Of a stretch of DNA of 64,000 nt, positions 1 to 64,000 are shown piece by piece (position 1 is the stretch's first letter; each line of letters starts with the position of its first letter). The DNA lies in assembly GCA_910574995.1 (NCBI GenBank), contig CAJTCS010000007.1, forward strand, positions 1 to 64,000. The letters are read 5' to 3'. A model generated the notes under the pieces. The model was given only the letters and a program-made list of their open reading frames with translations. It made no database searches and was not told the origin of the DNA. This DNA comes from Oscillospiraceae bacterium. GTDB lineage: Bacteria; Bacillota; Clostridia; Oscillospirales; Acutalibacteraceae. Made by a program: the position numbers and the translations under genes.

Positions 1-78
1 TTTTAGTTAGGTTGGCAGACCTTAACTTTAATCTATCGGGGAGTTCCTTTTTTGTCCATAGCTAAAGCTTTTTTATCT

Positions 79-212
79 CCACTGGCAGAGCCAGTGGTTG
101 ACTTTTTCAATTAAAAAGTCCTCAGTCGATTGTATCATCGACTGAGGACTTTCGTGGCAAAGGTGGCCTATTCTGATACAAATGCACCCCCTTGGGATAA
201 GGGGGTGCATTT
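79..212. repeat. Three consecutive perfect hairpins
   Basis: Three separate perfect inverted repeats lie in the first 212 bases: 79-97 (8-bp arms, 3-nt loop), 115-152 (16-bp arms, 6-nt loop) and 180-212 (14-bp arms, 5-nt loop). The second and third have A/T runs on both sides and could be bidirectional terminators for the leftward gene ending at 250 and for something left of the window. No gene is seen in 1-249. Confidence 0.6.
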
Positions 213-249
213 GCCATGGGGGTGTGCAGCCAATCATCCTCTACATTTA

Positions 250-1023
250 TTAGGTTTGATCTAAGTAGAAAAAAATTACATTCGTCAATGCCTTACTCAT
301 AACTGAAATGGTACGATCAAAATTTTCTGGAATGGCACTTGAATCATTATGCGCTAAAATATTACGATAATATGTAATATCATCCTCATCAAAATTTTTC
401 CCAGGTCGGCGAGTTTTATGAAAGCCGACCTTAGTAGGCACACTTGAAGTGTTAAACTGATTTTTGATAAAATCGGTGACATCTTTTTGCTTACGATTTT
501 GAGAAATAAGTGACAGTAAGAATTCATACTGCATTAGATATCGAACAGCAATATTTTCAATTTTCATTATATTTCCGAAGATGGTGAATCGGTCCTTTTT
601 TCGCAAGTCTATAGACGAATTCAAAAAAAGTCCTGCATATCGCTGAATAGGATATGAAACCGTCACAGAAAGAGTATCCACCATCAATATCATGTCATTA
701 ATAATGAGAGGACCATCTTTAGGCTGTTCATTTGGATTGTAAATATCCCCTGTTCGAACGGAAAATTCAGTAACAACTGCATCAAGGTGTCCAATGATAT
801 TTGTGATAAATAATTCTACAGACTGACGTGTAGAGTCTATTATTGAACTATCGATAGTTATATCTGGGGCAAAAAACACCTTTATGCCGACTATGCAAAG
901 ATCATCTTGAAGTATTTCGATAGAAGTAATATTTTCGTGCCGTTCAATTGAGAATGTGCGACATTCTCCGTTTACAGCAATTCCATCTATGCCAGAAACG
1001 TCAAAAATAATGAAAGGGTTCAT
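250..1023 (-). CDS. Uncharacterised protein with C-terminal HEPN-like motif
   Basis: I do not recognise the family. The protein has about 257 residues, is soluble, and has no signal peptide. Near the C-terminus it reads YYRNILAHND, which contains RxxxxH, the catalytic pattern of HEPN ribonucleases; it lies in a helical tail, as in HEPN folds. The start is set at the ATG ending at 1023 because AAGGAAG sits six bases before it; the in-frame ATG ending at 1029 abuts that Shine-Dalgarno. The gene is visibly AT-richer than its neighbours, which suggests recent transfer. It stands alone, next to a small regulator pair and a serine recombinase, a typical place for a toxin or defence cargo gene. HEPN function is an inference from one motif. 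Confidence 0.55.
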   Translation of the reverse strand: MNPFIIFDVSGIDGIAVNGECRTFSIERHENITSIEILQDDLCIVGIKVFFAPDITIDSSIIDSTRQSVELFITNIIGHLDAVVTEFSVRTGDIYNPNEQPKDGPLIINDMILMVDTLSVTVSYPIQRYAGLFLNSSIDLRKKDRFTIFGNIMKIENIAVRYLMQYEFLLSLISQNRKQKDVTDFIKNQFNTSSVPTKVGFHKTRRPGKNFDEDDITYYRNILAHNDSSAIPENFDRTISVMSKALTNVIFFYLDQT

Positions 1024-1119
1024 GGCCATCTTCCTTTAGCTCAAAAATACTGTATTATTTAATTTTAGCACAAATCTCTTAAAAAATGAAGACCCTTTTC
1101 AATAATTCTCAAGTTCAGG

Positions 1120-1371
1120 TCAAAGATTCGGATACCAGCGCAGCAGATCACCGCGCCCTTCCTCCTCCAACTGCTCCACCGCATATCGGAGCCATTCCTC
1201 CGGGGTGGGAATGTCCCCGGCCCGTGGTATCCGCTCCCAAGATGCCCGCTTTACCGGGTCGGGGTCATTCATCCCCTGTTCTATGCGGGCCGAGATGATG
1301 GACCGCATTTCTTCCACAGAGATGCCCCGCTGACGGGCCAAGCGTTCAAATAAAGTTTTCGGTTTTTCCAT
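1120..1371 (-). CDS. Small protein resembling Spo0A C-terminal-domain-like mobile-element proteins
   Basis: This 83-residue protein resembles the short clostridial proteins often labelled Spo0A C-terminal-domain-like. It has an amphipathic N-terminal helix (LFERLARQRGISVEEMR), then an IPRAGDIPTPEEW segment. No receiver domain is present, so it is not Spo0A itself. The start is the ATG ending at 1371, because GAGGAGGT lies five bases upstream; the frame is open further upstream but has no such site. It is divergent from the XRE regulator at 1516, and such pairs often accompany mobile elements. Its role is unknown; a DNA-binding accessory is plausible. Confidence 0.6.
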   Translation of the reverse strand: MEKPKTLFERLARQRGISVEEMRSIISARIEQGMNDPDPVKRASWERIPRAGDIPTPEEWLRYAVEQLEEEGRGDLLRWYPNL

Positions 1372-1439
1372 ACTGACCTCCTCGCAGTAATCAGTATTTC
1401 CCGGCAGAGAACCGGGCAAACCGTATTTCCCTTTAGGGG

Positions 1440-1500
1440 ATGTCACTGTCTACCTATCGCGCCTATTATAACACCATTTCGGGAATTATAATAGTTACAG
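1440..1500. promoter_or_regulatory. Divergent promoter region between small protein and XRE regulator
   Basis: Two TATAAT-like boxes face opposite ways around 1463-1493, inside an imperfect palindrome with TTATAA at each end. This fits overlapping divergent promoters that the XRE protein could repress. The -35 boxes are weak, so the exact promoters are uncertain. Confidence 0.4.
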
Positions 1501-1515
1501 ATGGGTGGTGATGGC

Positions 1516-1815
1516 TTGGATGCACAAAAGCAGATCAAAAAACTGATGGAAGAACGGGGCTGGACAGATTACCGGCTGGCGAAGGAGTCCGGCCTCTCCC
1601 ACTCCACCGTTACGAATATGTTCAACAGGAACAATGCTCCCACGCTGCCGACCTTGGAGGCCGTGTGTAGGGCATTTGGCATCACATTGGCGCAGTTCTT
1701 TTCAGAGGGAAATCCGCTGGAGCTGACCGAGGAACAACAAACGCTATTTGCCCGATGGAGTTCTCTGACCGACCGCCAGAAAAACCTGCTCCTCGAATTG
1801 ATGGACACAATGTAA
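1516..1815 (+). CDS. XRE-family helix-turn-helix regulator
   Basis: This is a 99-residue DNA-binding protein with a standard XRE/Cro HTH in the first 65 residues: Q-I-K-K-L-M-E-E-R-G-W, then YRLAKESGLSHSTVTNMF and a recognition-helix pattern. A short C-terminal helix ends in LTDRQKNLLLELMD. The TTG at 1516 is preferred because GGTGG lies seven bases upstream; an ATG at 1501 would add five residues but has no Shine-Dalgarno. It is convergent with the serine recombinase and divergent from the small Spo0A-like gene, so it probably autoregulates or controls the element. Confidence 0.8.
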   Translation: MDAQKQIKKLMEERGWTDYRLAKESGLSHSTVTNMFNRNNAPTLPTLEAVCRAFGITLAQFFSEGNPLELTEEQQTLFARWSSLTDRQKNLLLELMDTM

Positions 1816-1817
1816 AT

Positions 1818-1850
1818 CCCCGCTGATTCCACTTGGAAGAATCAACGGGG
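1818..1850. terminator. Bidirectional intrinsic terminator
   Basis: A 12-bp hairpin with one mismatch (CCCCGCTGATTC pairing with GAATCAACGGGG) is followed by GTTTTG. It lies between the convergent XRE and recombinase genes and can serve both. Confidence 0.7.
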
Positions 1851-1862
1851 GTTTTGCTTGTG

Positions 1863-3380
1863 TCAGCTCTCTATTTCGCTGCCATTCTGGAATCTGAACA
1901 CCAGCCGCCCATCATGGTAGGCCGTGGCCTTCTCCACCACCGCCAGCCAGAGCCGTTCATCAAATTCGTTGATGGCATCGCCGCGCTCGGACAGTTCAAA
2001 CATAAAGCCGCCGATAGCATCGGCCTTGGCCTGCCGCTGCTTTTTCTGCTCTTGGAGGGCATCCGCCCTGGCCTTGGCCTTTTCATACCTCGCCACATAT
2101 CCGTTGTAGCGTTCGGTGTATTCCTCCTGGCTCTGCGCACTTTGGGCATTTTCCTGGATGCACCGCTGGGTCAGCTCGGTGACCACCTCGATTTCCTGGA
2201 GCAGCCCGTCCAGTTCCGCGTCAATGGCGGAGCAGTCAGTGAGGGCGGTCTGCATCAAGCGGCAGTCCTCCAGCAGAGCATCCTTGCTGCCCAGCAGTTT
2301 GTTGAATGCCGCCAGGAACCGGGCCTGGATGTCCTCCTCCCGCAGATGCGGAGTGGCGCACTTTTTCTCGCCACTGAACTTCTCATTGCACTGCCAGATA
2401 ACGCGGCGGTACTTGCTGTTGGAGTGCCAGACCTTGGGGCCGTAAAATGCACCGCAGTCGGCGCAAACGATGCGGGAGGCAAAAATACTGCCGCCGCTGT
2501 AGCGATGGCCCAGCCCTTTGCGCCGCGCAAACTCGGCCTGTACCTTATCGAACTCCGCCGGGTCGATGATAGGCTGGTGGCTCTCCTCAATGTAATACTG
2601 CGGCACTTCTCCCTCGTTGACCTTCATCTTTTTCTCCAGAAAGTCAACTGTAAACTTCTTTTGAAGGAGCGCCGCTCCTTTGTACTTCTCATTCGTCAAA
2701 ATCGAGGATATCGTGGTAGTTCCCCATTTTGTTTTGCCCGCAGGGGTAGGAATGCCATCCGCCGTGAGCATCTTGGCGATTTGGTAGGGTGTTTTGCCTG
2801 CCATGAACAGGGCAAAAATGCGGCGGACGATCTTGGCCTCGTCCTCTACCACCACGGGAATGTCATCTTCGCCCTTTTCATAGCCAAGAAACTGCTTGTA
2901 GGGGAGGCTGACCTTGCCGTCTGCGAACCGCTTTCTCTGGCCCCAGGTGACGTTCTCCGAAATGGAGCGGCTCTCCTCCTGGGCCAGCGAGGACATGATG
3001 GTGAGGAGCAATTCGCCCTTGCTGTCGAAAGTCCAAATGTTCTCCTTCTCAAAGTAGACCTCCACACCTTTTTCCTTGAGGGTGCGAATGGCGGTCAGAC
3101 TGTCCACAGTGTTCCGGGCGAACCGGCTCACCGACTTGGTAACGATGAGGTCGATCTCCCCGGCGAGAGCATCCGCCACCATCTGATTGAAGCCTTGGCG
3201 GTGGCGGGTATTGGTTGCCGAAATGCCCTCGTCCGTGTAGACACGCACAAATTCCCACTCTGGGTTATTCTGGATGTACTTGGTGTAGTAGTCGATCTGC
3301 GCCTCATAGCTGGTGAACTGCTCATCACTGCCGGTAGAAACGCGGGCGTACCCCGCCGTCCGCCGTTTTCTCGCCGCCAC
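1863..3380 (-). CDS. Large serine recombinase
   Basis: The resolvase catalytic domain is at about residues 8-150, with the nucleophile in GYARVSTGSDEQ and the motifs DEGISATNTRHRQGF and SVSRFARN. A Recombinase domain follows at about 170-280, then a zinc ribbon (CADCG plus a second Cys pair near 330-345) and a C-terminal coiled coil. The 505-residue length from the GTG at 3380 is normal for element integrases. Codons upstream stay in frame to about 3452 and read like a family N-terminus (VTVIPPTLDLF), but there is no ATG. That open frame runs into the 3' part of a phage capsid gene, so the natural start is either non-canonical or lost at the junction. It probably integrated an element that extends left of the window. 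Confidence 0.9.
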   Translation of the reverse strand: MAARKRRTAGYARVSTGSDEQFTSYEAQIDYYTKYIQNNPEWEFVRVYTDEGISATNTRHRQGFNQMVADALAGEIDLIVTKSVSRFARNTVDSLTAIRTLKEKGVEVYFEKENIWTFDSKGELLLTIMSSLAQEESRSISENVTWGQRKRFADGKVSLPYKQFLGYEKGEDDIPVVVEDEAKIVRRIFALFMAGKTPYQIAKMLTADGIPTPAGKTKWGTTTISSILTNEKYKGAALLQKKFTVDFLEKKMKVNEGEVPQYYIEESHQPIIDPAEFDKVQAEFARRKGLGHRYSGGSIFASRIVCADCGAFYGPKVWHSNSKYRRVIWQCNEKFSGEKKCATPHLREEDIQARFLAAFNKLLGSKDALLEDCRLMQTALTDCSAIDAELDGLLQEIEVVTELTQRCIQENAQSAQSQEEYTERYNGYVARYEKAKARADALQEQKKQRQAKADAIGGFMFELSERGDAINEFDERLWLAVVEKATAYHDGRLVFRFQNGSEIES

Positions 3381-4347
3381 CGAAGGGGTGCGGGTGAACA
3401 GGTCGAGGGTCGGCGGAATGACCGTTACTGAGGTACTGGCCGTTGTTGTCCTTCAGCTTGCGCAGCACCGCCAGCGTCTGGTCGTTGGTGAGGAAGGCGG
3501 CGTTCTTGCGGTAGGGCCGCTTGAGGGCGTAGACCAGGTCGATGACCTCGTCCGCCGCGATGGAGGCCCCGGCGGTGGTGACGGCGGTCTGCGCCCCGCC
3601 GGTTGCCGCCAGCAGGCCCAGGGGCTTGCCGGTGCCGTCCCCGTTGAGGAAGGCGTCCTCCTCGGCGTTGCCCAGGGCCTTGGCAAACTGAGCGATGATG
3701 TAGCTTTCCAGGCCGAAGGCGTTGTCGTAGAGCAGTTCCTCGGTGACCTTCACCGCCACATGGAGCTTGTGAGCATCCAGGGAAATCTGGGCGAAGGTGG
3801 CGTCCCCGAAGGTGAGCGCGCCGCCCTCATCGATCCACGCGGCGGCGGGCTTGGTGGCGGCGATGTTGATCTTGTGCTCCCCGCTGGTGGTGATGCGGTG
3901 GCCCAGCCTGCGCATGATGTTCTCCTCGTTCAGCCCATCGATGAGCCTGGAGTCGTACTCCTCCGGCACCAGGTAGCCGCCGTTGGCGTCGATGCCCTCT
4001 TGAAGAACGTTGCTCACCTGGCGGAAGTTGGTGCGCAGGGCGGTGAGCATGGCCTCCTTGTAGGCTTTGGAGGCCCGCCCAGTTTTAGGCTCGTCCGAAT
4101 CAGTGCCGCCCAGGGGCTTGCCGGTCAAGGGGCTGGCGGTGGGCTTGGACAGCTCGGCATCCAGCGCCTCCTGCCGCTCCAGACGGGCGATCTCCCTGCC
4201 CAGATCGGTGATGTCCTGCTCCATCTTGGTGTAGGCGGCATCGTCCTCGGCGGACAGAACGCCCTTCTCGTTGCGGTGGCTGTCCAGGAAAGCCTTCGCA
4301 GCCTCCCAAGCCTTGGCCCGTTTTTCACGCAGTTCCAAAATAGTCAT
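3325..4347 (-). pseudogene. HK97-family major capsid protein, 3' end lost
   Basis: The N-terminal delta domain is a coiled coil (residues 1-75), followed by the capsid core (TSGEHKINIAATKPAAAWIDEGG, AFGLESYIIAQFAKALG, DAFLNGDGTGKPLGLL) as in HK97-fold capsids. Homology stops at about residue 306 (DNNGQYL, near 3430). The remaining 34 residues are translated out of frame from the recombinase gene. Full-length relatives run to about 390-410 residues, so the C-terminal P-domain end is missing and the protein cannot assemble. It is downstream of the protease and portal genes in the usual order. Normally this protein forms the phage head shell. Confidence 0.88.
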
Positions 4348-4359
4348 GGTCAGTTCCTC

Positions 4360-5094
4360 CTAAAATTTCATAAGATTAAGCCGCTCCATGAGCGTGTCAA
4401 CGGAGCGGCCTGTGGGTGCAGGTGCGGGATCGGGTTTGACGATCCGGCTCTTGGCAGCGATCTTCCCCATGAGGGAATTGACCACCGCTACCGGAGAGTA
4501 GAGCATGGAGCCAGCGGGCGGGGCCTCGTCCTCCGCCGGGGCGCGGGACAGGATGCCGTCCGCAAAGCCCAGCTCCACCGCCTTGTTCGCGTCCATCCAA
4601 GTCTCGGCATCCATGAGGTGGGACAACTTGGCGCGGGATAGGCCGGACTTGATCTCGTAGGCGTTGATGATGGAGTCCTTCACGCTCTCCAGCATGGCGA
4701 TGGCCTTCTCCATCTCGCCGGAATCACCCCAGGCAATCGTGGCCGGGTTGTGGATCATCATGGTGGACACCGGGGACATCAGCACCTTGGTGCCAGCCAT
4801 AGCGATGACCGAGGCAGCACTGGCGGCGATACCGTCAATTTTCACGGTCACGTCATGGGGGTAGTCCATGAGCATATTGTAGATTTGCGCCGCCGCCACA
4901 CAGTCACCGCCGGGGCTGTTGATCCAGACGGTGATGTTGCCGGAGCCGCCCATCAGCTCATCCTTGAAAAGCTGCGGGGTCACGTCATCGTCATACCAGC
5001 TATCCTCGGCGATGGTGCCGTTGAGGAACAGCGTCCGTTCCTCCGGGGCTGTCTCCGTCGCCGCCTTCACTTTCCAGTTCCAAAATTTTTTCAT
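4360..5094 (-). CDS. Phage head maturation protease, ClpP-related
   Basis: This serine protease would cleave capsid delta domains during head assembly. The ClpP/crotonase-like fold is clear: WINSPGGDC (oxyanion strand), GIAASAASVIAMAG with the nucleophile Ser, MIHNPAT with the catalytic His, and a later Asp in DAETWMDANKAVELGFADG. The start is the ATG ending at 5094, because AGGAGG lies seven bases upstream. The 244-residue length is normal for phage protease genes. The first bases overlap the end of the portal frame by 95 nt, a layout seen in related phages. The gene itself seems intact but both neighbours are broken, so it no longer has a role in phage production. Confidence 0.88.
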   Translation of the reverse strand: MKKFWNWKVKAATETAPEERTLFLNGTIAEDSWYDDDVTPQLFKDELMGGSGNITVWINSPGGDCVAAAQIYNMLMDYPHDVTVKIDGIAASAASVIAMAGTKVLMSPVSTMMIHNPATIAWGDSGEMEKAIAMLESVKDSIINAYEIKSGLSRAKLSHLMDAETWMDANKAVELGFADGILSRAPAEDEAPPAGSMLYSPVAVVNSLMGKIAAKSRIVKPDPAPAPTGRSVDTLMERLNLMKF

Positions 5095-5880
5095 CGGAAT
5101 CCTCCTCTCCTGTCGTAGTGGTATCTGCAAAAGCCCCAGCGTCCTTCAGCGGGAGCATATTGCCGTTGATGAGGTACAGGTCGCCGCCCTCCTCGGCGGG
5201 GATGCGGTCGAGGTTCTCCAGCTCCCGGATGTCGTTGGCGGACATCCAGCCGTTCTGACGGGCGGTGGCGTAACCGTTCATCCGGCTCTGGTAGTCGCCC
5301 CGGAGCAAGCCCTCCAAGTTGAACTTCACGAAGTAGCGAGCCTTTTCATTTGTGGATAGCAGGGTGCGCTGGATGGACTGCTCCCAGCGGGTCACCCAAG
5401 GCTCCAGTGTGTATTTCACAAACTCCAGCGACTGCTGCTCAATATTAGAAAAGCTCGACTTTTCCAGGTCGCCCACCATGTGAGGCGGCACTCGGAAAAT
5501 TCGAGCGATCTCATTGATTTGGAATTTTCTCGTTTCGAGGAACTGCGCCTGCTCCGGCGAAATGCCGATGGGCGTGTATTTCATGCCCTCCTCCAGAACG
5601 GCGATCTTGTTGGCGTTGCCGCTGCCGCCGAAGGTGGACTGCCAGCTCTCCCGCACACGCTGGGGGTCTTTGATGGTGCCGGGATGTTCCAGGACGCCGC
5701 CAGGTGCCGCACCGTTGGCGAAGAACTTCGCGCCGTACTCCTCGCAGGCGATGGCCATGCCAATGGCGTTCTTCGCCATAGCGATGGGCGAGTAGCCCAC
5801 CAATCCGTCAAAGCCTAAACCGGGGATGTGCAGCACGTCTGAGGGCCGGAGGATGACGGTCTGGTCTTTGGAGCGGACAG
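5000..5880 (-). pseudogene. Phage portal protein, N-terminus deleted
   Basis: The reading frame begins abruptly in KDQTVILRPSDVLHIPGLG and continues as a HK97-type portal: VGYSPIAMAKNAIG, RKFQINEIARIFRVPPHMVGDLEKSSFSNIEQQ and the C-terminal acidic tail. About 120 N-terminal residues expected in the family are missing. The sequence upstream belongs to a different gene, a methyltransferase, so this is a deletion junction near 5880-5885. The first in-frame ATG ends at 5836 but has no convincing ribosome site. Confidence 0.85.
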
Positions 5881-5883
5881 CCT

Positions 5884-6125
5884 CTATTCAGCGGCATCCG
5901 AATGGGGGTGCTGCAGCCACTTGATGATCTGGTTCCGGCTCTTGGCCTTGGCGGAGCCGCCCACCACCCGGCGGTGCGTTTCCCAGACCTCCGTCCAGAA
6001 AGCGATGTCCTCCTCGGTAGGCTCCGGCGTGTCAAGACCAGCACACCACCAGTCAGGGAACCCCTGGAGCCTGGCGCATTCGGTCGGGGGATGTTGATTT
6101 GCCGAAGCGTCAACAGCAGGTTCCC
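5884..6125 (-). pseudogene. C-terminal fragment of a C5-cytosine DNA methyltransferase
   Basis: In this frame the translation contains PTECARLQGFPDWWC, the target-recognition/motif IX-type signature of Dcm-like methyltransferases. WETHRRVVGGSAKAKSRNQ and IIKWLQHPHSDAAE then follow, and a TAG is formed at the junction with the portal fragment. The catalytic PCQ and ENV motifs, which lie further upstream in the family, are absent, so only about 75 residues survive. Phages of this type often carry such methyltransferases beside the terminase. Confidence 0.75.
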
Positions 6126-6228
6126 ATCAGGCATTTTACACCACCCCTTCTTTTGCGGCTTTGTTTGGTTTACGACTGTTCGGCAGACAATTTTTACTGG
6201 CGCTACCGTCTATTATACTCATTTTCTC

Positions 6229-6257
6229 TTGATTGTTAATTCAAAAAATGTTATAAC
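6229..6257 (+). promoter_or_regulatory. SigA promoter of the LysR gene
   Basis: TTGATT (6229-6234), 17-bp spacer, TATAAC (6252-6257), 39 bases before the ATG at 6296. Confidence 0.7.
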
Positions 6258-6295
6258 ATATAAAGGACTTTTATCAATCAGTGGAGGGGACGGTT

Positions 6296-7189
6296 ATGAA
6301 CACCTTTCAACTCACTTGCTTTTTGACTGTGGCGGAAACTCTCAGCTTTGCGAAAGCCGCCAAGCTCCTCAATGTAACTCAGCCAGCGGTCACGCATCAA
6401 ATCCATTCTTTGGAGGAGGAGTTGAACGCGCAGTTATTTAAGCGCACCACGCGGTCGGTAGAGATCACCCAGGAAGGGCTGATCTTTTTGAACGACGCAA
6501 AAAATGTACTGAATATCATTTCGCTGGCGAAAAAGCGGTTTGAGGAGCCTGTGGTGGATGACCGGCAGTTCTTCTCCATCGGCTGTCACAGCAACAATGA
6601 ATTGCGCCTGTTGCCTGAGATACTGCGGCAAATGGCGGATTCCTGCCCTATGCTGTATCCTGTGTTTCAGGTCGTACCGTTCCAGCACTTGTACCAACTG
6701 CTGGACGAGGAAGCGGTCGATGTAATCATTGCATTTCAAGAAAAGAGTTCAAAGAAAATAGACGGCATTTACAAAGAGCTGACTCAGGTCCGTATCACCG
6801 GCGTTCTACCAGCCACCCATCCGCTGGCAGAAAAGGAGCTGCTGGATGAGGACGATCTCCGAACACAGCGGCTGCTCCTGCTTGACCCACAGATATGCCC
6901 CGACAACTTGAATGCCGTACAGCACGAATTGACAACGGGAAGGGCCGTATCTGAATTGCTCATGTGCGGGTCAGCCGATGCCTGCATCACGCTGGCCAAG
7001 GCCGGTTTTGGGCTTGCCGTCCAGCCTGATTTCCCGGCCCTGCGGGACCCCGCCTTGGCCTACATTCCAATCAAAGATGTGGAGCCCTTGTCCTATGGGG
7101 CATACTACAAGAGCGTAACAGGAAAGCCGATGCTGAAGCTCTTTCTGCAATTGTGTAAGGATAACTTTCCTGTCAGGCCGGAGTTATGA
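6296..7189 (+). CDS. LysR-family transcriptional regulator
   Basis: The N-terminal winged HTH reads FAKAAKLLNVTQPAVTHQIHSLEEELNAQLFKRTTR at residues 18-55, the LTTR signature. A periplasmic-binding-like effector domain follows to residue 297. The start is the ATG at 6296 with GGAGGGG seven bases upstream; the in-frame GTG at 6281 lies before the ribosome site. It directly precedes the MATE pump gene on the same strand with a 135-bp gap holding a hairpin, so control of the pump is the simplest idea. LTTRs usually regulate a neighbour in answer to a small molecule; the ligand is unknown. Confidence 0.9.
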   Translation: MNTFQLTCFLTVAETLSFAKAAKLLNVTQPAVTHQIHSLEEELNAQLFKRTTRSVEITQEGLIFLNDAKNVLNIISLAKKRFEEPVVDDRQFFSIGCHSNNELRLLPEILRQMADSCPMLYPVFQVVPFQHLYQLLDEEAVDVIIAFQEKSSKKIDGIYKELTQVRITGVLPATHPLAEKELLDEDDLRTQRLLLLDPQICPDNLNAVQHELTTGRAVSELLMCGSADACITLAKAGFGLAVQPDFPALRDPALAYIPIKDVEPLSYGAYYKSVTGKPMLKLFLQLCKDNFPVRPEL

Positions 7190-7265
7190 AGCAGCGGTTG
7201 ACTTTGATAAGTGCCTGTGCTACAATAGTCTCGCTTGTCAGAGGACTTGCGATCAAAAATCGTTG

Positions 7266-7299
7266 AAGTGGGATAAGCCCGTATAGGGTTTGTCCCACT
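7266..7299 (+). terminator. Hairpin between LysR and MATE genes
   Basis: Fourteen-base arms pair with two G-U or mismatched positions around a short loop (AGTGGGATAAGCCC against GGGTTTGTCCCACT), followed by TCTTGTTTTG. It may terminate the LysR message or attenuate the pump gene. Confidence 0.55.
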
Positions 7300-7324
7300 T
7301 CTTGTTTTGCCTGGAGGTATTTTT

Positions 7325-8644
7325 GTGAATGACAAACTGAAAAATCTTTGGCGATACATCTTCCCAGCTATGGGCGGGCTGTTCGTGACCTACCTCTACA
7401 ATGTGGTAGACGGCATATTCGTGGGCCAGGGTGTGGGGGCGGCAGCTCTGGGTGCCGTAAACATTGGCGTTCCGTTCATTACTTTTTCCGTTGCTGTTGC
7501 GGCGATGTTTCCTATGGGCGGAGCAACGGTGGTCGCCATCCGAATGGGCCGAGGAGACAAGGAGGGAGCAAACCATGCCTTTATGACCTCGGTTGCACTG
7601 ACGCTGCTGGTATCGCTCCTGCTCACGATGGCAGGGATGGTGTTCTGTGACCAAATTATCGACATGAGCGGCGGACGCACCCTCGGCAAAGCCATGCGGG
7701 ATATGGCGGCAGATTATCTGTTCTATTACTGCGCTTTTTCTATCCCTATGCTGATGAGTACCTGCTTGTCTGCTTTTGTGCGGAATGACGGCTCCCCGAC
7801 CCTGTCCTTTGCAGGGATGTGTGTGGGAGCAGGAGCAAATATCTTCCTGGACTGGCTGTTCATCTTTCCGCTGGACATGGGCTTGATCGGCGCGGCCATC
7901 GCCTCCGGGCTGGGTCAGGTGTTTTCTGTGGCTGTTCTCCTCTCCCATTTTGTGAGGAGACAGGGTAGCCTGCGTTTTCGGCGGTTCCATCTCAGCGGAG
8001 CATTGGCAATGAAAATCTGCAAGCGGGGTGTTCCGGAGGCCGTTTCCCAACTGACAACGCCAGTTACCGCTCTCTGCTACAACCTCATGCTGGCAAGGCT
8101 GGTGGGCGACATTGGGGTGTCTACATTCAGTGTTCTGAGTTTTATCTACTCACTGGCAAACGCCATTTTGTCGGGAGTGGCGCAGGGTTTACAGCCCCTT
8201 TGGGGGAACTGCTACGGAGAGCAGGATACAGATGGGATGAACGAGTATTTCCGTTGGGGAATCCGCATCAATGCCACACTATCCGTAGCCATCTACGGAC
8301 TGCTGCTTTTCTTCACCGAACCAGTGATTCGCATTTTTAATCAGGACCTGGAGCTTGTTCAAAACGCCTCCGCAGCTTTGCCGTTGTTCAGCCTTTCCTT
8401 CATCCCGATGGCGTTAAATCTGATTTACACGGCGTTTCTATACTCCACCAAACGGACGCTCCAGGCCGATGCCATTTCCTTTAGTCGGGGTATTGTCTTA
8501 AAAGTGGCGGCTATTTTCTGTTTGCCCGCTCTTTTGGGCGGCGATACGATTTGGCTTGCCCCGCTTGCCGCAGAACTTCTGACACTGTTGCTGGCGCTGG
8601 TGCTTTCCAAAACAGCGAAACCTGTCAAGAGTATTGATAAATAA
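7325..8644 (+). CDS. MATE-family multidrug/cation efflux transporter
   Basis: An inner-membrane protein of 439 residues with about 12 hydrophobic segments in two similar halves. The opening PAMGGLFVTYLYNVVDGIFVGQGVGAAALGAVNIGVP is typical of the MATE family (NorM/DinF/MepA type). GTG at 7325 is taken as start because GGAGGT stands seven bases before it. Such pumps export drugs or metabolites in exchange for sodium or protons. It follows the LysR gene and is probably its target. The substrate cannot be read from sequence. Confidence 0.9.
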   Translation: MNDKLKNLWRYIFPAMGGLFVTYLYNVVDGIFVGQGVGAAALGAVNIGVPFITFSVAVAAMFPMGGATVVAIRMGRGDKEGANHAFMTSVALTLLVSLLLTMAGMVFCDQIIDMSGGRTLGKAMRDMAADYLFYYCAFSIPMLMSTCLSAFVRNDGSPTLSFAGMCVGAGANIFLDWLFIFPLDMGLIGAAIASGLGQVFSVAVLLSHFVRRQGSLRFRRFHLSGALAMKICKRGVPEAVSQLTTPVTALCYNLMLARLVGDIGVSTFSVLSFIYSLANAILSGVAQGLQPLWGNCYGEQDTDGMNEYFRWGIRINATLSVAIYGLLLFFTEPVIRIFNQDLELVQNASAALPLFSLSFIPMALNLIYTAFLYSTKRTLQADAISFSRGIVLKVAAIFCLPALLGGDTIWLAPLAAELLTLLLALVLSKTAKPVKSIDK

Positions 8645-8678
8645 ATCTTATAGGATATAAAGATTACTTCACAATAAT

Positions 8679-8705
8679 TTAGCACTCTCGTATTGACAGT
8701 GCTAA
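8679..8705 (+). promoter_or_regulatory. CIRCE operator (HrcA site)
   Basis: TTAGCACTC, nine bases, then CAGTGCTAA: eight of nine bases of the second arm match the CIRCE consensus GAGTGCTAA. It overlaps the -35 box of the Hsp20 promoter, the expected place for HrcA repression released by heat. Confidence 0.88.
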
Positions 8706-8721
8706 TCCAGACGGCTATACT
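8693..8721 (+). promoter_or_regulatory. SigA promoter of hsp20
   Basis: A perfect TTGACA (8693-8698), 17-bp spacer and TATACT (8716-8721). The -35 lies inside the CIRCE element. Confidence 0.88.
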
Positions 8722-8782
8722 ATGAGCATAACCACAAACCAAGCGCGGTGCAAAAACCGCAAGTCTGAAAGGAGTAATTTTT

Positions 8783-9202
8783 ATGTTGACCCCGTATCTG
8801 ATGGCAAAGAATATGTTCGATGAGCTGGCCGAGTCCGCTTTCACCGCAAATACCCTGCGCGGCATGATGAACACAGACATCAAGGAGAGCGACGAGGGTT
8901 ACGAGCTGGACATCGACCTGCCCGGCGTCCACAAGGAAAACCTCGCCGCCGAACTGAAGGACGGCTACCTCTGCATCAGCGCGACCGTGGAGCAGACGCA
9001 CAACGACAATGTTCAGAACGAGCGATATCTGCGCCGGGAACGTTTCATCGGCTCCTGCCGCCGCAGCTTCTATGTGGGGGATAAGGTCAAGCAGGAGGAC
9101 ATCCACGCCAAGTTTGAGGACGGCATCCTGCGTCTGTTTATCCCCAAAGTGAGCCAGGTGGTTCAGGTGGAGCAGAAGAACTTGATTGCCATTGAGGGCT
9201 AA
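8783..9202 (+). CDS. hsp20: Small heat-shock protein Hsp20
   Basis: This 139-residue ATP-independent holdase prevents aggregation of unfolding proteins in the cytoplasm. The alpha-crystallin domain covers about residues 32-125: DIKESDEGYELDIDLPGVHKENL, ERFIGSCRRSFYVGD and the FEDGILRLFIPK strand. The C-terminal IxI-type tail is short (LIAIEG). AAAGGAG lies nine bases before the ATG. A CIRCE operator and a consensus SigA promoter lie 60-100 bp upstream, so it should belong to the HrcA regulon. A terminator follows at once, so it is monocistronic. Confidence 0.95.
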   Translation: MLTPYLMAKNMFDELAESAFTANTLRGMMNTDIKESDEGYELDIDLPGVHKENLAAELKDGYLCISATVEQTHNDNVQNERYLRRERFIGSCRRSFYVGDKVKQEDIHAKFEDGILRLFIPKVSQVVQVEQKNLIAIEG

Positions 9203-9205
9203 AAG

Positions 9206-9243
9206 CATCCCTGGTCTCGCGCTTTGTAGCGGGGCCAGGGATG
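9206..9243 (+). terminator. Intrinsic terminator of hsp20
   Basis: Nine-base arms CATCCCTGG and CCAGGGATG followed by TTTTC. Confidence 0.8.
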
Positions 9244-9337
9244 TTTTCTGTGTATGAGGTTTAACGATAGCCCCAATAAAAGCACGATAACCAATAAATC
9301 CACGATAGCCCCCTCTCTAAAGCCCCAGAAATGCAAA

Positions 9338-9384
9338 AAGGCCCACCGCTGGTCTGGAAATTTATCCAGCCAGCGGTGGGCCTT
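9338..9384. terminator. Strong bidirectional hairpin
   Basis: Fifteen-base perfect arms (AAGGCCCACCGCTGG and its complement) are flanked by A and T runs on both sides. The stretch 9245-9337 holds no gene, only three CGATAGCC/CGATAACC-like words. Confidence 0.75.
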
Positions 9385-9435
9385 TTCTCAAAAGTGTTAA
9401 TAAAGCGGCTATTTTCGGCGGTTTAGGACAAAATC

Positions 9436-9480
9436 AAGGACGATTATCCCGATACCCATTGTATCAGAATAACCGTCCTT
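9436..9480 (-). terminator. Probable original terminator of tRNA-fMet
   Basis: An imperfect 19-base stem (AAGGACG...CGTCCTT) lies just past the CCA end of the partial tRNA copy at 9484, on the leftward path of transcription. It is probably the native downstream terminator, now separated from the tRNA gene by the island. Confidence 0.55.
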
Positions 9481-9483
9481 AGA

Positions 9484-9529
<46 letters not shown>

Positions 9530-9697
9530 TGTGGTGAGCCAGTTTTTCCAGCAGTTTTCAGGCATTTTTACTCCATTTTCCCGCAAAAACCCGAAGGTCT
9601 GCCCCTATCCGTTCCACTGAGTTTTTTCGGTTCTGGGTCAGAAAATGGGTCAAACACAGCGTGTGGAGGGGTAGGAGTGGGGGAGACTACATCAAAA

Positions 9698-9720
9698 TTT
9701 GCGCCGCTAAACAAAGAAAA
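9698..9720 (+). repeat. Cargo-flanking repeat, left copy
   Basis: TTTGCGCCGCTAAACAAAGA plus AAA, identical over 23 bases to 22822-22844. The stretch 9530-9826 otherwise has no supported gene; in the leftward frame 9721-9826 reads like the end of a decayed coding sequence. Confidence 0.85.
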
Positions 9721-9826
9721 GCTCCATCCGGTCCTGAGATTCGATTACGGTAGCCTGCTCATTGAGTTTTCAGATCACTTCCAGGCAGACCTCGTCCTGC
9801 TCCAATTTTCCAAAAAATGCCTCCTG

Positions 9827-11107
9827 TCATTTGCACCGCTCAGTCATAATAGACAATATCGTCTGGTCCGTCTGCCGCATTCCCTGCTGAGCTAAAAGGC
9901 CCACATTCGCGATCGTATCATCCACGCCTTTGGTCACGATGCCGTCGCCGCTTTTGAATTCCTGGTGGTTTTTATACATAGAGTAGCCCAATATCCCCGC
10001 GTCTACACTGGCGGCAATCTTGGCGGCGCAGGAGGGCTTTGCCCCATCGCAGATGGTTCCGCTGATGATAGCCACTGCGTTGACGATGGTGTGCGCTATG
10101 GCCTCGTAGCCGCCGTCCAGCAGATAGGCGATCCCGGCTCCTGCCCCGACCCCTGCGCTGACCGCGCCACAGTAGGCCGAAAGACGGCCTATGCCGCTTT
10201 TCTGGTGGATGGTCACCAGGTCGCTGACCAGCAGCGCCCGGTACAGCTTTTCCTGGTTTGCCCCCAGGAACCTTGCGTACCGGACCACCGGCACGGAGGC
10301 GGTTATCCCCTGGTTGCCGGAGCCGGAGAGTATCACCACCGGCAGCTCGCACCCGCTCATCCGGGCGTCGCTCCCTGCGGCGGCCCAGGCTTTCGCCTCG
10401 GTCTTGATGTCCCCGGGGTACTCCACCAGCAGAACGGAGCCAATATTGGCGCCCCAGTTATTTTTCAGCCCTTCCGCCGCGATAGCCGTGTTGCAGTCGA
10501 TCTGCCGCTGTAGTAGCGGTGCGATATCCCCAAGCTCCGCCGTGTTCGCAAACTCCAGAATATCCGCCACATTCAGCACGCTCTTGTCCGTCAGGCTGTC
10601 CTCGGCGGAATCTGTCACCGGCTTTTCCAACAGGACTTCGCCGTTCTTTTCTTCTCTGACGATATTGCTGTGGCTGTTGGCGATATGTACACAGGCGGAA
10701 TGCTCCCCAGCCCAGCCGGTGAGCCGGATGTCCAGAATCCGGGGGGTGTCGGCACAGACTATCTCAATGGGGGTATCCTGACAATAGGCCGCGATTGCCC
10801 CATGCCGGTCCGACGGAACGGTGGAGATGACCTGCAGGATTTTCTCAGCGTCCCCCGCCGCTATTCCCGCCGCAATAGCCGCGGAGATGCCCTTTAGCCC
10901 TCCGGTGTTGGGGACGACCACGCTTTTCACATTTTTGATGATATTGCCGGAGACCTCTGCCCGTATCCTTTCCGGCCAGACTCCCAGGATATCCCGGAGC
11001 CGGGCAGCGGCATAGGCTAGGGCGATGGGCTCCGTACAGCCTGTGGCGGGGACCAGTTCTTCCCTTAAAATGGACAGGTACGCCTTTGTGGTTTCGGTAG
11101 TCAACAT
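9827..11107 (-). CDS. CyuA/UPF0597-family L-cysteine desulfidase-like protein
   Basis: A 426-residue cytosolic protein of the family once called serine dehydratase-like alpha or UPF0597. Members of this family degrade L-cysteine to pyruvate, ammonia and sulfide with a [4Fe-4S] cluster. Seen here: VPATGCTEPIALAYAAA, NVKSVVVPNTGGLKG, the GSGNQGITASVPV loop, and cysteines in CGAVSAGVGAG, GTICDGAKPSC and TGC that match the conserved cluster ligands. It is the last gene of a leftward three-gene set with a 15-bp gap after the YitT gene. Activity on cysteine is inferred from the family; other thiol or amino-acid substrates are possible. Confidence 0.85.
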   Translation of the reverse strand: MLTTETTKAYLSILREELVPATGCTEPIALAYAAARLRDILGVWPERIRAEVSGNIIKNVKSVVVPNTGGLKGISAAIAAGIAAGDAEKILQVISTVPSDRHGAIAAYCQDTPIEIVCADTPRILDIRLTGWAGEHSACVHIANSHSNIVREEKNGEVLLEKPVTDSAEDSLTDKSVLNVADILEFANTAELGDIAPLLQRQIDCNTAIAAEGLKNNWGANIGSVLLVEYPGDIKTEAKAWAAAGSDARMSGCELPVVILSGSGNQGITASVPVVRYARFLGANQEKLYRALLVSDLVTIHQKSGIGRLSAYCGAVSAGVGAGAGIAYLLDGGYEAIAHTIVNAVAIISGTICDGAKPSCAAKIAASVDAGILGYSMYKNHQEFKSGDGIVTKGVDDTIANVGLLAQQGMRQTDQTILSIMTERCK

Positions 11108-11122
11108 AAATTTTACCTCCTT

Positions 11123-12022
11123 TTATCGGGCAGGGATTTCGGGCGGCTCCACATAGACCCGTTCGCTGGAAAAGCCCTGCCCCCGAACCTCCTTGATCTG
11201 TGTGATGGTCAGGAACGCGTTAGGGTCAACGGATTGTATCAGCGACTGTGCGGCATAGAGCTTCCTGGGCGGGATCACGCACAGCACACCGCGCTGAGGT
11301 GACCTTGTCCTGCCGGTTTCGATTTGAACCATAGTGATACCGGCCTGCAGCTTTGTCAGGCATTTCTGCCGTATCTCCTCGTACCGGCTGGAAATCACAA
11401 AGAGCTGTATCTGTGACTGCCCTAAAAGCATCACCTTGTCCAGCACAATCGTCTCTACCACCAGCAACACAACGCCGTACAGGATTTGCTCCGGGTCAGA
11501 GAACACAGTCTGCGCGCCCATGATGACAATATCCGTCAGGTAAACCGCCACGGAGACCGGGATATGTGTCCACTTATGCAGTACCAGATTGACCACATCC
11601 GTGCCGCCGGTGGAGGAGCCCACCCGCATCACCAGCCCCACGGCTATCCCCACCAGCCCGCCGCCCAGCAGGGCCGACAGCAACGGGTCGGCAGTCAGTC
11701 CTTCGATACCCGGCACCCTCTGGGCCGCGCCCAGGAAGATGGGGTAGAGCAAGGAGCTGGCCACCGTAGCCAAAACGAACCTCCATCCCAGCACCGCCCA
11801 GCCCAGCGCCAGGGCCAGCAGGTTCACGCATAAAACAATCAGGGCGGTGTCCAGCGGGATGAACCTTGCCAGAACCACCCCAACGCCCGTGGCCCCGCCC
11901 ATGATGACGCCGCTGGGCAGGATGAATGCCGCCACGGCGAACCCCAGCAGCATATTCCCGGCTATGATCGCAAAGCCAACCTCCGACGCTTTTTTCAAGC
12001 GCTTCCGATCAAGCCTTCTCAT
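11123..12022 (-). CDS. YitT/DUF2179 membrane protein
   Basis: A 299-residue inner-membrane protein. Five or so hydrophobic segments fill residues 14-190, including GNMLLGFAVAAFILPSGVIMGG and the family signature GSSTGGTDVVNLVL. A soluble DUF2179 domain follows (VISSRYEEIRQK, GVLCVIPPRKLY, TITQIKEVRGQGF). The function of YitT proteins is not settled; transport or membrane sensing has been proposed. The start lies one base after the stop of the M16C gene, so the two are translationally linked. Placed between a peptidase and a cysteine-degrading enzyme, a role in moving the peptide or amino acid is a guess only. Confidence 0.88.
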   Translation of the reverse strand: MRRLDRKRLKKASEVGFAIIAGNMLLGFAVAAFILPSGVIMGGATGVGVVLARFIPLDTALIVLCVNLLALALGWAVLGWRFVLATVASSLLYPIFLGAAQRVPGIEGLTADPLLSALLGGGLVGIAVGLVMRVGSSTGGTDVVNLVLHKWTHIPVSVAVYLTDIVIMGAQTVFSDPEQILYGVVLLVVETIVLDKVMLLGQSQIQLFVISSRYEEIRQKCLTKLQAGITMVQIETGRTRSPQRGVLCVIPPRKLYAAQSLIQSVDPNAFLTITQIKEVRGQGFSSERVYVEPPEIPAR

Positions 12023-12023
12023 A

Positions 12024-14915
12024 TCAGAGTACCACTATATTGTCCAGCCAACCGGCACAGGCGTCCACCTGCTGTCGGGAGCCGAGGACGCAGATGCTGC
12101 CCCGCGCTGTCAGGTCCTCCACGGGGCCGGCCAGAGCTTTCAGATCTTCCGGCACGGCGGCGAGCATCTCCCGGCGGACGCGGCACCGGTCCTCGTGGCT
12201 GATCTGCCGCCAGTAGAGAGCGTCTGCCATCCGGCCCTTCATGCGGGCTGTCAGAAGCGGGTCGGACTCCGCCGCCGCGCCGGTGATCATGCCGGTCAGG
12301 TCTATGTCAATGCCTCTCAGAAAGTCCGAGGAGGCACGGTAGCAGTCCAGCGTCCGGGCGGCGCTGGGGTCGCGGAAGGAGTAGAATCCAGCAAAGCCTG
12401 TGTCACGCAAAACCATTCCCGTGCCGTAGGCCCCGCCTTGGACCCGTACCGTGTTCCAAAGGTGGGCAAGGGAGACGGTACGTCCCATGACCTTCGCCGA
12501 GCCGCTTCCGGTTCCCTGGAAAACGCCGCCAAGAGCCGCGTATGATACGCCGGAGGGGATCACAAACCCCTCCCGACGGGGTTCCCAGGGCAGAACGGCC
12601 CCCGTGCAGGGCAGGGCAAAGCTGCCCTGCGGCAGGCTGGACGAAAGCAGTCGGGTGACAGTTTTGGCAGAAGCTTCATTCCCGGCAGTGACGCTGACCG
12701 TCATGCGTGCGCGGCAGAAAATGCGCTGGGCCAGAGATATAAGATCCTGCGCCAAAGCAGGAAAGCGGGCGGGGAAGTTCTGCTCCAGTTCCGTCAGCCA
12801 CCGCAGGAAGGTGATGCCTGACGCCTGCTCCTGCGCGGCACCCTCGGCGGTGGAGCAGGCCAGGACCCTGGACATGGCGGCGCTGTGTCCTGCCGTGACC
12901 ATCTGCTCCGCCATCGCCGCCCGCCGCTGGCGCAGGAAGGTGAGCGCCTGCTGGGAGTTCTCCCACTGCTGTCCAACTAAAAGCTCTGTCAGGAGGGACA
13001 GGGCTTTTTCCAGTTTCGCGTCCAGAATACTGCAGGAAACGCACAGGAACGTCCGGCAGCGGTCCGGAGCGTTTTTCTGCCCATACGCTTCTACTGTGAA
13101 CCAGATATTCCCGAACAGGGAGCGCATCTCCCGGCTCAGGTCTGCCAGACTGTACTTAGCCGTATCCAGACAGCCGAACAACTGGGCCATAAAGGATGCC
13201 TTAACCAGTTCCTCTGGGGACAAGTCATCCAGCGCGAAATAGAGATTGCAATAGGTGATACCGTTGGTGGGCAGCCGATGGCGGAGGAGCGTCACGCAAC
13301 CGGCGGATTCTTCCTCTATAGGCAGCTTTTCCGGCTCCGCCGGAATCTGGTCAAGGCGAAGCCTGGGGATGGACGCCAGCTGCTCCGGCGTGTCCGGCAT
13401 GTTCTGCCAGGCGGCGATAGCTTCCTGGAAGCGATGGACGCCGGCGGCTTCCTCGGTTCCCCAGCTGGATCGGATGGCACTGAGCCGAGCTGTCTCCTGG
13501 GCCCGGCGCTCCTGGCCTATGGTGTGGGAGGGCAGTGCAAGGATCCGGCAGTGATGGGGGTTCTCTAAAATGAGCTGCTTTAGAAGCTCCTCAAAATAGC
13601 CTGTCCCGCACTTGTCCCGCAAGCCGTCAAAGAGCGTACCGACGCTGAGATTTGCCGCAGGGTCGCCGCCGTAGAGCCAGCTCTCCATCACCTGGAAGCA
13701 GAGCATAAGCCCCTGGGGCATCTGCCCATAGTCCCGTTGCCGGGCCTCAAACTCCAGATTGTCCAGCGCCGCCAGGACCCGCCGGTGATCCAGCCCCTCC
13801 CGGGACAGCCGCTCCAGCTCATCCCGAAGGGCGGAGGACACCTCCTCGGACTTGTCCTCGGCAATGTCCCTGGCCTCCAGCAGGAGCCAGGGCTGCTGTA
13901 CGCCGTCGTGAAGCTCTAAGCGGACATCCTGAGCCAGGCCGCTTTCCAGAAGATGCCGCTTCAGGGGGGCCTGGTTGTCCCCACATAGTACATCCGATAA
14001 GGCTTGCAGCGCCATTAACGTCTCCCTGTTCCGGAAGGTGCAGACAGCGTACCCATCTGCCAGCCGGGCGCGTCCCTCCAAGGATTCCTGTGCGGACAGC
14101 TCATAGCGTATAGCGGACAGGCCCGCCTCAACGGGCTTTTGCAGAGGTATCCCTTCCGGCGCGGGACAGCGCTCGTATGCACAGAGGTATTCACTGTCCA
14201 AAATCTCAAGAACCTGCGCGATATCTACGTTGCCGTCCAGGAATATATAGGAATTTGATGGGTGGTAGAGACGGCTGTGGGCGGCAGCGAAGGCTTCGTA
14301 GGTCAGCTCCGGGATATGCGCTGGGTCACCCCCAAAAACATAGCGGTAGCAGGTATCCGGGAACAGGCGGCGGGCCGCCTCCCGCTCCAGAAGGGCGTCC
14401 GGCGAGGAGAAGGCCCCCTTCATCTCGTTATACACCACGCCCTTGACGGAGAGCGCGCTGTCTTCGCCCAGCTCGTAGTGCCAACCCTCCTGGCCGAAAA
14501 TCTCCGGCTTGGAGTGGAGCAGCGGGTGCAGTACCGCGTCCATGTAGACCCGCAGGAGATTGATAAAATCCTGGCCGTTCCGGCTGGATACAGGGTAGAC
14601 AGTTCTGTCAGGGAAGGTCATGGCGTTGAGGAAGGTGTTCATGGAGCTTTTCATCAGCTCCACAAAGGGCTCCTTCACCGGGAAGCGTTTTGAGCCGCAC
14701 AGGACTGAGTGCTCCAGGATATGGAACACGCCTGTGTCGTCCCAGGGCTGGGTCTGGAAGGCGATGGCGAAGGTCTTGTTTTCCTCCGCCCGCTCCAGCC
14801 ATACCAGCCGGGCGCCGGACTTTTGGTGCTCCATTTGCCAGAGGTCCGCCTCCAGCTCGTCAACACGTTGTTGATCTAGGACAATAAAACCTGAAAGGAT
14901 ACTGTTCTTTTCCAT
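12024..14915 (-). CDS. M16C-family zinc metallopeptidase (PreP/insulinase type)
   Basis: 963 residues, the usual size of single-chain M16C enzymes, which enclose and degrade unfolded peptides. The inverted zinc motif HxxEH is present (VFHILEHSVLCGSKRFP, near residue 68), with the following ELMKSSMNTFLNAMTFPDRTVYP block and the distal Glu in SVKGVVYNEMKGAFSSPD. The inactive second half carries PLAHLWNTVRVQGGAYGTG. No signal peptide is visible, so it acts in the cytoplasm. It is the first gene of the leftward operon behind a good SigA promoter. In this setting it may digest peptides imported or left unexported by the divergent ABC module. Confidence 0.93.
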   Translation of the reverse strand: MEKNSILSGFIVLDQQRVDELEADLWQMEHQKSGARLVWLERAEENKTFAIAFQTQPWDDTGVFHILEHSVLCGSKRFPVKEPFVELMKSSMNTFLNAMTFPDRTVYPVSSRNGQDFINLLRVYMDAVLHPLLHSKPEIFGQEGWHYELGEDSALSVKGVVYNEMKGAFSSPDALLEREAARRLFPDTCYRYVFGGDPAHIPELTYEAFAAAHSRLYHPSNSYIFLDGNVDIAQVLEILDSEYLCAYERCPAPEGIPLQKPVEAGLSAIRYELSAQESLEGRARLADGYAVCTFRNRETLMALQALSDVLCGDNQAPLKRHLLESGLAQDVRLELHDGVQQPWLLLEARDIAEDKSEEVSSALRDELERLSREGLDHRRVLAALDNLEFEARQRDYGQMPQGLMLCFQVMESWLYGGDPAANLSVGTLFDGLRDKCGTGYFEELLKQLILENPHHCRILALPSHTIGQERRAQETARLSAIRSSWGTEEAAGVHRFQEAIAAWQNMPDTPEQLASIPRLRLDQIPAEPEKLPIEEESAGCVTLLRHRLPTNGITYCNLYFALDDLSPEELVKASFMAQLFGCLDTAKYSLADLSREMRSLFGNIWFTVEAYGQKNAPDRCRTFLCVSCSILDAKLEKALSLLTELLVGQQWENSQQALTFLRQRRAAMAEQMVTAGHSAAMSRVLACSTAEGAAQEQASGITFLRWLTELEQNFPARFPALAQDLISLAQRIFCRARMTVSVTAGNEASAKTVTRLLSSSLPQGSFALPCTGAVLPWEPRREGFVIPSGVSYAALGGVFQGTGSGSAKVMGRTVSLAHLWNTVRVQGGAYGTGMVLRDTGFAGFYSFRDPSAARTLDCYRASSDFLRGIDIDLTGMITGAAAESDPLLTARMKGRMADALYWRQISHEDRCRVRREMLAAVPEDLKALAGPVEDLTARGSICVLGSRQQVDACAGWLDNIVVL

Positions 14916-14968
14916 GATAGCCTCCTTGTAGTGAGTTCCTTTTTGTTCGATCCGGCTTAGGTGCCAAT

Positions 14969-14997
14969 ATTATAGGAGCTTTTCCCCTCTGGCGCAA
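14969..14997 (-). promoter_or_regulatory. SigA promoter of the M16C-YitT-CyuA operon
   Basis: Reading leftward: TTGCGC (complement of 14992-14997), 17-bp spacer, perfect TATAAT (complement of 14969-14974). The rest of the 290-bp divergent gap to 15207 holds a weak rightward TTGATT near 15145 and a GGGAGGGG ribosome site, but no further gene. Confidence 0.75.
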
Positions 14998-15206
14998 GGT
15001 GCTATGCTTATTCTGTTCATTTTCCCGACCATTCTGTCCCATTCGTCAAAACTCCTTGCTTTTTCATACCGGCTTTGGACTGGGACAGAGCGTCCGCTAT
15101 CTGTACAGAATAGACCGTTTCCGGGGCGGAATGAGCAAGTAGTATTGATTTTTTCGGAAAAAATGATATGGTTGCATCATAGAAAAATCTGGGAGGGGTA
15201 TGTCAA

Positions 15207-16067
15207 ATGTACGACCTGCTTATTATCGGCAGCGGGCCCGCCGGTGTTTCCGCCGCGCTGAGCGCAAAGGCGCGGGGCTTGGATTTCCTGTGGTTCGGCT
15301 CCAGACAGTTGAGCCCTAAAATTGCGAAAGCTGAGCGCGTTATGAACTATCCGGGGCTTCCGGCGGTCACCGGGCCAGAGATGCGGGAAGCCTTTTTACA
15401 TCAAGTAGACAGCCTGGGCATTTCTGTTTTAGAGGAACGGGTCAATTCCATCTACGGCATGGGCGGCTATTATACCGCCGTGGTCAACGACAAGATGTAT
15501 GACGGCAGGACTGTCATCCTGGCCCCGGGGGTATCTAACAGCCGTGAGATACCCGGCGAGAGCCGGTTGCTGGGGAAGGGGGTCAGCTATTGCGCCACCT
15601 GTGACGGGGAGCTGTATCGGGGCAAACGTATAGCGGTGGTCTGCACGGACCCGTCCTTGGAGGAAGAAGTGGAGTTTCTGGCCGGGCTGGCTTCGGACGT
15701 GTTCCTGTGTACCAGCTATAAGGATTGCGGCGTCCAGCGGGACAATGTGCGGCATACGGTGGGCTATCCCGCGGAAATTTTGGGTGAGGACAGGGCCTCC
15801 GGCCTGATCTGCGGCGGAGAGACAGTAGCGGCGGACGGAGTCTTCTGTCTGCGTTCCTGCGTGGCCCCCTCGGCGCTGCTGCCGGGACTGGCGGCAGAGT
15901 GCGGGCACATCCAGGTGGACCGGGGACAGCGGACCAACCTGCCGGGCTGTTTTGCCGCCGGGGACTGCACGGGACGGCCCTATCAGTACGCAAAAGCGGT
16001 GGGCGAGGGCAACGTGGCCCTGCACAGCGTGGTGGAATACCTGAAAGAAATGGAGGCGTGTGAATGA
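15207..16067 (+). CDS. Thioredoxin reductase-like flavoprotein without NADPH motif (FFTR/DTR type)
   Basis: A 286-residue FAD protein that would reduce thioredoxin. GSGPAG at residues 8-13 binds FAD. The redox pair is CATC at 129-132, and GCFAAGDCTG plus YAKAVGEGNVAL closes the FAD site. In ordinary TrxB the second domain has GGGDSAxEE and HRR motifs for NADPH; here the first reads VVCTDPSLEEEVEFL and the second is missing. Clostridial ferredoxin-dependent flavin thioredoxin reductases have the same loss, so ferredoxin or another donor is likely. GGGAGGGG precedes the ATG. It overlaps the next gene by four bases and is followed by a thioredoxin, its probable partner. Confidence 0.85.
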   Translation: MYDLLIIGSGPAGVSAALSAKARGLDFLWFGSRQLSPKIAKAERVMNYPGLPAVTGPEMREAFLHQVDSLGISVLEERVNSIYGMGGYYTAVVNDKMYDGRTVILAPGVSNSREIPGESRLLGKGVSYCATCDGELYRGKRIAVVCTDPSLEEEVEFLAGLASDVFLCTSYKDCGVQRDNVRHTVGYPAEILGEDRASGLICGGETVAADGVFCLRSCVAPSALLPGLAAECGHIQVDRGQRTNLPGCFAAGDCTGRPYQYAKAVGEGNVALHSVVEYLKEMEACE

Positions 16068-16984
16068 AATCAAGAATATTGAAGGTAAAGGACTACCGGG
16101 AGGTGGACGTGGAGCCTCTGCTCAGGCCCTTTGTGCCGGATGAGACAGCGCTGGAGGCGGAGCTGAGGCGGCTGACTAACCCATATATCCGCTGGGAACC
16201 CGGCGAGGAGGTTTCTGCCGGGGACCAGGTGGTGTGCCGGTTGCTTTCGGACTGCCCCCGGTACAATAAGGAGAAAGTTCGCTTCGTGGCAGGGAGCGGG
16301 ATGTTTCAAAGGGAGCTGGAAAATCTCTCCATCGGCATGAGGGTGGGCGAGACCCGGGAGGCCGGCCTGCCGGAGGGGAAGGTGTCCCTTACGCTGGCGG
16401 GGGTGATGAACCGCGTGGCCCCGGAACCCAGTGATGAGATGGTGGAGAAGCTGGAGCTGGACGGCGTGCATACTGTGGCGGAATACCGGGCCTACCTGCT
16501 GGAGCAGCAGCGGGAGGCCGCCTTCGGACAAGACTCCTTTGAAGCGCTGAAGAAACTCACCCGGGAGGTGATAAGCGGCTCGGAGTTTATCCTATACAGG
16601 GAGGACTGGGCCGAAGCTATCAACCGGGAGCTGGACCGCTGCCGGACGCTGTGCCGCCAGGAGGGCATGGTCCTGGAGGAAATGACGCCGGAGCAGTTCC
16701 AGGGCCGCATCCCAGTGAAAAGCTACCATGAGCTGGTAGCCATGCTCCAATATGATGGTTGGGACAATCTCTGCCGCTATCTGCTGGGCCGCCGGTACGC
16801 CGAAACGGATAGTTTCCACTCCGGCGAGGCGGAGTACGAGGCGTTTATCGCGGACTATGCAAAAACCTGGCGCGTCTCAGAGGAAAGCGCCAAGGAGGCC
16901 AACCCGTTTGAGAACTTCATTTTTAACGAATACACCGGGCACGCCTATACAGTGCTGAAAAACTATATCAGAGAATTTTATTAA
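16064..16984 (+). CDS. Trigger-factor-like peptidyl-prolyl isomerase/chaperone
   Basis: A 306-residue protein with an FKBP-like domain at about residues 35-130 (AGDQVVCRL, FVAGSGMFQRELENLSIGMRVGETREAGLPEG). The linker PEPSDEMVEKLELDGVHTVAEYR matches trigger factor, and an all-helical C-terminal arm follows. The N-terminal ribosome-docking domain with its GFRxGxxP signature is absent, so it should not act at the ribosome exit. Its start overlaps the flavoprotein stop (ATGA) and thioredoxin follows 14 bp later, so the three are co-translated. A foldase for a dedicated cysteine-containing client is a reasonable inference; the client may be one of the exported proteins downstream. Confidence 0.78.
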   Translation: MKSRILKVKDYREVDVEPLLRPFVPDETALEAELRRLTNPYIRWEPGEEVSAGDQVVCRLLSDCPRYNKEKVRFVAGSGMFQRELENLSIGMRVGETREAGLPEGKVSLTLAGVMNRVAPEPSDEMVEKLELDGVHTVAEYRAYLLEQQREAAFGQDSFEALKKLTREVISGSEFILYREDWAEAINRELDRCRTLCRQEGMVLEEMTPEQFQGRIPVKSYHELVAMLQYDGWDNLCRYLLGRRYAETDSFHSGEAEYEAFIADYAKTWRVSEESAKEANPFENFIFNEYTGHAYTVLKNYIREFY

Positions 16985-16998
16985 GGGAGGAACCCATC

Positions 16999-17316
16999 AT
17001 GGCGATTCAAAACGCGGACAAGACCAATTTCAAAGAACTGATCAGAGAGGACTTTGTGATTGCTGACTTCTACGGCACAACCTGCGTCCCCTGCAAGCTG
17101 TTTTCCAAGATACTGGAGGACATTGAGGCGGAGATACCATTCCTGAACATCGTCAAGCTCAATACCACCGATAACCCGGAGCTGGCAGAGGAGTATGGGA
17201 TAACAGCCGTGCCCACCGTCCACTTCTACAAGGACGGACAGCTGGTGGCAAGCCATGTGGGTGTCATGCAGCCCCAGGCGGTGAAGGAGGTTATTGCCCA
17301 GCATATGTATGCGTAA
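16999..17316 (+). CDS. Thioredoxin with atypical CVPC active site
   Basis: A 105-residue single-domain thioredoxin fold, cytoplasmic with no leader. The active site is TTCVPCK (Cys29 and Cys32), where most thioredoxins have WCGPC, and the cis-Pro loop AVPT is intact. The missing Trp and the Val in the motif should shift its redox potential. AGGGAGG lies before the ATG. It ends the flavoprotein-chaperone-thioredoxin unit and is the natural electron acceptor of the reductase at 15207. Confidence 0.92.
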   Translation: MAIQNADKTNFKELIREDFVIADFYGTTCVPCKLFSKILEDIEAEIPFLNIVKLNTTDNPELAEEYGITAVPTVHFYKDGQLVASHVGVMQPQAVKEVIAQHMYA

Positions 17317-17382
17317 AACCGGACAGATTAAGCGGCTTTTCGGGCAAAATCGACATCTGCCCTTTTTTCGATAATCTCAATA

Positions 17383-17391
17383 TGCTATAAT
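17383..17391 (+). promoter_or_regulatory. Extended -10 promoter of the lipoprotein gene
   Basis: TGC followed by a perfect TATAAT (17386-17391), 31 bases before the ATG. There is no good -35 box, which fits an extended -10 promoter or one that needs an activator such as the LytTR protein. Confidence 0.55.
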
Positions 17392-17421
17392 CCATTCACC
17401 AATATAAGGAGGCTATGTCCC

Positions 17422-17901
17422 ATGAAAAAGACTGTGAAACGCACCATCTGCTCTCTGCTTGCACTGCTTTTAGTATGCGGCCTCGCCGCCTGCGGCGGCA
17501 CAAAGAGCGTGGACCCAAAAACATGTACATACGATGAGATGGTGGACTACCTTACCGCCAAGGGCTACATCTCCAAAGATGCCGTTCCGGTGGACATGCT
17601 AACTACCGAGGGATATCTCACGGACAACACCGGCGGTGATATCCCCTATGGGCCCTTTGCGGATAAGGCGCAGGACTACGACGGGCTTTGGCTGATGTGG
17701 TGGGACGCCGCCACCCCCTCTGAGGCGTACACCAACTGCTTCCAGAACCTTGCCATGAACGAGGGTACTATCGTCTACATGGGCGGCGCGGCTGTTCTGG
17801 AGACAGCTGCTTACAACGGCAGCTTTGCTATTGCCTTTGGGGAGGGCTACGCCCAAAAGGACGCCGTCACAGCGGACTTCCAGGCGCTTTCCCAGAAATA
17901 A
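17422..17901 (+). CDS. Small lipoprotein, WWD family A
   Basis: A 159-residue exported protein of no family I recognise. The N-terminal charged stretch, hydrophobic core and lipobox LAAC (Cys25) mark it for lipid anchoring. The mature part has TYDEMVDYLTAKGYI, a central LMWWDAATPSEAY and a late YNGSFAIAFGEGY. The same three landmarks in the same order occur in the 159-residue product at 21500, so the two are paralogues. It has its own promoter and an intrinsic terminator. It lies just upstream of the ABC exporter pair, so it may be a substrate-binding or accessory subunit. Confidence 0.82.
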   Translation: MKKTVKRTICSLLALLLVCGLAACGGTKSVDPKTCTYDEMVDYLTAKGYISKDAVPVDMLTTEGYLTDNTGGDIPYGPFADKAQDYDGLWLMWWDAATPSEAYTNCFQNLAMNEGTIVYMGGAAVLETAAYNGSFAIAFGEGYAQKDAVTADFQALSQK

Positions 17902-17909
17902 GGACATAG

Positions 17910-17953
17910 AAACGCCCCTACCCTATCCTATATGGGATAGGGCGGGGGCGTTT
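17910..17953 (+). terminator. Terminator or attenuator before the ABC genes
   Basis: A long GC-rich stem (AAACGCCCC...GGGGCGTTT, with CCCTATCC pairing GGGATAGGG) is followed by CGTTG. Because the ABC genes lack an obvious promoter of their own, partial read-through could set a lipoprotein-to-transporter ratio. Confidence 0.75.
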
Positions 17954-17986
17954 CGTTGAAATGCACATAAGAGGAAGGAGAAAACC

Positions 17987-19726
17987 ATGGAAACAAACGC
18001 GATTTTCCGAAAAAATTACGGCAACTTCCGCCGCTTCTTCTCCATGCTGGGCAAGGCGAACCTGCCATATCTGTGGATTGTAGGCTACCTTGCGGCAAGC
18101 GCCGTCATTGCCAATGTGGGCGTCAGCTCTACCGAATACAGCGCCGCCCTTTTTGCAGGAAACGTGGGACTGACTGCCGTGGTGCTGCCATACCTGTTTT
18201 ACCAGATACTATCCCTGATTCTCAGTTCCGTCTCCGGTCTCATTAATAACCTCTGCACAGCCCGCATGGACAGGAATCTGCGGCGTATGGTCTGGCGCAA
18301 GACGGTAAATCTGCCACTGCGGTTCTATGAGAACAACAACCCCAAGGAACTGCTCAGCCGTATCACCACCGACATCTCCAGCATCAGCAATCTGGTCATG
18401 AAGGTTTTTCTCCCCATCTTCACCACGGCCTATGCCAGCTTTGTCATCCTCCAGAAGGTCTCCAGCTATGACGGGGCGCTGATGTGGTCTTTAGTGGCGG
18501 CGCTGCCGGTGAATATCCTCATCAGCTTTATTCTGGGCCGCCTGCAATTTGGCGTACAGGACCTTATCAACCGGCGCAACGCCCAGTTGACCGCCACCGT
18601 GGCGGAGCGCACAAACAACCTGATGCTCATCAAATCCATGGGCACAGAGGAAAAGGAGGCCGGTGTAGGTGGGGAACGAATGAAGGCCAGCTACCGGGCT
18701 GCCGGAATGAATATCTGGATTACCGGCATGGCTGTCCCTATCCGGGCCATTGCAAGCGTTCTGCAAACCATCGTTATCATCCTGGTAGGCAGGGGGTACT
18801 ACGCTTCCGGCGCGCTTAGCCTGACGGAGTGGATCGCCTATTATGGCTTCGCCATCCAGCTTACCAATATCCTCAGCGCCTACTGCGGATACTGGACCTC
18901 CTTCAAAAGCGCCCAAGGCGCGGTGGAGCGGGTTAGCGAGATTATGGCTGAGCCCTCGGAGAACTTGAACGCCGGAAACATCATGGATTCCCCGACGGGG
19001 GGCATTCGGTTTGAGAAGGTGGATTTCTCCTTTGGGAGCGAGCCGCTTTTCCAGGGCTTAGACCTGGACATCCCCGCCGGGCGCATCACCGCCGTGGTAG
19101 GCCCCTCCGGGTCAGGGAAGACCACCCTTTTGAATCTGATTGACCGCCTTTACCCGCTCAACGGCGGGTCGATACAGATAGGAGGAAAGGATACCTCCGA
19201 CTACTCCCTGTCCAGCTTCCGCCGCGCCTTGGGATATGTGACCCAGGAAAGCGTCATGTACGCCGGCACCATCCGGGACAACCTGCTCCACGGCCTGGGA
19301 CGGGTGCCGTCGGACCAGGAACTGGACGAGGCCTGCGCCGCTGTGGGCATCCTTGACTATGTCCGCCGCCAGCCCCTGGGCTATGACGCCCCGGTGGGCG
19401 AAAGCGGGGCCAGCCTTTCCGGCGGGCAGAGACAGCGCTTCTCTGTGGCCCGGGCCCTGTTGAAAAAGCCGGACTGCCTGCTGCTGGACGAGGCCACCGC
19501 CGCCATGGACATAGGCGGCAAGGCGGGCGTGTGGGCCAGCATTCGGCAGGTAATGGCGGGGAAAACCGTGGTCTATGTGGCCCATGATGCCCAGACCATA
19601 CGCAACGCGGACTACCTGATCGTCCTTAGGGACGGGCAGGTGGAAGCCGCCGGGGAGCGGGAGGACGTCATGGCCCGGAACCCCTACTGTCAGGAAATGA
19701 TGGAAAACGGAGAGGAGGGCCGCTGA
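17987..19726 (+). CDS. ABC exporter half-transporter, subunit 1
   Basis: 579 residues: six transmembrane helices in residues 20-310, then an ABC ATPase. Walker A GPSGSGKTT is near 371, the signature LSGGQRQR near 475, Walker B LLLDEA with catalytic Glu near 497, and the H-loop VYVAHD follows. This is type IV (exporter) topology. GGAAGGAG precedes the ATG. The next gene, one base downstream, codes for the partner half, so they form a heterodimer. Unlike many heterodimers, both ATP sites look catalytically complete. Substrate unknown; peptides, thiols and lipids are all exported by this class. Confidence 0.93.
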   Translation: METNAIFRKNYGNFRRFFSMLGKANLPYLWIVGYLAASAVIANVGVSSTEYSAALFAGNVGLTAVVLPYLFYQILSLILSSVSGLINNLCTARMDRNLRRMVWRKTVNLPLRFYENNNPKELLSRITTDISSISNLVMKVFLPIFTTAYASFVILQKVSSYDGALMWSLVAALPVNILISFILGRLQFGVQDLINRRNAQLTATVAERTNNLMLIKSMGTEEKEAGVGGERMKASYRAAGMNIWITGMAVPIRAIASVLQTIVIILVGRGYYASGALSLTEWIAYYGFAIQLTNILSAYCGYWTSFKSAQGAVERVSEIMAEPSENLNAGNIMDSPTGGIRFEKVDFSFGSEPLFQGLDLDIPAGRITAVVGPSGSGKTTLLNLIDRLYPLNGGSIQIGGKDTSDYSLSSFRRALGYVTQESVMYAGTIRDNLLHGLGRVPSDQELDEACAAVGILDYVRRQPLGYDAPVGESGASLSGGQRQRFSVARALLKKPDCLLLDEATAAMDIGGKAGVWASIRQVMAGKTVVYVAHDAQTIRNADYLIVLRDGQVEAAGEREDVMARNPYCQEMMENGEEGR

Positions 19727-19727
19727 T

Positions 19728-21503
19728 ATGAAGCGCAACGGAAAAGACGGCAGTCAACAGCAAAAGCAGAAATTCTCTTTCCGTTCCTATATCTCGTTTT
19801 ACACCCGGTTCCCCATTCCATGGTGGCTGTTTATCGCGTCCCTGGTCTTCGGCCTTGTCAATACCGAGGTGGTGCTGGCTATCTCCAAGTATGTGATCCA
19901 GATCAACAAGGGCGAGCTCTACAACGGCGTAATTATCGGCTACTCCCTGTTGACCGTGCTGAACGCCGTAATAGCCATGTTCAGCAACCTCTGTGGGGAG
20001 TATGGCATCCAGAAAGTCACACTTAGGGCCAGGATGCTGCTGTGGAACAAGATACTCCATCTGCCAATGCGGGAGGTGGAGCGCCGCCAGCCCTCGTCCC
20101 TCATTTCCGGCGTTGTGAACGATATCACACAGGCCAGCGCGGTGATACATATGATATTCTCTACGGTGGCCTCGATCTACGGCTTTATCCGCTGCTGCGT
20201 GGAGATGGCCTGGTTCAACGCGAAGCTTTCCGCCTATATGCTGCTGCTTGTCCCTCTGGCTGTTGGCGTGTTCGCCCTGGTGGGACAGCTGCAGTACCGT
20301 ATGATGCTGCGGCGGTATGAGAGCCTGGGTGCCATGACGGAGTTCTTCTCCGAGCATATCTCTGCCGCCAAGCACGTGAAGGCCCAGGCCATGGAGGGGT
20401 TGGAAGCAGAGGAGGGCCTTCGGGCCATTGATGAGCGGTACAAAGCGGACATCTATTATGCCTTTATGGAGGTTCTGCAGGTGTTCTCCAATACGCTTTA
20501 TACCTCCATCGGCAGCATTGCCATCGCCTTGTTCGGCTCTGACATGATCCGCAAGGGCCAGATGCCTGATACCGGCATCAATGACTTTACCACCTATAAG
20601 GGTCGGGTGGACCAGTACCAGGCTGAGGTGCTGACCCATTACCAGACCCTAAAGGGCACCCAGGGTGCCCTGCAGTATGTGGGCGTCCTCCTGGATGGGC
20701 CGGAGGAGGACCCGGACGCCGGGTACGACCTGCCGGAGGGCTGGGCGAAGGAGGACATCGTGCTGGAACGGGTGAGCTTTGGTTACGACCCACGCCAGCC
20801 GGTGCTCCACGACCTGAGCCTTACCATCCCCGCCGGGATAACCACTGCCATTATTGGTAACAACGGCTGCGGCAAGTCCACCCTGCTCAAGCTGCTCCAG
20901 GGCATATATCTGCCGGACAGCGGCCGGGTATGGCTGGGGGAGTCCGCGGTGGACAAGGTGAAGCTGTCCCAGCTGCGTCGGCGCTTTGGCTGTATCTTCC
21001 AGCATAACCCCTTGTTTTCCGGCTCCGTTCGTGATAACATAGCCTATTGGGAAACGGGCGAAGTGTCGGATGAGGCTGTGGCCGGGGCCGCAAGGCTTGC
21101 GGACGCGGACGGCTTTATCAGCCAGCTGCCAGAAGGGTATGACTCTGATGTGGGCATGGGCGGGGCACTGCTCTCCGGCGGGCAGCGCCAGCGGGTGGCA
21201 ATCGCCAGGACGCTGCTGTCCGACCCGGAGTATCTCCTTATGGACGAGGCAGGGGCCAGTCTGGACCATAAGAGCGACATGACCATCTTCCGCGCTGTCA
21301 GGGAACATATGAAGGGTCGGACGATCGTGGTGGTGGCCCATGATATGCGCACGGTGATGGAGGCGGATCATATCATCGTCCTCAACAGCGGCTCCCTGGA
21401 GGCTGCTGGCACCCACGAGGAGCTGCTGAAAACCAGCCCGACTTACCGCAGTTATCTGGAGCTGCAGGGCTTTGCCCTGGCGGGAGAGGAGGCAGGACAA
21501 TGA
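19728..21503 (+). CDS. ABC exporter half-transporter, subunit 2
   Basis: 591 residues with an N-terminal six-helix domain and a C-terminal ATPase: Walker A GNNGCGKST near 376, signature LSGGQRQR near 481, Walker B LLMDEAGASLD near 502, and H-loop VVVAHD. The DEAGASLD form, where DEATSALD is usual, is slightly divergent but keeps the Glu. It begins one base after subunit 1 and overlaps the next small gene by four bases, so the transporter and small protein are produced together. It would export a substrate across the membrane with subunit 1. Confidence 0.93.
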   Translation: MKRNGKDGSQQQKQKFSFRSYISFYTRFPIPWWLFIASLVFGLVNTEVVLAISKYVIQINKGELYNGVIIGYSLLTVLNAVIAMFSNLCGEYGIQKVTLRARMLLWNKILHLPMREVERRQPSSLISGVVNDITQASAVIHMIFSTVASIYGFIRCCVEMAWFNAKLSAYMLLLVPLAVGVFALVGQLQYRMMLRRYESLGAMTEFFSEHISAAKHVKAQAMEGLEAEEGLRAIDERYKADIYYAFMEVLQVFSNTLYTSIGSIAIALFGSDMIRKGQMPDTGINDFTTYKGRVDQYQAEVLTHYQTLKGTQGALQYVGVLLDGPEEDPDAGYDLPEGWAKEDIVLERVSFGYDPRQPVLHDLSLTIPAGITTAIIGNNGCGKSTLLKLLQGIYLPDSGRVWLGESAVDKVKLSQLRRRFGCIFQHNPLFSGSVRDNIAYWETGEVSDEAVAGAARLADADGFISQLPEGYDSDVGMGGALLSGGQRQRVAIARTLLSDPEYLLMDEAGASLDHKSDMTIFRAVREHMKGRTIVVVAHDMRTVMEADHIIVLNSGSLEAAGTHEELLKTSPTYRSYLELQGFALAGEEAGQ

Positions 21504-21979
21504 AACGCTTTACGATTTTATTTTCCGTTCTTCTGGTGCTGGGCTTTGGCGGTGTGCTGGCCTATGTGGCGGCGTCACCGGAGTTTGTCCCGCCAGCGGC
21601 ACTGATAGGCGAAGGGGAAGACCCTGACGCTCCCATCTGGGACATGACCATGGACGAGGTCCTGGCTGAATTGGCAGCCCAGGGGCTCATTGACGACCCG
21701 GCCTCCGCCATCTCTCTGGCAAGCGACGGCCTATGTACCGACGCCCGCCAAGTCAGCGGCGCGGAATTTTACTGGTGGGACCTGGAAAACCTGAAGGAGG
21801 GCAGCCAAGAAGAGACTGCCTATAAGAGCCTGAAGTCAGACGGCGTCATCGATCTCTACGGCTCCGGGCACATTTTGAGTTATGTTCACAACGGCCCCTT
21901 TGCGATGTGGCTGGACCTCTATGAGGGCGACCCGGGCGCATTGGAGCAGGCGTTCAAGGATGTCGGGCAGGCAGAGTAA
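21500..21979 (+). CDS. Small membrane-anchored protein, WWD family B
   Basis: 159 residues. An N-terminal signal or anchor helix (residues 4-24) has no lipobox Cys. The exterior part has TMDEVLAELAAQGLI, then EFYWWDLENLKEGSQEETAY and YVHNGPFAMWLDLYEGD. These landmarks match those of the lipoprotein at 17422, including the WWD triplet and the NG-x-FA loop. The ATG overlaps the ABC stop, tying its synthesis to the exporter. It may be an accessory subunit of the transporter or a binding protein for the same ligand. I know no named family for it. Confidence 0.8.
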   Translation: MKRFTILFSVLLVLGFGGVLAYVAASPEFVPPAALIGEGEDPDAPIWDMTMDEVLAELAAQGLIDDPASAISLASDGLCTDARQVSGAEFYWWDLENLKEGSQEETAYKSLKSDGVIDLYGSGHILSYVHNGPFAMWLDLYEGDPGALEQAFKDVGQAE

Positions 21980-21998
21980 AAACAGGGAGGAAACGGCG

Positions 21999-22763
21999 AT
22001 GGAGATGAAAGCTCTGCTGGTGGACAGCAACCAGCGTCTGTTGGGTGAGCTGACCGTTATGCTGCACGCGTTCCAGTGCTTCCGGGTGGTAGGGACGGCG
22101 CGGACATCAACGGAGGCCGTTGAATATGTCCAGTTCAATGATGTGGACGTGGTATTTGCCAGCCACCAGCCCGCTGATCCCCGCACTACCAGCGTGGGGG
22201 AGCATTTGTCCGCCGTTTTTGGGCAGAGCCATCCACATATCCAGGTGGTGGTCTATTCCGACTCGGAGGAGTGGGCTTTCAACGCTTTCCGCTGTCAGTG
22301 CGCCGGGTACCTGCTGACGCCTTTTGACCCCCTGGCGCTCCAATCGCTGGTCAACAGGCTGAGCTATGTGTTCGACCTGCAGCAGGCCAAGCGGGAGGTG
22401 GCGAATCGCAGTATCATGATCAAAACCCGAAACGGGTATCAGCTCACCCGCCTCAGTGATATTCTCTTCATCGAACGGAACAACCGCAAAAACAGCATCG
22501 TTACTACCGATGGGCAGGAAATAACGCTGCTGGGATACACCATGAACCAGCTGGAAGAAATGCTGGAGGGCTGCGGGTTTTACCGCTGCTATCAGTCTTT
22601 CATCGTCAACCTCTCCCAGGTGGCGGCTGTCCGGGCGGACAATGAGGCGAAAAATTATACCATTCGTTTCAAAGACTATGAGGGAGAGATTCTGCTCAGC
22701 CGGGAAAAATACGCGGAGCTGGTAACCCTTCTGAAGGGGCGGTACGCGAAGATCAATATCTGA
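21999..22763 (+). CDS. LytTR-type regulator with degenerate receiver domain
   Basis: 254 residues. The first 120 have a CheY-like fold (ALLVDSNQRLLGEL, VVVYSDSEEWAFNAFRCQCAGYLLTPFDP), but the phospho-acceptor Asp of strand 3 is replaced: the strand reads DVVFASHQPADP. The Lys of strand 5 is also not found (LLTPFDP in place of KPF). A LytTR DNA-binding domain occupies 145-250 (DILFIERNNRKNSIVTTDGQ, FYRCYQSFIVNLSQV). GGGAGG lies before the ATG at 21999. No sensor kinase is nearby, so it probably responds to something other than phosphorylation. It ends the rightward cargo operon and is the obvious regulator for it. Confidence 0.88.
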   Translation: MEMKALLVDSNQRLLGELTVMLHAFQCFRVVGTARTSTEAVEYVQFNDVDVVFASHQPADPRTTSVGEHLSAVFGQSHPHIQVVVYSDSEEWAFNAFRCQCAGYLLTPFDPLALQSLVNRLSYVFDLQQAKREVANRSIMIKTRNGYQLTRLSDILFIERNNRKNSIVTTDGQEITLLGYTMNQLEEMLEGCGFYRCYQSFIVNLSQVAAVRADNEAKNYTIRFKDYEGEILLSREKYAELVTLLKGRYAKINI

Positions 22764-22821
22764 CGCCACGTCATAAATGTGGCACGAAAAGGGCTATGTG
22801 TACGCCGGTTTTGAAGTGATT

Positions 22822-22844
22822 TTTGCGCCGCTAAACAAAGAAAA
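22822..22844 (+). repeat. Cargo-flanking repeat, right copy
   Basis: Identical over 23 bases to 9698-9720 and in the same orientation. It lies between the end of the LytTR gene and the end of the convergent DUF6076-like gene, that is, at the border between cargo and mobility genes. Confidence 0.85.
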
Positions 22845-22850
22845 AGTGTT

Positions 22851-23822
22851 TTACGATTCCGCCATCCACTTCTTAAATTCCTCAAAAGACATTTTACCCG
22901 TAGCGCACTCGTCCCGTTTACCCTTAGCCGTGGCACTCCAAGCGTAGAACGCACCAGGACTGATCCTCCCTGCCTTGATCCAGTTAAACCGCTTCTTGTA
23001 CTCCCGCCGATACTCCTTGAACAGCTCGTCTGAATTTTTCTTCTCCGCCCAACGCTTTACCGCACCGATCTCTCTGCAAGTGTGCCCGTTCTCATCCACG
23101 GTCAGGTTACAGAACTCCGCCGTGTTGCGCCGGGGAATCGCAAAATATTTGCCGCAATAGGAGCAGATACGCATACGCTGTTCCCGCTTGACGCACTCGC
23201 GTAGGGAGAACTCGACAAGGTCAGAGAGGGAGGTGGGGTGGAGAACTTCGGCGAAACTGCCGTTGTTGGTTCGCTCATACATGGTGGAAATTGGCCTGAA
23301 CTGGTAGGCATAGAGCGACTCTCTTTTTTCTTTATCCAGATACGCTTGCAACTTTTCATGAACAGGTTTCTTCTTGCCGTCGTCGATATCCAGCACATCT
23401 TCAAACAAACGCATAACTTGTTTTTGCAGAGTGTCCAGGTCGCTGGGGATGTGCCGCAGTTGCTTATGCGGGAGATGTTCGTACACGTCCTCGTCCGGGT
23501 GATGATCCATATAGCGGAAACGCGCCTGCCAGTCGAGACGTAGAAACTCGAAATAGATGTGTTTCTTCGCAAGCTCCTTCAGAATACTCATCACAGCAGC
23601 CTGCGAATCAAAGTCGCGTTCCCGATAGAAATTCAGTAGGGCTTTGTCCATTTCCTTAAACAGATCTTCCATTGGCCAGATGTCCAAGTAGGTAAACCGC
23701 AAGAGGCTTTCCATAAATGGGAAGTCCCTTTCTCTTGTGTGCGAGCGCTCCAACGTCAAATCCTTGTAGACGAAATACTCGCGGTTCTCTTCAAAGTAGG
23801 TGTAGAACAGGTAGTCAACCAT
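22851..23822 (-). CDS. DUF6076-like mobile-element protein with zinc-binding motif
   Basis: 323 residues, resembling proteins of unknown function found beside MobP relaxases in clostridial elements. The N-terminal 200 residues are helical and charged. Near residue 245 comes ICSYCGKYFAIPRRNTAEFC, then a further Cys in GHTC, a treble-clef-like zinc site of the CGNR/MYM-like type. The C-terminus is basic (KRFNWIKAG). The start is set at the ATG ending at 23822, because a rightward promoter occupies 23872-23900; an upstream ATG would end at 23900. A nucleic-acid-binding regulatory role is likely but unproved. Confidence 0.65.
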   Translation of the reverse strand: MVDYLFYTYFEENREYFVYKDLTLERSHTRERDFPFMESLLRFTYLDIWPMEDLFKEMDKALLNFYRERDFDSQAAVMSILKELAKKHIYFEFLRLDWQARFRYMDHHPDEDVYEHLPHKQLRHIPSDLDTLQKQVMRLFEDVLDIDDGKKKPVHEKLQAYLDKEKRESLYAYQFRPISTMYERTNNGSFAEVLHPTSLSDLVEFSLRECVKREQRMRICSYCGKYFAIPRRNTAEFCNLTVDENGHTCREIGAVKRWAEKKNSDELFKEYRREYKKRFNWIKAGRISPGAFYAWSATAKGKRDECATGKMSFEEFKKWMAES

Positions 23823-23871
23823 TTTGATTGCGCCCCATTTCAGAAAGATAAAATTATTTTTGAAATTGTCC

Positions 23872-23900
23872 TTGACAAATAGAGTGGCATATGTTACCAT
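23872..23900 (+). promoter_or_regulatory. SigA promoter of the mobility operon
   Basis: TTGACA (23872-23877), 17-bp spacer, TACCAT (23895-23900). It drives the excisionase-like, HTH, MobC and relaxase genes and overlaps the possible 5' end of the divergent gene. Confidence 0.7.
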
Positions 23901-23987
23901 AAGACAGCGGGATAAATCAAATCGTCTTTAAGAATAAGTCTACAACAGATGAGAAAGAAAGTCAAGATGTTTTTAAGGAGGTGCGGA

Positions 23988-24200
23988 GTGGTTCAATCAA
24001 AGTTCAAAAGCTACGACGAACTGCCACTGTTTCTCAACGCGAAAACAGTGGCAGAAGTCTTGGGGATCTCTATGGCAGGAACCTATGAGTTATTGCATCA
24101 GGATGGCTTTCCTGTGCTGAGAATCGGTTCGCGCTTGGTGGTTCTCAAGGAGAAATTCCTCGCCTGGGTCGAGGAGCAGACAGGAGGTAATGCGACATGA
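23988..24200 (+). CDS. xis: Excisionase-family DNA-binding protein
   Basis: A 70-residue MerR/Xis-type winged helix: PLFLNAKTVAEVLGISMAGTYELLHQDGFPVLRIGSRLVVLKEKFLAWVEEQ is the standard pattern for excisionase or plasmid HTH_17 proteins. GTG at 23988 is chosen because AAGGAGG lies six bases upstream; a longer ATG start at 23949 has no ribosome site. It would bend DNA at the att sites and favour excision by the integrase at the other end of the module. It overlaps the next gene by four bases. Confidence 0.85.
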   Translation: MVQSKFKSYDELPLFLNAKTVAEVLGISMAGTYELLHQDGFPVLRIGSRLVVLKEKFLAWVEEQTGGNAT

Positions 24201-24559
24201 GTAATTTCTTGAAAGCATCATGCAGCGGAGCAAGGAACTTCTTTCCTCTGCCTAACGCTATTTTTAGTTTAGGATTGTCAGCAGGCGAACTGGCCGTCTA
24301 CGCTTACCTCATGTATTGTGAGGACAGGAAGTCACATCAGTGCTGGCCAAGCTACAAAACTGTTGGCAGGGCAGTAGGCATGAGCGAAAATACGGTGAGG
24401 AAATATGTGCGGGAGCTTGAGTGCAAGACACTCATACTGACGGAGCCGACAACGTATGAGTGTGCCAGTGGGCAGGTTCGGAATGGCAACTTGGTTTTCA
24501 CGATTCTTCCCATTTATGGGGCGGTCAAATACCGCAATGAGTGCCAAACAGCGAGGTAA
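24197..24559 (+). CDS. Helix-turn-helix protein, replication-initiator-like
   Basis: 120 residues with a MarR/RepA-like winged HTH: FSLGLSAGELAVYAYLMYCEDRKSHQCWPSYKTVGRAVGMSENTVRKYVRELE. The WPSYxTxxxxxGxSxxTVxxxxxxL pattern is that of the N-terminal domain of plasmid and IME replication initiators and related regulators. The C-terminal domain is short, so it is either a small regulator or a reduced initiator. It overlaps the excisionase gene (ATGA). The following 320 bp without genes may contain the origin it acts on. Confidence 0.75.
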   Translation: MSNFLKASCSGARNFFPLPNAIFSLGLSAGELAVYAYLMYCEDRKSHQCWPSYKTVGRAVGMSENTVRKYVRELECKTLILTEPTTYECASGQVRNGNLVFTILPIYGAVKYRNECQTAR

Positions 24560-24879
24560 GCGTTTGTGGCCCCTGTGAGGGCCGCGTTGGGCGGTTTGGG
24601 CCGGGGTCGAGGAAGTTAGCGGCAACCGGCCCAGAACGCCATTTTGGGGCATTTGTGGCGATTTTTGAGGGCGGCAGTCGGTAGAGCGGGAAAGGCGTGG
24701 ATATGCAAGATTTTGAAAAAATATCCAGCCCAAAGGGATGCAGAAAACGGTCAAAAAGACAAGCAGGTTAAAGCGCGGGGTCTACCGCGCAAGTGACATC
24801 GTCCGGCAGAGCCGGTCGTTGGAGAAAAATCAGGGATTACCGGCCTTCAAAATCAGGGGTCGGTCGGAAAGGAGCGCTT
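24560..24879. other. Gene-free region with inverted repeats, candidate oriT/origin
   Basis: No supported gene in 320 bp. Inverted repeats: 24568-24583 (GGCCC/GGGCC), 24597-24633 (TGGGCCGG/CCGGCCCA) and 24773-24790 (GCGCGG, 6-nt loop, CCGCGC). The last lies 90 bp before the mobilization genes, the common position for oriT with its nic site. Assignment is by position and structure only. Confidence 0.45.
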
Positions 24880-25287
24880 TTGAGCGAGAAAAAGCAAAAA
24901 TATGCGTACTGGATGCGGCCATCGATGGTCGCGGAGATTGAGGAAATGCTGTCGGAGGCAAACGCTACCTCCAAAGGGGACTTCGTTTGCAAGGCGGTTG
25001 AGTTCTACATTGGTTATCTCAGGCAGCAGAAAAACATCAATTTCTTGGCTCCGATGCTGGCAGGAGCAATTAAGAGCGAGGTGCGTTCCCTTGGCAAGGA
25101 TGTGTGTGAAATGCTGTTCAAGATGGCGGTAGAAATTGGAATCACCAGCAATCTTACAGCGGCGGTCAACGGCATTTCTGATGAATCTCTGGACGCAGTG
25201 CGGCTCAATGTTGCACAAGAGGTAGCGAGGGTGAATGGTATTTTAACCTTTGAGGATGCCGACGAGTGGCAGAACGGGGGTGAGTGA
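24880..25287 (+). CDS. MobC-like relaxosome accessory protein
   Basis: A 135-residue protein. The N-terminal KQKYAYWMRPSMVAEIEEMLSEANATSKGDFVCKAVEFYIGYL resembles a ribbon-helix-helix DNA-binding unit, and a helical C-terminal part follows. TTG at 24880 is taken as start because GGAG is six bases upstream; an ATG at 24793 would overlap the candidate oriT. It ends just at the relaxase start, and such pairs form relaxosomes in which the small protein binds oriT. It would position the relaxase; there is no direct evidence for oriT binding. Confidence 0.68.
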   Translation: MSEKKQKYAYWMRPSMVAEIEEMLSEANATSKGDFVCKAVEFYIGYLRQQKNINFLAPMLAGAIKSEVRSLGKDVCEMLFKMAVEIGITSNLTAAVNGISDESLDAVRLNVAQEVARVNGILTFEDADEWQNGGE

Positions 25288-25289
25288 TT

Positions 25290-26642
25290 ATGGCGAAAAT
25301 TATTGTTACCAGCAGGTATATGCGGAACTCTCCGAAACGGTCGGCGACAAATCTTGTGAAATATATGGGTACTCGTGAGGGGGTGGAAAAGGTAGCTGAG
25401 GGCATTGACAACGCTCCTGCCACTGTTCGTCAGCAACGATTAGTGCAGGACATCCTCAAGTTTGACTCGTCTGCCAAGGACTATGGTGAGTACCATGACT
25501 ACGAGAGTTCTCCCACCAGGAGCAACGCAAGCGAGTTCATCGATGCTTTTATTGAGCGCAACGCTGACCGCATTGGCGAACTGGACAAGCTGGTCAGCTA
25601 TATGGCAGAGCGCCATGGGGTGGAAAAGCTTGGAAGTCATGGCCTTTTTAGTCAGACCGATGACAAAATAGATTTGGATTCGGTCGCCGAGGAAGTGGGC
25701 CAGCACAAGGGCATCATCTGGACACACGTTATCAGTTTGCACCGTGAGGACGCGGAGCGATTGGGCTATAACAAGGCTGAGGCATGGCGAGAATTGGTAC
25801 GGCGCAACGTCACCGAACTGGCTGAGGCGCAGAAAATTAATCTCACAAACCTGCAATGGTATGGAGCATTTCACAATACCACACACCACCCTCATATGCA
25901 CCTGCTGGTCTATTCCAAGGATATAAGGCAGGGTTGGCTGACGAAAAAGGGGATCGAGGAGTTGCGAAGTGCGCTGGGCAACGACATCTTTCGGCTGGAG
26001 CAGTACAAGCTGCTCACGATGGAAACAGACTTCCGTGACCGGCTGAAGAAGGAGAGCCGAGAGGAAATTGAAAGGCTGCTTGCTAAAATCCGTGAGTCAT
26101 ATGCGCCCACTTCTGAAGTGGAGGTGCTGTTTCTGAAGCTGGTTTCCCAGCTAAAGACCTGCAAGGGGCGCAAACAGTACGGCTATCTGCCGAAAGATAT
26201 AAAGGACACCGTCAACAAAATCGTGGCGGAACTGGCAAAGGATGAGGGCATTGCAAAGCTGAACTCAGAGTGGAATAAGGTCAATAGAGAGAAATTATCA
26301 CTATATTTTGAGAAGAAAGAGCCAGATGTTCCGCTGGAGGATAACCCAGAGTTCCGCAGTATTAAGAACGTGATTGTCAGGAGCGCGGCGTTAGCTATGA
26401 GGATTATGGAGGCGGAGCCCGCGCACAATTTTGATGCGGGCAGTTCAATCCGCTCGGTAGTTAGCGCGCTGTGCAAGATAATATCCAAGAGTTACGATAA
26501 GAAACTATCCCGGCTGAATACTCAGATTGACAGTAAGCTCAGGAGTAAAATCGAGCAGAAAAAGATGGCACATGGGTTGAAAATAGAGCGTAGACTTCAG
26601 CAGGATATGGATGATGACGAGAGTTATGGGATGAGGATGTAG
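25290..26642 (+). CDS. mobP: MobP-type relaxase
   Basis: About 450 residues. It opens with IIVTSRYMRNSPKRSATNLVKYMGTREGVE, characteristic of MobP3-like relaxases of clostridial mobilizable elements. The metal-binding histidines lie in WYGAFHNTTHHPHMHLLVYS near residue 205, with the nearby IIWTHVISLHREDAERLG block. The C-terminal half is charged and helical. ATG at 25290 has GGGGGTGAG upstream; an in-frame GTG at 25284 is an alternative. It nicks oriT and pilots the strand into a recipient, using a helper element's secretion machine because none is encoded here. Confidence 0.88.
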   Translation: MAKIIVTSRYMRNSPKRSATNLVKYMGTREGVEKVAEGIDNAPATVRQQRLVQDILKFDSSAKDYGEYHDYESSPTRSNASEFIDAFIERNADRIGELDKLVSYMAERHGVEKLGSHGLFSQTDDKIDLDSVAEEVGQHKGIIWTHVISLHREDAERLGYNKAEAWRELVRRNVTELAEAQKINLTNLQWYGAFHNTTHHPHMHLLVYSKDIRQGWLTKKGIEELRSALGNDIFRLEQYKLLTMETDFRDRLKKESREEIERLLAKIRESYAPTSEVEVLFLKLVSQLKTCKGRKQYGYLPKDIKDTVNKIVAELAKDEGIAKLNSEWNKVNREKLSLYFEKKEPDVPLEDNPEFRSIKNVIVRSAALAMRIMEAEPAHNFDAGSSIRSVVSALCKIISKSYDKKLSRLNTQIDSKLRSKIEQKKMAHGLKIERRLQQDMDDDESYGMRM

Positions 26643-26652
26643 GCCCTCAAAA

Positions 26653-26676
26653 TTTGCGTTGCATAAACAAAGAAAA
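26653..26676 (+). repeat. Degenerate third copy of the cargo-flanking repeat
   Basis: TTTGCG then TTGCA then TAAACAAAGAAAA: it differs from the 23-bp repeats by one inserted base and two substitutions in the middle. It lies 10 bp after the relaxase stop. The stretch 26677-26771 otherwise contains only the integrase ribosome site. Confidence 0.7.
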
Positions 26677-26873
26677 GGGTTTTGGGCGAAACCAGAAAAA
26701 GTAAGAAAAATGTCAGTGGACATAGGTAGGTACTATGTGGTAGTGTTGGTGGTCAGAGAGGGGGCCGAGATATGGCAAAACGCTGAGCAAATGGTGAAGG
26801 TAACATTCGCAAGCGCAAGGATGGTCGCTGGGAAGGGAGGTACACGGCGGGCCGTGACCCTGAGTCCGGCAAG

Positions 26874-27920
26874 GTGATTTATAGGAATGTGCTCGGCAAG
26901 ACACAGGCTGAGGTCAAGGAAAAACTTGCCAGGGCAATCGAGGATAACAGGGGCTTGGATATCGTAAAGGCCGGTCAGTACACGGTGGGCCAATGGATGG
27001 ACGTGTGGTTTGAGAACTACGCCAAAATCAAAGTGCGACCGTCCTCACACAAAACCTACAAGGGTTATATTGAAAATCACATCAAGCCGAGCATTGGTAA
27101 GATACCGCTCAGCAAGCTGACCACCCTGGAAGTGCAGGCCCTTTACAGAAAACTGTTGACCAGCGGAAGGGTAGAGCGTGCAGAATCCAAGCAACAGCCC
27201 AACGGTTTGAGCGCAAAAACAGTGCGGAACATAAATCAGGTGATTTCCTCAGCAATGAAACTTGCCAAAAGCCAGAAACTCATCTCCACCAATCCCACAG
27301 ACGGTTGCGCTCTGCCAAAAGTAGAGTATCAGGAGATGAAAACGCTGACCGCTGACCAGTTGGCCGCTTTCTTCCGCGAGGCTAAGAACAGCGGCGTGTT
27401 CGAGATGTACTACCTGGAGCTGGCAACAGGCTTGCGCCGTGGCGAACTGCTGGGCCTGAAGTGGGACGATATCAACCTGGACATAGGTGTTATCCAAGTG
27501 AAACGGCAGGTAGCCAGGATCGATGGGGAAGTGGTGGAGGCTCCGTTGAAAACGAAAAATTCCTACCGCACGCTGTCCATCGGAGCAGACGCGATAGAAA
27601 TTCTTAGAGAGCAGAGGAGCAAAGTGGCTGGCGAGTATGTGTTTCCCTCGCCCAACGGCGGGCCAATTTCGCCGGACAGTGTCCTGCATATGCTACACCG
27701 GGTACTGGATAGAGCCGGATTGCCACCCTTGCGTTTTCATGATTTGAGGCACACGTTTTCAACGCTGGCACTCCAAAATGGAGTAGACATCAAAACGGTG
27801 TCGGGTATGCTGGGCCACTACAGCGCAGGGTTCACCCTGGACACCTACGCCCACGTCACCACCGCCGCACAGAAAGAAGCGGCCCGCACGATGGACAACT
27901 TACTATCCGGCAGTGTTTAG
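26874..27920 (+). CDS. int: Tyrosine integrase, N-terminus cut off by an in-frame stop
   Basis: Phage/ICE integrase body of 348 residues. The core-binding SAM-like domain covers 35-140. The catalytic domain has Arg in TGLRRGELLGLKW, HDLRHTF, LGHYS and the nucleophile Tyr in TLDTYAHVT, all present. The natural gene starts further upstream: from an ATG at 26772 with a GAGGGGG site, the frame reads MAKR, then TGA (26784-26786), then ANGEGNIRKRKDGRWEGRY into this body. This is the usual arm-binding domain of the family. A CGA to TGA change explains it. Only a start inside, such as GTG at 26874, would give protein, and it would lack arm-site binding. It lies next to its target tRNA. Confidence 0.85.
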   Translation: MIYRNVLGKTQAEVKEKLARAIEDNRGLDIVKAGQYTVGQWMDVWFENYAKIKVRPSSHKTYKGYIENHIKPSIGKIPLSKLTTLEVQALYRKLLTSGRVERAESKQQPNGLSAKTVRNINQVISSAMKLAKSQKLISTNPTDGCALPKVEYQEMKTLTADQLAAFFREAKNSGVFEMYYLELATGLRRGELLGLKWDDINLDIGVIQVKRQVARIDGEVVEAPLKTKNSYRTLSIGADAIEILREQRSKVAGEYVFPSPNGGPISPDSVLHMLHRVLDRAGLPPLRFHDLRHTFSTLALQNGVDIKTVSGMLGHYSAGFTLDTYAHVTTAAQKEAARTMDNLLSGSV

Positions 27921-27996
27921 AAGTACCCGGTCGTTTCCCCGTATGGGTCAGCGCATGGGTCAGGTAAGGGAAACAAAGGGAAAATGCAAAATGAAA

Positions 27997-28024
27997 TCCC
28001 CGGAAACCCTAGTGTTTCCGGGGA
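27997..28024. terminator. Terminator between integrase and tRNA-fMet
   Basis: Ten-base arms TCCCCGGAAA and TTTCCGGGGA followed by TTTTT on the plus strand. It ends integrase transcription, and in reverse can serve the tRNA in place of the displaced native terminator. Confidence 0.8.
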
Positions 28025-28028
28025 TTTT

Positions 28029-28105
<77 letters not shown>

Positions 28106-28138
28106 ATATATACTGTACACAATCTCGAGTACTTTGTA

Positions 28139-28167
28139 AGTATACCACAGGGTTTGGGAAATTGCAA
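28139..28167 (-). promoter_or_regulatory. SigA promoter of tRNA-fMet
   Basis: Reading leftward: TTGCAA (28162-28167), 17-bp spacer, TATACT (complement of 28139-28144), 33 bases before the tRNA. Confidence 0.85.
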
Positions 28168-28221
28168 GCCCTTTTTAGGATTTTTTTCAAAATTTTTTTG
28201 CTATCATCCCCCGCGTGTTTC

Positions 28222-29064
28222 TCACTTGCAGAAAAATGCCACCGCCACAGCTCCGGGCCCCACATGGGTGCCGATGGTGCCGCCCACAGTGCAGACAGGG
28301 AGGGAGGCGGCGTGCCCCTGCCAAAGCTGGCGGCTGTCCTCAACGTACTTCTGCAGCAGCGCGTCGCTAAGGCCCGTATAGCCCAGGCGGTACGGACGGG
28401 AGAAATCCACCCCGGCGGTTTTTTGGATTTCCTGAACCAGCAGGCTGTTGCCGTTTTTAGAGCCCCGGGCCTTGCCCAATACCACCACCTCGCCCTCTTG
28501 TACGGCCACAACGGGCTTCACGGACAAAAGCCCGCCCACCAGGGCTGTGGCAGGGGAGATGCGCCCGCCCCGCTTCAGGTATTCCAGGGTATCCAGCAGG
28601 GCCACCAGCCGGACAGACTTTTTTTCTTTTTCCAGGCAATTTGCAATCCCCTGGGCATCCAACCCCTGGTCTAGAAGCTGTATGGCCCGCTCTACTAAAA
28701 TCCATTCCCCAATGGTGGCGTTTTCGCTGTCCACCACGAACACCTGCCCGGGGAACTTCTGGGCGGCCAGGCAGGCGCTTTGCCAAGTGCCAGAAAGCTT
28801 GCTGGAAAGGGTGACAGCCACCACGGTTTCCCCTGCGGATACGGCGGCTTGGAAAGCGTCCTCAAACTGGGCTGGGCTTACCTGGCTGGTAACGGGCAGC
28901 GCGTCGCTTTCTATCAGCAGCTCGTAAAATTGCCGGTGGGTCAGGTCTACCCCGTCTTGATATGGCCGCCCGTCAAAGGCGACGGTCATGGGTAAAACGG
29001 TAATCTCCTGGCGGTGGGGCGGGACGACGTCGGACGCGGAATCGGTGACGATACGGATCGGCAT
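28222..29064 (-). CDS. DegV-family fatty-acid-binding protein
   Basis: 280 residues, the standard DegV length. The N-terminal RIVTDSASDV, the VTSQVSPAQFEDAF and VTLSSKLSGTW loops that hold the ligand carboxylate, and the C-terminal GGTIGTHVGPGAVAV are all family motifs. DegV proteins bind fatty acids, and some members (FakB) present them to the kinase FakA for phospholipid synthesis. No fakA is nearby. AAAGGAG lies before the ATG. The gene runs toward the tRNA-fMet gene on the same strand. Confidence 0.93.
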   Translation of the reverse strand: MPIRIVTDSASDVVPPHRQEITVLPMTVAFDGRPYQDGVDLTHRQFYELLIESDALPVTSQVSPAQFEDAFQAAVSAGETVVAVTLSSKLSGTWQSACLAAQKFPGQVFVVDSENATIGEWILVERAIQLLDQGLDAQGIANCLEKEKKSVRLVALLDTLEYLKRGGRISPATALVGGLLSVKPVVAVQEGEVVVLGKARGSKNGNSLLVQEIQKTAGVDFSRPYRLGYTGLSDALLQKYVEDSRQLWQGHAASLPVCTVGGTIGTHVGPGAVAVAFFCK

Positions 29065-29220
29065 AAAAATGCTCCTTTCACAGCCCCCGGACGCGCCCAG
29101 GGCTTTTTCTGTATTATAGCAAGTTTTTCCATCCCCGGCAAGGGTAAGCGCCGTTTCCGGCCCGGTGGACGGGGAAAATTCTGGCGGGCATAACTGTAGG
29201 GAGGCGGGGCAGGATAAAAG

Positions 29221-29240
29221 CGTAAAGCCATGGCTTTACG
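29221..29240. promoter_or_regulatory. Perfect 20-bp palindrome upstream of the DUF1540 gene
   Basis: CGTAAAGCCATGGCTTTACG is its own complement. It sits 33 bases before the ATG at 29273, where a repressor could block transcription. It has no U-run, so it is not a terminator. Confidence 0.45.
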
Positions 29241-29272
29241 AATCTAAAACTATATAGAAACAGAGGTGCCCT

Positions 29273-29605
29273 ATGAAAAACAGGTTAGAGTGCCAGGTGA
29301 CTTCCTGCCAGCATTACGAAGATGGGCTGTGCTCTTTGCCCGGTATCAAGGTGGACGGGCCCGCCGCCCGTGTGTGCAGCCAGACTTGCTGCAGCTCATA
29401 TCAAGAGCGCGGCAAGGGCGCGGGCACGGCCAGCATCTTTTCCAGCGGGAACGCCAGCCCGGATTCCTCCATTTCCTGCCAGGCCAAGAACTGCTCGTAC
29501 AACCACGACTGTAAGTGCGAGGCGGGGTGTGTGCGCGTGGGCTGCTGCTGCAACGACGTAAACTCTAAAAGCGGCACCGAGTGCTGCACCTTCTCCTGCA
29601 AGTAA
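29273..29605 (+). CDS. Protein with two DUF1540 cysteine-rich modules
   Basis: 110 residues with 19 cysteines in two repeats of about 40 residues: LECQVTSCQHYEDGLCSL...VCSQTCCSSY, and ISCQAKNCSYNHDCKCEAG...ECCTFSC. DUF1540 proteins are small metal-binding or disulfide-rich proteins common in spore-formers; their function is not established. No signal peptide. GAGGTG precedes the ATG and a strong terminator follows, so the gene is monocistronic. A perfect palindrome upstream may be its operator. Confidence 0.88.
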   Translation: MKNRLECQVTSCQHYEDGLCSLPGIKVDGPAARVCSQTCCSSYQERGKGAGTASIFSSGNASPDSSISCQAKNCSYNHDCKCEAGCVRVGCCCNDVNSKSGTECCTFSCK

Positions 29606-29621
29606 CGCCACAGCCAGGACC

Positions 29622-29663
29622 GGGGGACAGCCGGCCGCCTTACCGGGCGGCGGGCTGTCCCCC
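29622..29663 (+). terminator. Terminator of the DUF1540 gene
   Basis: GGGGGACAGCC pairs with GGCTGTCCCCC around an inner GC stem, followed by TTTT. Confidence 0.82.
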
Positions 29664-29765
29664 TTTTGGGCCTCCGGCTTGCTTCCTTGGCTTTTTCCCG
29701 GCAACCCCTTTGCTTTTCCATGCAGGTGTGCTATACTGTGCCCAGATGGAAAAGGAGGGACCCGT

Positions 29766-30596
29766 ATGGATATCAAGCTTATTGCCTTTGACCTGGACGG
29801 GACGGCCATCACCCAGCACCGTTACCTGTCCCCAGGAAACCGGGCCGCCTTGGCGGCGGCAGGGGAGAGGGGGGTGCACCTGGTGCCGGCTTCTGGCCGG
29901 ATGCGGGACTTTTTGCCAGAAGAGGTGCTGCGCCTGCCAGGGGTACGGTATGCTGTTACAGCCAACGGGGCCGGCGTGTACGACCTGGGCACGGGCCAGG
30001 CGGTTTACCGGAAGACCATCCCTCCGGAAAAGGCCCGGCAAGTACAGGCCGTCCTGGACGGCTACGACGTCTACATAGAATATTATGAGGATGGCAGCGC
30101 CATCACGCAGGCAGGGTACCCGGAAAAAGCCCGCACATATTTTGGGCTCCCTCCCTCCAAATGGCATTTTGTAGACGGCAAGCGGTACCGTTTTACGCCC
30201 AGCCTCCGCCAGCTGGTGGAAGAAGGCATTTCCCCCGAGAAGATCAACCTGCCCTTTTTGACGGCCCAGGCCCGCGGGGATATCTGGAAGCGCCTGGAAG
30301 CCCTGGGGGGGCTGCAGCTCACTTCTTCTATCCCGGACAACCTGGAGATCAACGCCCAGGGCGCGGACAAAGGCAGCGCGGTGCTGGCGCTGGCCGGGCA
30401 GCTGGGCATTAGGGTGGAAAACGTGATGGCCCTGGGGGACAATGGCAACGATGTGGCTATGCTGCGGGCGGCGGGGCTTTCTGTGGCCGTGGCGGACGGC
30501 TCTCCCGAAGCCTTGGCCGCGGCGGGCTACCGTACCGCCCCCCACGACCAGGACGGCGTGGCGGCGGCTATCCGGCGGTTTGTGCTGCATAGCTGA
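29766..30596 (+). CDS. HAD-superfamily Cof-type phosphatase
   Basis: 276 residues. HAD motif I is FDLDGTAI with nucleophile Asp9, motif II is PASGR, motif III Lys is in the INAQGADKG block, and motif IV is LGDNGNDVAML. A C2-type cap lies between about 85 and 200. Cof-type enzymes hydrolyse sugar phosphates, pyridoxal phosphate and similar metabolites. The ATG at 29766 has AAGGAGGG upstream. The gene stands alone, with a terminator 17 bp after the stop. The substrate is not predictable. Confidence 0.92.
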   Translation: MDIKLIAFDLDGTAITQHRYLSPGNRAALAAAGERGVHLVPASGRMRDFLPEEVLRLPGVRYAVTANGAGVYDLGTGQAVYRKTIPPEKARQVQAVLDGYDVYIEYYEDGSAITQAGYPEKARTYFGLPPSKWHFVDGKRYRFTPSLRQLVEEGISPEKINLPFLTAQARGDIWKRLEALGGLQLTSSIPDNLEINAQGADKGSAVLALAGQLGIRVENVMALGDNGNDVAMLRAAGLSVAVADGSPEALAAAGYRTAPHDQDGVAAAIRRFVLHS

Positions 30597-30612
30597 ACCA
30601 GGGGAAGGCAAA

Positions 30613-30643
30613 CAGGCGGAAGGCTTTCGAAACCTTCCGCCTG
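30613..30643. terminator. Bidirectional terminator between HAD and spoIVB
   Basis: Eleven-base arms CAGGCGGAAGG and CCTTCCGCCTG between convergent genes. No long T-run. Confidence 0.6.
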
Positions 30644-30671
30644 CCCGCCTTTACAGCCTTACCCTGTGGGG

Positions 30672-31835
30672 TCAGGCAGACTCTTGGCTTTCCTTTTGGG
30701 CGATCCCCCTGGCTTGTTCCAGCATGGTTTGGGCAAAGATGCCATAGCCGGCCGTGGGGTCTTCCGTGAATACATGGGTCACGGCCCCGGCCAGTTTCCC
30801 GTTTTGCAGGATAGGCGCGCCGCTCATGCCCTGTACGATGCCGCCGGTAGTCCCCAGCAGGCGGGGGTCTGTCACCCGGACCACCAGGTTCTTGGTGGGC
30901 TGTTCTTGGTCGGCTATGCGCTCGATCTGGGCCTCATACAGCCGGGGGCCCTTTTCGTCGATGCTTGCCAGCAGCTTTACGGCCCCTTCCCGCACCTCTT
31001 CCCGGGGCAGAACCCCTACAGGCTGCCCTTGGGGCTCTTCGTCCAGAACGCCGTATACCCCGGTTTCGTTGTTGGCCAGCAGCCTGCCCATGGAATCGTC
31101 CGAGGCAAAATACCCCCGCAGCTGGCCGGGCGCGCCTTGTAGGCCCTTCTCAACCCCGCACAGGGTGATAGGGGCGGGTTCGCCGCTTTTCAGGGCCATC
31201 ACACCTCCGGCGTCCATATCGCAGATGCCATGGCCCAGGCCCGCAAAGGCGCCGCTGGCCGGGTCGTAGAAGGTTAGGGTGCCAACGCCGGCGGCGCTGT
31301 CCCGCACCCAAACGCCGGTTTTAAAAGAGCCTTCCCCATACACAGGGGACACATCCGTCTCAAACTCTTCCCCGTCCCGTTTCACCAGGAAATGAATGGG
31401 CTTGCCCCCGCCGGCGCTGATATACTTGGCCAGGGCCGCGTTGCTCTGGATCTCCATGCCGTCTGCCTGGAGGAGATAATCCCCTGGCTTCAGCCCGGCG
31501 TCGGCGGCGGGGCAGCACACGCCGTTTTCGGTGTAGATGTCGGAAAGGGACGCCACGATCACCCCGTCGGTAAACAGCTTGATGCCAAAGGCTGTGCCCA
31601 GGGGGACGACCGCGTTTGGCATGTCCGTGGCCGTGGGGGCGGCGGCCTCCTGGGCTGCCGGGGGATAGCTTTTCCCGGCGTTGAAAGCGGAGGCCTCTAG
31701 GGCCGCTGTGTCTGCTGTGCCCGGCCCCAGCACGCCCAAGGTCCCCAGCATGCACAGGGCTGTCAGGCCCACGCTGAGGGTGAACATGCGCAGGGCACGG
31801 CAGAAGGACGCCGCGCCCCGTTTTATGGGTCTCAT
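30672..31835 (-). CDS. spoIVB: SpoIVB serine peptidase (S55)
   Basis: 387 residues. The N-terminal transmembrane anchor is near residues 15-35. A PDZ domain (AAD-AGLKPGDYLLQADG) and the S55 peptidase domain follow. The catalytic His is in GLGHGICDMD, the Asp in VRVTDPRLLG and the Ser in VQGMSGAPI. SpoIVB is made in the forespore and cleaves SpoIVFA across the intermembrane space, starting pro-SigK processing. The ATG ending at 31835 is preferred because GGGAG lies nine bases upstream; an ATG ending at 31844 abuts it. Its presence supports a spore-forming host. Confidence 0.93.
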   Translation of the reverse strand: MRPIKRGAASFCRALRMFTLSVGLTALCMLGTLGVLGPGTADTAALEASAFNAGKSYPPAAQEAAAPTATDMPNAVVPLGTAFGIKLFTDGVIVASLSDIYTENGVCCPAADAGLKPGDYLLQADGMEIQSNAALAKYISAGGGKPIHFLVKRDGEEFETDVSPVYGEGSFKTGVWVRDSAAGVGTLTFYDPASGAFAGLGHGICDMDAGGVMALKSGEPAPITLCGVEKGLQGAPGQLRGYFASDDSMGRLLANNETGVYGVLDEEPQGQPVGVLPREEVREGAVKLLASIDEKGPRLYEAQIERIADQEQPTKNLVVRVTDPRLLGTTGGIVQGMSGAPILQNGKLAGAVTHVFTEDPTAGYGIFAQTMLEQARGIAQKESQESA

Positions 31836-32369
31836 AGGCTTCATCTCCCTTTTGGGGCATAATATATTAAAAACTGCGACGGGCCGCGTAAAACCGGGGC
31901 CAGTCTTTGCCAAAAAACGGCCCGGCGTTTTTTGCCCCACTGTTACCATTCCACCGGGAAAGGGAATTATTTTGCCAATTCCCCGCTATTTCATGCAGCT
32001 TTCTTGCAAAAAAGGCAAAAAAAGCTAAAAACGCCCCTGCGCAGGCGCGCGGGGGCGGGATTTTTGGTCTGCCGCAACTATCGGGCGTGGCGCCCAGGCC
32101 GGCTGTTGCCAGCCCTTGCCCGATAGAAGGGACAGTAAGTAAAAAATATGGTGATGGTTTTTTAAGTTTCGGTTCTTTTATGCAGCGCCTTCCATGTCTC
32201 ACGTCCTTTCCTTTATGTTGACAACAGTATATCCCAGAAATATGAAGATGGCTTCACCAGTATTTGAAGATTCCGTAAGGAATTTGTGAACGGCCTTTGA
32301 ATGAATTGGACAGAACGACGAATTCCAGAAGATACCGGCGGTTTACCTGGATAAAGCGGGATTTTTTTG
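31836..32369. other. 534-bp intergenic region with hairpins, no gene seen
   Basis: Divergent upstream region of spoIVB and the ATPase gene. It contains two GC-rich stem-loops (32031-32058 and 32079-32125, the latter with TATCGGGC/GCCCGATA arms). No convincing ORF with a ribosome site was found. It could hold the forespore promoter of spoIVB, which I could not pin down. Confidence 0.4.
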
Positions 32370-32398
32370 TTGAACCGGCGGTTTTTTTGTGCTATTAT
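32370..32398 (+). promoter_or_regulatory. SigA promoter of the ATPase-Vor operon
   Basis: TTGAAC (32370-32375), 17-bp spacer, TATTAT (32393-32398), 45 bases before the ATG. Confidence 0.72.
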
Positions 32399-32442
32399 GT
32401 AACGGAGATCCTTTTAATATATTATTAAGAAAGGGGCCGCCT

Positions 32443-33117
32443 ATGGGCAAACGCATTACCATCCTTTGCGGCCATTATGGCTGCGGCAAAACGAATCTTA
32501 CCCTGAACCTGGCCCTACAGGCGGCGGGGCAGGGAGGCCCCGTTACGGTGGCGGACCTGGATATCGTGAACCCCTACTTCCGCTCTTCCGAATACCGGGC
32601 CATGCTGGAGGGGGCCGGCGTCCGGTTGATTGCCCCGGTGTTTGCGGGCACCACCCTGGACACGCCTACGCTTCCCCCAGAGATATCTTCCATTTTCGAA
32701 GAAAGCGCGGGCCGGGTGTTTATCGACGCGGGGGGGGATGACGCGGGCGTGACAGCCCTGGGCGGCCTACATGGCAGGCTGGAAGAGGCGGGCTATGACA
32801 TGGCCTATGTGGTCAACCGCTACCGCGTGCTCTCCCAAACGGCACAAGAGGCCGCCCAGCTGCTGAAAGAGATCGAACAGGCGTCCCGCCTGAAAGCCAC
32901 GGGGCTGGTGAACAACTCCCACTTGGGGCCGGAGACCACCCTGGAAGACCTGTTGGCGGCGCAGCCCTTCGCACAAGAGGCCGCCCGGCTGACCCGCCTG
33001 CCCCTGCTGTACTCTACCGCCCCAGACTTCGCCCTGCGGGGCCAGCCGCCCCCAAAGGGGTTCCGGCCCGTGCGGCGGCTGGTGAGGTTCGCCTGGGAGC
33101 AGCCCGCGGCCATATAG
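32443..33117 (+). CDS. ParA/MinD-like P-loop ATPase
   Basis: 224 residues. P-loop GHYGCGKTNLT at 8-18, switch DLDIVNPYFRSSEYR and Walker B VFIDAGGDDAG. It belongs to a SIMIBI-class group that in clostridia regularly precedes 2-oxoacid:ferredoxin oxidoreductase genes. It may help in cofactor or iron-sulfur handling for that enzyme; this is inferred from position. The ATG at 32443 has AAGGGG upstream. The ferredoxin gene follows 144 bp later on the same strand. Confidence 0.82.
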   Translation: MGKRITILCGHYGCGKTNLTLNLALQAAGQGGPVTVADLDIVNPYFRSSEYRAMLEGAGVRLIAPVFAGTTLDTPTLPPEISSIFEESAGRVFIDAGGDDAGVTALGGLHGRLEEAGYDMAYVVNRYRVLSQTAQEAAQLLKEIEQASRLKATGLVNNSHLGPETTLEDLLAAQPFAQEAARLTRLPLLYSTAPDFALRGQPPPKGFRPVRRLVRFAWEQPAAI

Positions 33118-33261
33118 CAAAGCCACGAAACCATTCTTTTTTAACCTGCAAAGCAGCCTTTGGCTGTCATCCCATTCTAAAAGGTTTTTGAAGGCTCCTA
33201 AGCCAGGAAACTGAGGGAGGGAGCCCGCAACGCAAAGGAGAACGCAAAGGAGGGAAGGAAT

Positions 33262-33468
33262 ATGGCAAAGATCATTGTAGACGAAAAGGTATGCAAGGGA
33301 TGCGGCATGTGCGTGCACGCCTGCCCGCTGAAGCTGATCGCCCTATGTAAGGATGTGCTTAACAGCAAGGGGTACCACCCGGCCAGGCTGTTGGGGCCGG
33401 AAAAGTGCGTGGGCTGCGCAGCCTGCGCCACCATGTGCCCTGACACCGCCATTACAGTGGAAAAGTAA
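33262..33468 (+). CDS. 2-oxoacid:ferredoxin oxidoreductase delta subunit (4Fe-4S)
   Basis: 68 residues with two CxxCxxCxxxC clusters: CKGCGMCVHACP and CVGCAACATMCP. These are sites for two [4Fe-4S] centres. It passes electrons from the thiamine enzyme to free ferredoxin. It is the first gene of the enzyme set and is followed by the alpha subunit after 50 bp. GGAGGGAAGG precedes the ATG. Confidence 0.93.
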   Translation: MAKIIVDEKVCKGCGMCVHACPLKLIALCKDVLNSKGYHPARLLGPEKCVGCAACATMCPDTAITVEK

Positions 33469-33518
33469 CGGGGCGGCGGGAAGGAGACCATACTATTTAG
33501 AAAGGACTGTGTTTTTCT

Positions 33519-34565
33519 ATGAAGGTTTTGATGAAAGGCAACGAGGCCCTGGCGGAAGCCGCCATACGGGCAGGGTGCCGTCATTTCTTCGGCTATCCCA
33601 TCACCCCCCAGACAGAGCTGGCCGCCTATATGTCCAAGCGCATGCCCAAGATAGGCGGTACATATTTGCAGGCGGAATCGGAGGTGGCCGCCATCAACAT
33701 GGTGCTGGGGGCTTCTGCCGCCGGGGTGCGCGCCATGACCTCTTCTTCCTCCCCGGGCGTCAGCCTGAAAGGGGAAGGCATCTCTTATATGGCAGGGTCT
33801 GACCTGCCCGCGCTGATTATCAATGTACAGCGGGGCGGCCCGGGCCTGGGCGGCATCCAGCCCTCCCAGGCGGACTATTGGCAGGCCACCAAGGCCACCG
33901 GCCACGGGGATTTCCATATCCTGGTGCTGGCGCCCTCTACGGTGCAGGAGATGGTGGACCTGGTGTCAGACGCTTTCGACCTGGCCGACCAATACCGCAT
34001 GCCCGCCATGATCCTGGCCGACGGCATGCTGGGCCAGATGATGGAGCCCGTTTCCCTGCCCGAAGAGGCGGGCAAGCCCCTGCCCGCAAAAGAGTGGGCG
34101 GCTTCCGGCCACCAGGGCGCGCGCCCCCACCACATCATCAACTCCCTGTACCTGACCCCGGATAAACTGGAGCAGCTGGTGCAAGACCGCTTTGCCCGGT
34201 ATGAGCAGATCAAACAAAAAGAGCAGCGGGCGGAAGAGTACCTTACCGATGACGCCGACGTGGTGGTGGTGGCCTACGGCGCTTCCTCCCGTGTGGCCCG
34301 GGGCGCTGTGAACAAGGCGCGGGAGCAGGGCCTGAAGGTGGGCCTTGTGCGGCCTATCACCCTATGGCCGTTCCCGGTGGACGCCTTGCGGAAAGCGGCC
34401 TCCCACGCAAAGGCCATGCTGGTGGTAGAGATGAGCATGGGCCAGATGGTGGACGACGTGAAGCTGGCAGTGGAATGTAAGACCCCCGTCCATTTCTTCG
34501 GCCGCACCGGCGGCATGATCCCCACCCCGGCAGAGGTGCTTGAGCAGATTGAAAAGCTGGTATGA
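33519..34565 (+). CDS. vorB: 2-oxoacid:ferredoxin oxidoreductase alpha subunit (VorB/KorA type)
   Basis: 348 residues. FFGYPITPQTELAAYM, the QAESEVAAINMVLGASAAGVRAMTSSSSPG block and PALIINVQRGGPGLGG are the signatures of the pyrimidine-binding alpha subunit. With beta and gamma it oxidatively decarboxylates branched-chain 2-oxoacids or 2-oxoglutarate to acyl-CoA, reducing ferredoxin. The substrate cannot be fixed from sequence; VorB is the closest label. Its stop overlaps the start of an alpha/beta hydrolase, an unusual insertion between alpha and beta genes. Confidence 0.92.
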   Translation: MKVLMKGNEALAEAAIRAGCRHFFGYPITPQTELAAYMSKRMPKIGGTYLQAESEVAAINMVLGASAAGVRAMTSSSSPGVSLKGEGISYMAGSDLPALIINVQRGGPGLGGIQPSQADYWQATKATGHGDFHILVLAPSTVQEMVDLVSDAFDLADQYRMPAMILADGMLGQMMEPVSLPEEAGKPLPAKEWAASGHQGARPHHIINSLYLTPDKLEQLVQDRFARYEQIKQKEQRAEEYLTDDADVVVVAYGASSRVARGAVNKAREQGLKVGLVRPITLWPFPVDALRKAASHAKAMLVVEMSMGQMVDDVKLAVECKTPVHFFGRTGGMIPTPAEVLEQIEKLV

Positions 34566-35365
34566 CGGGCCCTGTGGAAAAGCTGTCCCTGCAGATAGAC
34601 GGCGGCAGCCTGGACTGCGTGCGGTTTGGCACGGGGGAAAGGGCGCTGGTAATGCTTCCGGGTCTTACCCTGCGGGGCGTGCGGGAATCCGCCTATCCAC
34701 TGGCTTGGATGTACCGGGCGTTTGCAAAGGCCTATACGGTATATGTGCTTGACAAGAAAGACCCCATCCCTCCCGGGTACACCATCCGGGACATGGCCGC
34801 AGACGCGGCCTGTGCCATGGGGCGGCTGGGCTTTCCCCAGGCGGACATGCTGGGTATTTCCCAAGGCGGGATGATAGCCCAGGAGCTGGCCATCCGGTAT
34901 CCCGGCCTGGTGCGCCGGATGGTGCTGGGGGTTACGGCTTCCCGGCCCAATGCGGCCATGGAAGCCGCTGTTGCCGGCTGGATAGAAAAAGCGGAGCAGG
35001 GCCGCTGGGCGGACATGGCTTCCAGCATGCTGGAGCAGACGTATTCCCCCGCCTATGTTAAAAAGTACAGGCTGCTGCTGCCCCTCCTGTCCAGGCTGGG
35101 TAAACCCCAGAAAGCTGGGCGGTTTATCGCCATGGCCAAAGCCTGCCTGACCTGCGGTAGTTACCCAGAGCTGCATAAGATCGCCTGCCCCGTGCTGGTC
35201 ATCGGCGCGAAGCAGGACCAAGTGGTAACGGGCCGGGCGTCAGAGGAAATAGCGGAAAGGCTGCCGTGTGAAATATATATGTACGAAGGGCTGGGCCACG
35301 CCGCTTATGACGAAGCCCAGGATTTCAACCAAAGAGTTTTGAGGTTTCTCCAGGCCGGCGGCTGA
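34562..35365 (+). CDS. Alpha/beta hydrolase inside the Vor operon
   Basis: 267 residues. The nucleophile elbow is GISQGGM (Ser near 100), the Asp lies in AKQDQVVTGRASE and the His in GLGHAAYDEA. No signal peptide, so cytoplasmic. The ATG overlaps the VorB stop (ATGA), so its expression is coupled to the oxidoreductase. Possible tasks are thioester or ester hydrolysis of the acyl-CoA product, or release of the 2-oxoacid from a precursor. Both are guesses from position. It is clearly not a canonical subunit of the enzyme. Confidence 0.88.
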   Translation: MTGPVEKLSLQIDGGSLDCVRFGTGERALVMLPGLTLRGVRESAYPLAWMYRAFAKAYTVYVLDKKDPIPPGYTIRDMAADAACAMGRLGFPQADMLGISQGGMIAQELAIRYPGLVRRMVLGVTASRPNAAMEAAVAGWIEKAEQGRWADMASSMLEQTYSPAYVKKYRLLLPLLSRLGKPQKAGRFIAMAKACLTCGSYPELHKIACPVLVIGAKQDQVVTGRASEEIAERLPCEIYMYEGLGHAAYDEAQDFNQRVLRFLQAGG

Positions 35366-35403
35366 CCGCCTTTGGCAAAAACTTAACAGTAGGGGGAAGC
35401 CTC

Positions 35404-35538
35404 ATGCTGGAGCTTATCATCGATTGCATCGAGGACTTTATCCTCACCCGTATCGCGGACTTTTGCGCGGAAAAGACAGACCCGCTTATAAGCAAGCTGG
35501 TGAAAAGACTGAAAAGACGCAAAGAAAGGAAGAATTGA
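35404..35538 (+). CDS. Small 44-residue helical protein
   Basis: An ATG with GGGGGAAG eight bases upstream opens a 44-residue frame. It has a hydrophobic/acidic first helix (MLELIIDCIEDFILTRIADF) and a strongly basic tail (KRLKRRKERKN). It ends 3 bp before the beta subunit gene. The good ribosome site and amphipathic pattern argue for a real protein. It could be a small subunit or a translational-coupling leader. I recognise no family. Confidence 0.55.
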   Translation: MLELIIDCIEDFILTRIADFCAEKTDPLISKLVKRLKRRKERKN

Positions 35539-35541
35539 TAT

Positions 35542-36294
35542 ATGGCGATCGTATTCCAAAAGCCGTCTACCCTGACGGACGCGCCGATGCATTACTGCCC
35601 CGGCTGCACCCATGGCATCGTCCACCGGCTGGTGGCCCAGGCCCTGGAAGAGCTGGGGGCGGAAGGCCGGGCCGTGGGCGTGGCCTCGGTAGGGTGCTCG
35701 GTTATGTGCTACGACTATTTCAGCTGCGACATGGTACAGGCGCCCCATGGCCGCGCCCAGGCTGTGGCCACCGGTTTGAAACGCGCCCGGCCTGAAAACG
35801 TGGTCTTCACCTACCAGGGCGACGGCGACCTGGCGGCCATCGGCACCGCCGAGACTGTACACGCCGCCACCCGGGGCGAAAATATCACTGTCATCTTCAT
35901 CAATAACGCCATTTATGGTATGACCGGCGGGCAGATGGCGCCCACCTCCCTGCCCGGCCAGGTGACGCAGACCACGCCCTATGGCCGGGATACCAATACC
36001 GCCGGTTATCCTGTAAAGGTGTGCGAGATGCTCTCTACCCTGGACGGTGTGGCCCTGGCCCAGCGGGTGACGGTGAACAACGTGAAAAATGTGAACATTG
36101 CCCGGAAAGCCATTAAAAAGGCGTTCCAGAACCAGCTGGACGGCAAGGGCTATTCTATCGTCGAGGTCCTCTCCACCTGCCCCACCAACTGGGGCCTGTC
36201 CCCGGTAGAGGCCCTGCGGTGGTTAGAGGACAATATGCTGCCCTATTATCCCCTGGGCGTGTATAAGGATGTAGAGGGGGGCGTAAAGAAATGA
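35542..36294 (+). CDS. vorA: 2-oxoacid:ferredoxin oxidoreductase beta subunit, TPP-binding
   Basis: 250 residues. YCPGCTHGIVHRL at the start, VGCSVMCYDYF, and the thiamine diphosphate/Mg motif YQGDGDLAAIG...INNAIYGMTGGQMAPTS are those of KorB/VorA-type beta subunits. It holds the TPP that attacks the 2-oxoacid. The gamma gene overlaps its stop by four bases, so both are translated together. Confidence 0.93.
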   Translation: MAIVFQKPSTLTDAPMHYCPGCTHGIVHRLVAQALEELGAEGRAVGVASVGCSVMCYDYFSCDMVQAPHGRAQAVATGLKRARPENVVFTYQGDGDLAAIGTAETVHAATRGENITVIFINNAIYGMTGGQMAPTSLPGQVTQTTPYGRDTNTAGYPVKVCEMLSTLDGVALAQRVTVNNVKNVNIARKAIKKAFQNQLDGKGYSIVEVLSTCPTNWGLSPVEALRWLEDNMLPYYPLGVYKDVEGGVKK

Positions 36295-36848
36295 AAGATC
36301 TAAACATCGTTTTTGCCGGATTCGGCGGCCAGGGCGTGCTGTTTGCTGGAAAAGTGACAGCGTATGCTGGGCTTATCGAAAACAAAGAGATCTCCTGGCT
36401 GCCCTCTTACGGCCCTGAGATGCGGGGTGGCACGGCGAACTGCAGCGTATGCATCTCCGACCAGCCCATCGGCTCGCCCCTGGTGACGAACCCCAATGTG
36501 CTGGTCGCCATGAACCTGCCCTCCCTGGATAAGTTCATCGACGCGGTAGAGCCTGGCGGCACGGTGATCTTGGATAGCTCCTTGATCCAGAAAAAGGTAG
36601 AGCGTACGGATGTGACAGTGCATTATGTGCCCTCCTCATCCCTGGCAGAGGAGAACGGCCTGAAGGGCCTTTCCAACATGGTCCTCATCGGCAAGCTGTT
36701 CCAGGAGGTGTGCTGCGCTGAGGGCGGTTATGGCTTTTGTACAAAAGAGACCTTGGATCAGGCCATCCAAAAGTGCGTTCCTGCCCGCAAAGCCGGTATG
36801 TTGGACCTAAACCGCAAGGCAGTGGAGACCGGAGCGGCCCAACCGTAG
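36291..36848 (+). CDS. vorC: 2-oxoacid:ferredoxin oxidoreductase gamma subunit
   Basis: 185 residues, with AGFGGQGVLFAGKVTAYAG at the N-terminus and WLPSYGPEMRGGTANCSVCIS, the two standard motifs of gamma subunits, which close the CoA site. It ends the operon; a long terminator follows 26 bp later. The order delta, alpha, hydrolase, small ORF, beta, gamma differs from common layouts only by the two extra genes. Confidence 0.93.
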   Translation: MKDLNIVFAGFGGQGVLFAGKVTAYAGLIENKEISWLPSYGPEMRGGTANCSVCISDQPIGSPLVTNPNVLVAMNLPSLDKFIDAVEPGGTVILDSSLIQKKVERTDVTVHYVPSSSLAEENGLKGLSNMVLIGKLFQEVCCAEGGYGFCTKETLDQAIQKCVPARKAGMLDLNRKAVETGAAQP

Positions 36849-36874
36849 CCGGGGCTCCCACTTATATAACCCTA

Positions 36875-36930
36875 CAAGCAAAAAGGAAACCAGTCCCAGC
36901 ATGCGCCGGGATCGGTTTCCTTTTTGCTTG
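36875..36930. terminator. Terminator of the Vor operon
   Basis: Seventeen-base perfect arms (CAAGCAAAAAGGAAACC and its complement), containing A and T runs so that it works both ways. Confidence 0.88.
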
Positions 36931-37149
36931 TATAGGCCGCCCCCCCTCGGGCCCGCCGGGGCGCCCGTTCTTTTAGAACGGGCCGCCGCTTCGCGGAGCA
37001 GCCTGCAGGCCAAAGGCCGCAGGCTGGCCCCGGCGGGCCGGCAGCCACCAGCAGCGGGGCTGGGCAGGGAAAAGTTTTGAAAGAGCCCAGAGAAAATTTT
37101 TACAAAAATTGTCTCTGGCAGGGTGCAGGGGCAGAGCCACTGCTATTTG
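36931..37149. other. Hairpin-rich intergenic DNA
   Basis: GC-rich inverted repeats (such as GCCCGTTCTTTTAGAACGGGC near 36962-36982 and a GCCTGCAGG/CCTGCAGGC type stem) are followed by an AT-rich stem at 37089-37119 (CCAGAGA/TCTCTGG). The CAGGGTGCAGGGGCAGAGCC word near 37119 resembles dispersed intergenic repeats of this bacterial group. No gene. Confidence 0.5.
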
Positions 37150-37617
37150 TCAAGGCAGCCGCACAATGTTGGTCACAATGCCCTGCGGGGTGATATCCAA
37201 CGTGCCATAGCTGGCCTGCCAGCCGCCAAGGGAACCAGGGTTCATAATATACAGCCCGTCGTCATAATCCGTAAGGGCTTTATGCGTATGGCCGAAAAGC
37301 AGCACCCGGGCGCCTTGCTCCCGGGCGGCGCATACCGCGTTATAAAGCCCTGCCTTTACCCCGTAGGCGTGGCCGTGGGTATAGAAAATAGCCGCGCCCT
37401 CTGCGGTATATAGGCCGGTTGCCGGCAGGGAAGAGCCCCAGTCACAGTTGCCGCGCACCTGCAAGAACATTCTTTCTGGAAAGGAAGGCCGCGCCCGCTC
37501 CATTTCCAGCTCGCCGTCGCCCAGATGGATGACCACCTCGGCTTTTGGCTGGGCCAAGATGGCCCGGCGCAGGGCGCTTTCATCCCCGTGTGTGTCGGAT
37601 ATTACCAAAATACGCAT
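37150..37617 (-). CDS. YfcE/MJ0936-type metallophosphoesterase
   Basis: 155 residues. Metal ligands are in ISDTHGD (residues 6-12), HLGDGE, RGNCDW, THGHAYG and FGHTHKAL. This is the small single-domain phosphodiesterase fold with two metal ions, active on simple phosphodiesters in characterised relatives. The true substrate is unknown. The gene is single, and convergent with the Vor operon. Confidence 0.92.
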   Translation of the reverse strand: MRILVISDTHGDESALRRAILAQPKAEVVIHLGDGELEMERARPSFPERMFLQVRGNCDWGSSLPATGLYTAEGAAIFYTHGHAYGVKAGLYNAVCAAREQGARVLLFGHTHKALTDYDDGLYIMNPGSLGGWQASYGTLDITPQGIVTNIVRLP

Positions 37618-37737
37618 GTTTTCCTGTGCTTCCTTTCTGTCAAGAGGCGGAAAGGGTTCGCCGCCTGTTTCATCATTTTCCCAGCCGCTGCATAGTATGG
37701 GATGTCATACCATTTTGAGGAAGGGATGGATCTATTT

Positions 37738-37995
37738 ATGGATACGGGAAACCAAGGGATAGGGAACGGCCAGTTGGAGGCGCTGTTGAAGATGACGGCC
37801 CAGCGTATGGGCACCACGCCAGAAGCCCTGAAAAGCGCCGCGCAAAGCGGGGACCTATCCCAAATGATAGGGGGCATGGGGGCGGGTGAATCGGCCGCCA
37901 TGCAAAAAGTGCTTTCAGACCCGGAAGCTGCCAAAAAGCTGCTTTCCACACCCCAGGCCCAGAAGCTTCTAAACCTGCTGGGCGGGAAGAAATAG
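37738..37995 (+). CDS. Small helical protein of unknown function
   Basis: 85 residues. The sequence has low complexity: LLKMTAQRMGTTPEALKSAAQSGD, GGMGAGE, then KKLLSTPQAQKLLNLLGGKK. It is the first of three small genes on the same strand (37738, 38113, 38638), all with Gly/Pro/Leu-rich composition and a leucine-rich end. Start choice is uncertain between ATGs at 37702, 37726 and 37738; GAGGAAGGG suits the last. Proteins of this look are common in spore-forming clostridia but have no known role. Confidence 0.6.
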   Translation: MDTGNQGIGNGQLEALLKMTAQRMGTTPEALKSAAQSGDLSQMIGGMGAGESAAMQKVLSDPEAAKKLLSTPQAQKLLNLLGGKK

Positions 37996-38015
37996 CCATA
38001 GAATATGCAGCCCGA

Positions 38016-38052
38016 CGCCCTCTAGGGGAGCGCCTGGCTTCCCTAGAGGGCG
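38016..38052 (+). terminator. Hairpin after the first small gene
   Basis: Twelve-base arms CGCCCTCTAGGG and CCCTAGAGGGCG; no T-run, so termination may be partial. Confidence 0.55.
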
Positions 38053-38112
38053 GGGGGCGGCCTGCGGCGCCGTGATCTTCCCCCCCTGTGGAAAAGGAAG
38101 GAGGCAAAGCCC

Positions 38113-38601
38113 ATGGACGATATCAGCCAGCAGATCAGCCAGATTTTATCCGACCCTAACAGCCTGCAGCAGCTGCAAAGCATGGCAAGCGCCCTGGGGC
38201 TGGGGAATCCCCCACAGGGCCCGCAGCCCCAGGCAAACCAGCAACCCCAAAGCCAGGGCCAGCCGGGCGCTGGGGCCCCAGACCTTTCCGCCCTGGCGGG
38301 GATGCTGGGGCCGCTGATGGGGAATCAACCCCAAAGCCAGCCGGCCCCTCAAACAAACGCCCTGGCTGGCCTGGGGGACAACGCCCAGATGTTGGGCCTG
38401 GCCGCCAAGCTGGCCCCGCTGCTGGGGCAGGTGAACCGGGAGGACGACTCCACCCGGCTGCTGCGGGCCCTGCGGCCGTTGTTAAGCGAAGCCAGGCGGA
38501 AAAAAGTGGACGAGGCCATGCGCATTTTACAGATGATGCGCCTGCTGCCCCTTTTAAAGGAAAGCGGCGTCTTTTCCGGGCTGCTGTCCGGGTTGCTGTA
38601 A
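38113..38601 (+). CDS. Low-complexity Gln/Pro-rich protein of unknown function
   Basis: 162 residues: an N-terminal helix (DDISQQISQILSDPNSLQQLQSMASALGL), a Pro-Gln-Gly linker of about 60 residues, then a helical C-terminus (TRLLRALRPLLSEARRKKVDEAMRILQMMRLLPLLK). The IL-DPNS-QQLQSMA opening resembles the start of its small neighbour. AAGGAGG precedes the ATG. No signal peptide is seen. It may be a scaffold-like or spore-associated protein; this is a guess from composition and co-location. Confidence 0.65.
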   Translation: MDDISQQISQILSDPNSLQQLQSMASALGLGNPPQGPQPQANQQPQSQGQPGAGAPDLSALAGMLGPLMGNQPQSQPAPQTNALAGLGDNAQMLGLAAKLAPLLGQVNREDDSTRLLRALRPLLSEARRKKVDEAMRILQMMRLLPLLKESGVFSGLLSGLL

Positions 38602-38637
38602 AGGGCGGGCACATGCCGCCCCAAGGAGGTGGGAGAA

Positions 38638-39066
38638 ATGCCAGGAGAATTCGATATGAGAAAAATGCAGGAGGAGGCCGCCCGCCGTGCCCGGGAGATG
38701 CAGTCCCGGGCGCGGATGCCGCAGCAGAGGCGGCCGGCCCCGCCCGCCAGCCAGAACACCCCGGCTGGGCAGGGCAAAGGCGCGGCGGCACAGCCGGCTC
38801 CGGATGCAGGCGGCCGGCCTAGCCAAGGCGCCGCAGGGCAGCAGACGCACCCAGCGGCCAGCCGGACGGCCCCCGTGCCCCCCAGCCCGGATGTTCCCCT
38901 TTCTACCAGCCCCGCCGCCCCTCCGGCAGGGCCGCCTGCCGGGGGCGTGCTGGAATCCCTTTTCCAGGACAAAGAGCGCACTATCATCCTGGCGCTGTTG
39001 ATTTTGTTAAGCAGTGAAGAGGGCAACCAAGAGCTGCTGTTCGCTTTGCTGTTTTTGCTGTTGTAA
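38638..39066 (+). CDS. Pro/Ala-rich protein with C-terminal hydrophobic tail
   Basis: 142 residues: a basic Arg-rich N-terminal helix (RKMQEEAARRAREMQSRAR), a disordered Pro/Ala/Gly middle and a C-terminal hydrophobic segment (IILALLILLSSEEGNQELLFALLFLLL). The split hydrophobic tail, with SSEEGNQE between two helices, looks like a membrane hairpin. ATG at 38638 has AGGAGG eight bases upstream. It lies 36 bp after the previous gene and is probably co-transcribed. No family known to me. Confidence 0.62.
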   Translation: MPGEFDMRKMQEEAARRAREMQSRARMPQQRRPAPPASQNTPAGQGKGAAAQPAPDAGGRPSQGAAGQQTHPAASRTAPVPPSPDVPLSTSPAAPPAGPPAGGVLESLFQDKERTIILALLILLSSEEGNQELLFALLFLLL

Positions 39067-39078
39067 TGCACCCGGCTT

Positions 39079-40326
39079 TTACCGTACCTGCCCATCCCCC
39101 CGGATGAGGAACTTGCAAGAGGTAAGCTGCTCTAGCCCCATGGGCCCGCGCGCGTGGAGCTTCTGGGTAGAGATGCCGATCTCCGCCCCCAGGCCGAACT
39201 CGCCCCCGTCTGTAAAGCGGGTAGAAGCGTTTATATACACGGCGGCGCTGTCCACCTCCTGTAAAAAACGCTGGGCGTTGGCATAGCTTTCCGTTACGAT
39301 GCATTCGCTGTGGCCGCTGGAATAAGCTGCGATGTGGCCTAAAGCCTCCTGCAGGGAGCCCACCACCTTTACCGCCAGGATGTAGTCCAGGTATTCGGTG
39401 GACCAATCTTCCTCTGTGGCGGGGACAATGCCTGGAAGGATTTGGCAGGCGCGGGGGCAGCCCCGCAGCTCCACCCGCTTTTCATCCAGCCGGGCCCGGA
39501 TAGCGGGCAGGGCTTTTTCCGCGGCGGCCTGGTGTACCAGGACCGTCTCGATGGCGTTGCACACCGAGGGGCGGCTGGTTTTGGCGTTAAAAATAATGTC
39601 CGCCGCCATTTGGATGTTGGCGGACCCGTCTACATAAACGTGGCAGTTGCCCACGCCCGTCTCAATGACAGGCACCCTTGCCTGCCCTTTCACCGCCTGG
39701 ATGAGCCCCGCCCCGCCCCGGGGGATGAGCACATCCAGGTATTTTGTCATGCCCATCAATTCCAGGGCGCTTTCCCGGCTGGGGTCCTCCACCAGCTGCA
39801 GGCATCCCAGGGGCAGCCCAGCGGCGGTTAGGGCGTCTGACAAGACCTTTACGATGGCCTTGTTCGAGCCCAGCGCCTCCTTGCCGCCCCGCAGGACCGC
39901 CGCGTTGCCAGATTTGATGCACAAAGCGCAGGCGTCGCTGGTCACGTTGGGCCTGGCTTCATAGATGATGCCCACCACGCCCAAGGGCACTGTGATTTTT
40001 TCGATGCGCAGGCCGTTGGGCCGCGTTTCGCCTGAAAGCAGCTTTCCCACCGGGTCGGCGGCTTTCGCCACCGTTTCCATGGCCGCAGCCATGCTTTCTA
40101 CCCGCCCCGGGGTCAGCCGCAGGCGGTCCAGCAGCGCGGCGCTAAGGCCTCTTCCTTCCCCGGCGGCCAGGTCCTGCCTGTTGGCCTCCAAAACCTCTTC
40201 CTGGCGTTCCCGCAGGGCCTGGGCGGCTTCCAACAGGGCCCGCCCCTTTTCCGGCCCCAGCTGGGCCAGCTGCCGGGCCGCGGCCTTAGCCTGCGCGCCC
40301 ATCCTTTCTATCTTTGTCATACACAT
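39079..40326 (-). CDS. proA: Gamma-glutamyl phosphate reductase
   Basis: 415 residues, full length. It reduces L-glutamyl 5-phosphate to glutamate semialdehyde with NADPH in proline synthesis. The ALDH-like fold shows GVVGIIYEARPNVTSDA, CIKSGNAAVLRGGKEA, the catalytic Cys in SRPSVCNAIETVLVH and HSECIVTESYANAQRFLQEVDSAAVYINASTRFTDG. No proB is adjacent in this window. The phosphomutase gene lies 50 bp upstream on the same strand. Confidence 0.97.
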   Translation of the reverse strand: MCMTKIERMGAQAKAAARQLAQLGPEKGRALLEAAQALRERQEEVLEANRQDLAAGEGRGLSAALLDRLRLTPGRVESMAAAMETVAKAADPVGKLLSGETRPNGLRIEKITVPLGVVGIIYEARPNVTSDACALCIKSGNAAVLRGGKEALGSNKAIVKVLSDALTAAGLPLGCLQLVEDPSRESALELMGMTKYLDVLIPRGGAGLIQAVKGQARVPVIETGVGNCHVYVDGSANIQMAADIIFNAKTSRPSVCNAIETVLVHQAAAEKALPAIRARLDEKRVELRGCPRACQILPGIVPATEEDWSTEYLDYILAVKVVGSLQEALGHIAAYSSGHSECIVTESYANAQRFLQEVDSAAVYINASTRFTDGGEFGLGAEIGISTQKLHARGPMGLEQLTSCKFLIRGDGQVR

Positions 40327-40376
40327 GCCTCCTTCTCCCGGGCTACCTCCCGGAACCCGCCTGGGGTGGGCCGCGC

Positions 40377-41885
40377 CTATCCCAGGATGGGGGAAACGTC
40401 CAAACCTTGGGCATTTTCTGCAAAGAACGCCCGCAGGCGCTGCCGTATCTGCCCAACGCCCCCAGGGGTGTTGCTTTCGATGTTCAGGGGCAGGATAGGG
40501 TCATGGACGGACAGGCGCAACAAGAACCATCCGTCCCCCTGGCCTGCCGGGAAGGATACCCGCAGGCCCTCCCGGTTGTCTGGGGCAATGGCCCAGCCCT
40601 GGGCTTTGGCGTACCCCTCCAGGCGGCCGATAAGCCGCTGGCCACAGGCGCGGAAGTCCTCCGCCAAAATGGGCAGGCGTATCTCCTGGGCTTCGGCGGG
40701 CTCTTGCAAGGGGGCCAAAAGGGCGTCCAAGTCCCGTCCCTCCTTGCGCAGCGCCGCCATTTTTATGATGATTTTTGTCACCAGATAGGCCCCGTCGTCC
40801 AAAAAATAGTTCTCACGCATAGCGGCGTGGCCGCTGGTTTCAATGGCCAGTGGGCAGTCTATCCCCTGGGCGTTCAGGCGCAGCGCCTCGTTTATCACGT
40901 TTTTATACCCCCGCTGGAAACGGTGGTGCCTGCCTCCCAGGGTCCCCTCGATGTAGGCTTTCAGGCCGTCGGAGGTGATGGAATCGGTAACGATGGTGCC
41001 GCCGGGGGCCTTTTCCAAGGCAATGGCAGAGGCCAGGGCTACCAGGCGGTTGCGGCTGATCTCCCGGCCGGTGTGGTCCACCGCCGCGCCCCGGTCTACG
41101 TCCGTATCGAATATCACGCCCAGGTCGGCATGGGCTTCCACCACAGCCTTAGAAACGGCATGCATGGCTTCGGCGTCCTCCGGGTTGGGGATGTGGTGGG
41201 GGAACGTACCGTCTGGCTCTAGGAACTGGCTGCCGGAAACGTCCGCGCCCAAGGGGGCCAGCACATCGCCGGCATAGAAGCCCCCAGCCCCGTTGCCCGC
41301 GTCTACTACAATGTGGAAGCCCTTCAGCGGCGCGTCATAGTCCCCTGCGGCCACTTCTTGTTTGATAAGCTCCCGCAGGCCGCGGGCGTAGGTCTCCATG
41401 TGGGCGGTTGGCTCCCACACGCCGGGGCGTTCTTCCTGGGGGGCCAGCCCCTGTTGGGCGCCCAGAAGGATCTCTTCCACATCCGGCGCGTCCAGCCCGC
41501 CCTGGGGGGTGAAAAATTTCAGCCCGTTGCGGTGGGAAGGGTGGTGGCTGGCCGTTATCTGTACCGAGCCATGGCAGGGCAGGTTTTTTGTGGCCATAAA
41601 CATGGAGGGGGTAGACGCCAGGCCGCAGTCCAGCCCATGCACGCCGAAACGGGTGAAGGCCCGGCGCAAGGCGTCCAAAATGCGGGGGCCGGAAATGCGG
41701 GAGTCCCTGCCTACGGCAATGCGCATAGCATGGGCTGGCAAGCCCATGTGCTTTTCACACCAGCAGAGGAACGAACAGGCGATAGCCTCTATAGCGGTAT
41801 CGGTAAGGTCAACGGGCTGGCCTTGAGGCCCTTCGCTGGCCACGCCCCGGATATCCGTGCCGCTTTTCAGCTTTAAATAATCCAT
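40377..41885 (-). CDS. Phosphomannomutase/phosphoglucomutase
   Basis: 502 residues. Alpha-D-phosphohexomutase: phosphoserine loop TASHHPSHRNG, metal loop DTDVDRGA (DxDxD type) and sugar loop in AIETSGHAAMRENY. It interconverts hexose 6- and 1-phosphates for cell envelope sugars. ATG ending at 41885 is preferred because GGGGC is about ten bases upstream; an in-frame ATG ending at 41894 abuts that site. A good SigA promoter with extended -10 lies 40 bp upstream. Confidence 0.93.
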   Translation of the reverse strand: MDYLKLKSGTDIRGVASEGPQGQPVDLTDTAIEAIACSFLCWCEKHMGLPAHAMRIAVGRDSRISGPRILDALRRAFTRFGVHGLDCGLASTPSMFMATKNLPCHGSVQITASHHPSHRNGLKFFTPQGGLDAPDVEEILLGAQQGLAPQEERPGVWEPTAHMETYARGLRELIKQEVAAGDYDAPLKGFHIVVDAGNGAGGFYAGDVLAPLGADVSGSQFLEPDGTFPHHIPNPEDAEAMHAVSKAVVEAHADLGVIFDTDVDRGAAVDHTGREISRNRLVALASAIALEKAPGGTIVTDSITSDGLKAYIEGTLGGRHHRFQRGYKNVINEALRLNAQGIDCPLAIETSGHAAMRENYFLDDGAYLVTKIIIKMAALRKEGRDLDALLAPLQEPAEAQEIRLPILAEDFRACGQRLIGRLEGYAKAQGWAIAPDNREGLRVSFPAGQGDGWFLLRLSVHDPILPLNIESNTPGGVGQIRQRLRAFFAENAQGLDVSPILG

Positions 41886-41926
41886 ATCATACATGCCCCT
41901 TTCTGGGAAAAGACGGAATTTCCTTT

Positions 41927-41955
41927 ATTATACCAAAAGCGTGGGGAGGAATCAA
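41927..41955 (-). promoter_or_regulatory. SigA promoter of the phosphohexomutase gene
   Basis: Reading leftward: TTGATT (complement of 41950-41955), 17-bp spacer ending in TGG, perfect TATAAT (complement of 41927-41932). The gap 41956-42125 holds no gene; it has an AAAACGTTTTGCAAACGTT motif near 42039 of unknown meaning. Confidence 0.82.
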
Positions 41956-42125
41956 CCCGGGTGCGGCCAGGCAACATACGCCCCCGCATAATGGGAGGGA
42001 TTGTGCGGGATGCCGTGTTGGAACCCCCTTCATGATGCGAAAACGTTTTGCAAACGTTCAGCGTGCCTCGGGGTTTCCGATTCGCATCCCACGAAATTTA
42101 TCCCTGCCGGTACGGCTTCTAAAAA

Positions 42126-42156
42126 GGGCAGGGAGGATTGCAAACCCTCCCTGCCC
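42126..42156. terminator. Terminator of the cobalamin uptake pair
   Basis: Perfect 11-base arms GGGCAGGGAGG and CCTCCCTGCCC, with a T-run (complement of AAAAA at 42121-42125) on the leftward side, 3 bp after the ECF gene stop. Confidence 0.88.
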
Positions 42157-42158
42157 AG

Positions 42159-42656
42159 TCATATATGGATAGTTCGCTCCAGCCTGTCCAGGGCCCGGCG
42201 CAAGGGCCGGTACAGCGTCAGCGCCAGCAAAAAGTTCCCCCCCGCGTGGACGGCGTCAAAGGGCAGGCCCGCCAGGGCCCAGGCCAGCGCCATCTTGGGC
42301 CCGCCCATGGGCAGGTAAACCAGGGCGCACAAAGAACCGAACAGCAGCCCGAACAGCCCCGAAAGGGCCGCCCACTGCCAGCTGGTATCCATCCAACGGA
42401 AAAGCCAGGCCAAAAGGGCCAGCAGGGGCCAGACATACAGGTACATCAGCCACCATAGCCCAAAGCCATACAGCAGGCCCTCCAGCAGCAGGAAGACCGC
42501 CAGGGCCCCCGCCACCCAGCGGCGGAACACCAGGGTGAACAGGATGACGCACAGGCTTACCAGCTCGAAATTGGGCAGGAAAGCCAGCGCCTCTTTCGAG
42601 GCAGCCAGCACCACGCCCATCATGGCCGTCAGGCACAGGGGCCACAGCCTGCGCAT
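42159..42656 (-). CDS. ECF-type transporter S component, probably for cobalamin
   Basis: 165 residues, with five to six hydrophobic segments, as in ECF substrate-binding S proteins. The Arg-rich C-terminus (YRPLRRALDRLERTI) and conserved GLPFDAVHAGGNFLLAL helix are typical of this class. Its ATG overlaps the last base of the DUF4430 lipoprotein gene, and the pair follows a cobalamin riboswitch. This makes vitamin B12 or a precursor the likely substrate; it would use an EcfAT module encoded elsewhere. Specificity rests on the riboswitch and neighbour. Confidence 0.82.
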   Translation of the reverse strand: MRRLWPLCLTAMMGVVLAASKEALAFLPNFELVSLCVILFTLVFRRWVAGALAVFLLLEGLLYGFGLWWLMYLYVWPLLALLAWLFRWMDTSWQWAALSGLFGLLFGSLCALVYLPMGGPKMALAWALAGLPFDAVHAGGNFLLALTLYRPLRRALDRLERTIHI

Positions 42657-43051
42657 CAGTAGCCCACGGTCAAGGTGAACTCAAAAACGTCGCCGTCGGC
42701 AATCTCTGTGGAGTCCACGCCGTTTGTCCACATTTCGCCGCCCTTTGTCAGGCACCACCATTCCTGGTTGGCGTCGTCCACGGTTTCACCGTCCACTGTC
42801 TTCACAAACAGGCCGAACTCTCCTTCATCGCCAGATATCAGGTTTTCCTGTTCCAGGGCTTCCCGCAGGTTCCCCTTGTCTGTCTCAACTTGGAAATCTT
42901 TGGTTGTCCCGTCGCCGTGCACCACCTGCAGGGTGATGGTCTTGTCCCCGCCGCTGCCGCCGGAGGAGGAGCAGCCGGTAAAAGCGGCCGCTGCCAACAG
43001 CAGGCAAAGCAGCAAGGCAAGGGCGTGTTTGACGTTTGTAGATGTTGACAT
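42656..43051 (-). CDS. DUF4430 lipoprotein, probable cobalamin-binding
   Basis: 131 residues. Signal peptide with lipobox AFTGC; the mature part is a DUF4430 domain (ITLQVVHGDG, LREALEQENLI, DGETVDDANQEWWCLTKGG, DGDVFEFTLTV). This is the fold of the C-terminal domain of transcobalamin and intrinsic factor. It would capture corrinoid at the cell surface and pass it to the S component encoded just downstream. The ATG ending at 43051 sits 8 bp after a hairpin with a U-run that also contains the ribosome site, so the riboswitch can shut it off. Confidence 0.88.
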   Translation of the reverse strand: MSTSTNVKHALALLLCLLLAAAAFTGCSSSGGSGGDKTITLQVVHGDGTTKDFQVETDKGNLREALEQENLISGDEGEFGLFVKTVDGETVDDANQEWWCLTKGGEMWTNGVDSTEIADGDVFEFTLTVGY

Positions 43052-43080
43052 AAAAAAGCCCTCTTTCCTTTTCAAGAGGG
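43052..43080 (-). terminator. Riboswitch expression platform hairpin
   Basis: CCCTCTT/AAGAGGG stem (43059-43080) directly followed on the leftward strand by TTTTTT. The purine-rich arm is also the likely Shine-Dalgarno, so it can act by termination, by masking, or both. Confidence 0.7.
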
Positions 43081-43204
43081 CAGAAGCTTTGCCCGCCCCC
43101 CAGAAAAAATATAGTATGGAGGGGCGGCGGCCCAAAACGGGCAAGAAAACAAAAGCCGGGATATCCCAGCCTGCCTCTTGTGCGGCGTACCAAGCACCCG
43201 TGGT

Positions 43205-43400
43205 ATCCGCACGGCCATCCGGGCAAGTCTTCCGGCTTAGGCGTCAGGCGCGCACCCCTCCCCTTCCCAGGCCAACAGCCCAGTGGGTGCATGTTTCCAT
43301 GCGCGAGGGGGCGCTCCGCCATCACGGCGACGGGTTCGCCGGGGAATTGCACCCCTGTTCCTATGTTCGGCTGCGGCAGGCGTATACCCTCCGCAAACAC
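43205..43400 (-). ncRNA. Cobalamin riboswitch
   Basis: On the leftward strand the conserved parts follow in order: GGTGCAATTCC and CGGCGAACCCGTCGCCGTGATGG (43321-43355), a B12-box variant CCACTGGGC (43278-43287), CTGGGAAGG near 43265, and GACGCCTAAGCCGGAAGACT (43225-43244). Spacing fits the adenosylcobalamin aptamer. It precedes the DUF4430/ECF pair by about 150 nt. Confidence 0.92.
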
Positions 43401-43471
43401 CCGGATTCCCAACGCACACCATCATACTACAGCCCGGCGGATTTGTCAAATGGGCTTTTTTCTCTTGCGCC

Positions 43472-43501
43472 TTGCAAGCCGTCCCCATCGCGTGGTATAA
43501 T
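43472..43501 (+). promoter_or_regulatory. SigA promoter of the VCBS lipoprotein gene
   Basis: TTGCAA (43472-43477), 18-bp spacer with TGG, perfect TATAAT (43496-43501). Confidence 0.8.
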
Positions 43502-43614
43502 ATTTTACAATCCCGGTTTACAGCGCCGGTGCAAATCCGCCGGGGGAGAGGGCACGGCGGCCTTTCCTTGCCATACCGGCGGTTACCATTTGAAAAATCT
43601 GCGAGGCTATTGCC

Positions 43615-44970
43615 ATGAAAAAAATGTTTGCACTGTTCCCGGCCCTTGCCCTCTTGGCCGTCTGCCTTTCCGGCTGCTCCTTTGCGGGCTTTTCCGTCCA
43701 GAACCTTATGTCCCCCCCAAAAACCAACACAGACCAGCAGGCCATTTACAGGCTGCTCCAGGGCTCTCAGCCAGAGCTGACCTTTATCTACCCCCGCAGC
43801 GGGGCATACCGCTCGGCCATTATCATGGCGGATTTCACCGGGGACGGCGTGGAAGACGCCATCGGCTTCCACGTGCTGGAGGACAACACGGCCCAGGTGC
43901 AATTCCTGGTTAAGGAGGAGGGCGTGTGGAAAACAGCCGGCTCCTTTGCCAATATCGCCACCCAGGTAGACCGGGTGTGCTTTGGGGAATTTGGCGGGGA
44001 GGGCCCCGGGGTACTGATCGGCTGGGGCAGCACGGCTGGGGCCACAGGGCGCACCGCCGCGGTAAACGCTTATATCTATAAGAACAAAGAGATGCTAGAA
44101 TACCCTTTAGGGATTTACGGCGAAATGGCCCTGACAGACTTTGACGGAGACGGCGTCAACGAGGTCTTCACAATCGACAAGTACCTGCCCGCCCAGGAGG
44201 AGGGAGCGGAGCCTTATCCTGCCATGGCCCGGGTATATGCGTTTACCGGCGGCGTCCCCCAAGAGGCGGCTTCGGCCCCGGGGGACAACGCCATCGCTTC
44301 TTATTCCTCTATGACCTTTGGGCGGCTGAACGGGGAGCAGCAGGGCGTAGTGGTGGATGGCGCCATGGCAGACGGCAGCATGACGACCCAAGTGTTTGTC
44401 ATGGAGGAGGGGCGCCTGCGCAATTACCCGGAGGGGGTGAACGAAGAGGGCTATGCGAACCCCTATGCCCGGCCGGCCCCGGCGGCCTTCACCTCCCGTG
44501 ATATCAACGGGGACGGGTATATCGAGCTGCCTGTGGCCAGCCGCCTGCACGGCCTGCCCGAGGACGCGCCTTTAGACTCTACCAGCTTTTTGGTGGAATG
44601 GAACGTGTTCCGCGCCGGCGGGGACAGGCGCACCGTGCTGTATTCGATGATGAACCTGCGGGAGGGGTATTGGTTCGAGGCACCCTATTTGCTGCGCAGC
44701 AGCGCGGCCGCCTCGAACGATACCGTCCGGCACACGGTCACGTATACCCAAGTGGTGGAAGACCAGGACGGCGCGCCGCTTCTGGGTTCGCCCCTTTTTT
44801 CCATCCGGGTGTTTACCCAGTCTTCCTGGGAAAGCCGGGGGGAGGGCAGCGGCTATGAGCTGTTGGCCACCCAGAACGATTCGGTATACGGTATACAGGT
44901 ATTGACCAAGGACAGTTCCCAGCTTCGGGTAGCCCAACGGGTGAAGGACAGCTTCCATCTGCTTTCATAA
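43615..44970 (+). CDS. Large lipoprotein with FG-GAP/VCBS-like repeats
   Basis: 451 residues. Signal peptide with lipobox LSGC (Cys21). The mature protein has repeated D-x-(D/N)-G-D-G loops: DFTGDGVEDA, DFDGDGVNEV and DINGDGYIEL, the calcium-binding motif of FG-GAP/VCBS propellers. A seven-bladed beta-propeller exposed on the outer face of the membrane is likely. It precedes a response regulator gene by 52 bp on the same strand, so both may be co-transcribed. Ligand unknown. Confidence 0.85.
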   Translation: MKKMFALFPALALLAVCLSGCSFAGFSVQNLMSPPKTNTDQQAIYRLLQGSQPELTFIYPRSGAYRSAIIMADFTGDGVEDAIGFHVLEDNTAQVQFLVKEEGVWKTAGSFANIATQVDRVCFGEFGGEGPGVLIGWGSTAGATGRTAAVNAYIYKNKEMLEYPLGIYGEMALTDFDGDGVNEVFTIDKYLPAQEEGAEPYPAMARVYAFTGGVPQEAASAPGDNAIASYSSMTFGRLNGEQQGVVVDGAMADGSMTTQVFVMEEGRLRNYPEGVNEEGYANPYARPAPAAFTSRDINGDGYIELPVASRLHGLPEDAPLDSTSFLVEWNVFRAGGDRRTVLYSMMNLREGYWFEAPYLLRSSAAASNDTVRHTVTYTQVVEDQDGAPLLGSPLFSIRVFTQSSWESRGEGSGYELLATQNDSVYGIQVLTKDSSQLRVAQRVKDSFHLLS

Positions 44971-45022
44971 AAGGCGGCAGCCCGGCGGGAAAATAAGGAA
45001 ACAGGAAAAGGAGGGCCCCGGC

Positions 45023-45727
45023 ATGAAGAAGATCCTGGTGGCGGAAGACGAACAGAATATACGTGAGTTTGTGGTGATCAACCTGGAAAGGGCGGGATAC
45101 CAGGCCTTCGAGGCCGAGACCGGCGACCAGGCTTTAGAGCTGTATGACCAAGAGGGGGGCGCCTTTGACATTGCGGTGCTGGACATTATGATGCCTGGCA
45201 GCCATGACGGCCTGGCTGTGTGCAAAGAGCTCCGCCGCCGGAACAGCTCTATCGGTATCATCATGCTCAGCGCCAAAACCCAGGAGATGGACAAGGTCAG
45301 CGGTTTGATGATGGGGGCCGACGACTATGTGACAAAGCCCTTTTCCCCTTCCGAGCTGGTGGCCCGGGTAGACGCGGTGTACCGCCGGGTGGCCCAGGCA
45401 GCCGAAAGCAAGGAGGGGGCCATCCGGGACGAGCTGCGCTCGGGGGAGTTTTCCCTGAACCTGCGCAACCGATCCTTTTTAAAAAATGGGAAGCCCATTG
45501 AATTGACCCAGGTGGAATTCCAGATTATGGAATATTTCTTTTCCAATTCCGGTACGGCCCTGGCCCGCAGCGATATCCTGCGGCATGTGTGGGGCCCCAG
45601 CTATGTAGGGGAGGAAAAGATCGTGGATGTGAATATCCGCCGCCTGCGTATGAAGGTGGAGGACGAGCCTTCCAGCCCCAAGCACATCGTCACCGTGTGG
45701 GGCCTGGGGTACCGCTGGGACGTATGA
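45023..45727 (+). CDS. OmpR/PhoB-family response regulator without adjacent kinase
   Basis: 234 residues. A complete receiver has the acidic pair in AEDE, phospho-acceptor in VLDIMMPG, Thr/Ser switch in LSAKT and Lys in TKPFSP. It is joined to a winged-helix domain (GKPIELTQVEFQIMEYF, DVNIRRLRMKVE, VWGLGYRW). AAAAGGAGG precedes the ATG. No histidine kinase gene lies beside it in this window; the upstream neighbour is the propeller lipoprotein and the downstream one a phosphoesterase. Confidence 0.94.
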   Translation: MKKILVAEDEQNIREFVVINLERAGYQAFEAETGDQALELYDQEGGAFDIAVLDIMMPGSHDGLAVCKELRRRNSSIGIIMLSAKTQEMDKVSGLMMGADDYVTKPFSPSELVARVDAVYRRVAQAAESKEGAIRDELRSGEFSLNLRNRSFLKNGKPIELTQVEFQIMEYFFSNSGTALARSDILRHVWGPSYVGEEKIVDVNIRRLRMKVEDEPSSPKHIVTVWGLGYRWDV

Positions 45728-45824
45728 CGCGCCCTGGCCGCCGCGCCGCCGGGGCCTGTTCCAAGCCCGCGCCCCAGCGGGGAGGCCGCGCCCAGGACGG
45801 GCGCTATAGAAAGGAGAATGGAGC

Positions 45825-46721
45825 ATGACCATTTGCATACTTAGCGACGTACACGGGAACCACCGGGCATTGGAGGCCTGCCTGGCCCATGCCCGGGAAC
45901 GGGGCGCGCAGGCTTTTATTTTTCTGGGGGATTACATCTCGGATGGCGCGTGCCCGCAAAAGACCATGGAGCTGCTGTACGGCTGCGCCGCCCAACATGA
46001 CTGCCGTTTTATCCGGGGCAACCGGGAAGAGTATATGCTGGACTACCGGGCGGGGAAGATTACGGGCTGGAAAGACGGCTCGTCCACCGGCTCCCTTCTG
46101 TACACCTACGAGAATTTGACCGGGAAAGACCTGGAGTGGTTTTCCACCCTGGACAACCAAGGGCGGGTAAGCTTCCCAGGCGCCCCTTCTTTATTTTACT
46201 GCCACGGCGCGCCCTGGAAAACCAACGGGTCATTGAAACAAGGGGATCCGGACACGGAAAAACAGCTGCGGCAATTGCCGGAAAGCTGCATTGTGTGCGG
46301 GCATACCCACCGGCTGGGCACATACTTTGTAGGGCTTTTTGCGTTAGGCCAAAAGGCAGTGGTAAAGGCCGGTTCCGTAGGCATCCCGTTGTCCACGCCG
46401 GGCAAGGCGCAAATGCTGTTCCTGCATAGTACGGGGGGCTCCATGCCCCGGTGGCAATGGGAGTACGCCTTGGTGCCCTATGACGTCCAGGGCGCGGTGC
46501 GGGAGCTGTACACCTCCGGCTTGATGGAGCGGGGCCGGGTGTGGACGGCCATGCAGGCCCATGCGCTTCTTACCGGGGAGAACATAGCCGGGCTGCTGCC
46601 GCCCTATGCCCAGTCCCTGTATGAAAAGGACGGCGGGCCAAGGGGCCCCTGGGCCCAGATACCGGAAGCCTATTGGCAGCGGGCCGCAGAAGCTTTCAGC
46701 CTGGAAACGGGGAAGTTTTAA
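45825..46721 (+). CDS. Metallophosphoesterase
   Basis: 298 residues. Metal-ligand motifs LSDVHGNHRAL, FLGDYISDG, RGNREEY, CHGAPW and CGHTHRLG are all present, as in calcineurin-like phosphoesterases of the Icc/YfcE type. The last 90 residues form an added helical part. Cytoplasmic. AAAGGAG precedes the ATG. It is followed 34 bp later by a metallo-hydrolase gene, so the two probably share a message. The substrate is unknown. Confidence 0.9.
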   Translation: MTICILSDVHGNHRALEACLAHARERGAQAFIFLGDYISDGACPQKTMELLYGCAAQHDCRFIRGNREEYMLDYRAGKITGWKDGSSTGSLLYTYENLTGKDLEWFSTLDNQGRVSFPGAPSLFYCHGAPWKTNGSLKQGDPDTEKQLRQLPESCIVCGHTHRLGTYFVGLFALGQKAVVKAGSVGIPLSTPGKAQMLFLHSTGGSMPRWQWEYALVPYDVQGAVRELYTSGLMERGRVWTAMQAHALLTGENIAGLLPPYAQSLYEKDGGPRGPWAQIPEAYWQRAAEAFSLETGKF

Positions 46722-46755
46722 AGGGGCGCCTAAAATAAAAAAGGAGGGAACGCGG

Positions 46756-47445
46756 ATGAAAGTCACGTTCATTATGCACAGCTGCTACCATGTAGAGTTG
46801 GAAAACTGCTGTTTGCTGTTCGACTATTACCAGGGGGCGGTGCCGGGATCGGACAAGCCCCTGTACGTTTTTGCCAGCCACCACCACGAGGACCATTTTT
46901 CCCCCGCCGTGTTCGGCCTGGCAGAGGGGGGGCGGAAGGTGCACTTTTTCCTGTCAGATGACATTTTCAGCCGCCGGGTGCCCGAGCCCCTGCGGGAGCA
47001 GGTGACCTTCGTCTCCCCCCAGGGCTTTTATGAGGCGGACGGCCTGCGGGTGGCCACCCTGCGGTCTACCGACATGGGTGTGGCTTTCCTGGTGGAGTGC
47101 GGGGACAAGCTGCTGTACCATGCCGGCGACTTGAATTGCTGGGTGTGGGACGGCGCGCCCCGGTTTCAGAACGATATGATGGAGCGGCAATATAAAGAAG
47201 AGCTGAAACTGTTGGCGGGCAAGAAGATCGACGTGGCTTTCGTGCCCCTAGATCCCCGCCAGGAGGCGGACTTTGACCTGGGGATGCGTTATTTCTTCGA
47301 GGCTGTTGGGGCGGAGAAGGTTTTCCCGATGCATATGTGGGGGGATTTCTCTGTGGTGCCGCTTTTCAAGTCTACCCCGACTTACCGGGAATACGCGCCC
47401 CACGTAATGGACGTGAAAGAGGAGGGGCAGGTTTTCCAAGTGTAG
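46756..47445 (+). CDS. MBL-fold metallo-hydrolase, UlaG-like
   Basis: 229 residues. MHSCYHVELE, the zinc motif SHHHEDHFSP (HxHxDH type), YHAGDLNCW and a late His in MHMWGDF are those of UlaG-type beta-lactamase-fold hydrolases. These act on lactones and phosphodiesters. The ATG at 46756 has AAGGAGG upstream. It forms a pair with the preceding phosphoesterase. A very strong terminator ends the unit. Confidence 0.88.
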   Translation: MKVTFIMHSCYHVELENCCLLFDYYQGAVPGSDKPLYVFASHHHEDHFSPAVFGLAEGGRKVHFFLSDDIFSRRVPEPLREQVTFVSPQGFYEADGLRVATLRSTDMGVAFLVECGDKLLYHAGDLNCWVWDGAPRFQNDMMERQYKEELKLLAGKKIDVAFVPLDPRQEADFDLGMRYFFEAVGAEKVFPMHMWGDFSVVPLFKSTPTYREYAPHVMDVKEEGQVFQV

Positions 47446-47498
47446 CCGGGCAGTGCCAGGCAAGGCCTTAGGCCCGTTGGTTTTGGCAAGGCCAAAAC

Positions 47499-47548
47499 CA
47501 TACAAGGGGAGGGGCCCGCTGAAAAAGGCGGGCCCCTCCCCTTGTATG
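47499..47548. terminator. Strong bidirectional terminator
   Basis: Perfect 21-base arms starting CATACAAGGGGAGGGG, loop TGAAAAAG. It separates the convergent hydrolase and flippase genes. Confidence 0.88.
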
Positions 47549-47584
47549 CGCCGCGAAGCGGCCAACGGGCCCGGGCAGCCCTTA

Positions 47585-49303
47585 TTACCGCAGATGGTGC
47601 ATGCGTTTTTGGATGCGGCGGGGCTTCCGGCGCATGTGCCGGGGCCGCGCTTTTTTTTTCACCTTCAGCATCCGGGCCAGGGTTTCCCCCTTGGGCAGCA
47701 TCACGACGTCGTCATAGGTGACGGCCCGGAAAACCACGATGCAGACAGCGTATATGGCCACCGCCACTACGATGGCGGGCAATAGGGCCAGGCGGGGGCT
47801 GGCCACCAAGCACAGGGCCCAGTATACCCCATAAGACAGCGCCCCCATCACCCCAGAAGAGAGCAGGATGGGCAGGCATGTGCCGGCCACACTGTCCATG
47901 TTGGGCAGGCTGCCCCGTATGGCAATGAAATTTAACACCATAATGAGGAAATATGACGCCACCGTGCTGATGGCCGACCCCATGGCGTTGATTTCCGGGA
48001 TGCCCGCCAGTACATAGGAGAGGGCGATTTTCAGCACGCCGCCCACCGCCATATTGACCACCGGGATCACAGGCCGGCCAAAGGACTGTAGGATGGCATT
48101 GCCCGTGTACAGGGTGGCGTTGAAAGCGATGGCCACGCTTAACATAGATAACAGCGGGGCCGTGTCAAGGGCCGCCGCCGGGTTGCCGGCCAGCAGCAGG
48201 GAGCAGATAGGCTCGGCAAAAACAGCCATGCCCACGCTGGCCGGGATGGAGATAAGCAGCGTCACCCGCATGGACACAGAGGAGATGTTGTCGACGGAAC
48301 GCTGGTCCCGGGAGGCGATAGCGCCCGAGAGGGCCGGCAATAGGGAGTTTGCGATGGGGATGACGAAAGCCCCGGGCAGGTCGAAAAATTTCCGGGCGTG
48401 GCCCAGCACGGCCCGTAGGCTTTCCGAGGCTTCTTGGGAGAAGCCCGCCGCCGTCTGCAGCCGCTCCATGATAACGGCCGAGTCCACGGAATCCAATATG
48501 CTTAAAAAGCAGGAGCCCAGCGTGATGGGTACGGCAAACCGTACCAGCAGCGCCAGCAGCTCTTGGCGGGAGGGGGTGGGGGAACTGTCCTGGGACAAGC
48601 TGGCCCGGTCCCGCCGCTTTTGCCGCAGCTTGTAAAAAACCAGGTATAGCATCCCCAAAAAGGCGCTGACCGATACGCCCACAATGGCCCCCACAGACGC
48701 CCAGAAGTCCCCGGGGGAAACGCCGGTGACAGCGGCCACGCCTTCCAGAAGGAAAGAGTCGAAATATTGCAGGGTCAGCACAGCCAGGCCGATGCCCACG
48801 ATAACCTTCGTAACGGCCTCGATGCTTTGGGAAACAGCGGTGGGCACCATGTTAGAGCGGCCCTGGAAATAGCCCCGCAGGGCGGACATGATGGACAGGA
48901 AGAACAAGGTGGGCGCCAAGGCGATGATTGCGTAATTGGCCCGTGGGTTGTTATAGAACCCCGCGATCTGGTCGGCGCAGAAGACCATCACCAGCGCGCC
49001 TGCCAGGCCGATGGTAAAAAACAGCCAGAACGCAACGGAGAACACCCGGTCCGCCTCTTTCCGCCGGCCCTGGGCATAGGCGGCGCCCACCATGCGGGAA
49101 ACCGCCACGGGCAGGCCCGCTGTGGACAGCATGAGGAACACGGCGAAAATATCGTAGGCCGTATAGAAGTAAGACATGGCAGCCGTATCGATAAAGTTCG
49201 CCAGGGGGATGGAGAACAGCAGCCCCAATATTTTTACAAGCAACGTAGAGGCGGACAGGATAGCCGCCCCTTTCATAAAGCTTTGTTTCTTTTCCTGCGC
49301 CAT
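47585..49303 (-). CDS. SpoVB/MurJ-family lipid flippase
   Basis: 572 residues with about 14 transmembrane helices in the MOP superfamily pattern: AAILSASTLLVKILGLLFSIPLANFID, AVSRMVGAAYAQGR, RGYFQGRSNMVPTAVSQ and a basic C-terminal tail (KKKARPRHMRRKPRR). These proteins flip undecaprenyl-linked precursors for peptidoglycan, spore cortex (SpoVB) or polysaccharide. The ATG ending at 49303 has GGGAGAG upstream. Mfd lies upstream on the same strand. Which of the roles applies is undecided; SpoVB/YtgP-like is closest. Confidence 0.88.
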   Translation of the reverse strand: MAQEKKQSFMKGAAILSASTLLVKILGLLFSIPLANFIDTAAMSYFYTAYDIFAVFLMLSTAGLPVAVSRMVGAAYAQGRRKEADRVFSVAFWLFFTIGLAGALVMVFCADQIAGFYNNPRANYAIIALAPTLFFLSIMSALRGYFQGRSNMVPTAVSQSIEAVTKVIVGIGLAVLTLQYFDSFLLEGVAAVTGVSPGDFWASVGAIVGVSVSAFLGMLYLVFYKLRQKRRDRASLSQDSSPTPSRQELLALLVRFAVPITLGSCFLSILDSVDSAVIMERLQTAAGFSQEASESLRAVLGHARKFFDLPGAFVIPIANSLLPALSGAIASRDQRSVDNISSVSMRVTLLISIPASVGMAVFAEPICSLLLAGNPAAALDTAPLLSMLSVAIAFNATLYTGNAILQSFGRPVIPVVNMAVGGVLKIALSYVLAGIPEINAMGSAISTVASYFLIMVLNFIAIRGSLPNMDSVAGTCLPILLSSGVMGALSYGVYWALCLVASPRLALLPAIVVAVAIYAVCIVVFRAVTYDDVVMLPKGETLARMLKVKKKARPRHMRRKPRRIQKRMHHLR

Positions 49304-49417
49304 ATGCTCTCCCGATTCTCCATTTTCAAACGTGCTTGTTGATATTGTACCCCAAATATAGGGAAAGGTCAATCTTTCCCATGGCTTTTTATGGGTCCGG
49401 GAGATCCCCGCGGGCTT

Positions 49418-52400
49418 TTACCTTTGGGCTTCCTCCATGGCTGCAAGCACCTCGGCCAGCGCCTCAAGGGGCTCTCGGCCCTGCAGCTTCACGCTGAGGT
49501 ATGGCCGGCTGCCGGCGCTTACCAGCACCCGGCCCTGCATCTGCTTCACCAGGGCCCCCACCTGCCCCATGTCCAGCTGGAGCACGTACAGCAGCAGCGC
49601 CTCCCCTTGCTGTTTGACCTCGCTGACGCCTAAGCGGCTGGCGGTGCCCCGCAGCAAGGCAATGTCGATAAGCCCCTTCACCGCGTCGGGCGGGTCGCCA
49701 AACCGGTCGATCAGCTCGTCGGTCACGTCCATGGCGTCCTCCTGGGTGACCACCTCGGCAATGCGCCGGTATACGTCCAGCCGCAGGTTGACGCTGCCGA
49801 TGTAGCTTTCCGGGATGTGCGCCTGTACCTGCATGTCTACCACGCAGCCCTCGTCTACCGGGCGCTGGGGCTCTTCGCCTTTCATCAGGCCTACGGCCTC
49901 GTTCAGCAGCCGGATATACATGTCGTACCCCACGGCCTCCATGTGGCCGTGCTGCTCGCCGCCCAAAATATTCCCCGCGCCCCGGATCTCCAGGTCCCGC
50001 ATGGCAATCTTGAAGCCAGAGCCGAACTCGGTGAACTCCCGGATGGCAGAGAGCCGCTTTTGGGCGATTTCCGTCAACGCCTTGTTGGGTGCGTAGGTCA
50101 GGTAGGCGTAGGCCCGCCTGCTGCTGCGGCCCACCCGGCCCCGCAGCTGATGCAGCTGGGAAAGCCCCATGCGGTCGGCGTTGTCGATGATGAGGGTGTT
50201 GGCGGTGGGCACGTCCACGCCGGTCTCGATGATGGTGGTGCACACCAAAATGTCGATCTCGTGGTCCAGAAGCTGCCGCCATACCTCGGAAAGCTCCTCT
50301 TCGTTCATCTTCCCGTGGCCGATGCCGATGCGGGCCTGGGGGATGTTCTGCTGGATGCGCGCCGCCACCCGCTGGATGGAAGCCACGTCGTTGTGTAGGA
50401 AATATACCTGGCCGCCCCTGCGCAGCTCCCGGCGGATAGCGTCGTTCAGGACGCCCTGGTCGTACTCCAGCACATAGGTCTGTACGGGGTGGCGGTCGTG
50501 GGGGGCCTCTTCGATCACGGACATATCCCGTATGCCGGAAAGGGCCATGTTCAGCGTCCGGGGGATGGGGGTGGCCGAAAGGGTAAGCACGTCGGCAGAC
50601 TTGCACAGATCCTTCAGCTTTTCTTTCTGGGCTACGCCGAAGCGTTGTTCCTCGTCGATGATAACCAGGCCCAGGTCCTTGAAGCCCACGTCCTTGGAGA
50701 CCAGCCGGTGGGTGCCCACCACGATGTCTACGCTGCCCCGTTTCACCCGGCGCAAGATCTCATCTTGCTGCTTGGGGCTGCGGAACCGGGAGAGCAGCTC
50801 GATGTCAACCGGGAAGCCCTCCATGCGTTTTAAGATGGTCTGGTAATGCTGCCAGGCCAAAATGGTGGTGGGCACCAGGATGGCGCATTGCTTGCCGGAG
50901 GTAACGCACTTGAAGGCTGCCCGCAGGGCTACCTCGGTTTTGCCAAAGCCCACGTCCCCGCACAGCAGCCGGTCCATAGGGGATTGGCGCTCCATATCGT
51001 CCTTAATTTCGTTGATGCACCGTAGCTGGTCCTCGGTCTCCTCGAACGCAAACCGGTTTTCAAAATCCCGCTGCCACTCCCCATCCTGGGGGAACGCAAA
51101 GCCCTTTTCCTGCATGCGCTGGGCGTACAGCTGGATCAGCTCTTTGGCTATGTCCTTCACAGCCGCCCGCACCCGGGCCTTCTGCTTTTGCCATTCCTGG
51201 CCGCCCAGGCGGTGCAGCTTTACCCCCGCGTCCTCCCGGGGGCCGATATACTTGGACACCATGTCCAGCTGGGTGACAGGCACATATAAGGTGTCGTTTT
51301 TGGCGTAGCGGACCTTGATGTAATCCTTGACAATGGCGTTCATTTCCAGCTTGTGTATGCCTTCGAACACACCGATGCCGTGGGCGGCATGCACCACATA
51401 GTCCCCGGGGGACAGCTCGGAAAGGGAGGAGATCTCCTTGCTGTTTTTGTCCCGTTTGGTTTTTTTGCGTTTCACAGGCTGAAGCCGCCCTTGGGTGATA
51501 AGGGCAAAGCCCGCGTCGGGCAGCTCGAACCCGGCGGACAGGGAACCCTCTGTCACGGTGACGGTGCCCCGCTGGCAGGTAGAGGGGGAGTCTATATAAG
51601 AGGCGGGCAGGCCCGCCTGCTTCAGGTCTTGGGCCAGCACTTCGCCCGCGCGTTTTGTACCGGAGAGCACCACGCAGGCCCGCTTTTGCGCAAGCAAAGC
51701 CTGCAAATCTTCTACAAGCAACTCTGTCCCGCCCCCCCAGGCCGGGAACTGCCGGGCCGTCATGTTTATAAGGGTGCGTATGGGCACCTCGTAGCTGCCC
51801 CGGGCAAAGACGTCCAAAAACAGGCTGGGGGCTTGTTCCGCATAGGAGAGGGCGTATTCCCAAGTTTCGCTGTACATGTCCAGCCCCTTGCACAGAAGGC
51901 CCTCCTCCAGGTAGGCTTTCAGGTCCTCCCCCCATTGCCACAGGGTGGTGCGCATGCGCTCTTTCAGCTTATTGCCCTCTGAAAAGAAAAGCAGGCTGTT
52001 TTCCGGTGGGAAATAATCGAACAGGGTGGAGGGCCTTTCATATACCAGGGAAACGAATTTGTCCATAGAGCCCAGGTGCAGGCCGTCCCGCAGCTTCTGG
52101 GCCTCGGCCTGTAAGACCTCCCGGGCCTTTGGGGCCCGCTTTCCCCGCAGGGAAGCCGCCAGCTTTTCAATCTTTTTGGCCAGCGCCAGGGGGTTCTCTG
52201 GCAGCACCTCTACGCAGGGCGCCAAAGCCACGGCCCCGGCGGGCTCGGTGCGGCGCTGGGTAGCTGGGTCGAAAAAGGAGACGGAGTCGATCTCATCCCC
52301 CCAGAATTCCACCCGGACAGGCTCTTTGGCGCTGGGGGAGAAGAAGTCTACGATACCGCCCCGGTGGGAGAACTGGCCCGGCCCCTCCAGCTGGTCCTCA

Positions 52401-52885
52401 CGGGTATAGCCGCAGCGGACTAAAGCGGACAGTAGGCCCTCGGGGGCCATCTGCGCCCCGGGCTCAATGGTGGACAGCCGGGCGGCAAGCTCCCCTGGCC
52501 CCAAGGTATATTGCAGGGCCGCGTCGATGCAGGCAATGACACAGTTGCTTTCCCCATCCTGCAGCTGGGTAAGGGCGTGGATGCGCAGCTGTTCATACTC
52601 GTGGGAGGCCCCGGCCGTGTCCCGCAGGTTGAAGTCCCGGATGGGGTATTGCACTGGGCGCATCCCTAAAGCGGCCAGGTCTTGGCCAAAACGCTGGGCT
52701 TCAGCCTCGTCGGCCGCAACCACCAGGGCCGTGCGGCCTGTTTCCTGGCATAAGGCGGCAATGGCCGCGCACTTGTGGATGCCGGAGAGCCCAGCGACGG
52801 CCCCAGGCAGGGCCCCGGCCCCCACAGACTTGGAGAGGTTTGCGTATTCCGGCGAGTGCTTAAGCGCATGGAAGATAAAATGCAT
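49418..52885 (-). CDS. mfd: Transcription-repair coupling factor
   Basis: 1155 residues, full length. It removes RNA polymerase stalled at DNA damage and recruits UvrA. Visible parts: UvrB-homology region at the N-terminus ([27 protein letters not shown]), the CarD-like RNA polymerase interaction domain ([21 protein letters not shown]), superfamily 2 helicase motifs ([42 protein letters not shown]) and the TRCF C-terminal domain. GGGAGG precedes the ATG. It is in the common firmicute order pth-mfd-flippase. Confidence 0.98.
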   Translation of the reverse strand: [1155 protein letters not shown]

Positions 52886-52995
52886 AATGTGCCTCCCTTT
52901 CAGGCCTCCATCATCTGGGACACCGCCCCAGGCCCGCTTACAGGGCTTTTTCCTTACAGCGGGCCACGCGGGGGGAACGGCGGTTCCAGCCCGGC

Positions 52996-53604
52996 CTAAT
53001 TGTACAGGTTCATGGCCTTGTCCAGCTCCCCCTTGGCGATAAGTTCACAGGCAGCGCAGGTGTTCTCCAGGGCGGGGGAGAGGGCTTCCAGGTCTTTTTG
53101 TGTAAACGGAGACAGTACCCAGTCAGCCAGGTCGTATGCGGGATGGGGCTTTTGGCCCACGCCGATTTTCACCCGTGGGAACTGGTCAGAGCCGCTGAGG
53201 TACAGGATGTTTTTCATGCCGTTGTGGCCGCCGTCGCTGCCCTTGCGCCGTATACGCACCCGCCCCGGGGGCAGGTTGATGTCGTCAAAAAGGATGAGCA
53301 CCCGTTCTGGTGGAAGCTTATAGAAAGCCATCGCTTCCCGCACAGATTGGCCGCTTAAGTTCATGAAGGTACCGGGCTTCAGCAGCAGCGTGCGCCTCCC
53401 ACCCAGCAGGCATTCCCCGGTGACCCCCTTATATTTTATCCGTTTTATTTCCGTATGATGCTTTTGCGCCAGCAGGTCTATGGCCATGAATCCCACGTTG
53501 TGCCGGGTCCTTTCATACTGGCGGCCAGGGTTCCCCAGCCCCACCACCATACATTCTATGGGCCCGGGGGCCGGGCCGGGGTTTTTCTTGAGAAAGGGCA
53601 GCAT
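52996..53604 (-). CDS. pth: Peptidyl-tRNA hydrolase
   Basis: 202 residues. It recycles tRNA by cleaving peptidyl-tRNA. Family motifs: VGLGNPGRQYERTRHNVGFMAID with the catalytic His in RHNVGF, LLLKPGTFMNLSGQSV, LFDDINLPPGRVRIRRKGSDGGHNGMKNI. The start ATG ends at 53604, with GGAGGG upstream. It begins a pth-mfd-flippase series on the minus strand. A tRNA-Leu lies 110 bp upstream. Confidence 0.97.
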   Translation of the reverse strand: MLPFLKKNPGPAPGPIECMVVGLGNPGRQYERTRHNVGFMAIDLLAQKHHTEIKRIKYKGVTGECLLGGRRTLLLKPGTFMNLSGQSVREAMAFYKLPPERVLILFDDINLPPGRVRIRRKGSDGGHNGMKNILYLSGSDQFPRVKIGVGQKPHPAYDLADWVLSPFTQKDLEALSPALENTCAACELIAKGELDKAMNLYN

Positions 53605-53717
53605 GCCGCGCCCTCCTTCCCTTGTAGTTTTGCAACAGGCCTCCCTTGGAAAAATGAGGCGGCCTGTTGCAGACAAAAAAGCGCGCCCTCACACCAGTGA
53701 GAGCGCGGCGGAAAACC

Positions 53718-53801
53718 TGGTGCGCGAGACGGGACTTGAACCCGTACGTCGAAGACACACGCACCTCAAACGTGCCTGTCTGCCAGTTCCAGCACTCGCG
53801 C
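53718..53801 (-). tRNA. tRNA-Leu (GAG)
   Basis: 84 nt including encoded CCA (complement of 53718-53720). Acceptor stem GCGCGAG/CTCGCGC, anticodon stem CACGT/GCGTG enclosing TTGAGGT (anticodon GAG), a long variable arm (GTCTTCGAC) as in class II tRNA, and T-arm GGGTTCAAGTCCC. Confidence 0.94.
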
Positions 53802-53817
53802 AAAATTTACAAGCTTT

Positions 53818-53846
53818 ATTATAGCACCCAGCCTCCTGTTTGTCAA
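53818..53846 (-). promoter_or_regulatory. Consensus SigA promoter of tRNA-Leu
   Basis: Reading leftward: perfect TTGACA (complement of 53841-53846), 17-bp spacer, perfect TATAAT (complement of 53818-53823). The next stretch, 53847-54152, has no gene; it holds a GC-rich hairpin at 53953-53987. Confidence 0.93.
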
Positions 53847-54152
53847 CAGGGAATCGCAAAACTCCCCTTTTTTAAGAAATCTTGCCTGCCATAATGGGCT
53901 TTACCAAACCGGGGGTTGGCCCTATCATGAAAGGGTAGGGGCAAAGCCAGAAAAAGGCGGCCCGGTATTTGCCAGGGCCGCGCCTTTCCTAGGGCCTATT
54001 CACATAAGCTGTACTTGCGTATTTTGGCGAATATAGGGGGGAAACCCGCGGGGATTATGTTCACAGGGGATACCGGGGACCCGCCCAAAGATGTGCGTGG
54101 GCGCTCATACGGGCAAGGCCCAGTCTGGGATATTTGCCGGTGCTTATGCGGG

Positions 54153-56078
54153 TTAATAAAGGGCTTCTGTTCCCCACAAAGCTGCTTCCCCGTCCTGCGC
54201 GGGGGCTTCCTGGCCTTCCTCTGCGCCTGCCGGCTGGATAGGCCCGATGGGGTTGGCGTACAAGGATTCGTAGTACTTTACCGTGACCACGCAGGCTTCC
54301 GCGCGGGTGGCTGTGCCCATGGGGTTGAAGGAATTGGCGCCGGTGCCGTTGATAAACCCCGCGTCCCGGCAGGCATATACGGCGTTCTGCGCCCAGGCAC
54401 TGATGGAACTGTGGTCGTCAAAGACCATCGACCCTTCTTGGGGCTGCAGCTGGCCGAAGCGGGCTATGAACACGCACATCTGCTCCCGGGTAATGGGGTC
54501 GGTAGGACGGAAAGCGTTCTCACCCACGCCGCTGGCAAAGCCGTTCTCTACGGCCCACTGGACGGCCCTGGCATAGTAGGCGGTGGGGGACACGTCTGTA
54601 AAGCCGGTGGCGCCGTCATAACTGGAAAGGTCCGCGCCGGAAAGGTTGGCCAGCACTACCACGAACTGCCCCCGCTGGATGTTGTCCATAGGGCCGAAGG
54701 TATAGTTGTCACTGCCGTTGAACAGGTGGTATGTCACGGCCTTGTCCACCCAGCCGGTAAACCAATCGCCATAGGCAAGGTCTGTGAACAGCTTCCCGCT
54801 GGAAAGCACGGTGGCTGTAGAGACGTCGCTGACAAGCCCGTTCTTTACGGCCACGGCCTTGTATGTGCAGCCGGTCTCAAACAGGAAGCCCGTATACAGC
54901 TCGCTGTCTGCTGTGGGCTCGGTGCCGTCGGTGGTAAAGCGTATCTCCACGCCTTCGTCGGCGCATTGGATAGTGGTGACGCCGTTTTCAACGGAGAAGG
55001 TGGGGGCTTGGGGCCGGGCGTCCGGGGTATTGTCCCGGTAAGTAGCAAACAGGCTGCATATGTACCCATCCTTGCCGCTGGCGGTGGTGACAGAATACCA
55101 GGTGGAGGTGGACTGCCCCCCGCTGGTAACCAGGTCCCCTTCCACGCTGCTGTGGATGGTGAGCAGGTCCCCCCGGTGTAGCACCGTTACAGAGGCGGAG
55201 GCAGTGCTGGCAGCGGCCCGCAGGTTGACCCCCGCGCCCGTGACGATGCCGTTGTAATTCTCTTCGTCCGGGCCAGAGCCGCCGTAAATAAGCTCGTAGG
55301 TGTTGTCATAGCCGCTGTATTTCCCGGCCAGATACCCCCGCACCGTAGAGGCGCTGGTGAAAGAGCTGCTGAGGATGGACTGGTCTACAGGCAGGTAGCC
55401 GCCGCCGGGCCCCACGGCAAAGCCCTCGTCATTGATAGCGATGCCGTCTATGGTGGTGTTCACGTCGTATTCGTAATTGCTGTAATGCACCATCTTCCCG
55501 TCGAAAGCATACCAGCCGCTTACGGGGTATTGCACGCCGTTGTCAAACAGGTGCCAGGCGTTCCAGTCCCGCCCGGGGGCATAGACGGACAGGCGGCGCA
55601 TGTTATAGGTTGTGTCGCTGTTGTCCACGGCGGTGTCGTCGCCAATGTAGATGCCGATGTGGCCGTATATGCCGCTGCCTGGGTCATTATAATCGGGCAT
55701 GGTCAGCACCAGGCCGTGGATGTTGGGGATGCCTTCGGTGCGGATGGTGCCGGAGAAGACGCAGTTGCGCTCTACCTGGCTGGTGGCCCCCCCCATGCAG
55801 CCCCCCACGCCGATATCGGAAAAGTAAGAGTAGATCAGGCCGGCGCAGTCTGAGACGCGTACGCCGTTTACCACCTGCCCCTTCCCGCCATATTGGTAAA
55901 GCCAGCCCTGGGCATGGGCCATGATGCCGTGTTCGGCCAGGCCAAAGCTGGTGGGGCGGCCTGCCGCCTGGGCGGTAGGGGCCAGGCAACAGGCCCACAG
56001 CGCCAACAGCAAGAGCAGTAAAGAAAGGGGCCTGCGGCCCCGCCGCTTATTATTGGTATACGGTACAGATTTTTTCAT
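54153..56078 (-). CDS. Secreted NlpC/P60-like protein with SH3 and SLH domains
   Basis: 641 residues. A signal peptide ends near AQAAG. An NlpC/P60-like peptidase domain covers 45-200, with the Cys in VSDCAGLIYSYF and the His in YGHIGIYIGDD. A bacterial SH3 domain (GVNLRAAASTASASVTVLHRGD), a chitobiase-like beta domain (IRFTTDGTEPTADSELYTG) and three SLH repeats (from FTDLAYGDWF to the end) follow. The SLH repeats bind cell-wall polymers. The enzyme should cut peptidoglycan stem peptides or cross-links at the surface. The start is the ATG ending at 56078, with GAGGG upstream. It is divergent from another SLH enzyme. Confidence 0.88.
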   Translation of the reverse strand: MKKSVPYTNNKRRGRRPLSLLLLLLALWACCLAPTAQAAGRPTSFGLAEHGIMAHAQGWLYQYGGKGQVVNGVRVSDCAGLIYSYFSDIGVGGCMGGATSQVERNCVFSGTIRTEGIPNIHGLVLTMPDYNDPGSGIYGHIGIYIGDDTAVDNSDTTYNMRRLSVYAPGRDWNAWHLFDNGVQYPVSGWYAFDGKMVHYSNYEYDVNTTIDGIAINDEGFAVGPGGGYLPVDQSILSSSFTSASTVRGYLAGKYSGYDNTYELIYGGSGPDEENYNGIVTGAGVNLRAAASTASASVTVLHRGDLLTIHSSVEGDLVTSGGQSTSTWYSVTTASGKDGYICSLFATYRDNTPDARPQAPTFSVENGVTTIQCADEGVEIRFTTDGTEPTADSELYTGFLFETGCTYKAVAVKNGLVSDVSTATVLSSGKLFTDLAYGDWFTGWVDKAVTYHLFNGSDNYTFGPMDNIQRGQFVVVLANLSGADLSSYDGATGFTDVSPTAYYARAVQWAVENGFASGVGENAFRPTDPITREQMCVFIARFGQLQPQEGSMVFDDHSSISAWAQNAVYACRDAGFINGTGANSFNPMGTATRAEACVVTVKYYESLYANPIGPIQPAGAEEGQEAPAQDGEAALWGTEALY

Positions 56079-56173
56079 CAAAGGAATCCCTCACAATCCA
56101 GATAAATAGGACGCTGGCGCACAGCCGCCCAAAGGTAAGGGCGCCACCAACACAATGGTTACAAATCTGTTAC

Positions 56174-56202
56174 ATTGTATCACACCCAAAAGGTTTTTGC
56201 AA
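56174..56202 (-). promoter_or_regulatory. SigA promoter of the NlpC/P60-SLH gene
   Basis: Reading leftward: TTGCAA (complement of 56197-56202), 17-bp spacer, TACAAT (complement of 56174-56179). A TGTAAC repeat follows it. Confidence 0.78.
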
Positions 56203-56276
56203 GGGAAACGGAAAGAATTTACACACAATTCATGGTTCGCCCCCGAAAATCCTGCCAGGCGCGGCCACATTCCCCA

Positions 56277-56305
56277 TTGACTTTGGCCCGAAAATGCGGC
56301 ATAAT
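56277..56305 (+). promoter_or_regulatory. SigA promoter of the transglutaminase-SLH gene
   Basis: TTGACT (56277-56282), 17-bp spacer, CATAAT (56300-56305), 77 bases before the TTG start. Confidence 0.72.
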
Positions 56306-56381
56306 ACATGTAGCATCCCAATCATATAAAAACCGTCTATGCCAGGTAGAAAGGCAGGGCGGGGAAGGAGTGTATCCTACA

Positions 56382-59300
56382 TTGAAAAAGAAACGGATCC
56401 TGACGGCGCTGCTGGCGCTGCTGCTTTTTGCGGCCATGCCCTTCAGCGTATGGGCGCAAGACGCGCCTGCCCAGGAAAGCGCGGGCGCGTTTTTGGCGGA
56501 AGCCCTGCGGGCCCAGTACGAAGAAAGCGGCCTGGCAGAGGCCCTGGCGGAAGCCGAGCCCCTGCCCCAGGCAGATGAGCCCGAGACGGACGCGGATGGG
56601 GTTATCCGCGGCAGCGAAGACGGGCAGGCCCTCAACGAGAAGGTCAGCAAAGACGGGCTGGGCGGCGACGGCGGCGAGCTGGGCCTGAACGAGGCCCCCC
56701 AGTTCGGCGCGGCCCGTTCGCTGGATACAGACGGCACCATGTACAGCCAGCTGAACACCCGGCAGCGGGCTTGTTACGACGCCTTGATGGGCATCTCCTT
56801 GGACCGGATCCTCAGCGCCGCTGATTCCGGCGGCTACCGGCGCATCCAGGTGACCATCCCCGGCATCCAGGGCCTGCAGATGACAGGCACTTACGCGGGC
56901 AATAACTTTATCCCTTCTGGCAGCTCTGTGGCTATAGAGCGCAGCCTGTATACCGATATGTCCCTGGCCATCACCGCCGTCCGGTATGACCACCCCGAGC
57001 GCATCTGGGTGGGGGACATGCGGTACGGCTATGGCGGCGGCGGGTATGGCAACTCCCTTACTGTGGACAGCACCTCCTATTCCTTCCGGATTGCTTACAA
57101 TGGCCTGGAGAAGCAGATGTACGAGCTGATCCAGGAAAACAGCAAGCTGATAGCCGACGAGGCCGCCAAGCTGGGGGACCGGTATTCCCAGGTGCAGCTG
57201 GTGCATGATTTCCTGGCCGAGATCAACTCTTATAACTATGCCGCCGCCAACGGGACGGCCCCGGCCTTGGAGGCCAGCCTTTCCCATACGGCTTTCAGCG
57301 GCCTTTTCTATGACGAGGCGGGCACATATCAGCCTGTGTGCGACGGCTATTCCAAAGCTTTCAAGGTGGTCATGGACCAAATGGGCATACCCTGCGCCCT
57401 CCCTTCCAGCGAGACCCACATGTGGAACAACGTGCGCATGGACGACGAGGAATGGTATAACCTGGACGTGACCTGGGACGACAGCGACGACAACAACATA
57501 AGCTACGACTATTTCCTCATTGGCTCCAAGACTGTGGTGGATGGGCAGCCCTTCAACCAGCAGGAAGACCACGTGGAAGAGAACCCCTTCTACTATCAGG
57601 ACGAGGATTTGGACCGGGTCGTGCTGCGTTTCCCCACGAAAAACGGCAACGCTTACGAGTACATCGGCCAGGATTACCCACCCCTGCGCTTCCCGGACGT
57701 GAAACGCAGCGAGTGGTTCTATAAGGCTGTGGAGGAGGCCGCCCAGCTGGGGATCTTTGCGGGCAACAATGTGGGCAACTTCATGCCTTATAACAACCTG
57801 ACCCGGGCGGAGTTCGCTGTGGCCATTTCCAATGTGCTGCCCGAAAAGGCGCCGGACAGCCTGAAGAACACCCAGCCCTTCGCGGACGTGGCCCCAGGGC
57901 AGTGGTACACCAAGGCCGCGGCCTGGATGAAGCAGACCGGCCTGATGAAAGGCTCTAACAACAAGTTCCGTCCTTTAGACAATATATCCCGCCAGGAGAT
58001 GTGCGTGGTGCTGGTAAATCTGGCCAAGTACCAGGGGAAAGATACGACGCTTGGCACGGTAGACCGTTTCCCCGACCATAACAAGATTGCAGACTGGGCG
58101 CAGAACGCCGTATATACCTGCAAGACCATGGGCGTGGTTTCCGGCACAGGCAGCGGGACCTTTGACCCCCTGGGCAACACCCAGCGCAGCGCGGCCGCCT
58201 CTGTGTTGGTGCGCTATTGGAACCTGCCGGCGGGCTCTACGCCTACCCCGACGCCCACACCCACCCCTACCCCAACTCCAACCCCCACGCCGCCCCCCAG
58301 CGAGGACCGTGTCCAGCAGGTAGTGGATTATATCCAGCAGAACGGGAAGGCCGACAGCGGCGGGGACAAGTATGTAGAGTATGAGTACACCATGGATGGG
58401 TTGGACCATTACGGCGAGGTTGCCTATATCGCAGATAACCGCGCTTTGATGTTCTTCAATATGATCCCCTTAGAGGCGGGCAACGTATACATATCCATGT
58501 TCTATGAGCTAGATGAGGCGAACGATACCGTAGAGACCTATTTCGAGATCGAATATAAGGACGATACGACCGAATACACCATAGGGACCCACCTGGACCC
58601 CAGTACGTACCATGCGGGCGACCAGCTGGAGTATGTTTTGCTGGCAGGGCCGGATGGCTTTATAGAGGATGTACAGGAAGAGGCGGACGTAATAATTGGC
58701 GATTCCTTCCAGGCCTGGCAGCAGAAGCTGACCGAGATGGGATTCAGCCTGGCCGATTTCGGCTTCACCGCTTTTGAATCCAGCCCCACTCCTACGCCGA
58801 CCCCTACCCCCACCCCCACCCCGGATGTTTCCCGGCCCCAGCAGCTGGCCCAATATATTGCGGAGAACGGGGAAACCGACAGCGACGGGGAAAAATATAT
58901 TTCTTACGTCCAGGAGAGCGGCGATGGCCTTGACCATACGGGGAGGGTCACATACCGGGAAGCGGAGAAGCGGCTGATGTTTATGGATGTGGGCATCTAT
59001 GAAAGCGGCACCACGGCTGTAGGGATGTATTATGACCTTAGCCAGTCTGCGGTTGACAACCCAGTGGTTTTCATCGTTACAATTGAAGATGTAGATTATG
59101 CTATGAGAGCGGACATCTCCCCTGAAACCTACACGCTGGATACAGAACTTGACTTTGTCAAAAACTCTGGTCCGGATGTGGATATTACGACTGCGAAAGA
59201 GCTGGCGAATGTTTCTACCAGGCTTGCCATCGTGTTATGGGATTCCAATCTTGGCAACATCGGCTTCAGCCTGGCTGACTTTGGCTTTGAAAACCTTTAA
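56382..59300 (+). CDS. Secreted transglutaminase-like SLH protein with duplicated C-terminal domain
   Basis: 972 residues from a TTG start (GGAAGGAG 11 bases upstream). Signal peptide ends at VWAQ. A transglutaminase-like domain has its Cys in VCDGYSKAFKVV, His in SETHMWNNV and Asp in WYNLDVTWDD. Three SLH repeats lie at about 450-620, then a Pro-Thr linker and two copies of a domain of about 150 residues with another Pro-Thr linker between. Both copies start with a QYIxxNGxxDSxGxKYxxY pattern and end in GFSLADFGF. The protein probably sits on the wall and either crosslinks or cleaves surface proteins; many bacterial members are proteases. The tandem end domain is unknown to me. Confidence 0.88.
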   Translation: MKKKRILTALLALLLFAAMPFSVWAQDAPAQESAGAFLAEALRAQYEESGLAEALAEAEPLPQADEPETDADGVIRGSEDGQALNEKVSKDGLGGDGGELGLNEAPQFGAARSLDTDGTMYSQLNTRQRACYDALMGISLDRILSAADSGGYRRIQVTIPGIQGLQMTGTYAGNNFIPSGSSVAIERSLYTDMSLAITAVRYDHPERIWVGDMRYGYGGGGYGNSLTVDSTSYSFRIAYNGLEKQMYELIQENSKLIADEAAKLGDRYSQVQLVHDFLAEINSYNYAAANGTAPALEASLSHTAFSGLFYDEAGTYQPVCDGYSKAFKVVMDQMGIPCALPSSETHMWNNVRMDDEEWYNLDVTWDDSDDNNISYDYFLIGSKTVVDGQPFNQQEDHVEENPFYYQDEDLDRVVLRFPTKNGNAYEYIGQDYPPLRFPDVKRSEWFYKAVEEAAQLGIFAGNNVGNFMPYNNLTRAEFAVAISNVLPEKAPDSLKNTQPFADVAPGQWYTKAAAWMKQTGLMKGSNNKFRPLDNISRQEMCVVLVNLAKYQGKDTTLGTVDRFPDHNKIADWAQNAVYTCKTMGVVSGTGSGTFDPLGNTQRSAAASVLVRYWNLPAGSTPTPTPTPTPTPTPTPTPPPSEDRVQQVVDYIQQNGKADSGGDKYVEYEYTMDGLDHYGEVAYIADNRALMFFNMIPLEAGNVYISMFYELDEANDTVETYFEIEYKDDTTEYTIGTHLDPSTYHAGDQLEYVLLAGPDGFIEDVQEEADVIIGDSFQAWQQKLTEMGFSLADFGFTAFESSPTPTPTPTPTPTPDVSRPQQLAQYIAENGETDSDGEKYISYVQESGDGLDHTGRVTYREAEKRLMFMDVGIYESGTTAVGMYYDLSQSAVDNPVVFIVTIEDVDYAMRADISPETYTLDTELDFVKNSGPDVDITTAKELANVSTRLAIVLWDSNLGNIGFSLADFGFENL

Positions 59301-59320
59301 CGTCCCCTTGCGCTCCTAAA

Positions 59321-59348
59321 AGAAGGGCTGAGATTTCTCAGCCCTTCT
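59321..59348 (+). terminator. Terminator of the transglutaminase-SLH gene
   Basis: AGAAGGGCTGAG/CTCAGCCCTTCT stem followed by TTTCTTTTT. Confidence 0.88.
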
Positions 59349-59378
59349 TTTCTTTTTGCCGCGGGATGTTTTTCTCCC

Positions 59379-59407
59379 TTGCAAGGCCGCCGGGAATATG
59401 GTATACT
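59379..59407 (+). promoter_or_regulatory. SigA promoter of prfC
   Basis: TTGCAA (59379-59384), 17-bp spacer with TGG, TATACT (59402-59407). It leaves a leader of about 105 nt before the ATG. Confidence 0.82.
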
Positions 59408-59517
59408 GTAAAAACTTGAGATATCATAAAAGAAAGAAGGCATTTTTGTGCGCCATTGATACCCCATCCTGCACAGGACCGCAATACCTCTATTTTTTTG
59501 GAAAGGATGGCTGCTAT

Positions 59518-61122
59518 ATGCCTGCTTATAAAGATGAGATCACCCGCCGCCGGACCTTTGCCATCATCTCCCACCCGGACGCGGGAAAAACCACCTTAAC
59601 GGAGAAATTCCTGCTCTATGGCGGGGCCATCACCTTGGCCGGCATGGTAAAAGGCAAGCGCAATTCCCGCCATGCCGTGTCGGACTGGATGGAGATTGAA
59701 AAACAGAGGGGCATCTCGGTCACTTCCTCTGTCATGCAGTTCCAGTATGACGGCTACTGCATCAACATCCTGGATACCCCCGGCCACCAGGACTTTTCAG
59801 AAGACACTTACCGCACCCTTATGGCCGCCGACTCGGCGGTAATGGTCATCGACGCCAGCAAGGGCGTGGAGGCCCAGACCCGCAAGCTGTTCAAGGTGTG
59901 CGTTATGCGGGATATCCCCATTTTCACCTTCATCAACAAGATGGACCGGGATTCCCAGGACCCCTACGACTTGCTGGAGGAGATCGAGCAAGAGCTGGGC
60001 ATCGGCACCTACCCCATGAACTGGCCCATCGGCTCCGGCGTGGATTTTAAAGGCGTGTACGACCGGGAACGGGGCCAGGTGCTGATGTTCCGGCCCGAAG
60101 GGGAGAACGCCGGGCGCCGGGAGGTGGAGGAGCAAGATTTCAGCCTGGAAGACCCGGAACTGGAGAAAAATGTGGGGGAGGCCCTGTACCAGACCCTGCG
60201 GGACGACGTGGAGCTTTTGGATGGGGCCGGTTACGAGTTCGATGTGGAAAAGGTGCGCCACGGGAAGCTCTCGCCGGTATTTTTCGGTTCCGCCCTGACC
60301 AACTTCGGCGTGGAACCCTTTTTAGAGGCATTCCTGCGGCTGACTACCCCGCCCCTGCCCCGGGCCACTGCCGCTGGCATCGCCGACCCCTTTGACAGCG
60401 GTTTCTCCGCTTTCGTGTTCAAGATACAGGCCAACATGAACAAGGCCCATCGGGACCGCATTGCGTTCATCCGCATTTGCAGCGGGAAATTTGAAAAGGG
60501 CATGGAAGTAGAACATGTCCAGGGCGGCCGCAGGGTGAAGCTTTCCCAGCCCCAGCAGCTGATGGCCCAAAGCAGGGAGATCATCGAAGAGGCCTATGCC
60601 GGGGACATTATCGGCGTGTTCGACCCGGGCATTTTCTCCATTGGCGACACCCTGTGCGCCCCGGGTAAAAAGGTGCGCTTCGAGGGTATCCCCACCTTTG
60701 CGCCAGAGCTGTTCAGCCTGGTGCGGCAAAAAGACACCATGAAGCGCAAGCAGTTTGTAAAGGGCGCCACCCAAATCGCCCAGGAGGGCGCTATCCAGAT
60801 CTTCCAGGAAATCGGCGCCGGCATGGAGGAGGTCATCGTGGGGGTGGTGGGCACCCTGCAGTTCGATGTGTTCCAGTACCGCATGGAGAACGAGTATAAC
60901 GTGGACGTCATCATGTCTTCCTTGCCCTATTCGTTCATCCGTTGGATAGACAACGAGGGCTTAGACGAGCTGGACCTGAAAAAGCTGAACCTGACCAGCG
61001 ACACAAAAAAGGTGCAGGACATGCGGGGGCGCTTTTTGCTGCTGTTCGCTAACCGATGGAGCATAACCTGGGCCCTAGAGCACAACCAGGGCCTTCTGCT
61101 GTCGGAGTTCAGCCAGCAGTAA
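59518..61122 (+). CDS. prfC: Peptide chain release factor 3
   Basis: 534 residues. This GTPase removes RF1/RF2 from the ribosome after peptide release. G1 SHPDAGKTTL, G2 region RGISVTSSV, G3 DTPGHQDF, G4 NKMDRD. The RF3-specific RNSRHAVSDWMEIEKQRGISVT and the C-terminal YRMENEYNVDV...RFLLLFANRWSITWA separate it from EF-G. ATG at 59518 has GAAAGGA upstream. It is single in this window, not part of a ribosomal operon. Confidence 0.97.
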   Translation: MPAYKDEITRRRTFAIISHPDAGKTTLTEKFLLYGGAITLAGMVKGKRNSRHAVSDWMEIEKQRGISVTSSVMQFQYDGYCINILDTPGHQDFSEDTYRTLMAADSAVMVIDASKGVEAQTRKLFKVCVMRDIPIFTFINKMDRDSQDPYDLLEEIEQELGIGTYPMNWPIGSGVDFKGVYDRERGQVLMFRPEGENAGRREVEEQDFSLEDPELEKNVGEALYQTLRDDVELLDGAGYEFDVEKVRHGKLSPVFFGSALTNFGVEPFLEAFLRLTTPPLPRATAAGIADPFDSGFSAFVFKIQANMNKAHRDRIAFIRICSGKFEKGMEVEHVQGGRRVKLSQPQQLMAQSREIIEEAYAGDIIGVFDPGIFSIGDTLCAPGKKVRFEGIPTFAPELFSLVRQKDTMKRKQFVKGATQIAQEGAIQIFQEIGAGMEEVIVGVVGTLQFDVFQYRMENEYNVDVIMSSLPYSFIRWIDNEGLDELDLKKLNLTSDTKKVQDMRGRFLLLFANRWSITWALEHNQGLLLSEFSQQ

Positions 61123-61182
61123 AGGCAGCCCGGCGCGTTTGTTGTCTATTTGGATATGCAAAAAATACCAGGAGGGCCTATT

Positions 61183-61578
61183 ATGGAAAACCAGGAAGCC
61201 TTTGCCTTTTTAGACCAAGCCACAGACCAGCCCATGCCCCTTGCGGGGCTGGTGGACGCCTTTGAAGAGATGTGCCGCATCCCTGTGGGCAGCGAAGACG
61301 ATACGCTGCTGTTTGAGACGGTTACGGATGATTTCACTGGTATCGAACTGTTCTTTTTTACGCTGGTGCGGCAGTACCCCAACCCCCAGGGCGGGTATTA
61401 CCAGCTGCATTTAGATGTGATTTATGAGCCCAACGAGGCCAACCGGCACTTTACCGGCGTGCTGCGGCAGGGCAACGCGGGGGAAGGCTTCTTTGCGCAA
61501 GTGCGCTGCTCCCCGGCGTACCTCTCTGCCCAGAACGAGACGATCCTGAAGGTGAGCGTCTACCTGGACGAAGCATAA
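61183..61578 (+). CDS. Uncharacterised 131-residue protein
   Basis: No family recognised. It is acidic, cytosolic, and has alternating beta strands: DDTLLFETVTDDFTGIELFFFTLVRQYPNPQGGYYQLHLDVIYEP. The C-terminal part is similar (FAQVRCSPAYLSAQNETILKVSVYLDEA). GGAGGG precedes the ATG at 61183. It follows prfC by 60 bp and ends at a strong terminator, so it may be co-transcribed with prfC. Confidence 0.72.
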   Translation: MENQEAFAFLDQATDQPMPLAGLVDAFEEMCRIPVGSEDDTLLFETVTDDFTGIELFFFTLVRQYPNPQGGYYQLHLDVIYEPNEANRHFTGVLRQGNAGEGFFAQVRCSPAYLSAQNETILKVSVYLDEA

Positions 61579-61586
61579 AAAAAGCA

Positions 61587-61610
61587 GGGCCCCCGCCGCC
61601 GCGGGGGCCC
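61587..61610. terminator. GC-rich terminator
   Basis: Perfect 10-base arms GGGCCCCCGC and GCGGGGGCCC with A-run before and CTTT after, between convergent genes. Confidence 0.82.
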
Positions 61611-61612
61611 CT

Positions 61613-61864
61613 TTACGTGTCTGCCACATCTTCCAGCAGCTCCTCCATTTTGACGCCGAAAACCCTGGCCAGCGCCCGCAGCTCATAATCGGCCACAACG
61701 CGCTTCCCGCTTTCGATACGGCTGATGGCAACTTGTTCCAAAGGGACACCTTCCACCTGCATTTTGGCGGCAAGCTGGTTTTGGGTGATCCCTTTTTCTT
61801 GCCGCAGCTTATATATGGCCTGCCCGCAGGCATTGCACTTCCCATTGTATAAATAAATTTTCAT
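61613..61864 (-). CDS. Small XRE-family regulator with N-terminal Cys pair
   Basis: 83 residues. MKIYLYNGKCNACGQAIYKLRQEKGITQNQLAAKMQ leads into the HTH, followed by EQVAISRIESGKRVVADYELRALARVFGV. The CNAC pair at the N-terminus is unusual for an XRE protein; it may bind metal or sense redox. The ATG ending at 61864 is used because AAGGG is eight bases upstream; a GTG ending at 61873 abuts that site. It is divergent from another HTH gene at 61990. Confidence 0.85.
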   Translation of the reverse strand: MKIYLYNGKCNACGQAIYKLRQEKGITQNQLAAKMQVEGVPLEQVAISRIESGKRVVADYELRALARVFGVKMEELLEDVADT

Positions 61865-61909
61865 GGATGGCACCCTTTTTACTTTATTTCAAAGATGAGT
61901 AAATATAGG

Positions 61910-61939
61910 TTGACAATACCATGAAATATGCGGTATACT
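61910..61939 (+). promoter_or_regulatory. SigA promoter of the second HTH gene
   Basis: Perfect TTGACA (61910-61915), 18-bp spacer, TATACT (61934-61939). Confidence 0.82.
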
Positions 61940-61989
61940 ATATTAAAGATATATAGATAAAAAACTTTATTGTTTTTGGGAGGCGACAT

Positions 61990-62229
61990 ATGGCGAATTT
62001 TAAAAGCGATTTGGCAAGAATGCTTCGAGAAGTGCGTCTCAGCCGGGGGTTCAGCCAGCAGGAAGTTGCCACATTGCTGCATGTAAGCCGCCCCACATAC
62101 TCTTACTATGAGACGGCCAGGGTGCTTCCCGATATCGAGACGCTGAAAAAACTTGCGGGCATTTATTCTATTTCGCCAGAATTATTTTTTTACCCCGAAA
62201 GGTTTCCCGGCCAGGAAAAAGACTGGTAA
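61990..62229 (+). CDS. Small XRE-family HTH regulator
   Basis: 79 residues, almost all HTH: LARMLREVRLSRGFSQQEVATLLHVSRPTYSYYETARVLPDIETLKKLAGIYSI, then a short tail. GGGAGG precedes the ATG. It has a consensus promoter of its own and faces away from another XRE gene, with 125 bp between the starts. Its target is unknown; the shared gap is the first place to look. Confidence 0.88.
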   Translation: MANFKSDLARMLREVRLSRGFSQQEVATLLHVSRPTYSYYETARVLPDIETLKKLAGIYSISPELFFYPERFPGQEKDW

Positions 62230-62240
62230 AAAGCAAAAAA

Positions 62241-62265
62241 AGCCCCCGCCGCACTGGCAGGGGCT
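62241..62265. terminator. Terminator between HTH gene and pduL
   Basis: AGCCCCCGCC pairs with GGCAGGGGCT with one mismatch, flanked by AAAAAA and TTCCCTT. It serves the convergent genes. Confidence 0.75.
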
Positions 62266-62286
62266 TCCCTTATGTAAAGGGCAAGT

Positions 62287-62853
62287 TTACAGGATGATTT
62301 CCCCATCCACCGTGCCGGGCAGGGCGGCGGCGTTGGATTCGTCCGTATCCACGTGCATGGCCAGGGCGTAGGCGGGGTTTACACGGCATACTACGTCGCC
62401 GAAAGTCAAGCTGCGGCCGTTATACTCCACCTTGACGGAGACGATCTGCTTGTCCACCACACCGGCTTCCTGGGCCTCGGCCGGGGCGAAATGGATGTGC
62501 CGTTTGGCGGCGATTACGCCCTTCTCAAGGGTGACTTCACCAGCGGGGCCTTTCAAGGTGCAGCCAGGGGTGCCCTCCAGGTCGCCAGATTCCCGGATGG
62601 GGGCGGTAACGCCCAGCTTGCGGGCGTCAGTCAGGGAAATCTCCACCTGGGTCTCCTTGCGGGTGGGGCCTAAAATCGACATGGACATAGAGCCTTTGGG
62701 CCCTACTACCTCTACCTTTTCCACGCAGGCAAACTGCCCGGGCTGGGAAAGGTCTTTTTTGTTGGTCAGGGCCGCGCCCTCGCCAAACAGGGTCTTTAGG
62801 TCTGCGTCGGAAACATGGACATGGTGGGCAGAGGTCTCTACCATAACTTTCAT
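62287..62853 (-). CDS. pduL: Phosphate acyltransferase, PduL family
   Basis: 188 residues. PduL converts acyl-CoA and phosphate into acyl phosphate. Zinc-binding His are in TSAHHVHVSDADL and AAKRHIHFAP, with a third His in AMHVDTDE. There are no microcompartment genes around and no targeting extension at the N-terminus, so it is a cytosolic form replacing Pta for acetate or propionate formation. The ATG ending at 62853 has AAGGAGG upstream. Confidence 0.93.
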   Translation of the reverse strand: MKVMVETSAHHVHVSDADLKTLFGEGAALTNKKDLSQPGQFACVEKVEVVGPKGSMSMSILGPTRKETQVEISLTDARKLGVTAPIRESGDLEGTPGCTLKGPAGEVTLEKGVIAAKRHIHFAPAEAQEAGVVDKQIVSVKVEYNGRSLTFGDVVCRVNPAYALAMHVDTDESNAAALPGTVDGEIIL

Positions 62854-63015
62854 TGGAAACTCCTCCTTATATATGGGGTCTATATATTGTATTGTACTAC
62901 GCCCTGCAAGGAATTTCAACAAGGAAATTTCCATGGCGGCACTGGAATTTTAGAAGGCAGGGGGTATCGTGGCACCGGCGGGGGCCTTTGCCTTCTATGC
63001 CCAGCTATCCCACGT

Positions 63016-63414
63016 TTACCCGTGGCAGGTGTGCCCGCAAGTATGCCCCCCTCCGCCGCACTGGGCGCCGTGGCCGTGGCCATGGTGGTCGCAGTTGGCC
63101 TCTCCAGAATATTGCAGGCTGCCCGCAAGCAGTTCTTGCACGGCCTGGCCGGCCTGGCCGCTTACGCCGCCATACAGTGTAATGCCTGCCTGGGCCAGGG
63201 CGTTTTTGGCGCCCATGCCGATGCCGCCGCAGATAAGCGCGTCTACGCCCAGGCCTTTCAGGAAACCGGCCAGGGCCCCATGGCCGCTGTCCCCGGCTGG
63301 GACAATCTCTTCCTTCACAACCTGCCCGTCCTGTACGTCAAAGATCTGGAACTGCTTGGTATGGCCAAAGTGCTGGAAAACCAGCCCATTGTCATACGTA
63401 ACCGCTATACGCAT
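63016..63414 (-). CDS. NifX/NifB-associated family protein with metal-binding tail
   Basis: 132 residues. The dinitrogenase FeMo-cofactor-binding fold fills 1-105 (RIAVTYDNGLVFQHFGHTKQFQIFDV, DALICGGIGMGAKNALAQAGI). The last 25 residues are a His/Cys-rich run: CDHHGHGHGAQCGGGGHTCGHTCHG. No nif genes are near. These small proteins of anaerobes may carry metal clusters; the tail suggests metal storage or delivery. The start is the ATG ending at 63414. Confidence 0.9.
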   Translation of the reverse strand: MRIAVTYDNGLVFQHFGHTKQFQIFDVQDGQVVKEEIVPAGDSGHGALAGFLKGLGVDALICGGIGMGAKNALAQAGITLYGGVSGQAGQAVQELLAGSLQYSGEANCDHHGHGHGAQCGGGGHTCGHTCHG

Positions 63415-63519
63415 CTTGCACCGCTCCTTTTGCAGAATTTGCCCCGCACAATGGGGGCTGGCTTTTATTGTACCGCAAACCGCCCCGCTTTACAAGCCGA
63501 TGGGGAAAAGAAGGGGGAT

Positions 63520-63993
63520 TCAAGCCTTTGCCAGCAAGCATACCGCCGAGGCCGCCATGCCTTCCCCCGCGCCCGTAAAGCCCATGCCCTCTTCGGTGGT
63601 GGCTTTCACGTTCACCTGCCCCACCTCCACCGAACAGGCGGCCGCCAGGTTTTCCCGCATCTGCCCGGTATATGGGGAGACCTTGGGCTTCTGGGCAATT
63701 AAGGTGCAATCGATATTCCCAATGGAGTACCCGGCCTCCCGCACCAGGCGGCACACCTCCCGCAGCAGGGCCAGGCTGTTTGCCCCGGAAAACTGGGGGT
63801 CGGTGTCCGGGAAATGCTGGCCGATATCCCCCAATGCCGCCGCGCCCAGCAAGGCGTCCGCTACGGCATGGGTCAATACGTCTGCGTCCGAGTGGCCCAG
63901 CAGCCCCATCTGGAAAGGCACCTCCACGCCCCCCAGCACCAGCCGCCTGCCAGTAGCCAGCCTGTGTACGTCATACCCATATCCAATGCGCAT
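63520..63993 (-). CDS. ispF: 2-C-methyl-D-erythritol 2,4-cyclodiphosphate synthase
   Basis: 157 residues. It forms the cyclic diphosphate in the non-mevalonate isoprenoid pathway, as a homotrimer with zinc. Ligands in GYDVH and [32 protein letters not shown] and the C-terminal [25 protein letters not shown] are complete. It starts seven bases from the window end, so an upstream ispD cannot be judged. Confidence 0.97.
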
Positions 63994-64000
63994 GGGATAC

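Follow-up and report, generated by a model that had tools for sequence, protein, structure and literature searches.

The 64-kb stretch of gut-bacterial DNA that was analysed (the window) carries an 18.6-kb island at a tRNA-Met gene, and the cargo of this island (9827–22763) comprises eleven genes, all of them lying where an earlier sequence-only reading had placed them. The features of the island are as follows.

9484–9529, no strand: attL, left island end, a 46-bp copy of the tRNA-Met 3' part, identical to 28029–28074
9827–11107, minus: cyuA, L-cysteine desulfidase family (SDH_alpha; PF03313, E 2.7e-60)
11123–12022, minus: yitT, YitT membrane protein with DUF2179 (PF02588, PF10035)
12024–14915, minus: m16c, PreP-type M16C metallopeptidase (M16C_assoc, PreP_C; best solved relative 2fge, E 1.4e-150)
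15007–15039, plus: candidate operator 1, direct repeat of 21-bp period before m16c-yitT-cyuA, highest score in the window
15103–15135, minus: candidate operator 2, before the FFTR-like gene, second-best score in the window and second core-pair match
15207–16067, plus: trxR2, FFTR-type flavoprotein with CATC and without NAD(P)H motifs (full-length match to 6gnc, E 2e-76)
16064–16984, plus: tigL, trigger-factor-like foldase without ribosome-binding domain (TIGR00115 part match; AlphaFold2/Foldseek)
16999–17316, plus: trx, thioredoxin with CVPC (PF00085)
17321–17353, minus: candidate operator 3, weaker, before wwd1, third-best in the window (22.7 vs 16.3 for the next)
17422–17901, plus: wwd1, lipoprotein with WWD domain (lipobox Cys24; structure model)
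17987–19726, plus: abcA, type IV ABC transporter half (PF00664 and PF00005; Walker A, LSGGQ, Walker B with Glu)
19728–21503, plus: abcB, partner ABC half (same families and motifs as abcA)
21500–21979, plus: wwd2, membrane-anchored WWD protein, with two domains in some lineages (alignments A1, A5)
21999–22763, plus: LytTR regulator, receiver without phospho-acceptor Asp (PF04397)
22851–23900, minus: DUF6076 protein of the mobile backbone (PF19553)
23949–24559, plus: two genes for small DNA-binding proteins, HTH_17 and HTH_36 (family matches)
25284–26642, plus: MobP3 relaxase (NF041499, 347.9 bits vs cut-off 150)
26874–27920, plus: tyrosine integrase (PF00589, PF14659)
28029–28074, no strand: attR, within tRNA-Met (28029–28105), identical to attL

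The families assigned to the cargo by the sequence-only reading were recovered, namely SDH_alpha/CyuA type, YitT with DUF2179, M16C/PreP, Pyr_redox_2, trigger-factor-like, thioredoxin, two ABC_membrane plus ABC_tran proteins and LytTR. The gaps between the plus-strand genes (-4, 14, 105, 85, 1, -4 and 19 bp) and the minus-strand genes (1 and 15 bp) are operon-like. Two divergent operons had been proposed earlier; the predicted operators suggest three transcription units. The proposed integration of the island was borne out by the 46-bp perfect direct repeats at both of its ends, with the tyrosine integrase and the relaxase, which scored above the MobP3 family cut-off, between them. The same island was found bracketed by repeats at 97.8% identity in genomes G152 and G174, and an empty integration site of the island was looked for and not found.

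The flavoprotein had been read as a TrxR-like protein without NADPH motifs. The motif loss was confirmed: with motifs as defined in PMC10880999, a pattern search of the window protein found GxGxx[AG] at 8 and 266 only, with no match following the CxxC, and it found no HRR; the stretch after the CxxC was checked by eye in 16 copies. CATC is present in 16/16 cassette copies. Its identity could be refined, since the nearest solved relatives of trxR2 are 6gnc, 6gna and 6gnd (E 2e-76 to 2e-71; next best 2e-35), and the structure records give 6GNC as CaFFTR2 and 6GND as the CaFFTR2 thioredoxin complex. The cyanobacterial FFTR 5j60 (E 6e-27) is a more distant match than ordinary reductases. By sequence, trxR2 thus groups with the clostridial ferredoxin-dependent thioredoxin reductases. 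The thioredoxin has the CVPC reported earlier in 21 of the 24 cassette copies and CGPC in the other three.

The 306-aa TigL matches TIGR00115 over profile positions 106–384 only and scores 37.8 bits where the cut-off is 180.2; with the ribosome-binding domain absent as well, a full trigger factor was rejected. In the AlphaFold2 model (pLDDT 93.9), a trigger-factor fold with PPIase and C-terminal arms was recovered by Foldseek, with 3gty, a trigger factor, as the best match (E 9e-12), 1w26 at E 8e-9 and TM-scores of at most 0.4. Judged on this model, the foldase is a trigger factor that lacks the ribosome-binding domain.

The nearest solved relatives of both ABC halves are exporters, e.g. ABCB1 and BmrA, and no Peptidase_C39 leader-peptidase domain was found in either by Pfam. 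An assignment to CydDC was rejected because the cut-offs of TIGR02857 (435) and TIGR02868 (329) were not reached by abcA (206.3 and 205.8) or abcB (212.7 and 176). The two small proteins had been said to belong to no familiar family, and indeed no Pfam or NCBIfam model scored above its cut-off on wwd1 or wwd2; the lone sub-threshold Pfam match of wwd1 is DUF4223 (E 0.043, first 40 residues), and 29 mature WWD domains (alignment A5) gave four stray families with five member matches (best E 0.024). The wwd1 lipobox Cys24 is kept in at least 90% of 21 copies, and its structure model (pLDDT 91.7) has no match in PDB at E 0.001 or better. Surface lipoproteins also adjoin the ABC genes in the diverged variants L096, L097 and L098. 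The desulfidase assignment of cyuA has further support from its best solved relative, the L-cysteine desulfidase 9he0 (E 2e-26), and six Cys kept in at least 90% of its 10 cassette copies would fit Fe-S cysteine cleavage in the predicted enzyme. In M16C, the HxxEH motif occurs as HILEH in 18/18 cassette copies.

The phospho-acceptor Asp of the receiver is absent in 25/25 cassette LytTR proteins, so a phosphorylated response regulator was rejected; it is present in the diverged L096, which has an AgrC-like GHKL kinase. Cassettes of the main form showed no kinase gene. Cys198 is present in 25/25 and Cys102 in 24/25 of these proteins, and Cys198 stands at the place of AgrA Cys199, a redox sensor according to PMC8228455 and PMC4227749. 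A counterpart of the AgrA partner Cys228 was not found, there being no Cys after Cys198 in 24/25 proteins (L088 not scored).

The operator core pair was observed twice in the window against 0.04 expected. The strict pattern ATTCTGT-N14-ATTCTGT with at most one mismatch, which covers the operator 1 form only, occurs in the 3.45-Mb genome only at operator 1. The direct repeat of 21-bp period at cassette promoters was the best site in 6/7 held-out lineages, in a test designed after site positions from an earlier scan were known, on seven hand-chosen loci (one per lineage) and with gene gaps, some shortened to 300 bp, as windows. Scores were low in L078 (8.4) and L079 (13.0), and the scan gave no site in L088. 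Outside the held-out test, the best site of L082 lies inside abcB (19.0) with the promoter site second (18.3), and no site was found in L081, whose contig begins 81 bp ahead of wwd1, or in the cut locus L072.

The sequence-only reading had held that the set would be an accident if related genomes carried the genes scattered. They were instead found together in 24 loci, mostly of Oscillospiraceae and Lachnospiraceae with one of Atopobiaceae, a count that comes from a single scan for LytTR by two peptide patterns and thus misses variants without this LytTR and contigs below 3 kb. AbcB and wwd2 are present in 24/24 loci, and abcA, thioredoxin and foldase in all 23 loci not cut by a contig end; gene order and strand vary by lineage while the gene set is retained. 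One locus (L073), on a contig of 8.6 kb, is labelled Bacteroidales, possibly through a binning error. The module is sporadic, being found in 4/29 genomes of the genus and, in the family scan, in its own genome and one other strong match (the family and order scans were draws of 398 and 394 genomes). The core genes abcA, abcB, tigL, trx and lytTR diverge together (r 0.85–0.99, 11–14 of 14 loci per gene), with r inflated by the inclusion of near-identical pairs; cyuA covered 6/14 loci only.

Neither M16C nor CyuA is confined to cassettes, and both are common elsewhere. In L075 and L078 the cassette is present with both enzymes encoded elsewhere in the genome, and the genome G589, whose locus L097 has the core of ABC genes, tigL, trx and lipoprotein, gave no M16C match at E 1e-30. 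CyuA adjoins M16C in L067, L068, L070 and L071, as judged from match coordinates and not from fetched neighbouring sequence. The cassette copies of both enzymes are polyphyletic, with at least four label changes for M16C and at least five for CyuA on well-supported branches, which suggests repeated recruitment or loss, gain and loss being indistinguishable in these trees. The chosen cassette rows were 11 of the 18 M16C copies and 10 of the CyuA copies; of 13 CyuA copies fetched from outside cassettes, 12 were included (all but L134, which has an internal stop). L138 is an incomplete sequence, and long branches carry two of the M16C rows. Label clustering by shuffling was weak for CyuA (100/500 shuffles as low). 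An M18 aminopeptidase lies within the operon in one group of Lachnospiraceae, FFTR is absent from Scatolibacter (G782) and from the three tested genomes with the one-strand Lachnospiraceae operon (G783–G785), and wwd1 is absent in three Gemmiger loci.

The system core comprises the two ABC halves, the trigger-factor-like foldase, the thioredoxin and small surface proteins, the latter being of the WWD family in the main form, which adds the LytTR regulator; the FFTR-type reductase, the M16C peptidase, the cysteine desulfidase and YitT often accompany this core. The synteny of the 24 loci found with one gene, its persistence through rearrangement, the shared operator and the repeated recruitment or loss of peptidase and desulfidase strongly support joint action, as had been supposed earlier, and these genes almost certainly form one conserved, jointly regulated and horizontally moving system.

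The biochemical course outlined earlier (reduction, folding, export or sensing, peptide breakdown and cysteine disposal) would be consistent with the predicted activities of the components. As its function, we tentatively propose a pathway that imports, reduces, unfolds and degrades disulfide-containing peptides. Outside the cell, the peptide would be presented by the lipoprotein wwd1 and the membrane-anchored wwd2, and the ABC pair would carry it inward, where electrons from ferredoxin might pass through FFTR and thioredoxin to open its disulfides. The ribosome-free trigger factor would hold it unfolded, M16C (with the M18 aminopeptidase in the one Lachnospiraceae group) would cut it down, and CyuA would convert excess cysteine to pyruvate, ammonia and sulfide. 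The LytTR regulator, which lacks a phospho-acceptor and has conserved cysteines, may report thiol state and may control all units through the 21-bp-period operator. The FFTR, the ribosome-free trigger factor, the PreP-type peptidase, the M18 enzyme, the desulfidase, the surface lipoproteins by the ABC genes and the L096 kinase speak for this mechanism. Most transporters of the type IV fold export. The exporter kinship of the ABC pair and the lack of a classical binding protein argue against import, and the mechanism as a whole is opposed by degradative genes that are not universal (L075, L078, L097), by lineages missing FFTR or wwd1, by the frequency of M16C and CyuA outside cassettes and by the absent Cys228 counterpart. 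Importers with the type IV exporter fold do exist, as PMC10967856 and PMC10246721 state. Sap of Haemophilus imports and degrades antimicrobial peptides according to PMC3207918, and the term import-and-destroy occurs in PMC7463930. Sap resembles the cassette in having an ABC transporter, a surface-side partner and cytoplasmic peptidase activity, and in the logic proposed; no common component is claimed, and what sets the cassette apart is that its ABC pair is of type IV and comes with redox enzymes, a foldase, a desulfidase and a regulator of its own. It is unlikely that this mobile, self-regulated gut-anaerobe pathway takes up disulfide-bonded peptides, for instance host defensins or bacteriocins of rivals, reduces them with ferredoxin electrons, unfolds them on the ribosome-free trigger factor and digests them to sulfide, disarming and feeding at once.

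A thiol/disulfide stress regulon is a somewhat unlikely alternative, in which the ABC pair would expel a toxic or oxidised thiol as CydDC does, thioredoxin, FFTR and foldase would repair proteins, M16C would clear damaged peptides, CyuA would lower cysteine and LytTR would sense oxidation. Enzymes of the CyuA family remove cysteine, in keeping with such a regulon. It is also favoured by the position of Cys198 and by the stress defence served by FFTR and thioredoxin pairs of C. difficile, as described in PMC10880999; it leaves the surface WWD proteins and the PreP-type and M18 peptidases unexplained, and abcA scores lower on the CydC/CydD models than on several other exporter models. Like the cassette, the thiol/heme exporter CydDC combines two type IV ABC halves with thiol biology; the cassette differs by its peptidases, foldase and WWD proteins. 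It is quite unlikely that the cassette serves to export a cysteine-containing peptide or protein whose gene lies elsewhere; in that case TigL and thioredoxin would keep this cargo in a reduced, unfolded state for export by the ABC pair, the WWD proteins would receive it outside and the peptidase would remove what is not exported. The type IV fold with its exporter relatives and a ribosome-free trigger factor suited to holding a chain before export speak for it, whereas no obvious precursor gene was seen at cassette loci (small frames of at least 25 aa were listed in gaps of L075, L077, L078, L080, L082, L083 and L084), Peptidase_C39 is lacking, and desulfidase and aminopeptidase are left without a role. 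An accidental cargo set with no joint function, which the mobile island and the sporadic module would fit, is very improbable given the neighbourhood conserved across families despite changed order and strand, the shared operator and the repeated recruitment or loss of two enzymes. Uptake, reduction, unfolding and degradation of a disulfide peptide is the reading we favour, if tentatively, over thiol stress or peptide export.

The literature search in open-access PMC papers found no description of this gene set, in agreement with the earlier remark that no named system with it was known. The result is a defined system and not a list of familiar genes, common to several bacterial families and moved by integrative elements. 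It offers a physiological setting for the role of some clostridial ferredoxin-dependent thioredoxin reductases, for the loss of the ribosome-binding domain by a trigger factor and for a small surface domain without solved match; if the substrate is a disulfide peptide of host or rival, commensals would have a new way to resist and consume it. Clostridial FFTR-thioredoxin pairs likewise join a reductase without NAD(P)H motifs to a thioredoxin, whereas the cassette ties the pair to an ABC transporter, a foldase and a peptidase, and lacks the reductase in some lineages. TigL shares PPIase-like and C-terminal domains with trigger factor and not the N-terminal ribosome-binding domain. Agr-type regulation has in common the LytTR domain, the direct-repeat operator, the Cys at the AgrA Cys199 place and, in L096, the AgrC-like kinase, and differs in the phospho-acceptor and the kinase gene, neither of which was seen in the main form. 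When 10/11 cargo proteins (without abcB) were scanned with the PADLOC anti-phage models, abcA alone matched, over its ATPase part (mad3, E 4.5e-30; mad8, E 8e-10).

Gene calls and family profile matches showed the eleven cargo genes at 9827–22763 of the window (cyuA, yitT, m16c, trxR2, tigL, trx, wwd1, abcA, abcB, wwd2 and lytTR) to be intact and of the families expected. The integrated island, on which the sequence-only reading had placed them, was also borne out: a 46-bp identical direct repeat (9484–9529 and 28029–28074) corresponds to the 3′ part of tRNA-Met, and a tyrosine integrase and a MobP3 relaxase are situated between its two copies. Equivalent repeats, 97.8% identical to those of the window, bracket the cargo in two genomes of the same genus, G174 and G152. 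In G152, an extra repeat copy and an extra integrase copy (95%) adjoin the cargo island like islands in a row (repeats at 3254–3299 of locus L037 and at 1790–1835 and 13243–13287 of locus L038), and judging from this genome, islands seem to pile up near tRNA-Met. Genome G151 carries the cargo at 89–96% protein identity with integrase fragments alongside, and the 46-bp repeat was not found in the stretches fetched from it.

The LytTR profile alone was scanned over a genome collection with one genome per species (84,980 species), and the neighbours at the 24 loci obtained were located in tblastn searches that used the proteins of the window as queries. The scattering in related genomes that would mark an accidental set was not seen, and the neighbourhood was conserved over these loci. 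Both abcB and wwd2 were present in 24 of 24 (split in L081 and L076, respectively), and abcA, trx and tigL in 23 each, the exception being L072, in which the contig end falls inside abcB. The wwd1 gene was found in 20 of 23 and is absent from three Gemmiger loci, two of which (L077 and L083) have no wwd1-like frame in their gaps. The FFTR-like (ferredoxin-dependent thioredoxin reductase) gene occurs in 15 loci and M16C in 17, all 17 of which have cyuA as well; cyuA lies inside the fetched stretch in nine loci and just beyond it in eight more (L065, L066, L067, L068, L069, L070, L071 and L087), its place beside m16c in L067, L068, L070 and L071 being taken from match coordinates. The yitT gene lies inside the fetched stretch in eight loci and was confirmed beyond it in four. 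Five of the seven M16C-less loci are short or cut (L072, L073, L074, L079 and L088); the long loci L075 and L078 contain neither M16C nor CyuA, which their genomes encode elsewhere. By label, the loci come from Oscillospiraceae, Lachnospiraceae, Gemmiger, Anaerotruncus, Petralouisia, Scatolibacter and one Atopobiaceae MAG (299-kb contig), and one labelled Bacteroidales is on a short contig. The split wwd2 is due to a frameshift in Gemmiger sp. An194 (L076, 9504–9981), the gene being whole in L077 and L083, and abcB is in two frames in a Lachnospiraceae UBA9414 MAG (L081, 2369–4377) and whole in its relative L082.

The module is patchily distributed, in keeping with a mobile unit. The flavoprotein was present at ≥92% identity in 4 of 29 genomes of the genus, the remaining matches being of 33–36%. 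Among 398 family genomes drawn, strong WWD-profile matches were confined to the own genome and Scatolibacter G095, and none of five weak matches was within a cassette; an order-level draw of 394 genomes added G703 and G739.

Gene order changes between lineages and the set persists. The window-type arrangement has two divergent blocks. On a single strand, Scatolibacter (G095, locus L043) has tigL-trx-cyuA-m16c-wwd1-abcA-abcB-wwd2-lytTR, and five Lachnospiraceae loci (L081, L082, L084, L085 and L086) have wwd1-abcA-abcB-wwd2-lytTR-tigL-trx-m16c-M18 aminopeptidase-cyuA, with yitT as the last gene in four of the five and the M18 label given by Pfam in L082. The Gemmiger loci have cyuA and m16c downstream, on the opposite strand. 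A tandem pair of WWD domains was noticed in wwd2 of L043 (15969–16811) and L075 (9117–9956). The foldase-profile search gave matches in 4 of 245 order genomes, own included, and reached a much diverged branch. Here, locus L096 (genome G616; cassette span 3626–11969) carries on one strand, at 26–45% identity, a GHKL kinase, LytTR, abcA, abcB, tigL, trx, two lipoproteins, m16c and cyuA; the kinase is AgrC-like, both lipoproteins are WWD-like and in tandem, and this sensor kinase and lipoprotein pair could help to name the signal. Locus L097 has abcA, abcB, tigL, trx and a lipoprotein, with M16C not found in its genome at E 1e-30, and L098 has the same four genes with a different lipoprotein. Thus, the deepest core seen is the ABC pair, the ribosome-free trigger factor, thioredoxin and a lipoprotein. 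In agreement with the sequence-only reading, no description of the cassette was found in open-access full texts, a search mostly short of subscription papers, and no named system with this core is known to us. We therefore regard the system as new, with a function that we infer.

The pairwise distances of the core genes rise together (r 0.85–0.99 among abcA, abcB, tigL, trx and lytTR). In trees of M16C (19 rows) and CyuA (22 rows) that included non-cassette copies, the cassette copies form no single clade, and well-supported branches force at least four label changes for M16C and at least five for CyuA. Repeated recruitment of both genes into cassettes would be the natural reading, and losses or escapes may also account for these changes.

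The divergent gap (14915–15207 in the window), aligned over eight loci, contains two direct repeats with a 21-bp period, of which one faces each operon. The 64-kb window has two copies of the core pattern, both in this gap, versus 0.04 expected, and the strict pattern, with at most one mismatch allowed, was found at a single place in the own 3.45-Mb genome. With a site matrix whose training set was the window, L066 and L069, the top three window sites precede m16c, trxR2 and wwd1 (30.9, 29.7 and 22.7; next 16.3). In lineages left out of training, the whole-locus best site fell in a cassette promoter gap in 6 of 7, such gaps being 1.6–4.6% of bases in these loci; column-shuffled matrices gave a mean of 0.67 of 7 (6 reached by 1 of 300) and other periods (15–20 and 22–27) 0–3 of 7. 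Site scores were low in L078 and L079, no site was found in L088, and in L082, sister of the used L084, the promoter site ranks second behind one inside abcB. These results together suggested that the cassette genes are one regulon through a shared 21-bp-period operator. Direct repeats fit a LytTR protein of the kind of AgrA, whose dimer binds two of them (passages of PMC4227749), and the cassette LytTR is predicted to bind these repeats.

The nearest solved proteins to the flavoprotein were 6gnc, 6gna and 6gnd, with E values from 2e-76 to 2e-71 (2e-35 for the next). 6GNC is C. acetobutylicum FFTR2 on its own, and 6GND is this enzyme together with thioredoxin (excerpts of PMC8469568). The cyanobacterial FFTR 5j60 was a lower-ranked match (6e-27). 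CATC is present in 16 of 16 cassette copies, and the NAD(P)H motifs, as defined in part of PMC10880999, were sought after the CxxC and are gone. The foldase matches trigger factor at positions 106–384 only and under the family cut-off, and its model (pLDDT 93.9) has trigger factors as first structural matches. The WWD domain (model pLDDT 91.7) has no Pfam family and no significant solved-structure match, and a weak or absent match does not establish that the fold is new. All 25 cassette LytTR proteins have another residue in place of the phospho-acceptor, and the LytTR of L096, in a locus with a kinase gene, keeps the Asp. Cys198 is kept in all 25 and Cys102 in 24; Cys198 occupies the place of AgrA Cys199, the redox-sensing residue (passages of PMC8228455 and PMC4227749); the second Cys of AgrA is without counterpart. 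The ABC halves have ATPase motifs, and their nearest solved relatives are exporters.

Judged from gene content, the shared logic of the set would be the handling of a cysteine-containing polypeptide. The reductase and thioredoxin would open disulfides, and a trigger factor without the ribosome-binding domain should work on chains at sites other than the ribosome. Short unfolded peptides are substrates of PreP-type peptidases; the M16C peptidase would cut the peptide, with the aminopeptidase then acting in one group, and CyuA would dispose of cysteine. With surface lipoproteins beside the transporter, inward transport followed by reduction, unfolding and degradation of a disulfide peptide fits best, though tentatively; precedents are described for import with degradation (in part of PMC3207918) and for importers with exporter fold (in parts of PMC10967856 and PMC10246721). 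Lineages without degradative genes speak against inward transport. ABC transporters of this fold usually export, and this direction also speaks against it. A thiol stress function for the set is conceivable and rather doubtful, and an export function, which has the usual direction of the fold on its side, we consider unlikely. Some other function is improbable, and an accidental gene set is hardly credible with the neighbourhood kept across lineages.

Outside cassettes, genome G786 has a second cyuA-m16c pair (L135, 7712–12008; 75% and 61% identity), and lone small lipoproteins that faintly resemble the WWD pattern were seen in other genomes (L054, L055 and L056), the one in L054 adjoining a thioredoxin reductase of 27% identity. 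In G776, away from the cassette, an FFTR-like gene directly adjoins a cyuA gene (L089, 7324–10434) beside a membrane protein that resembles an AEC-type transporter.
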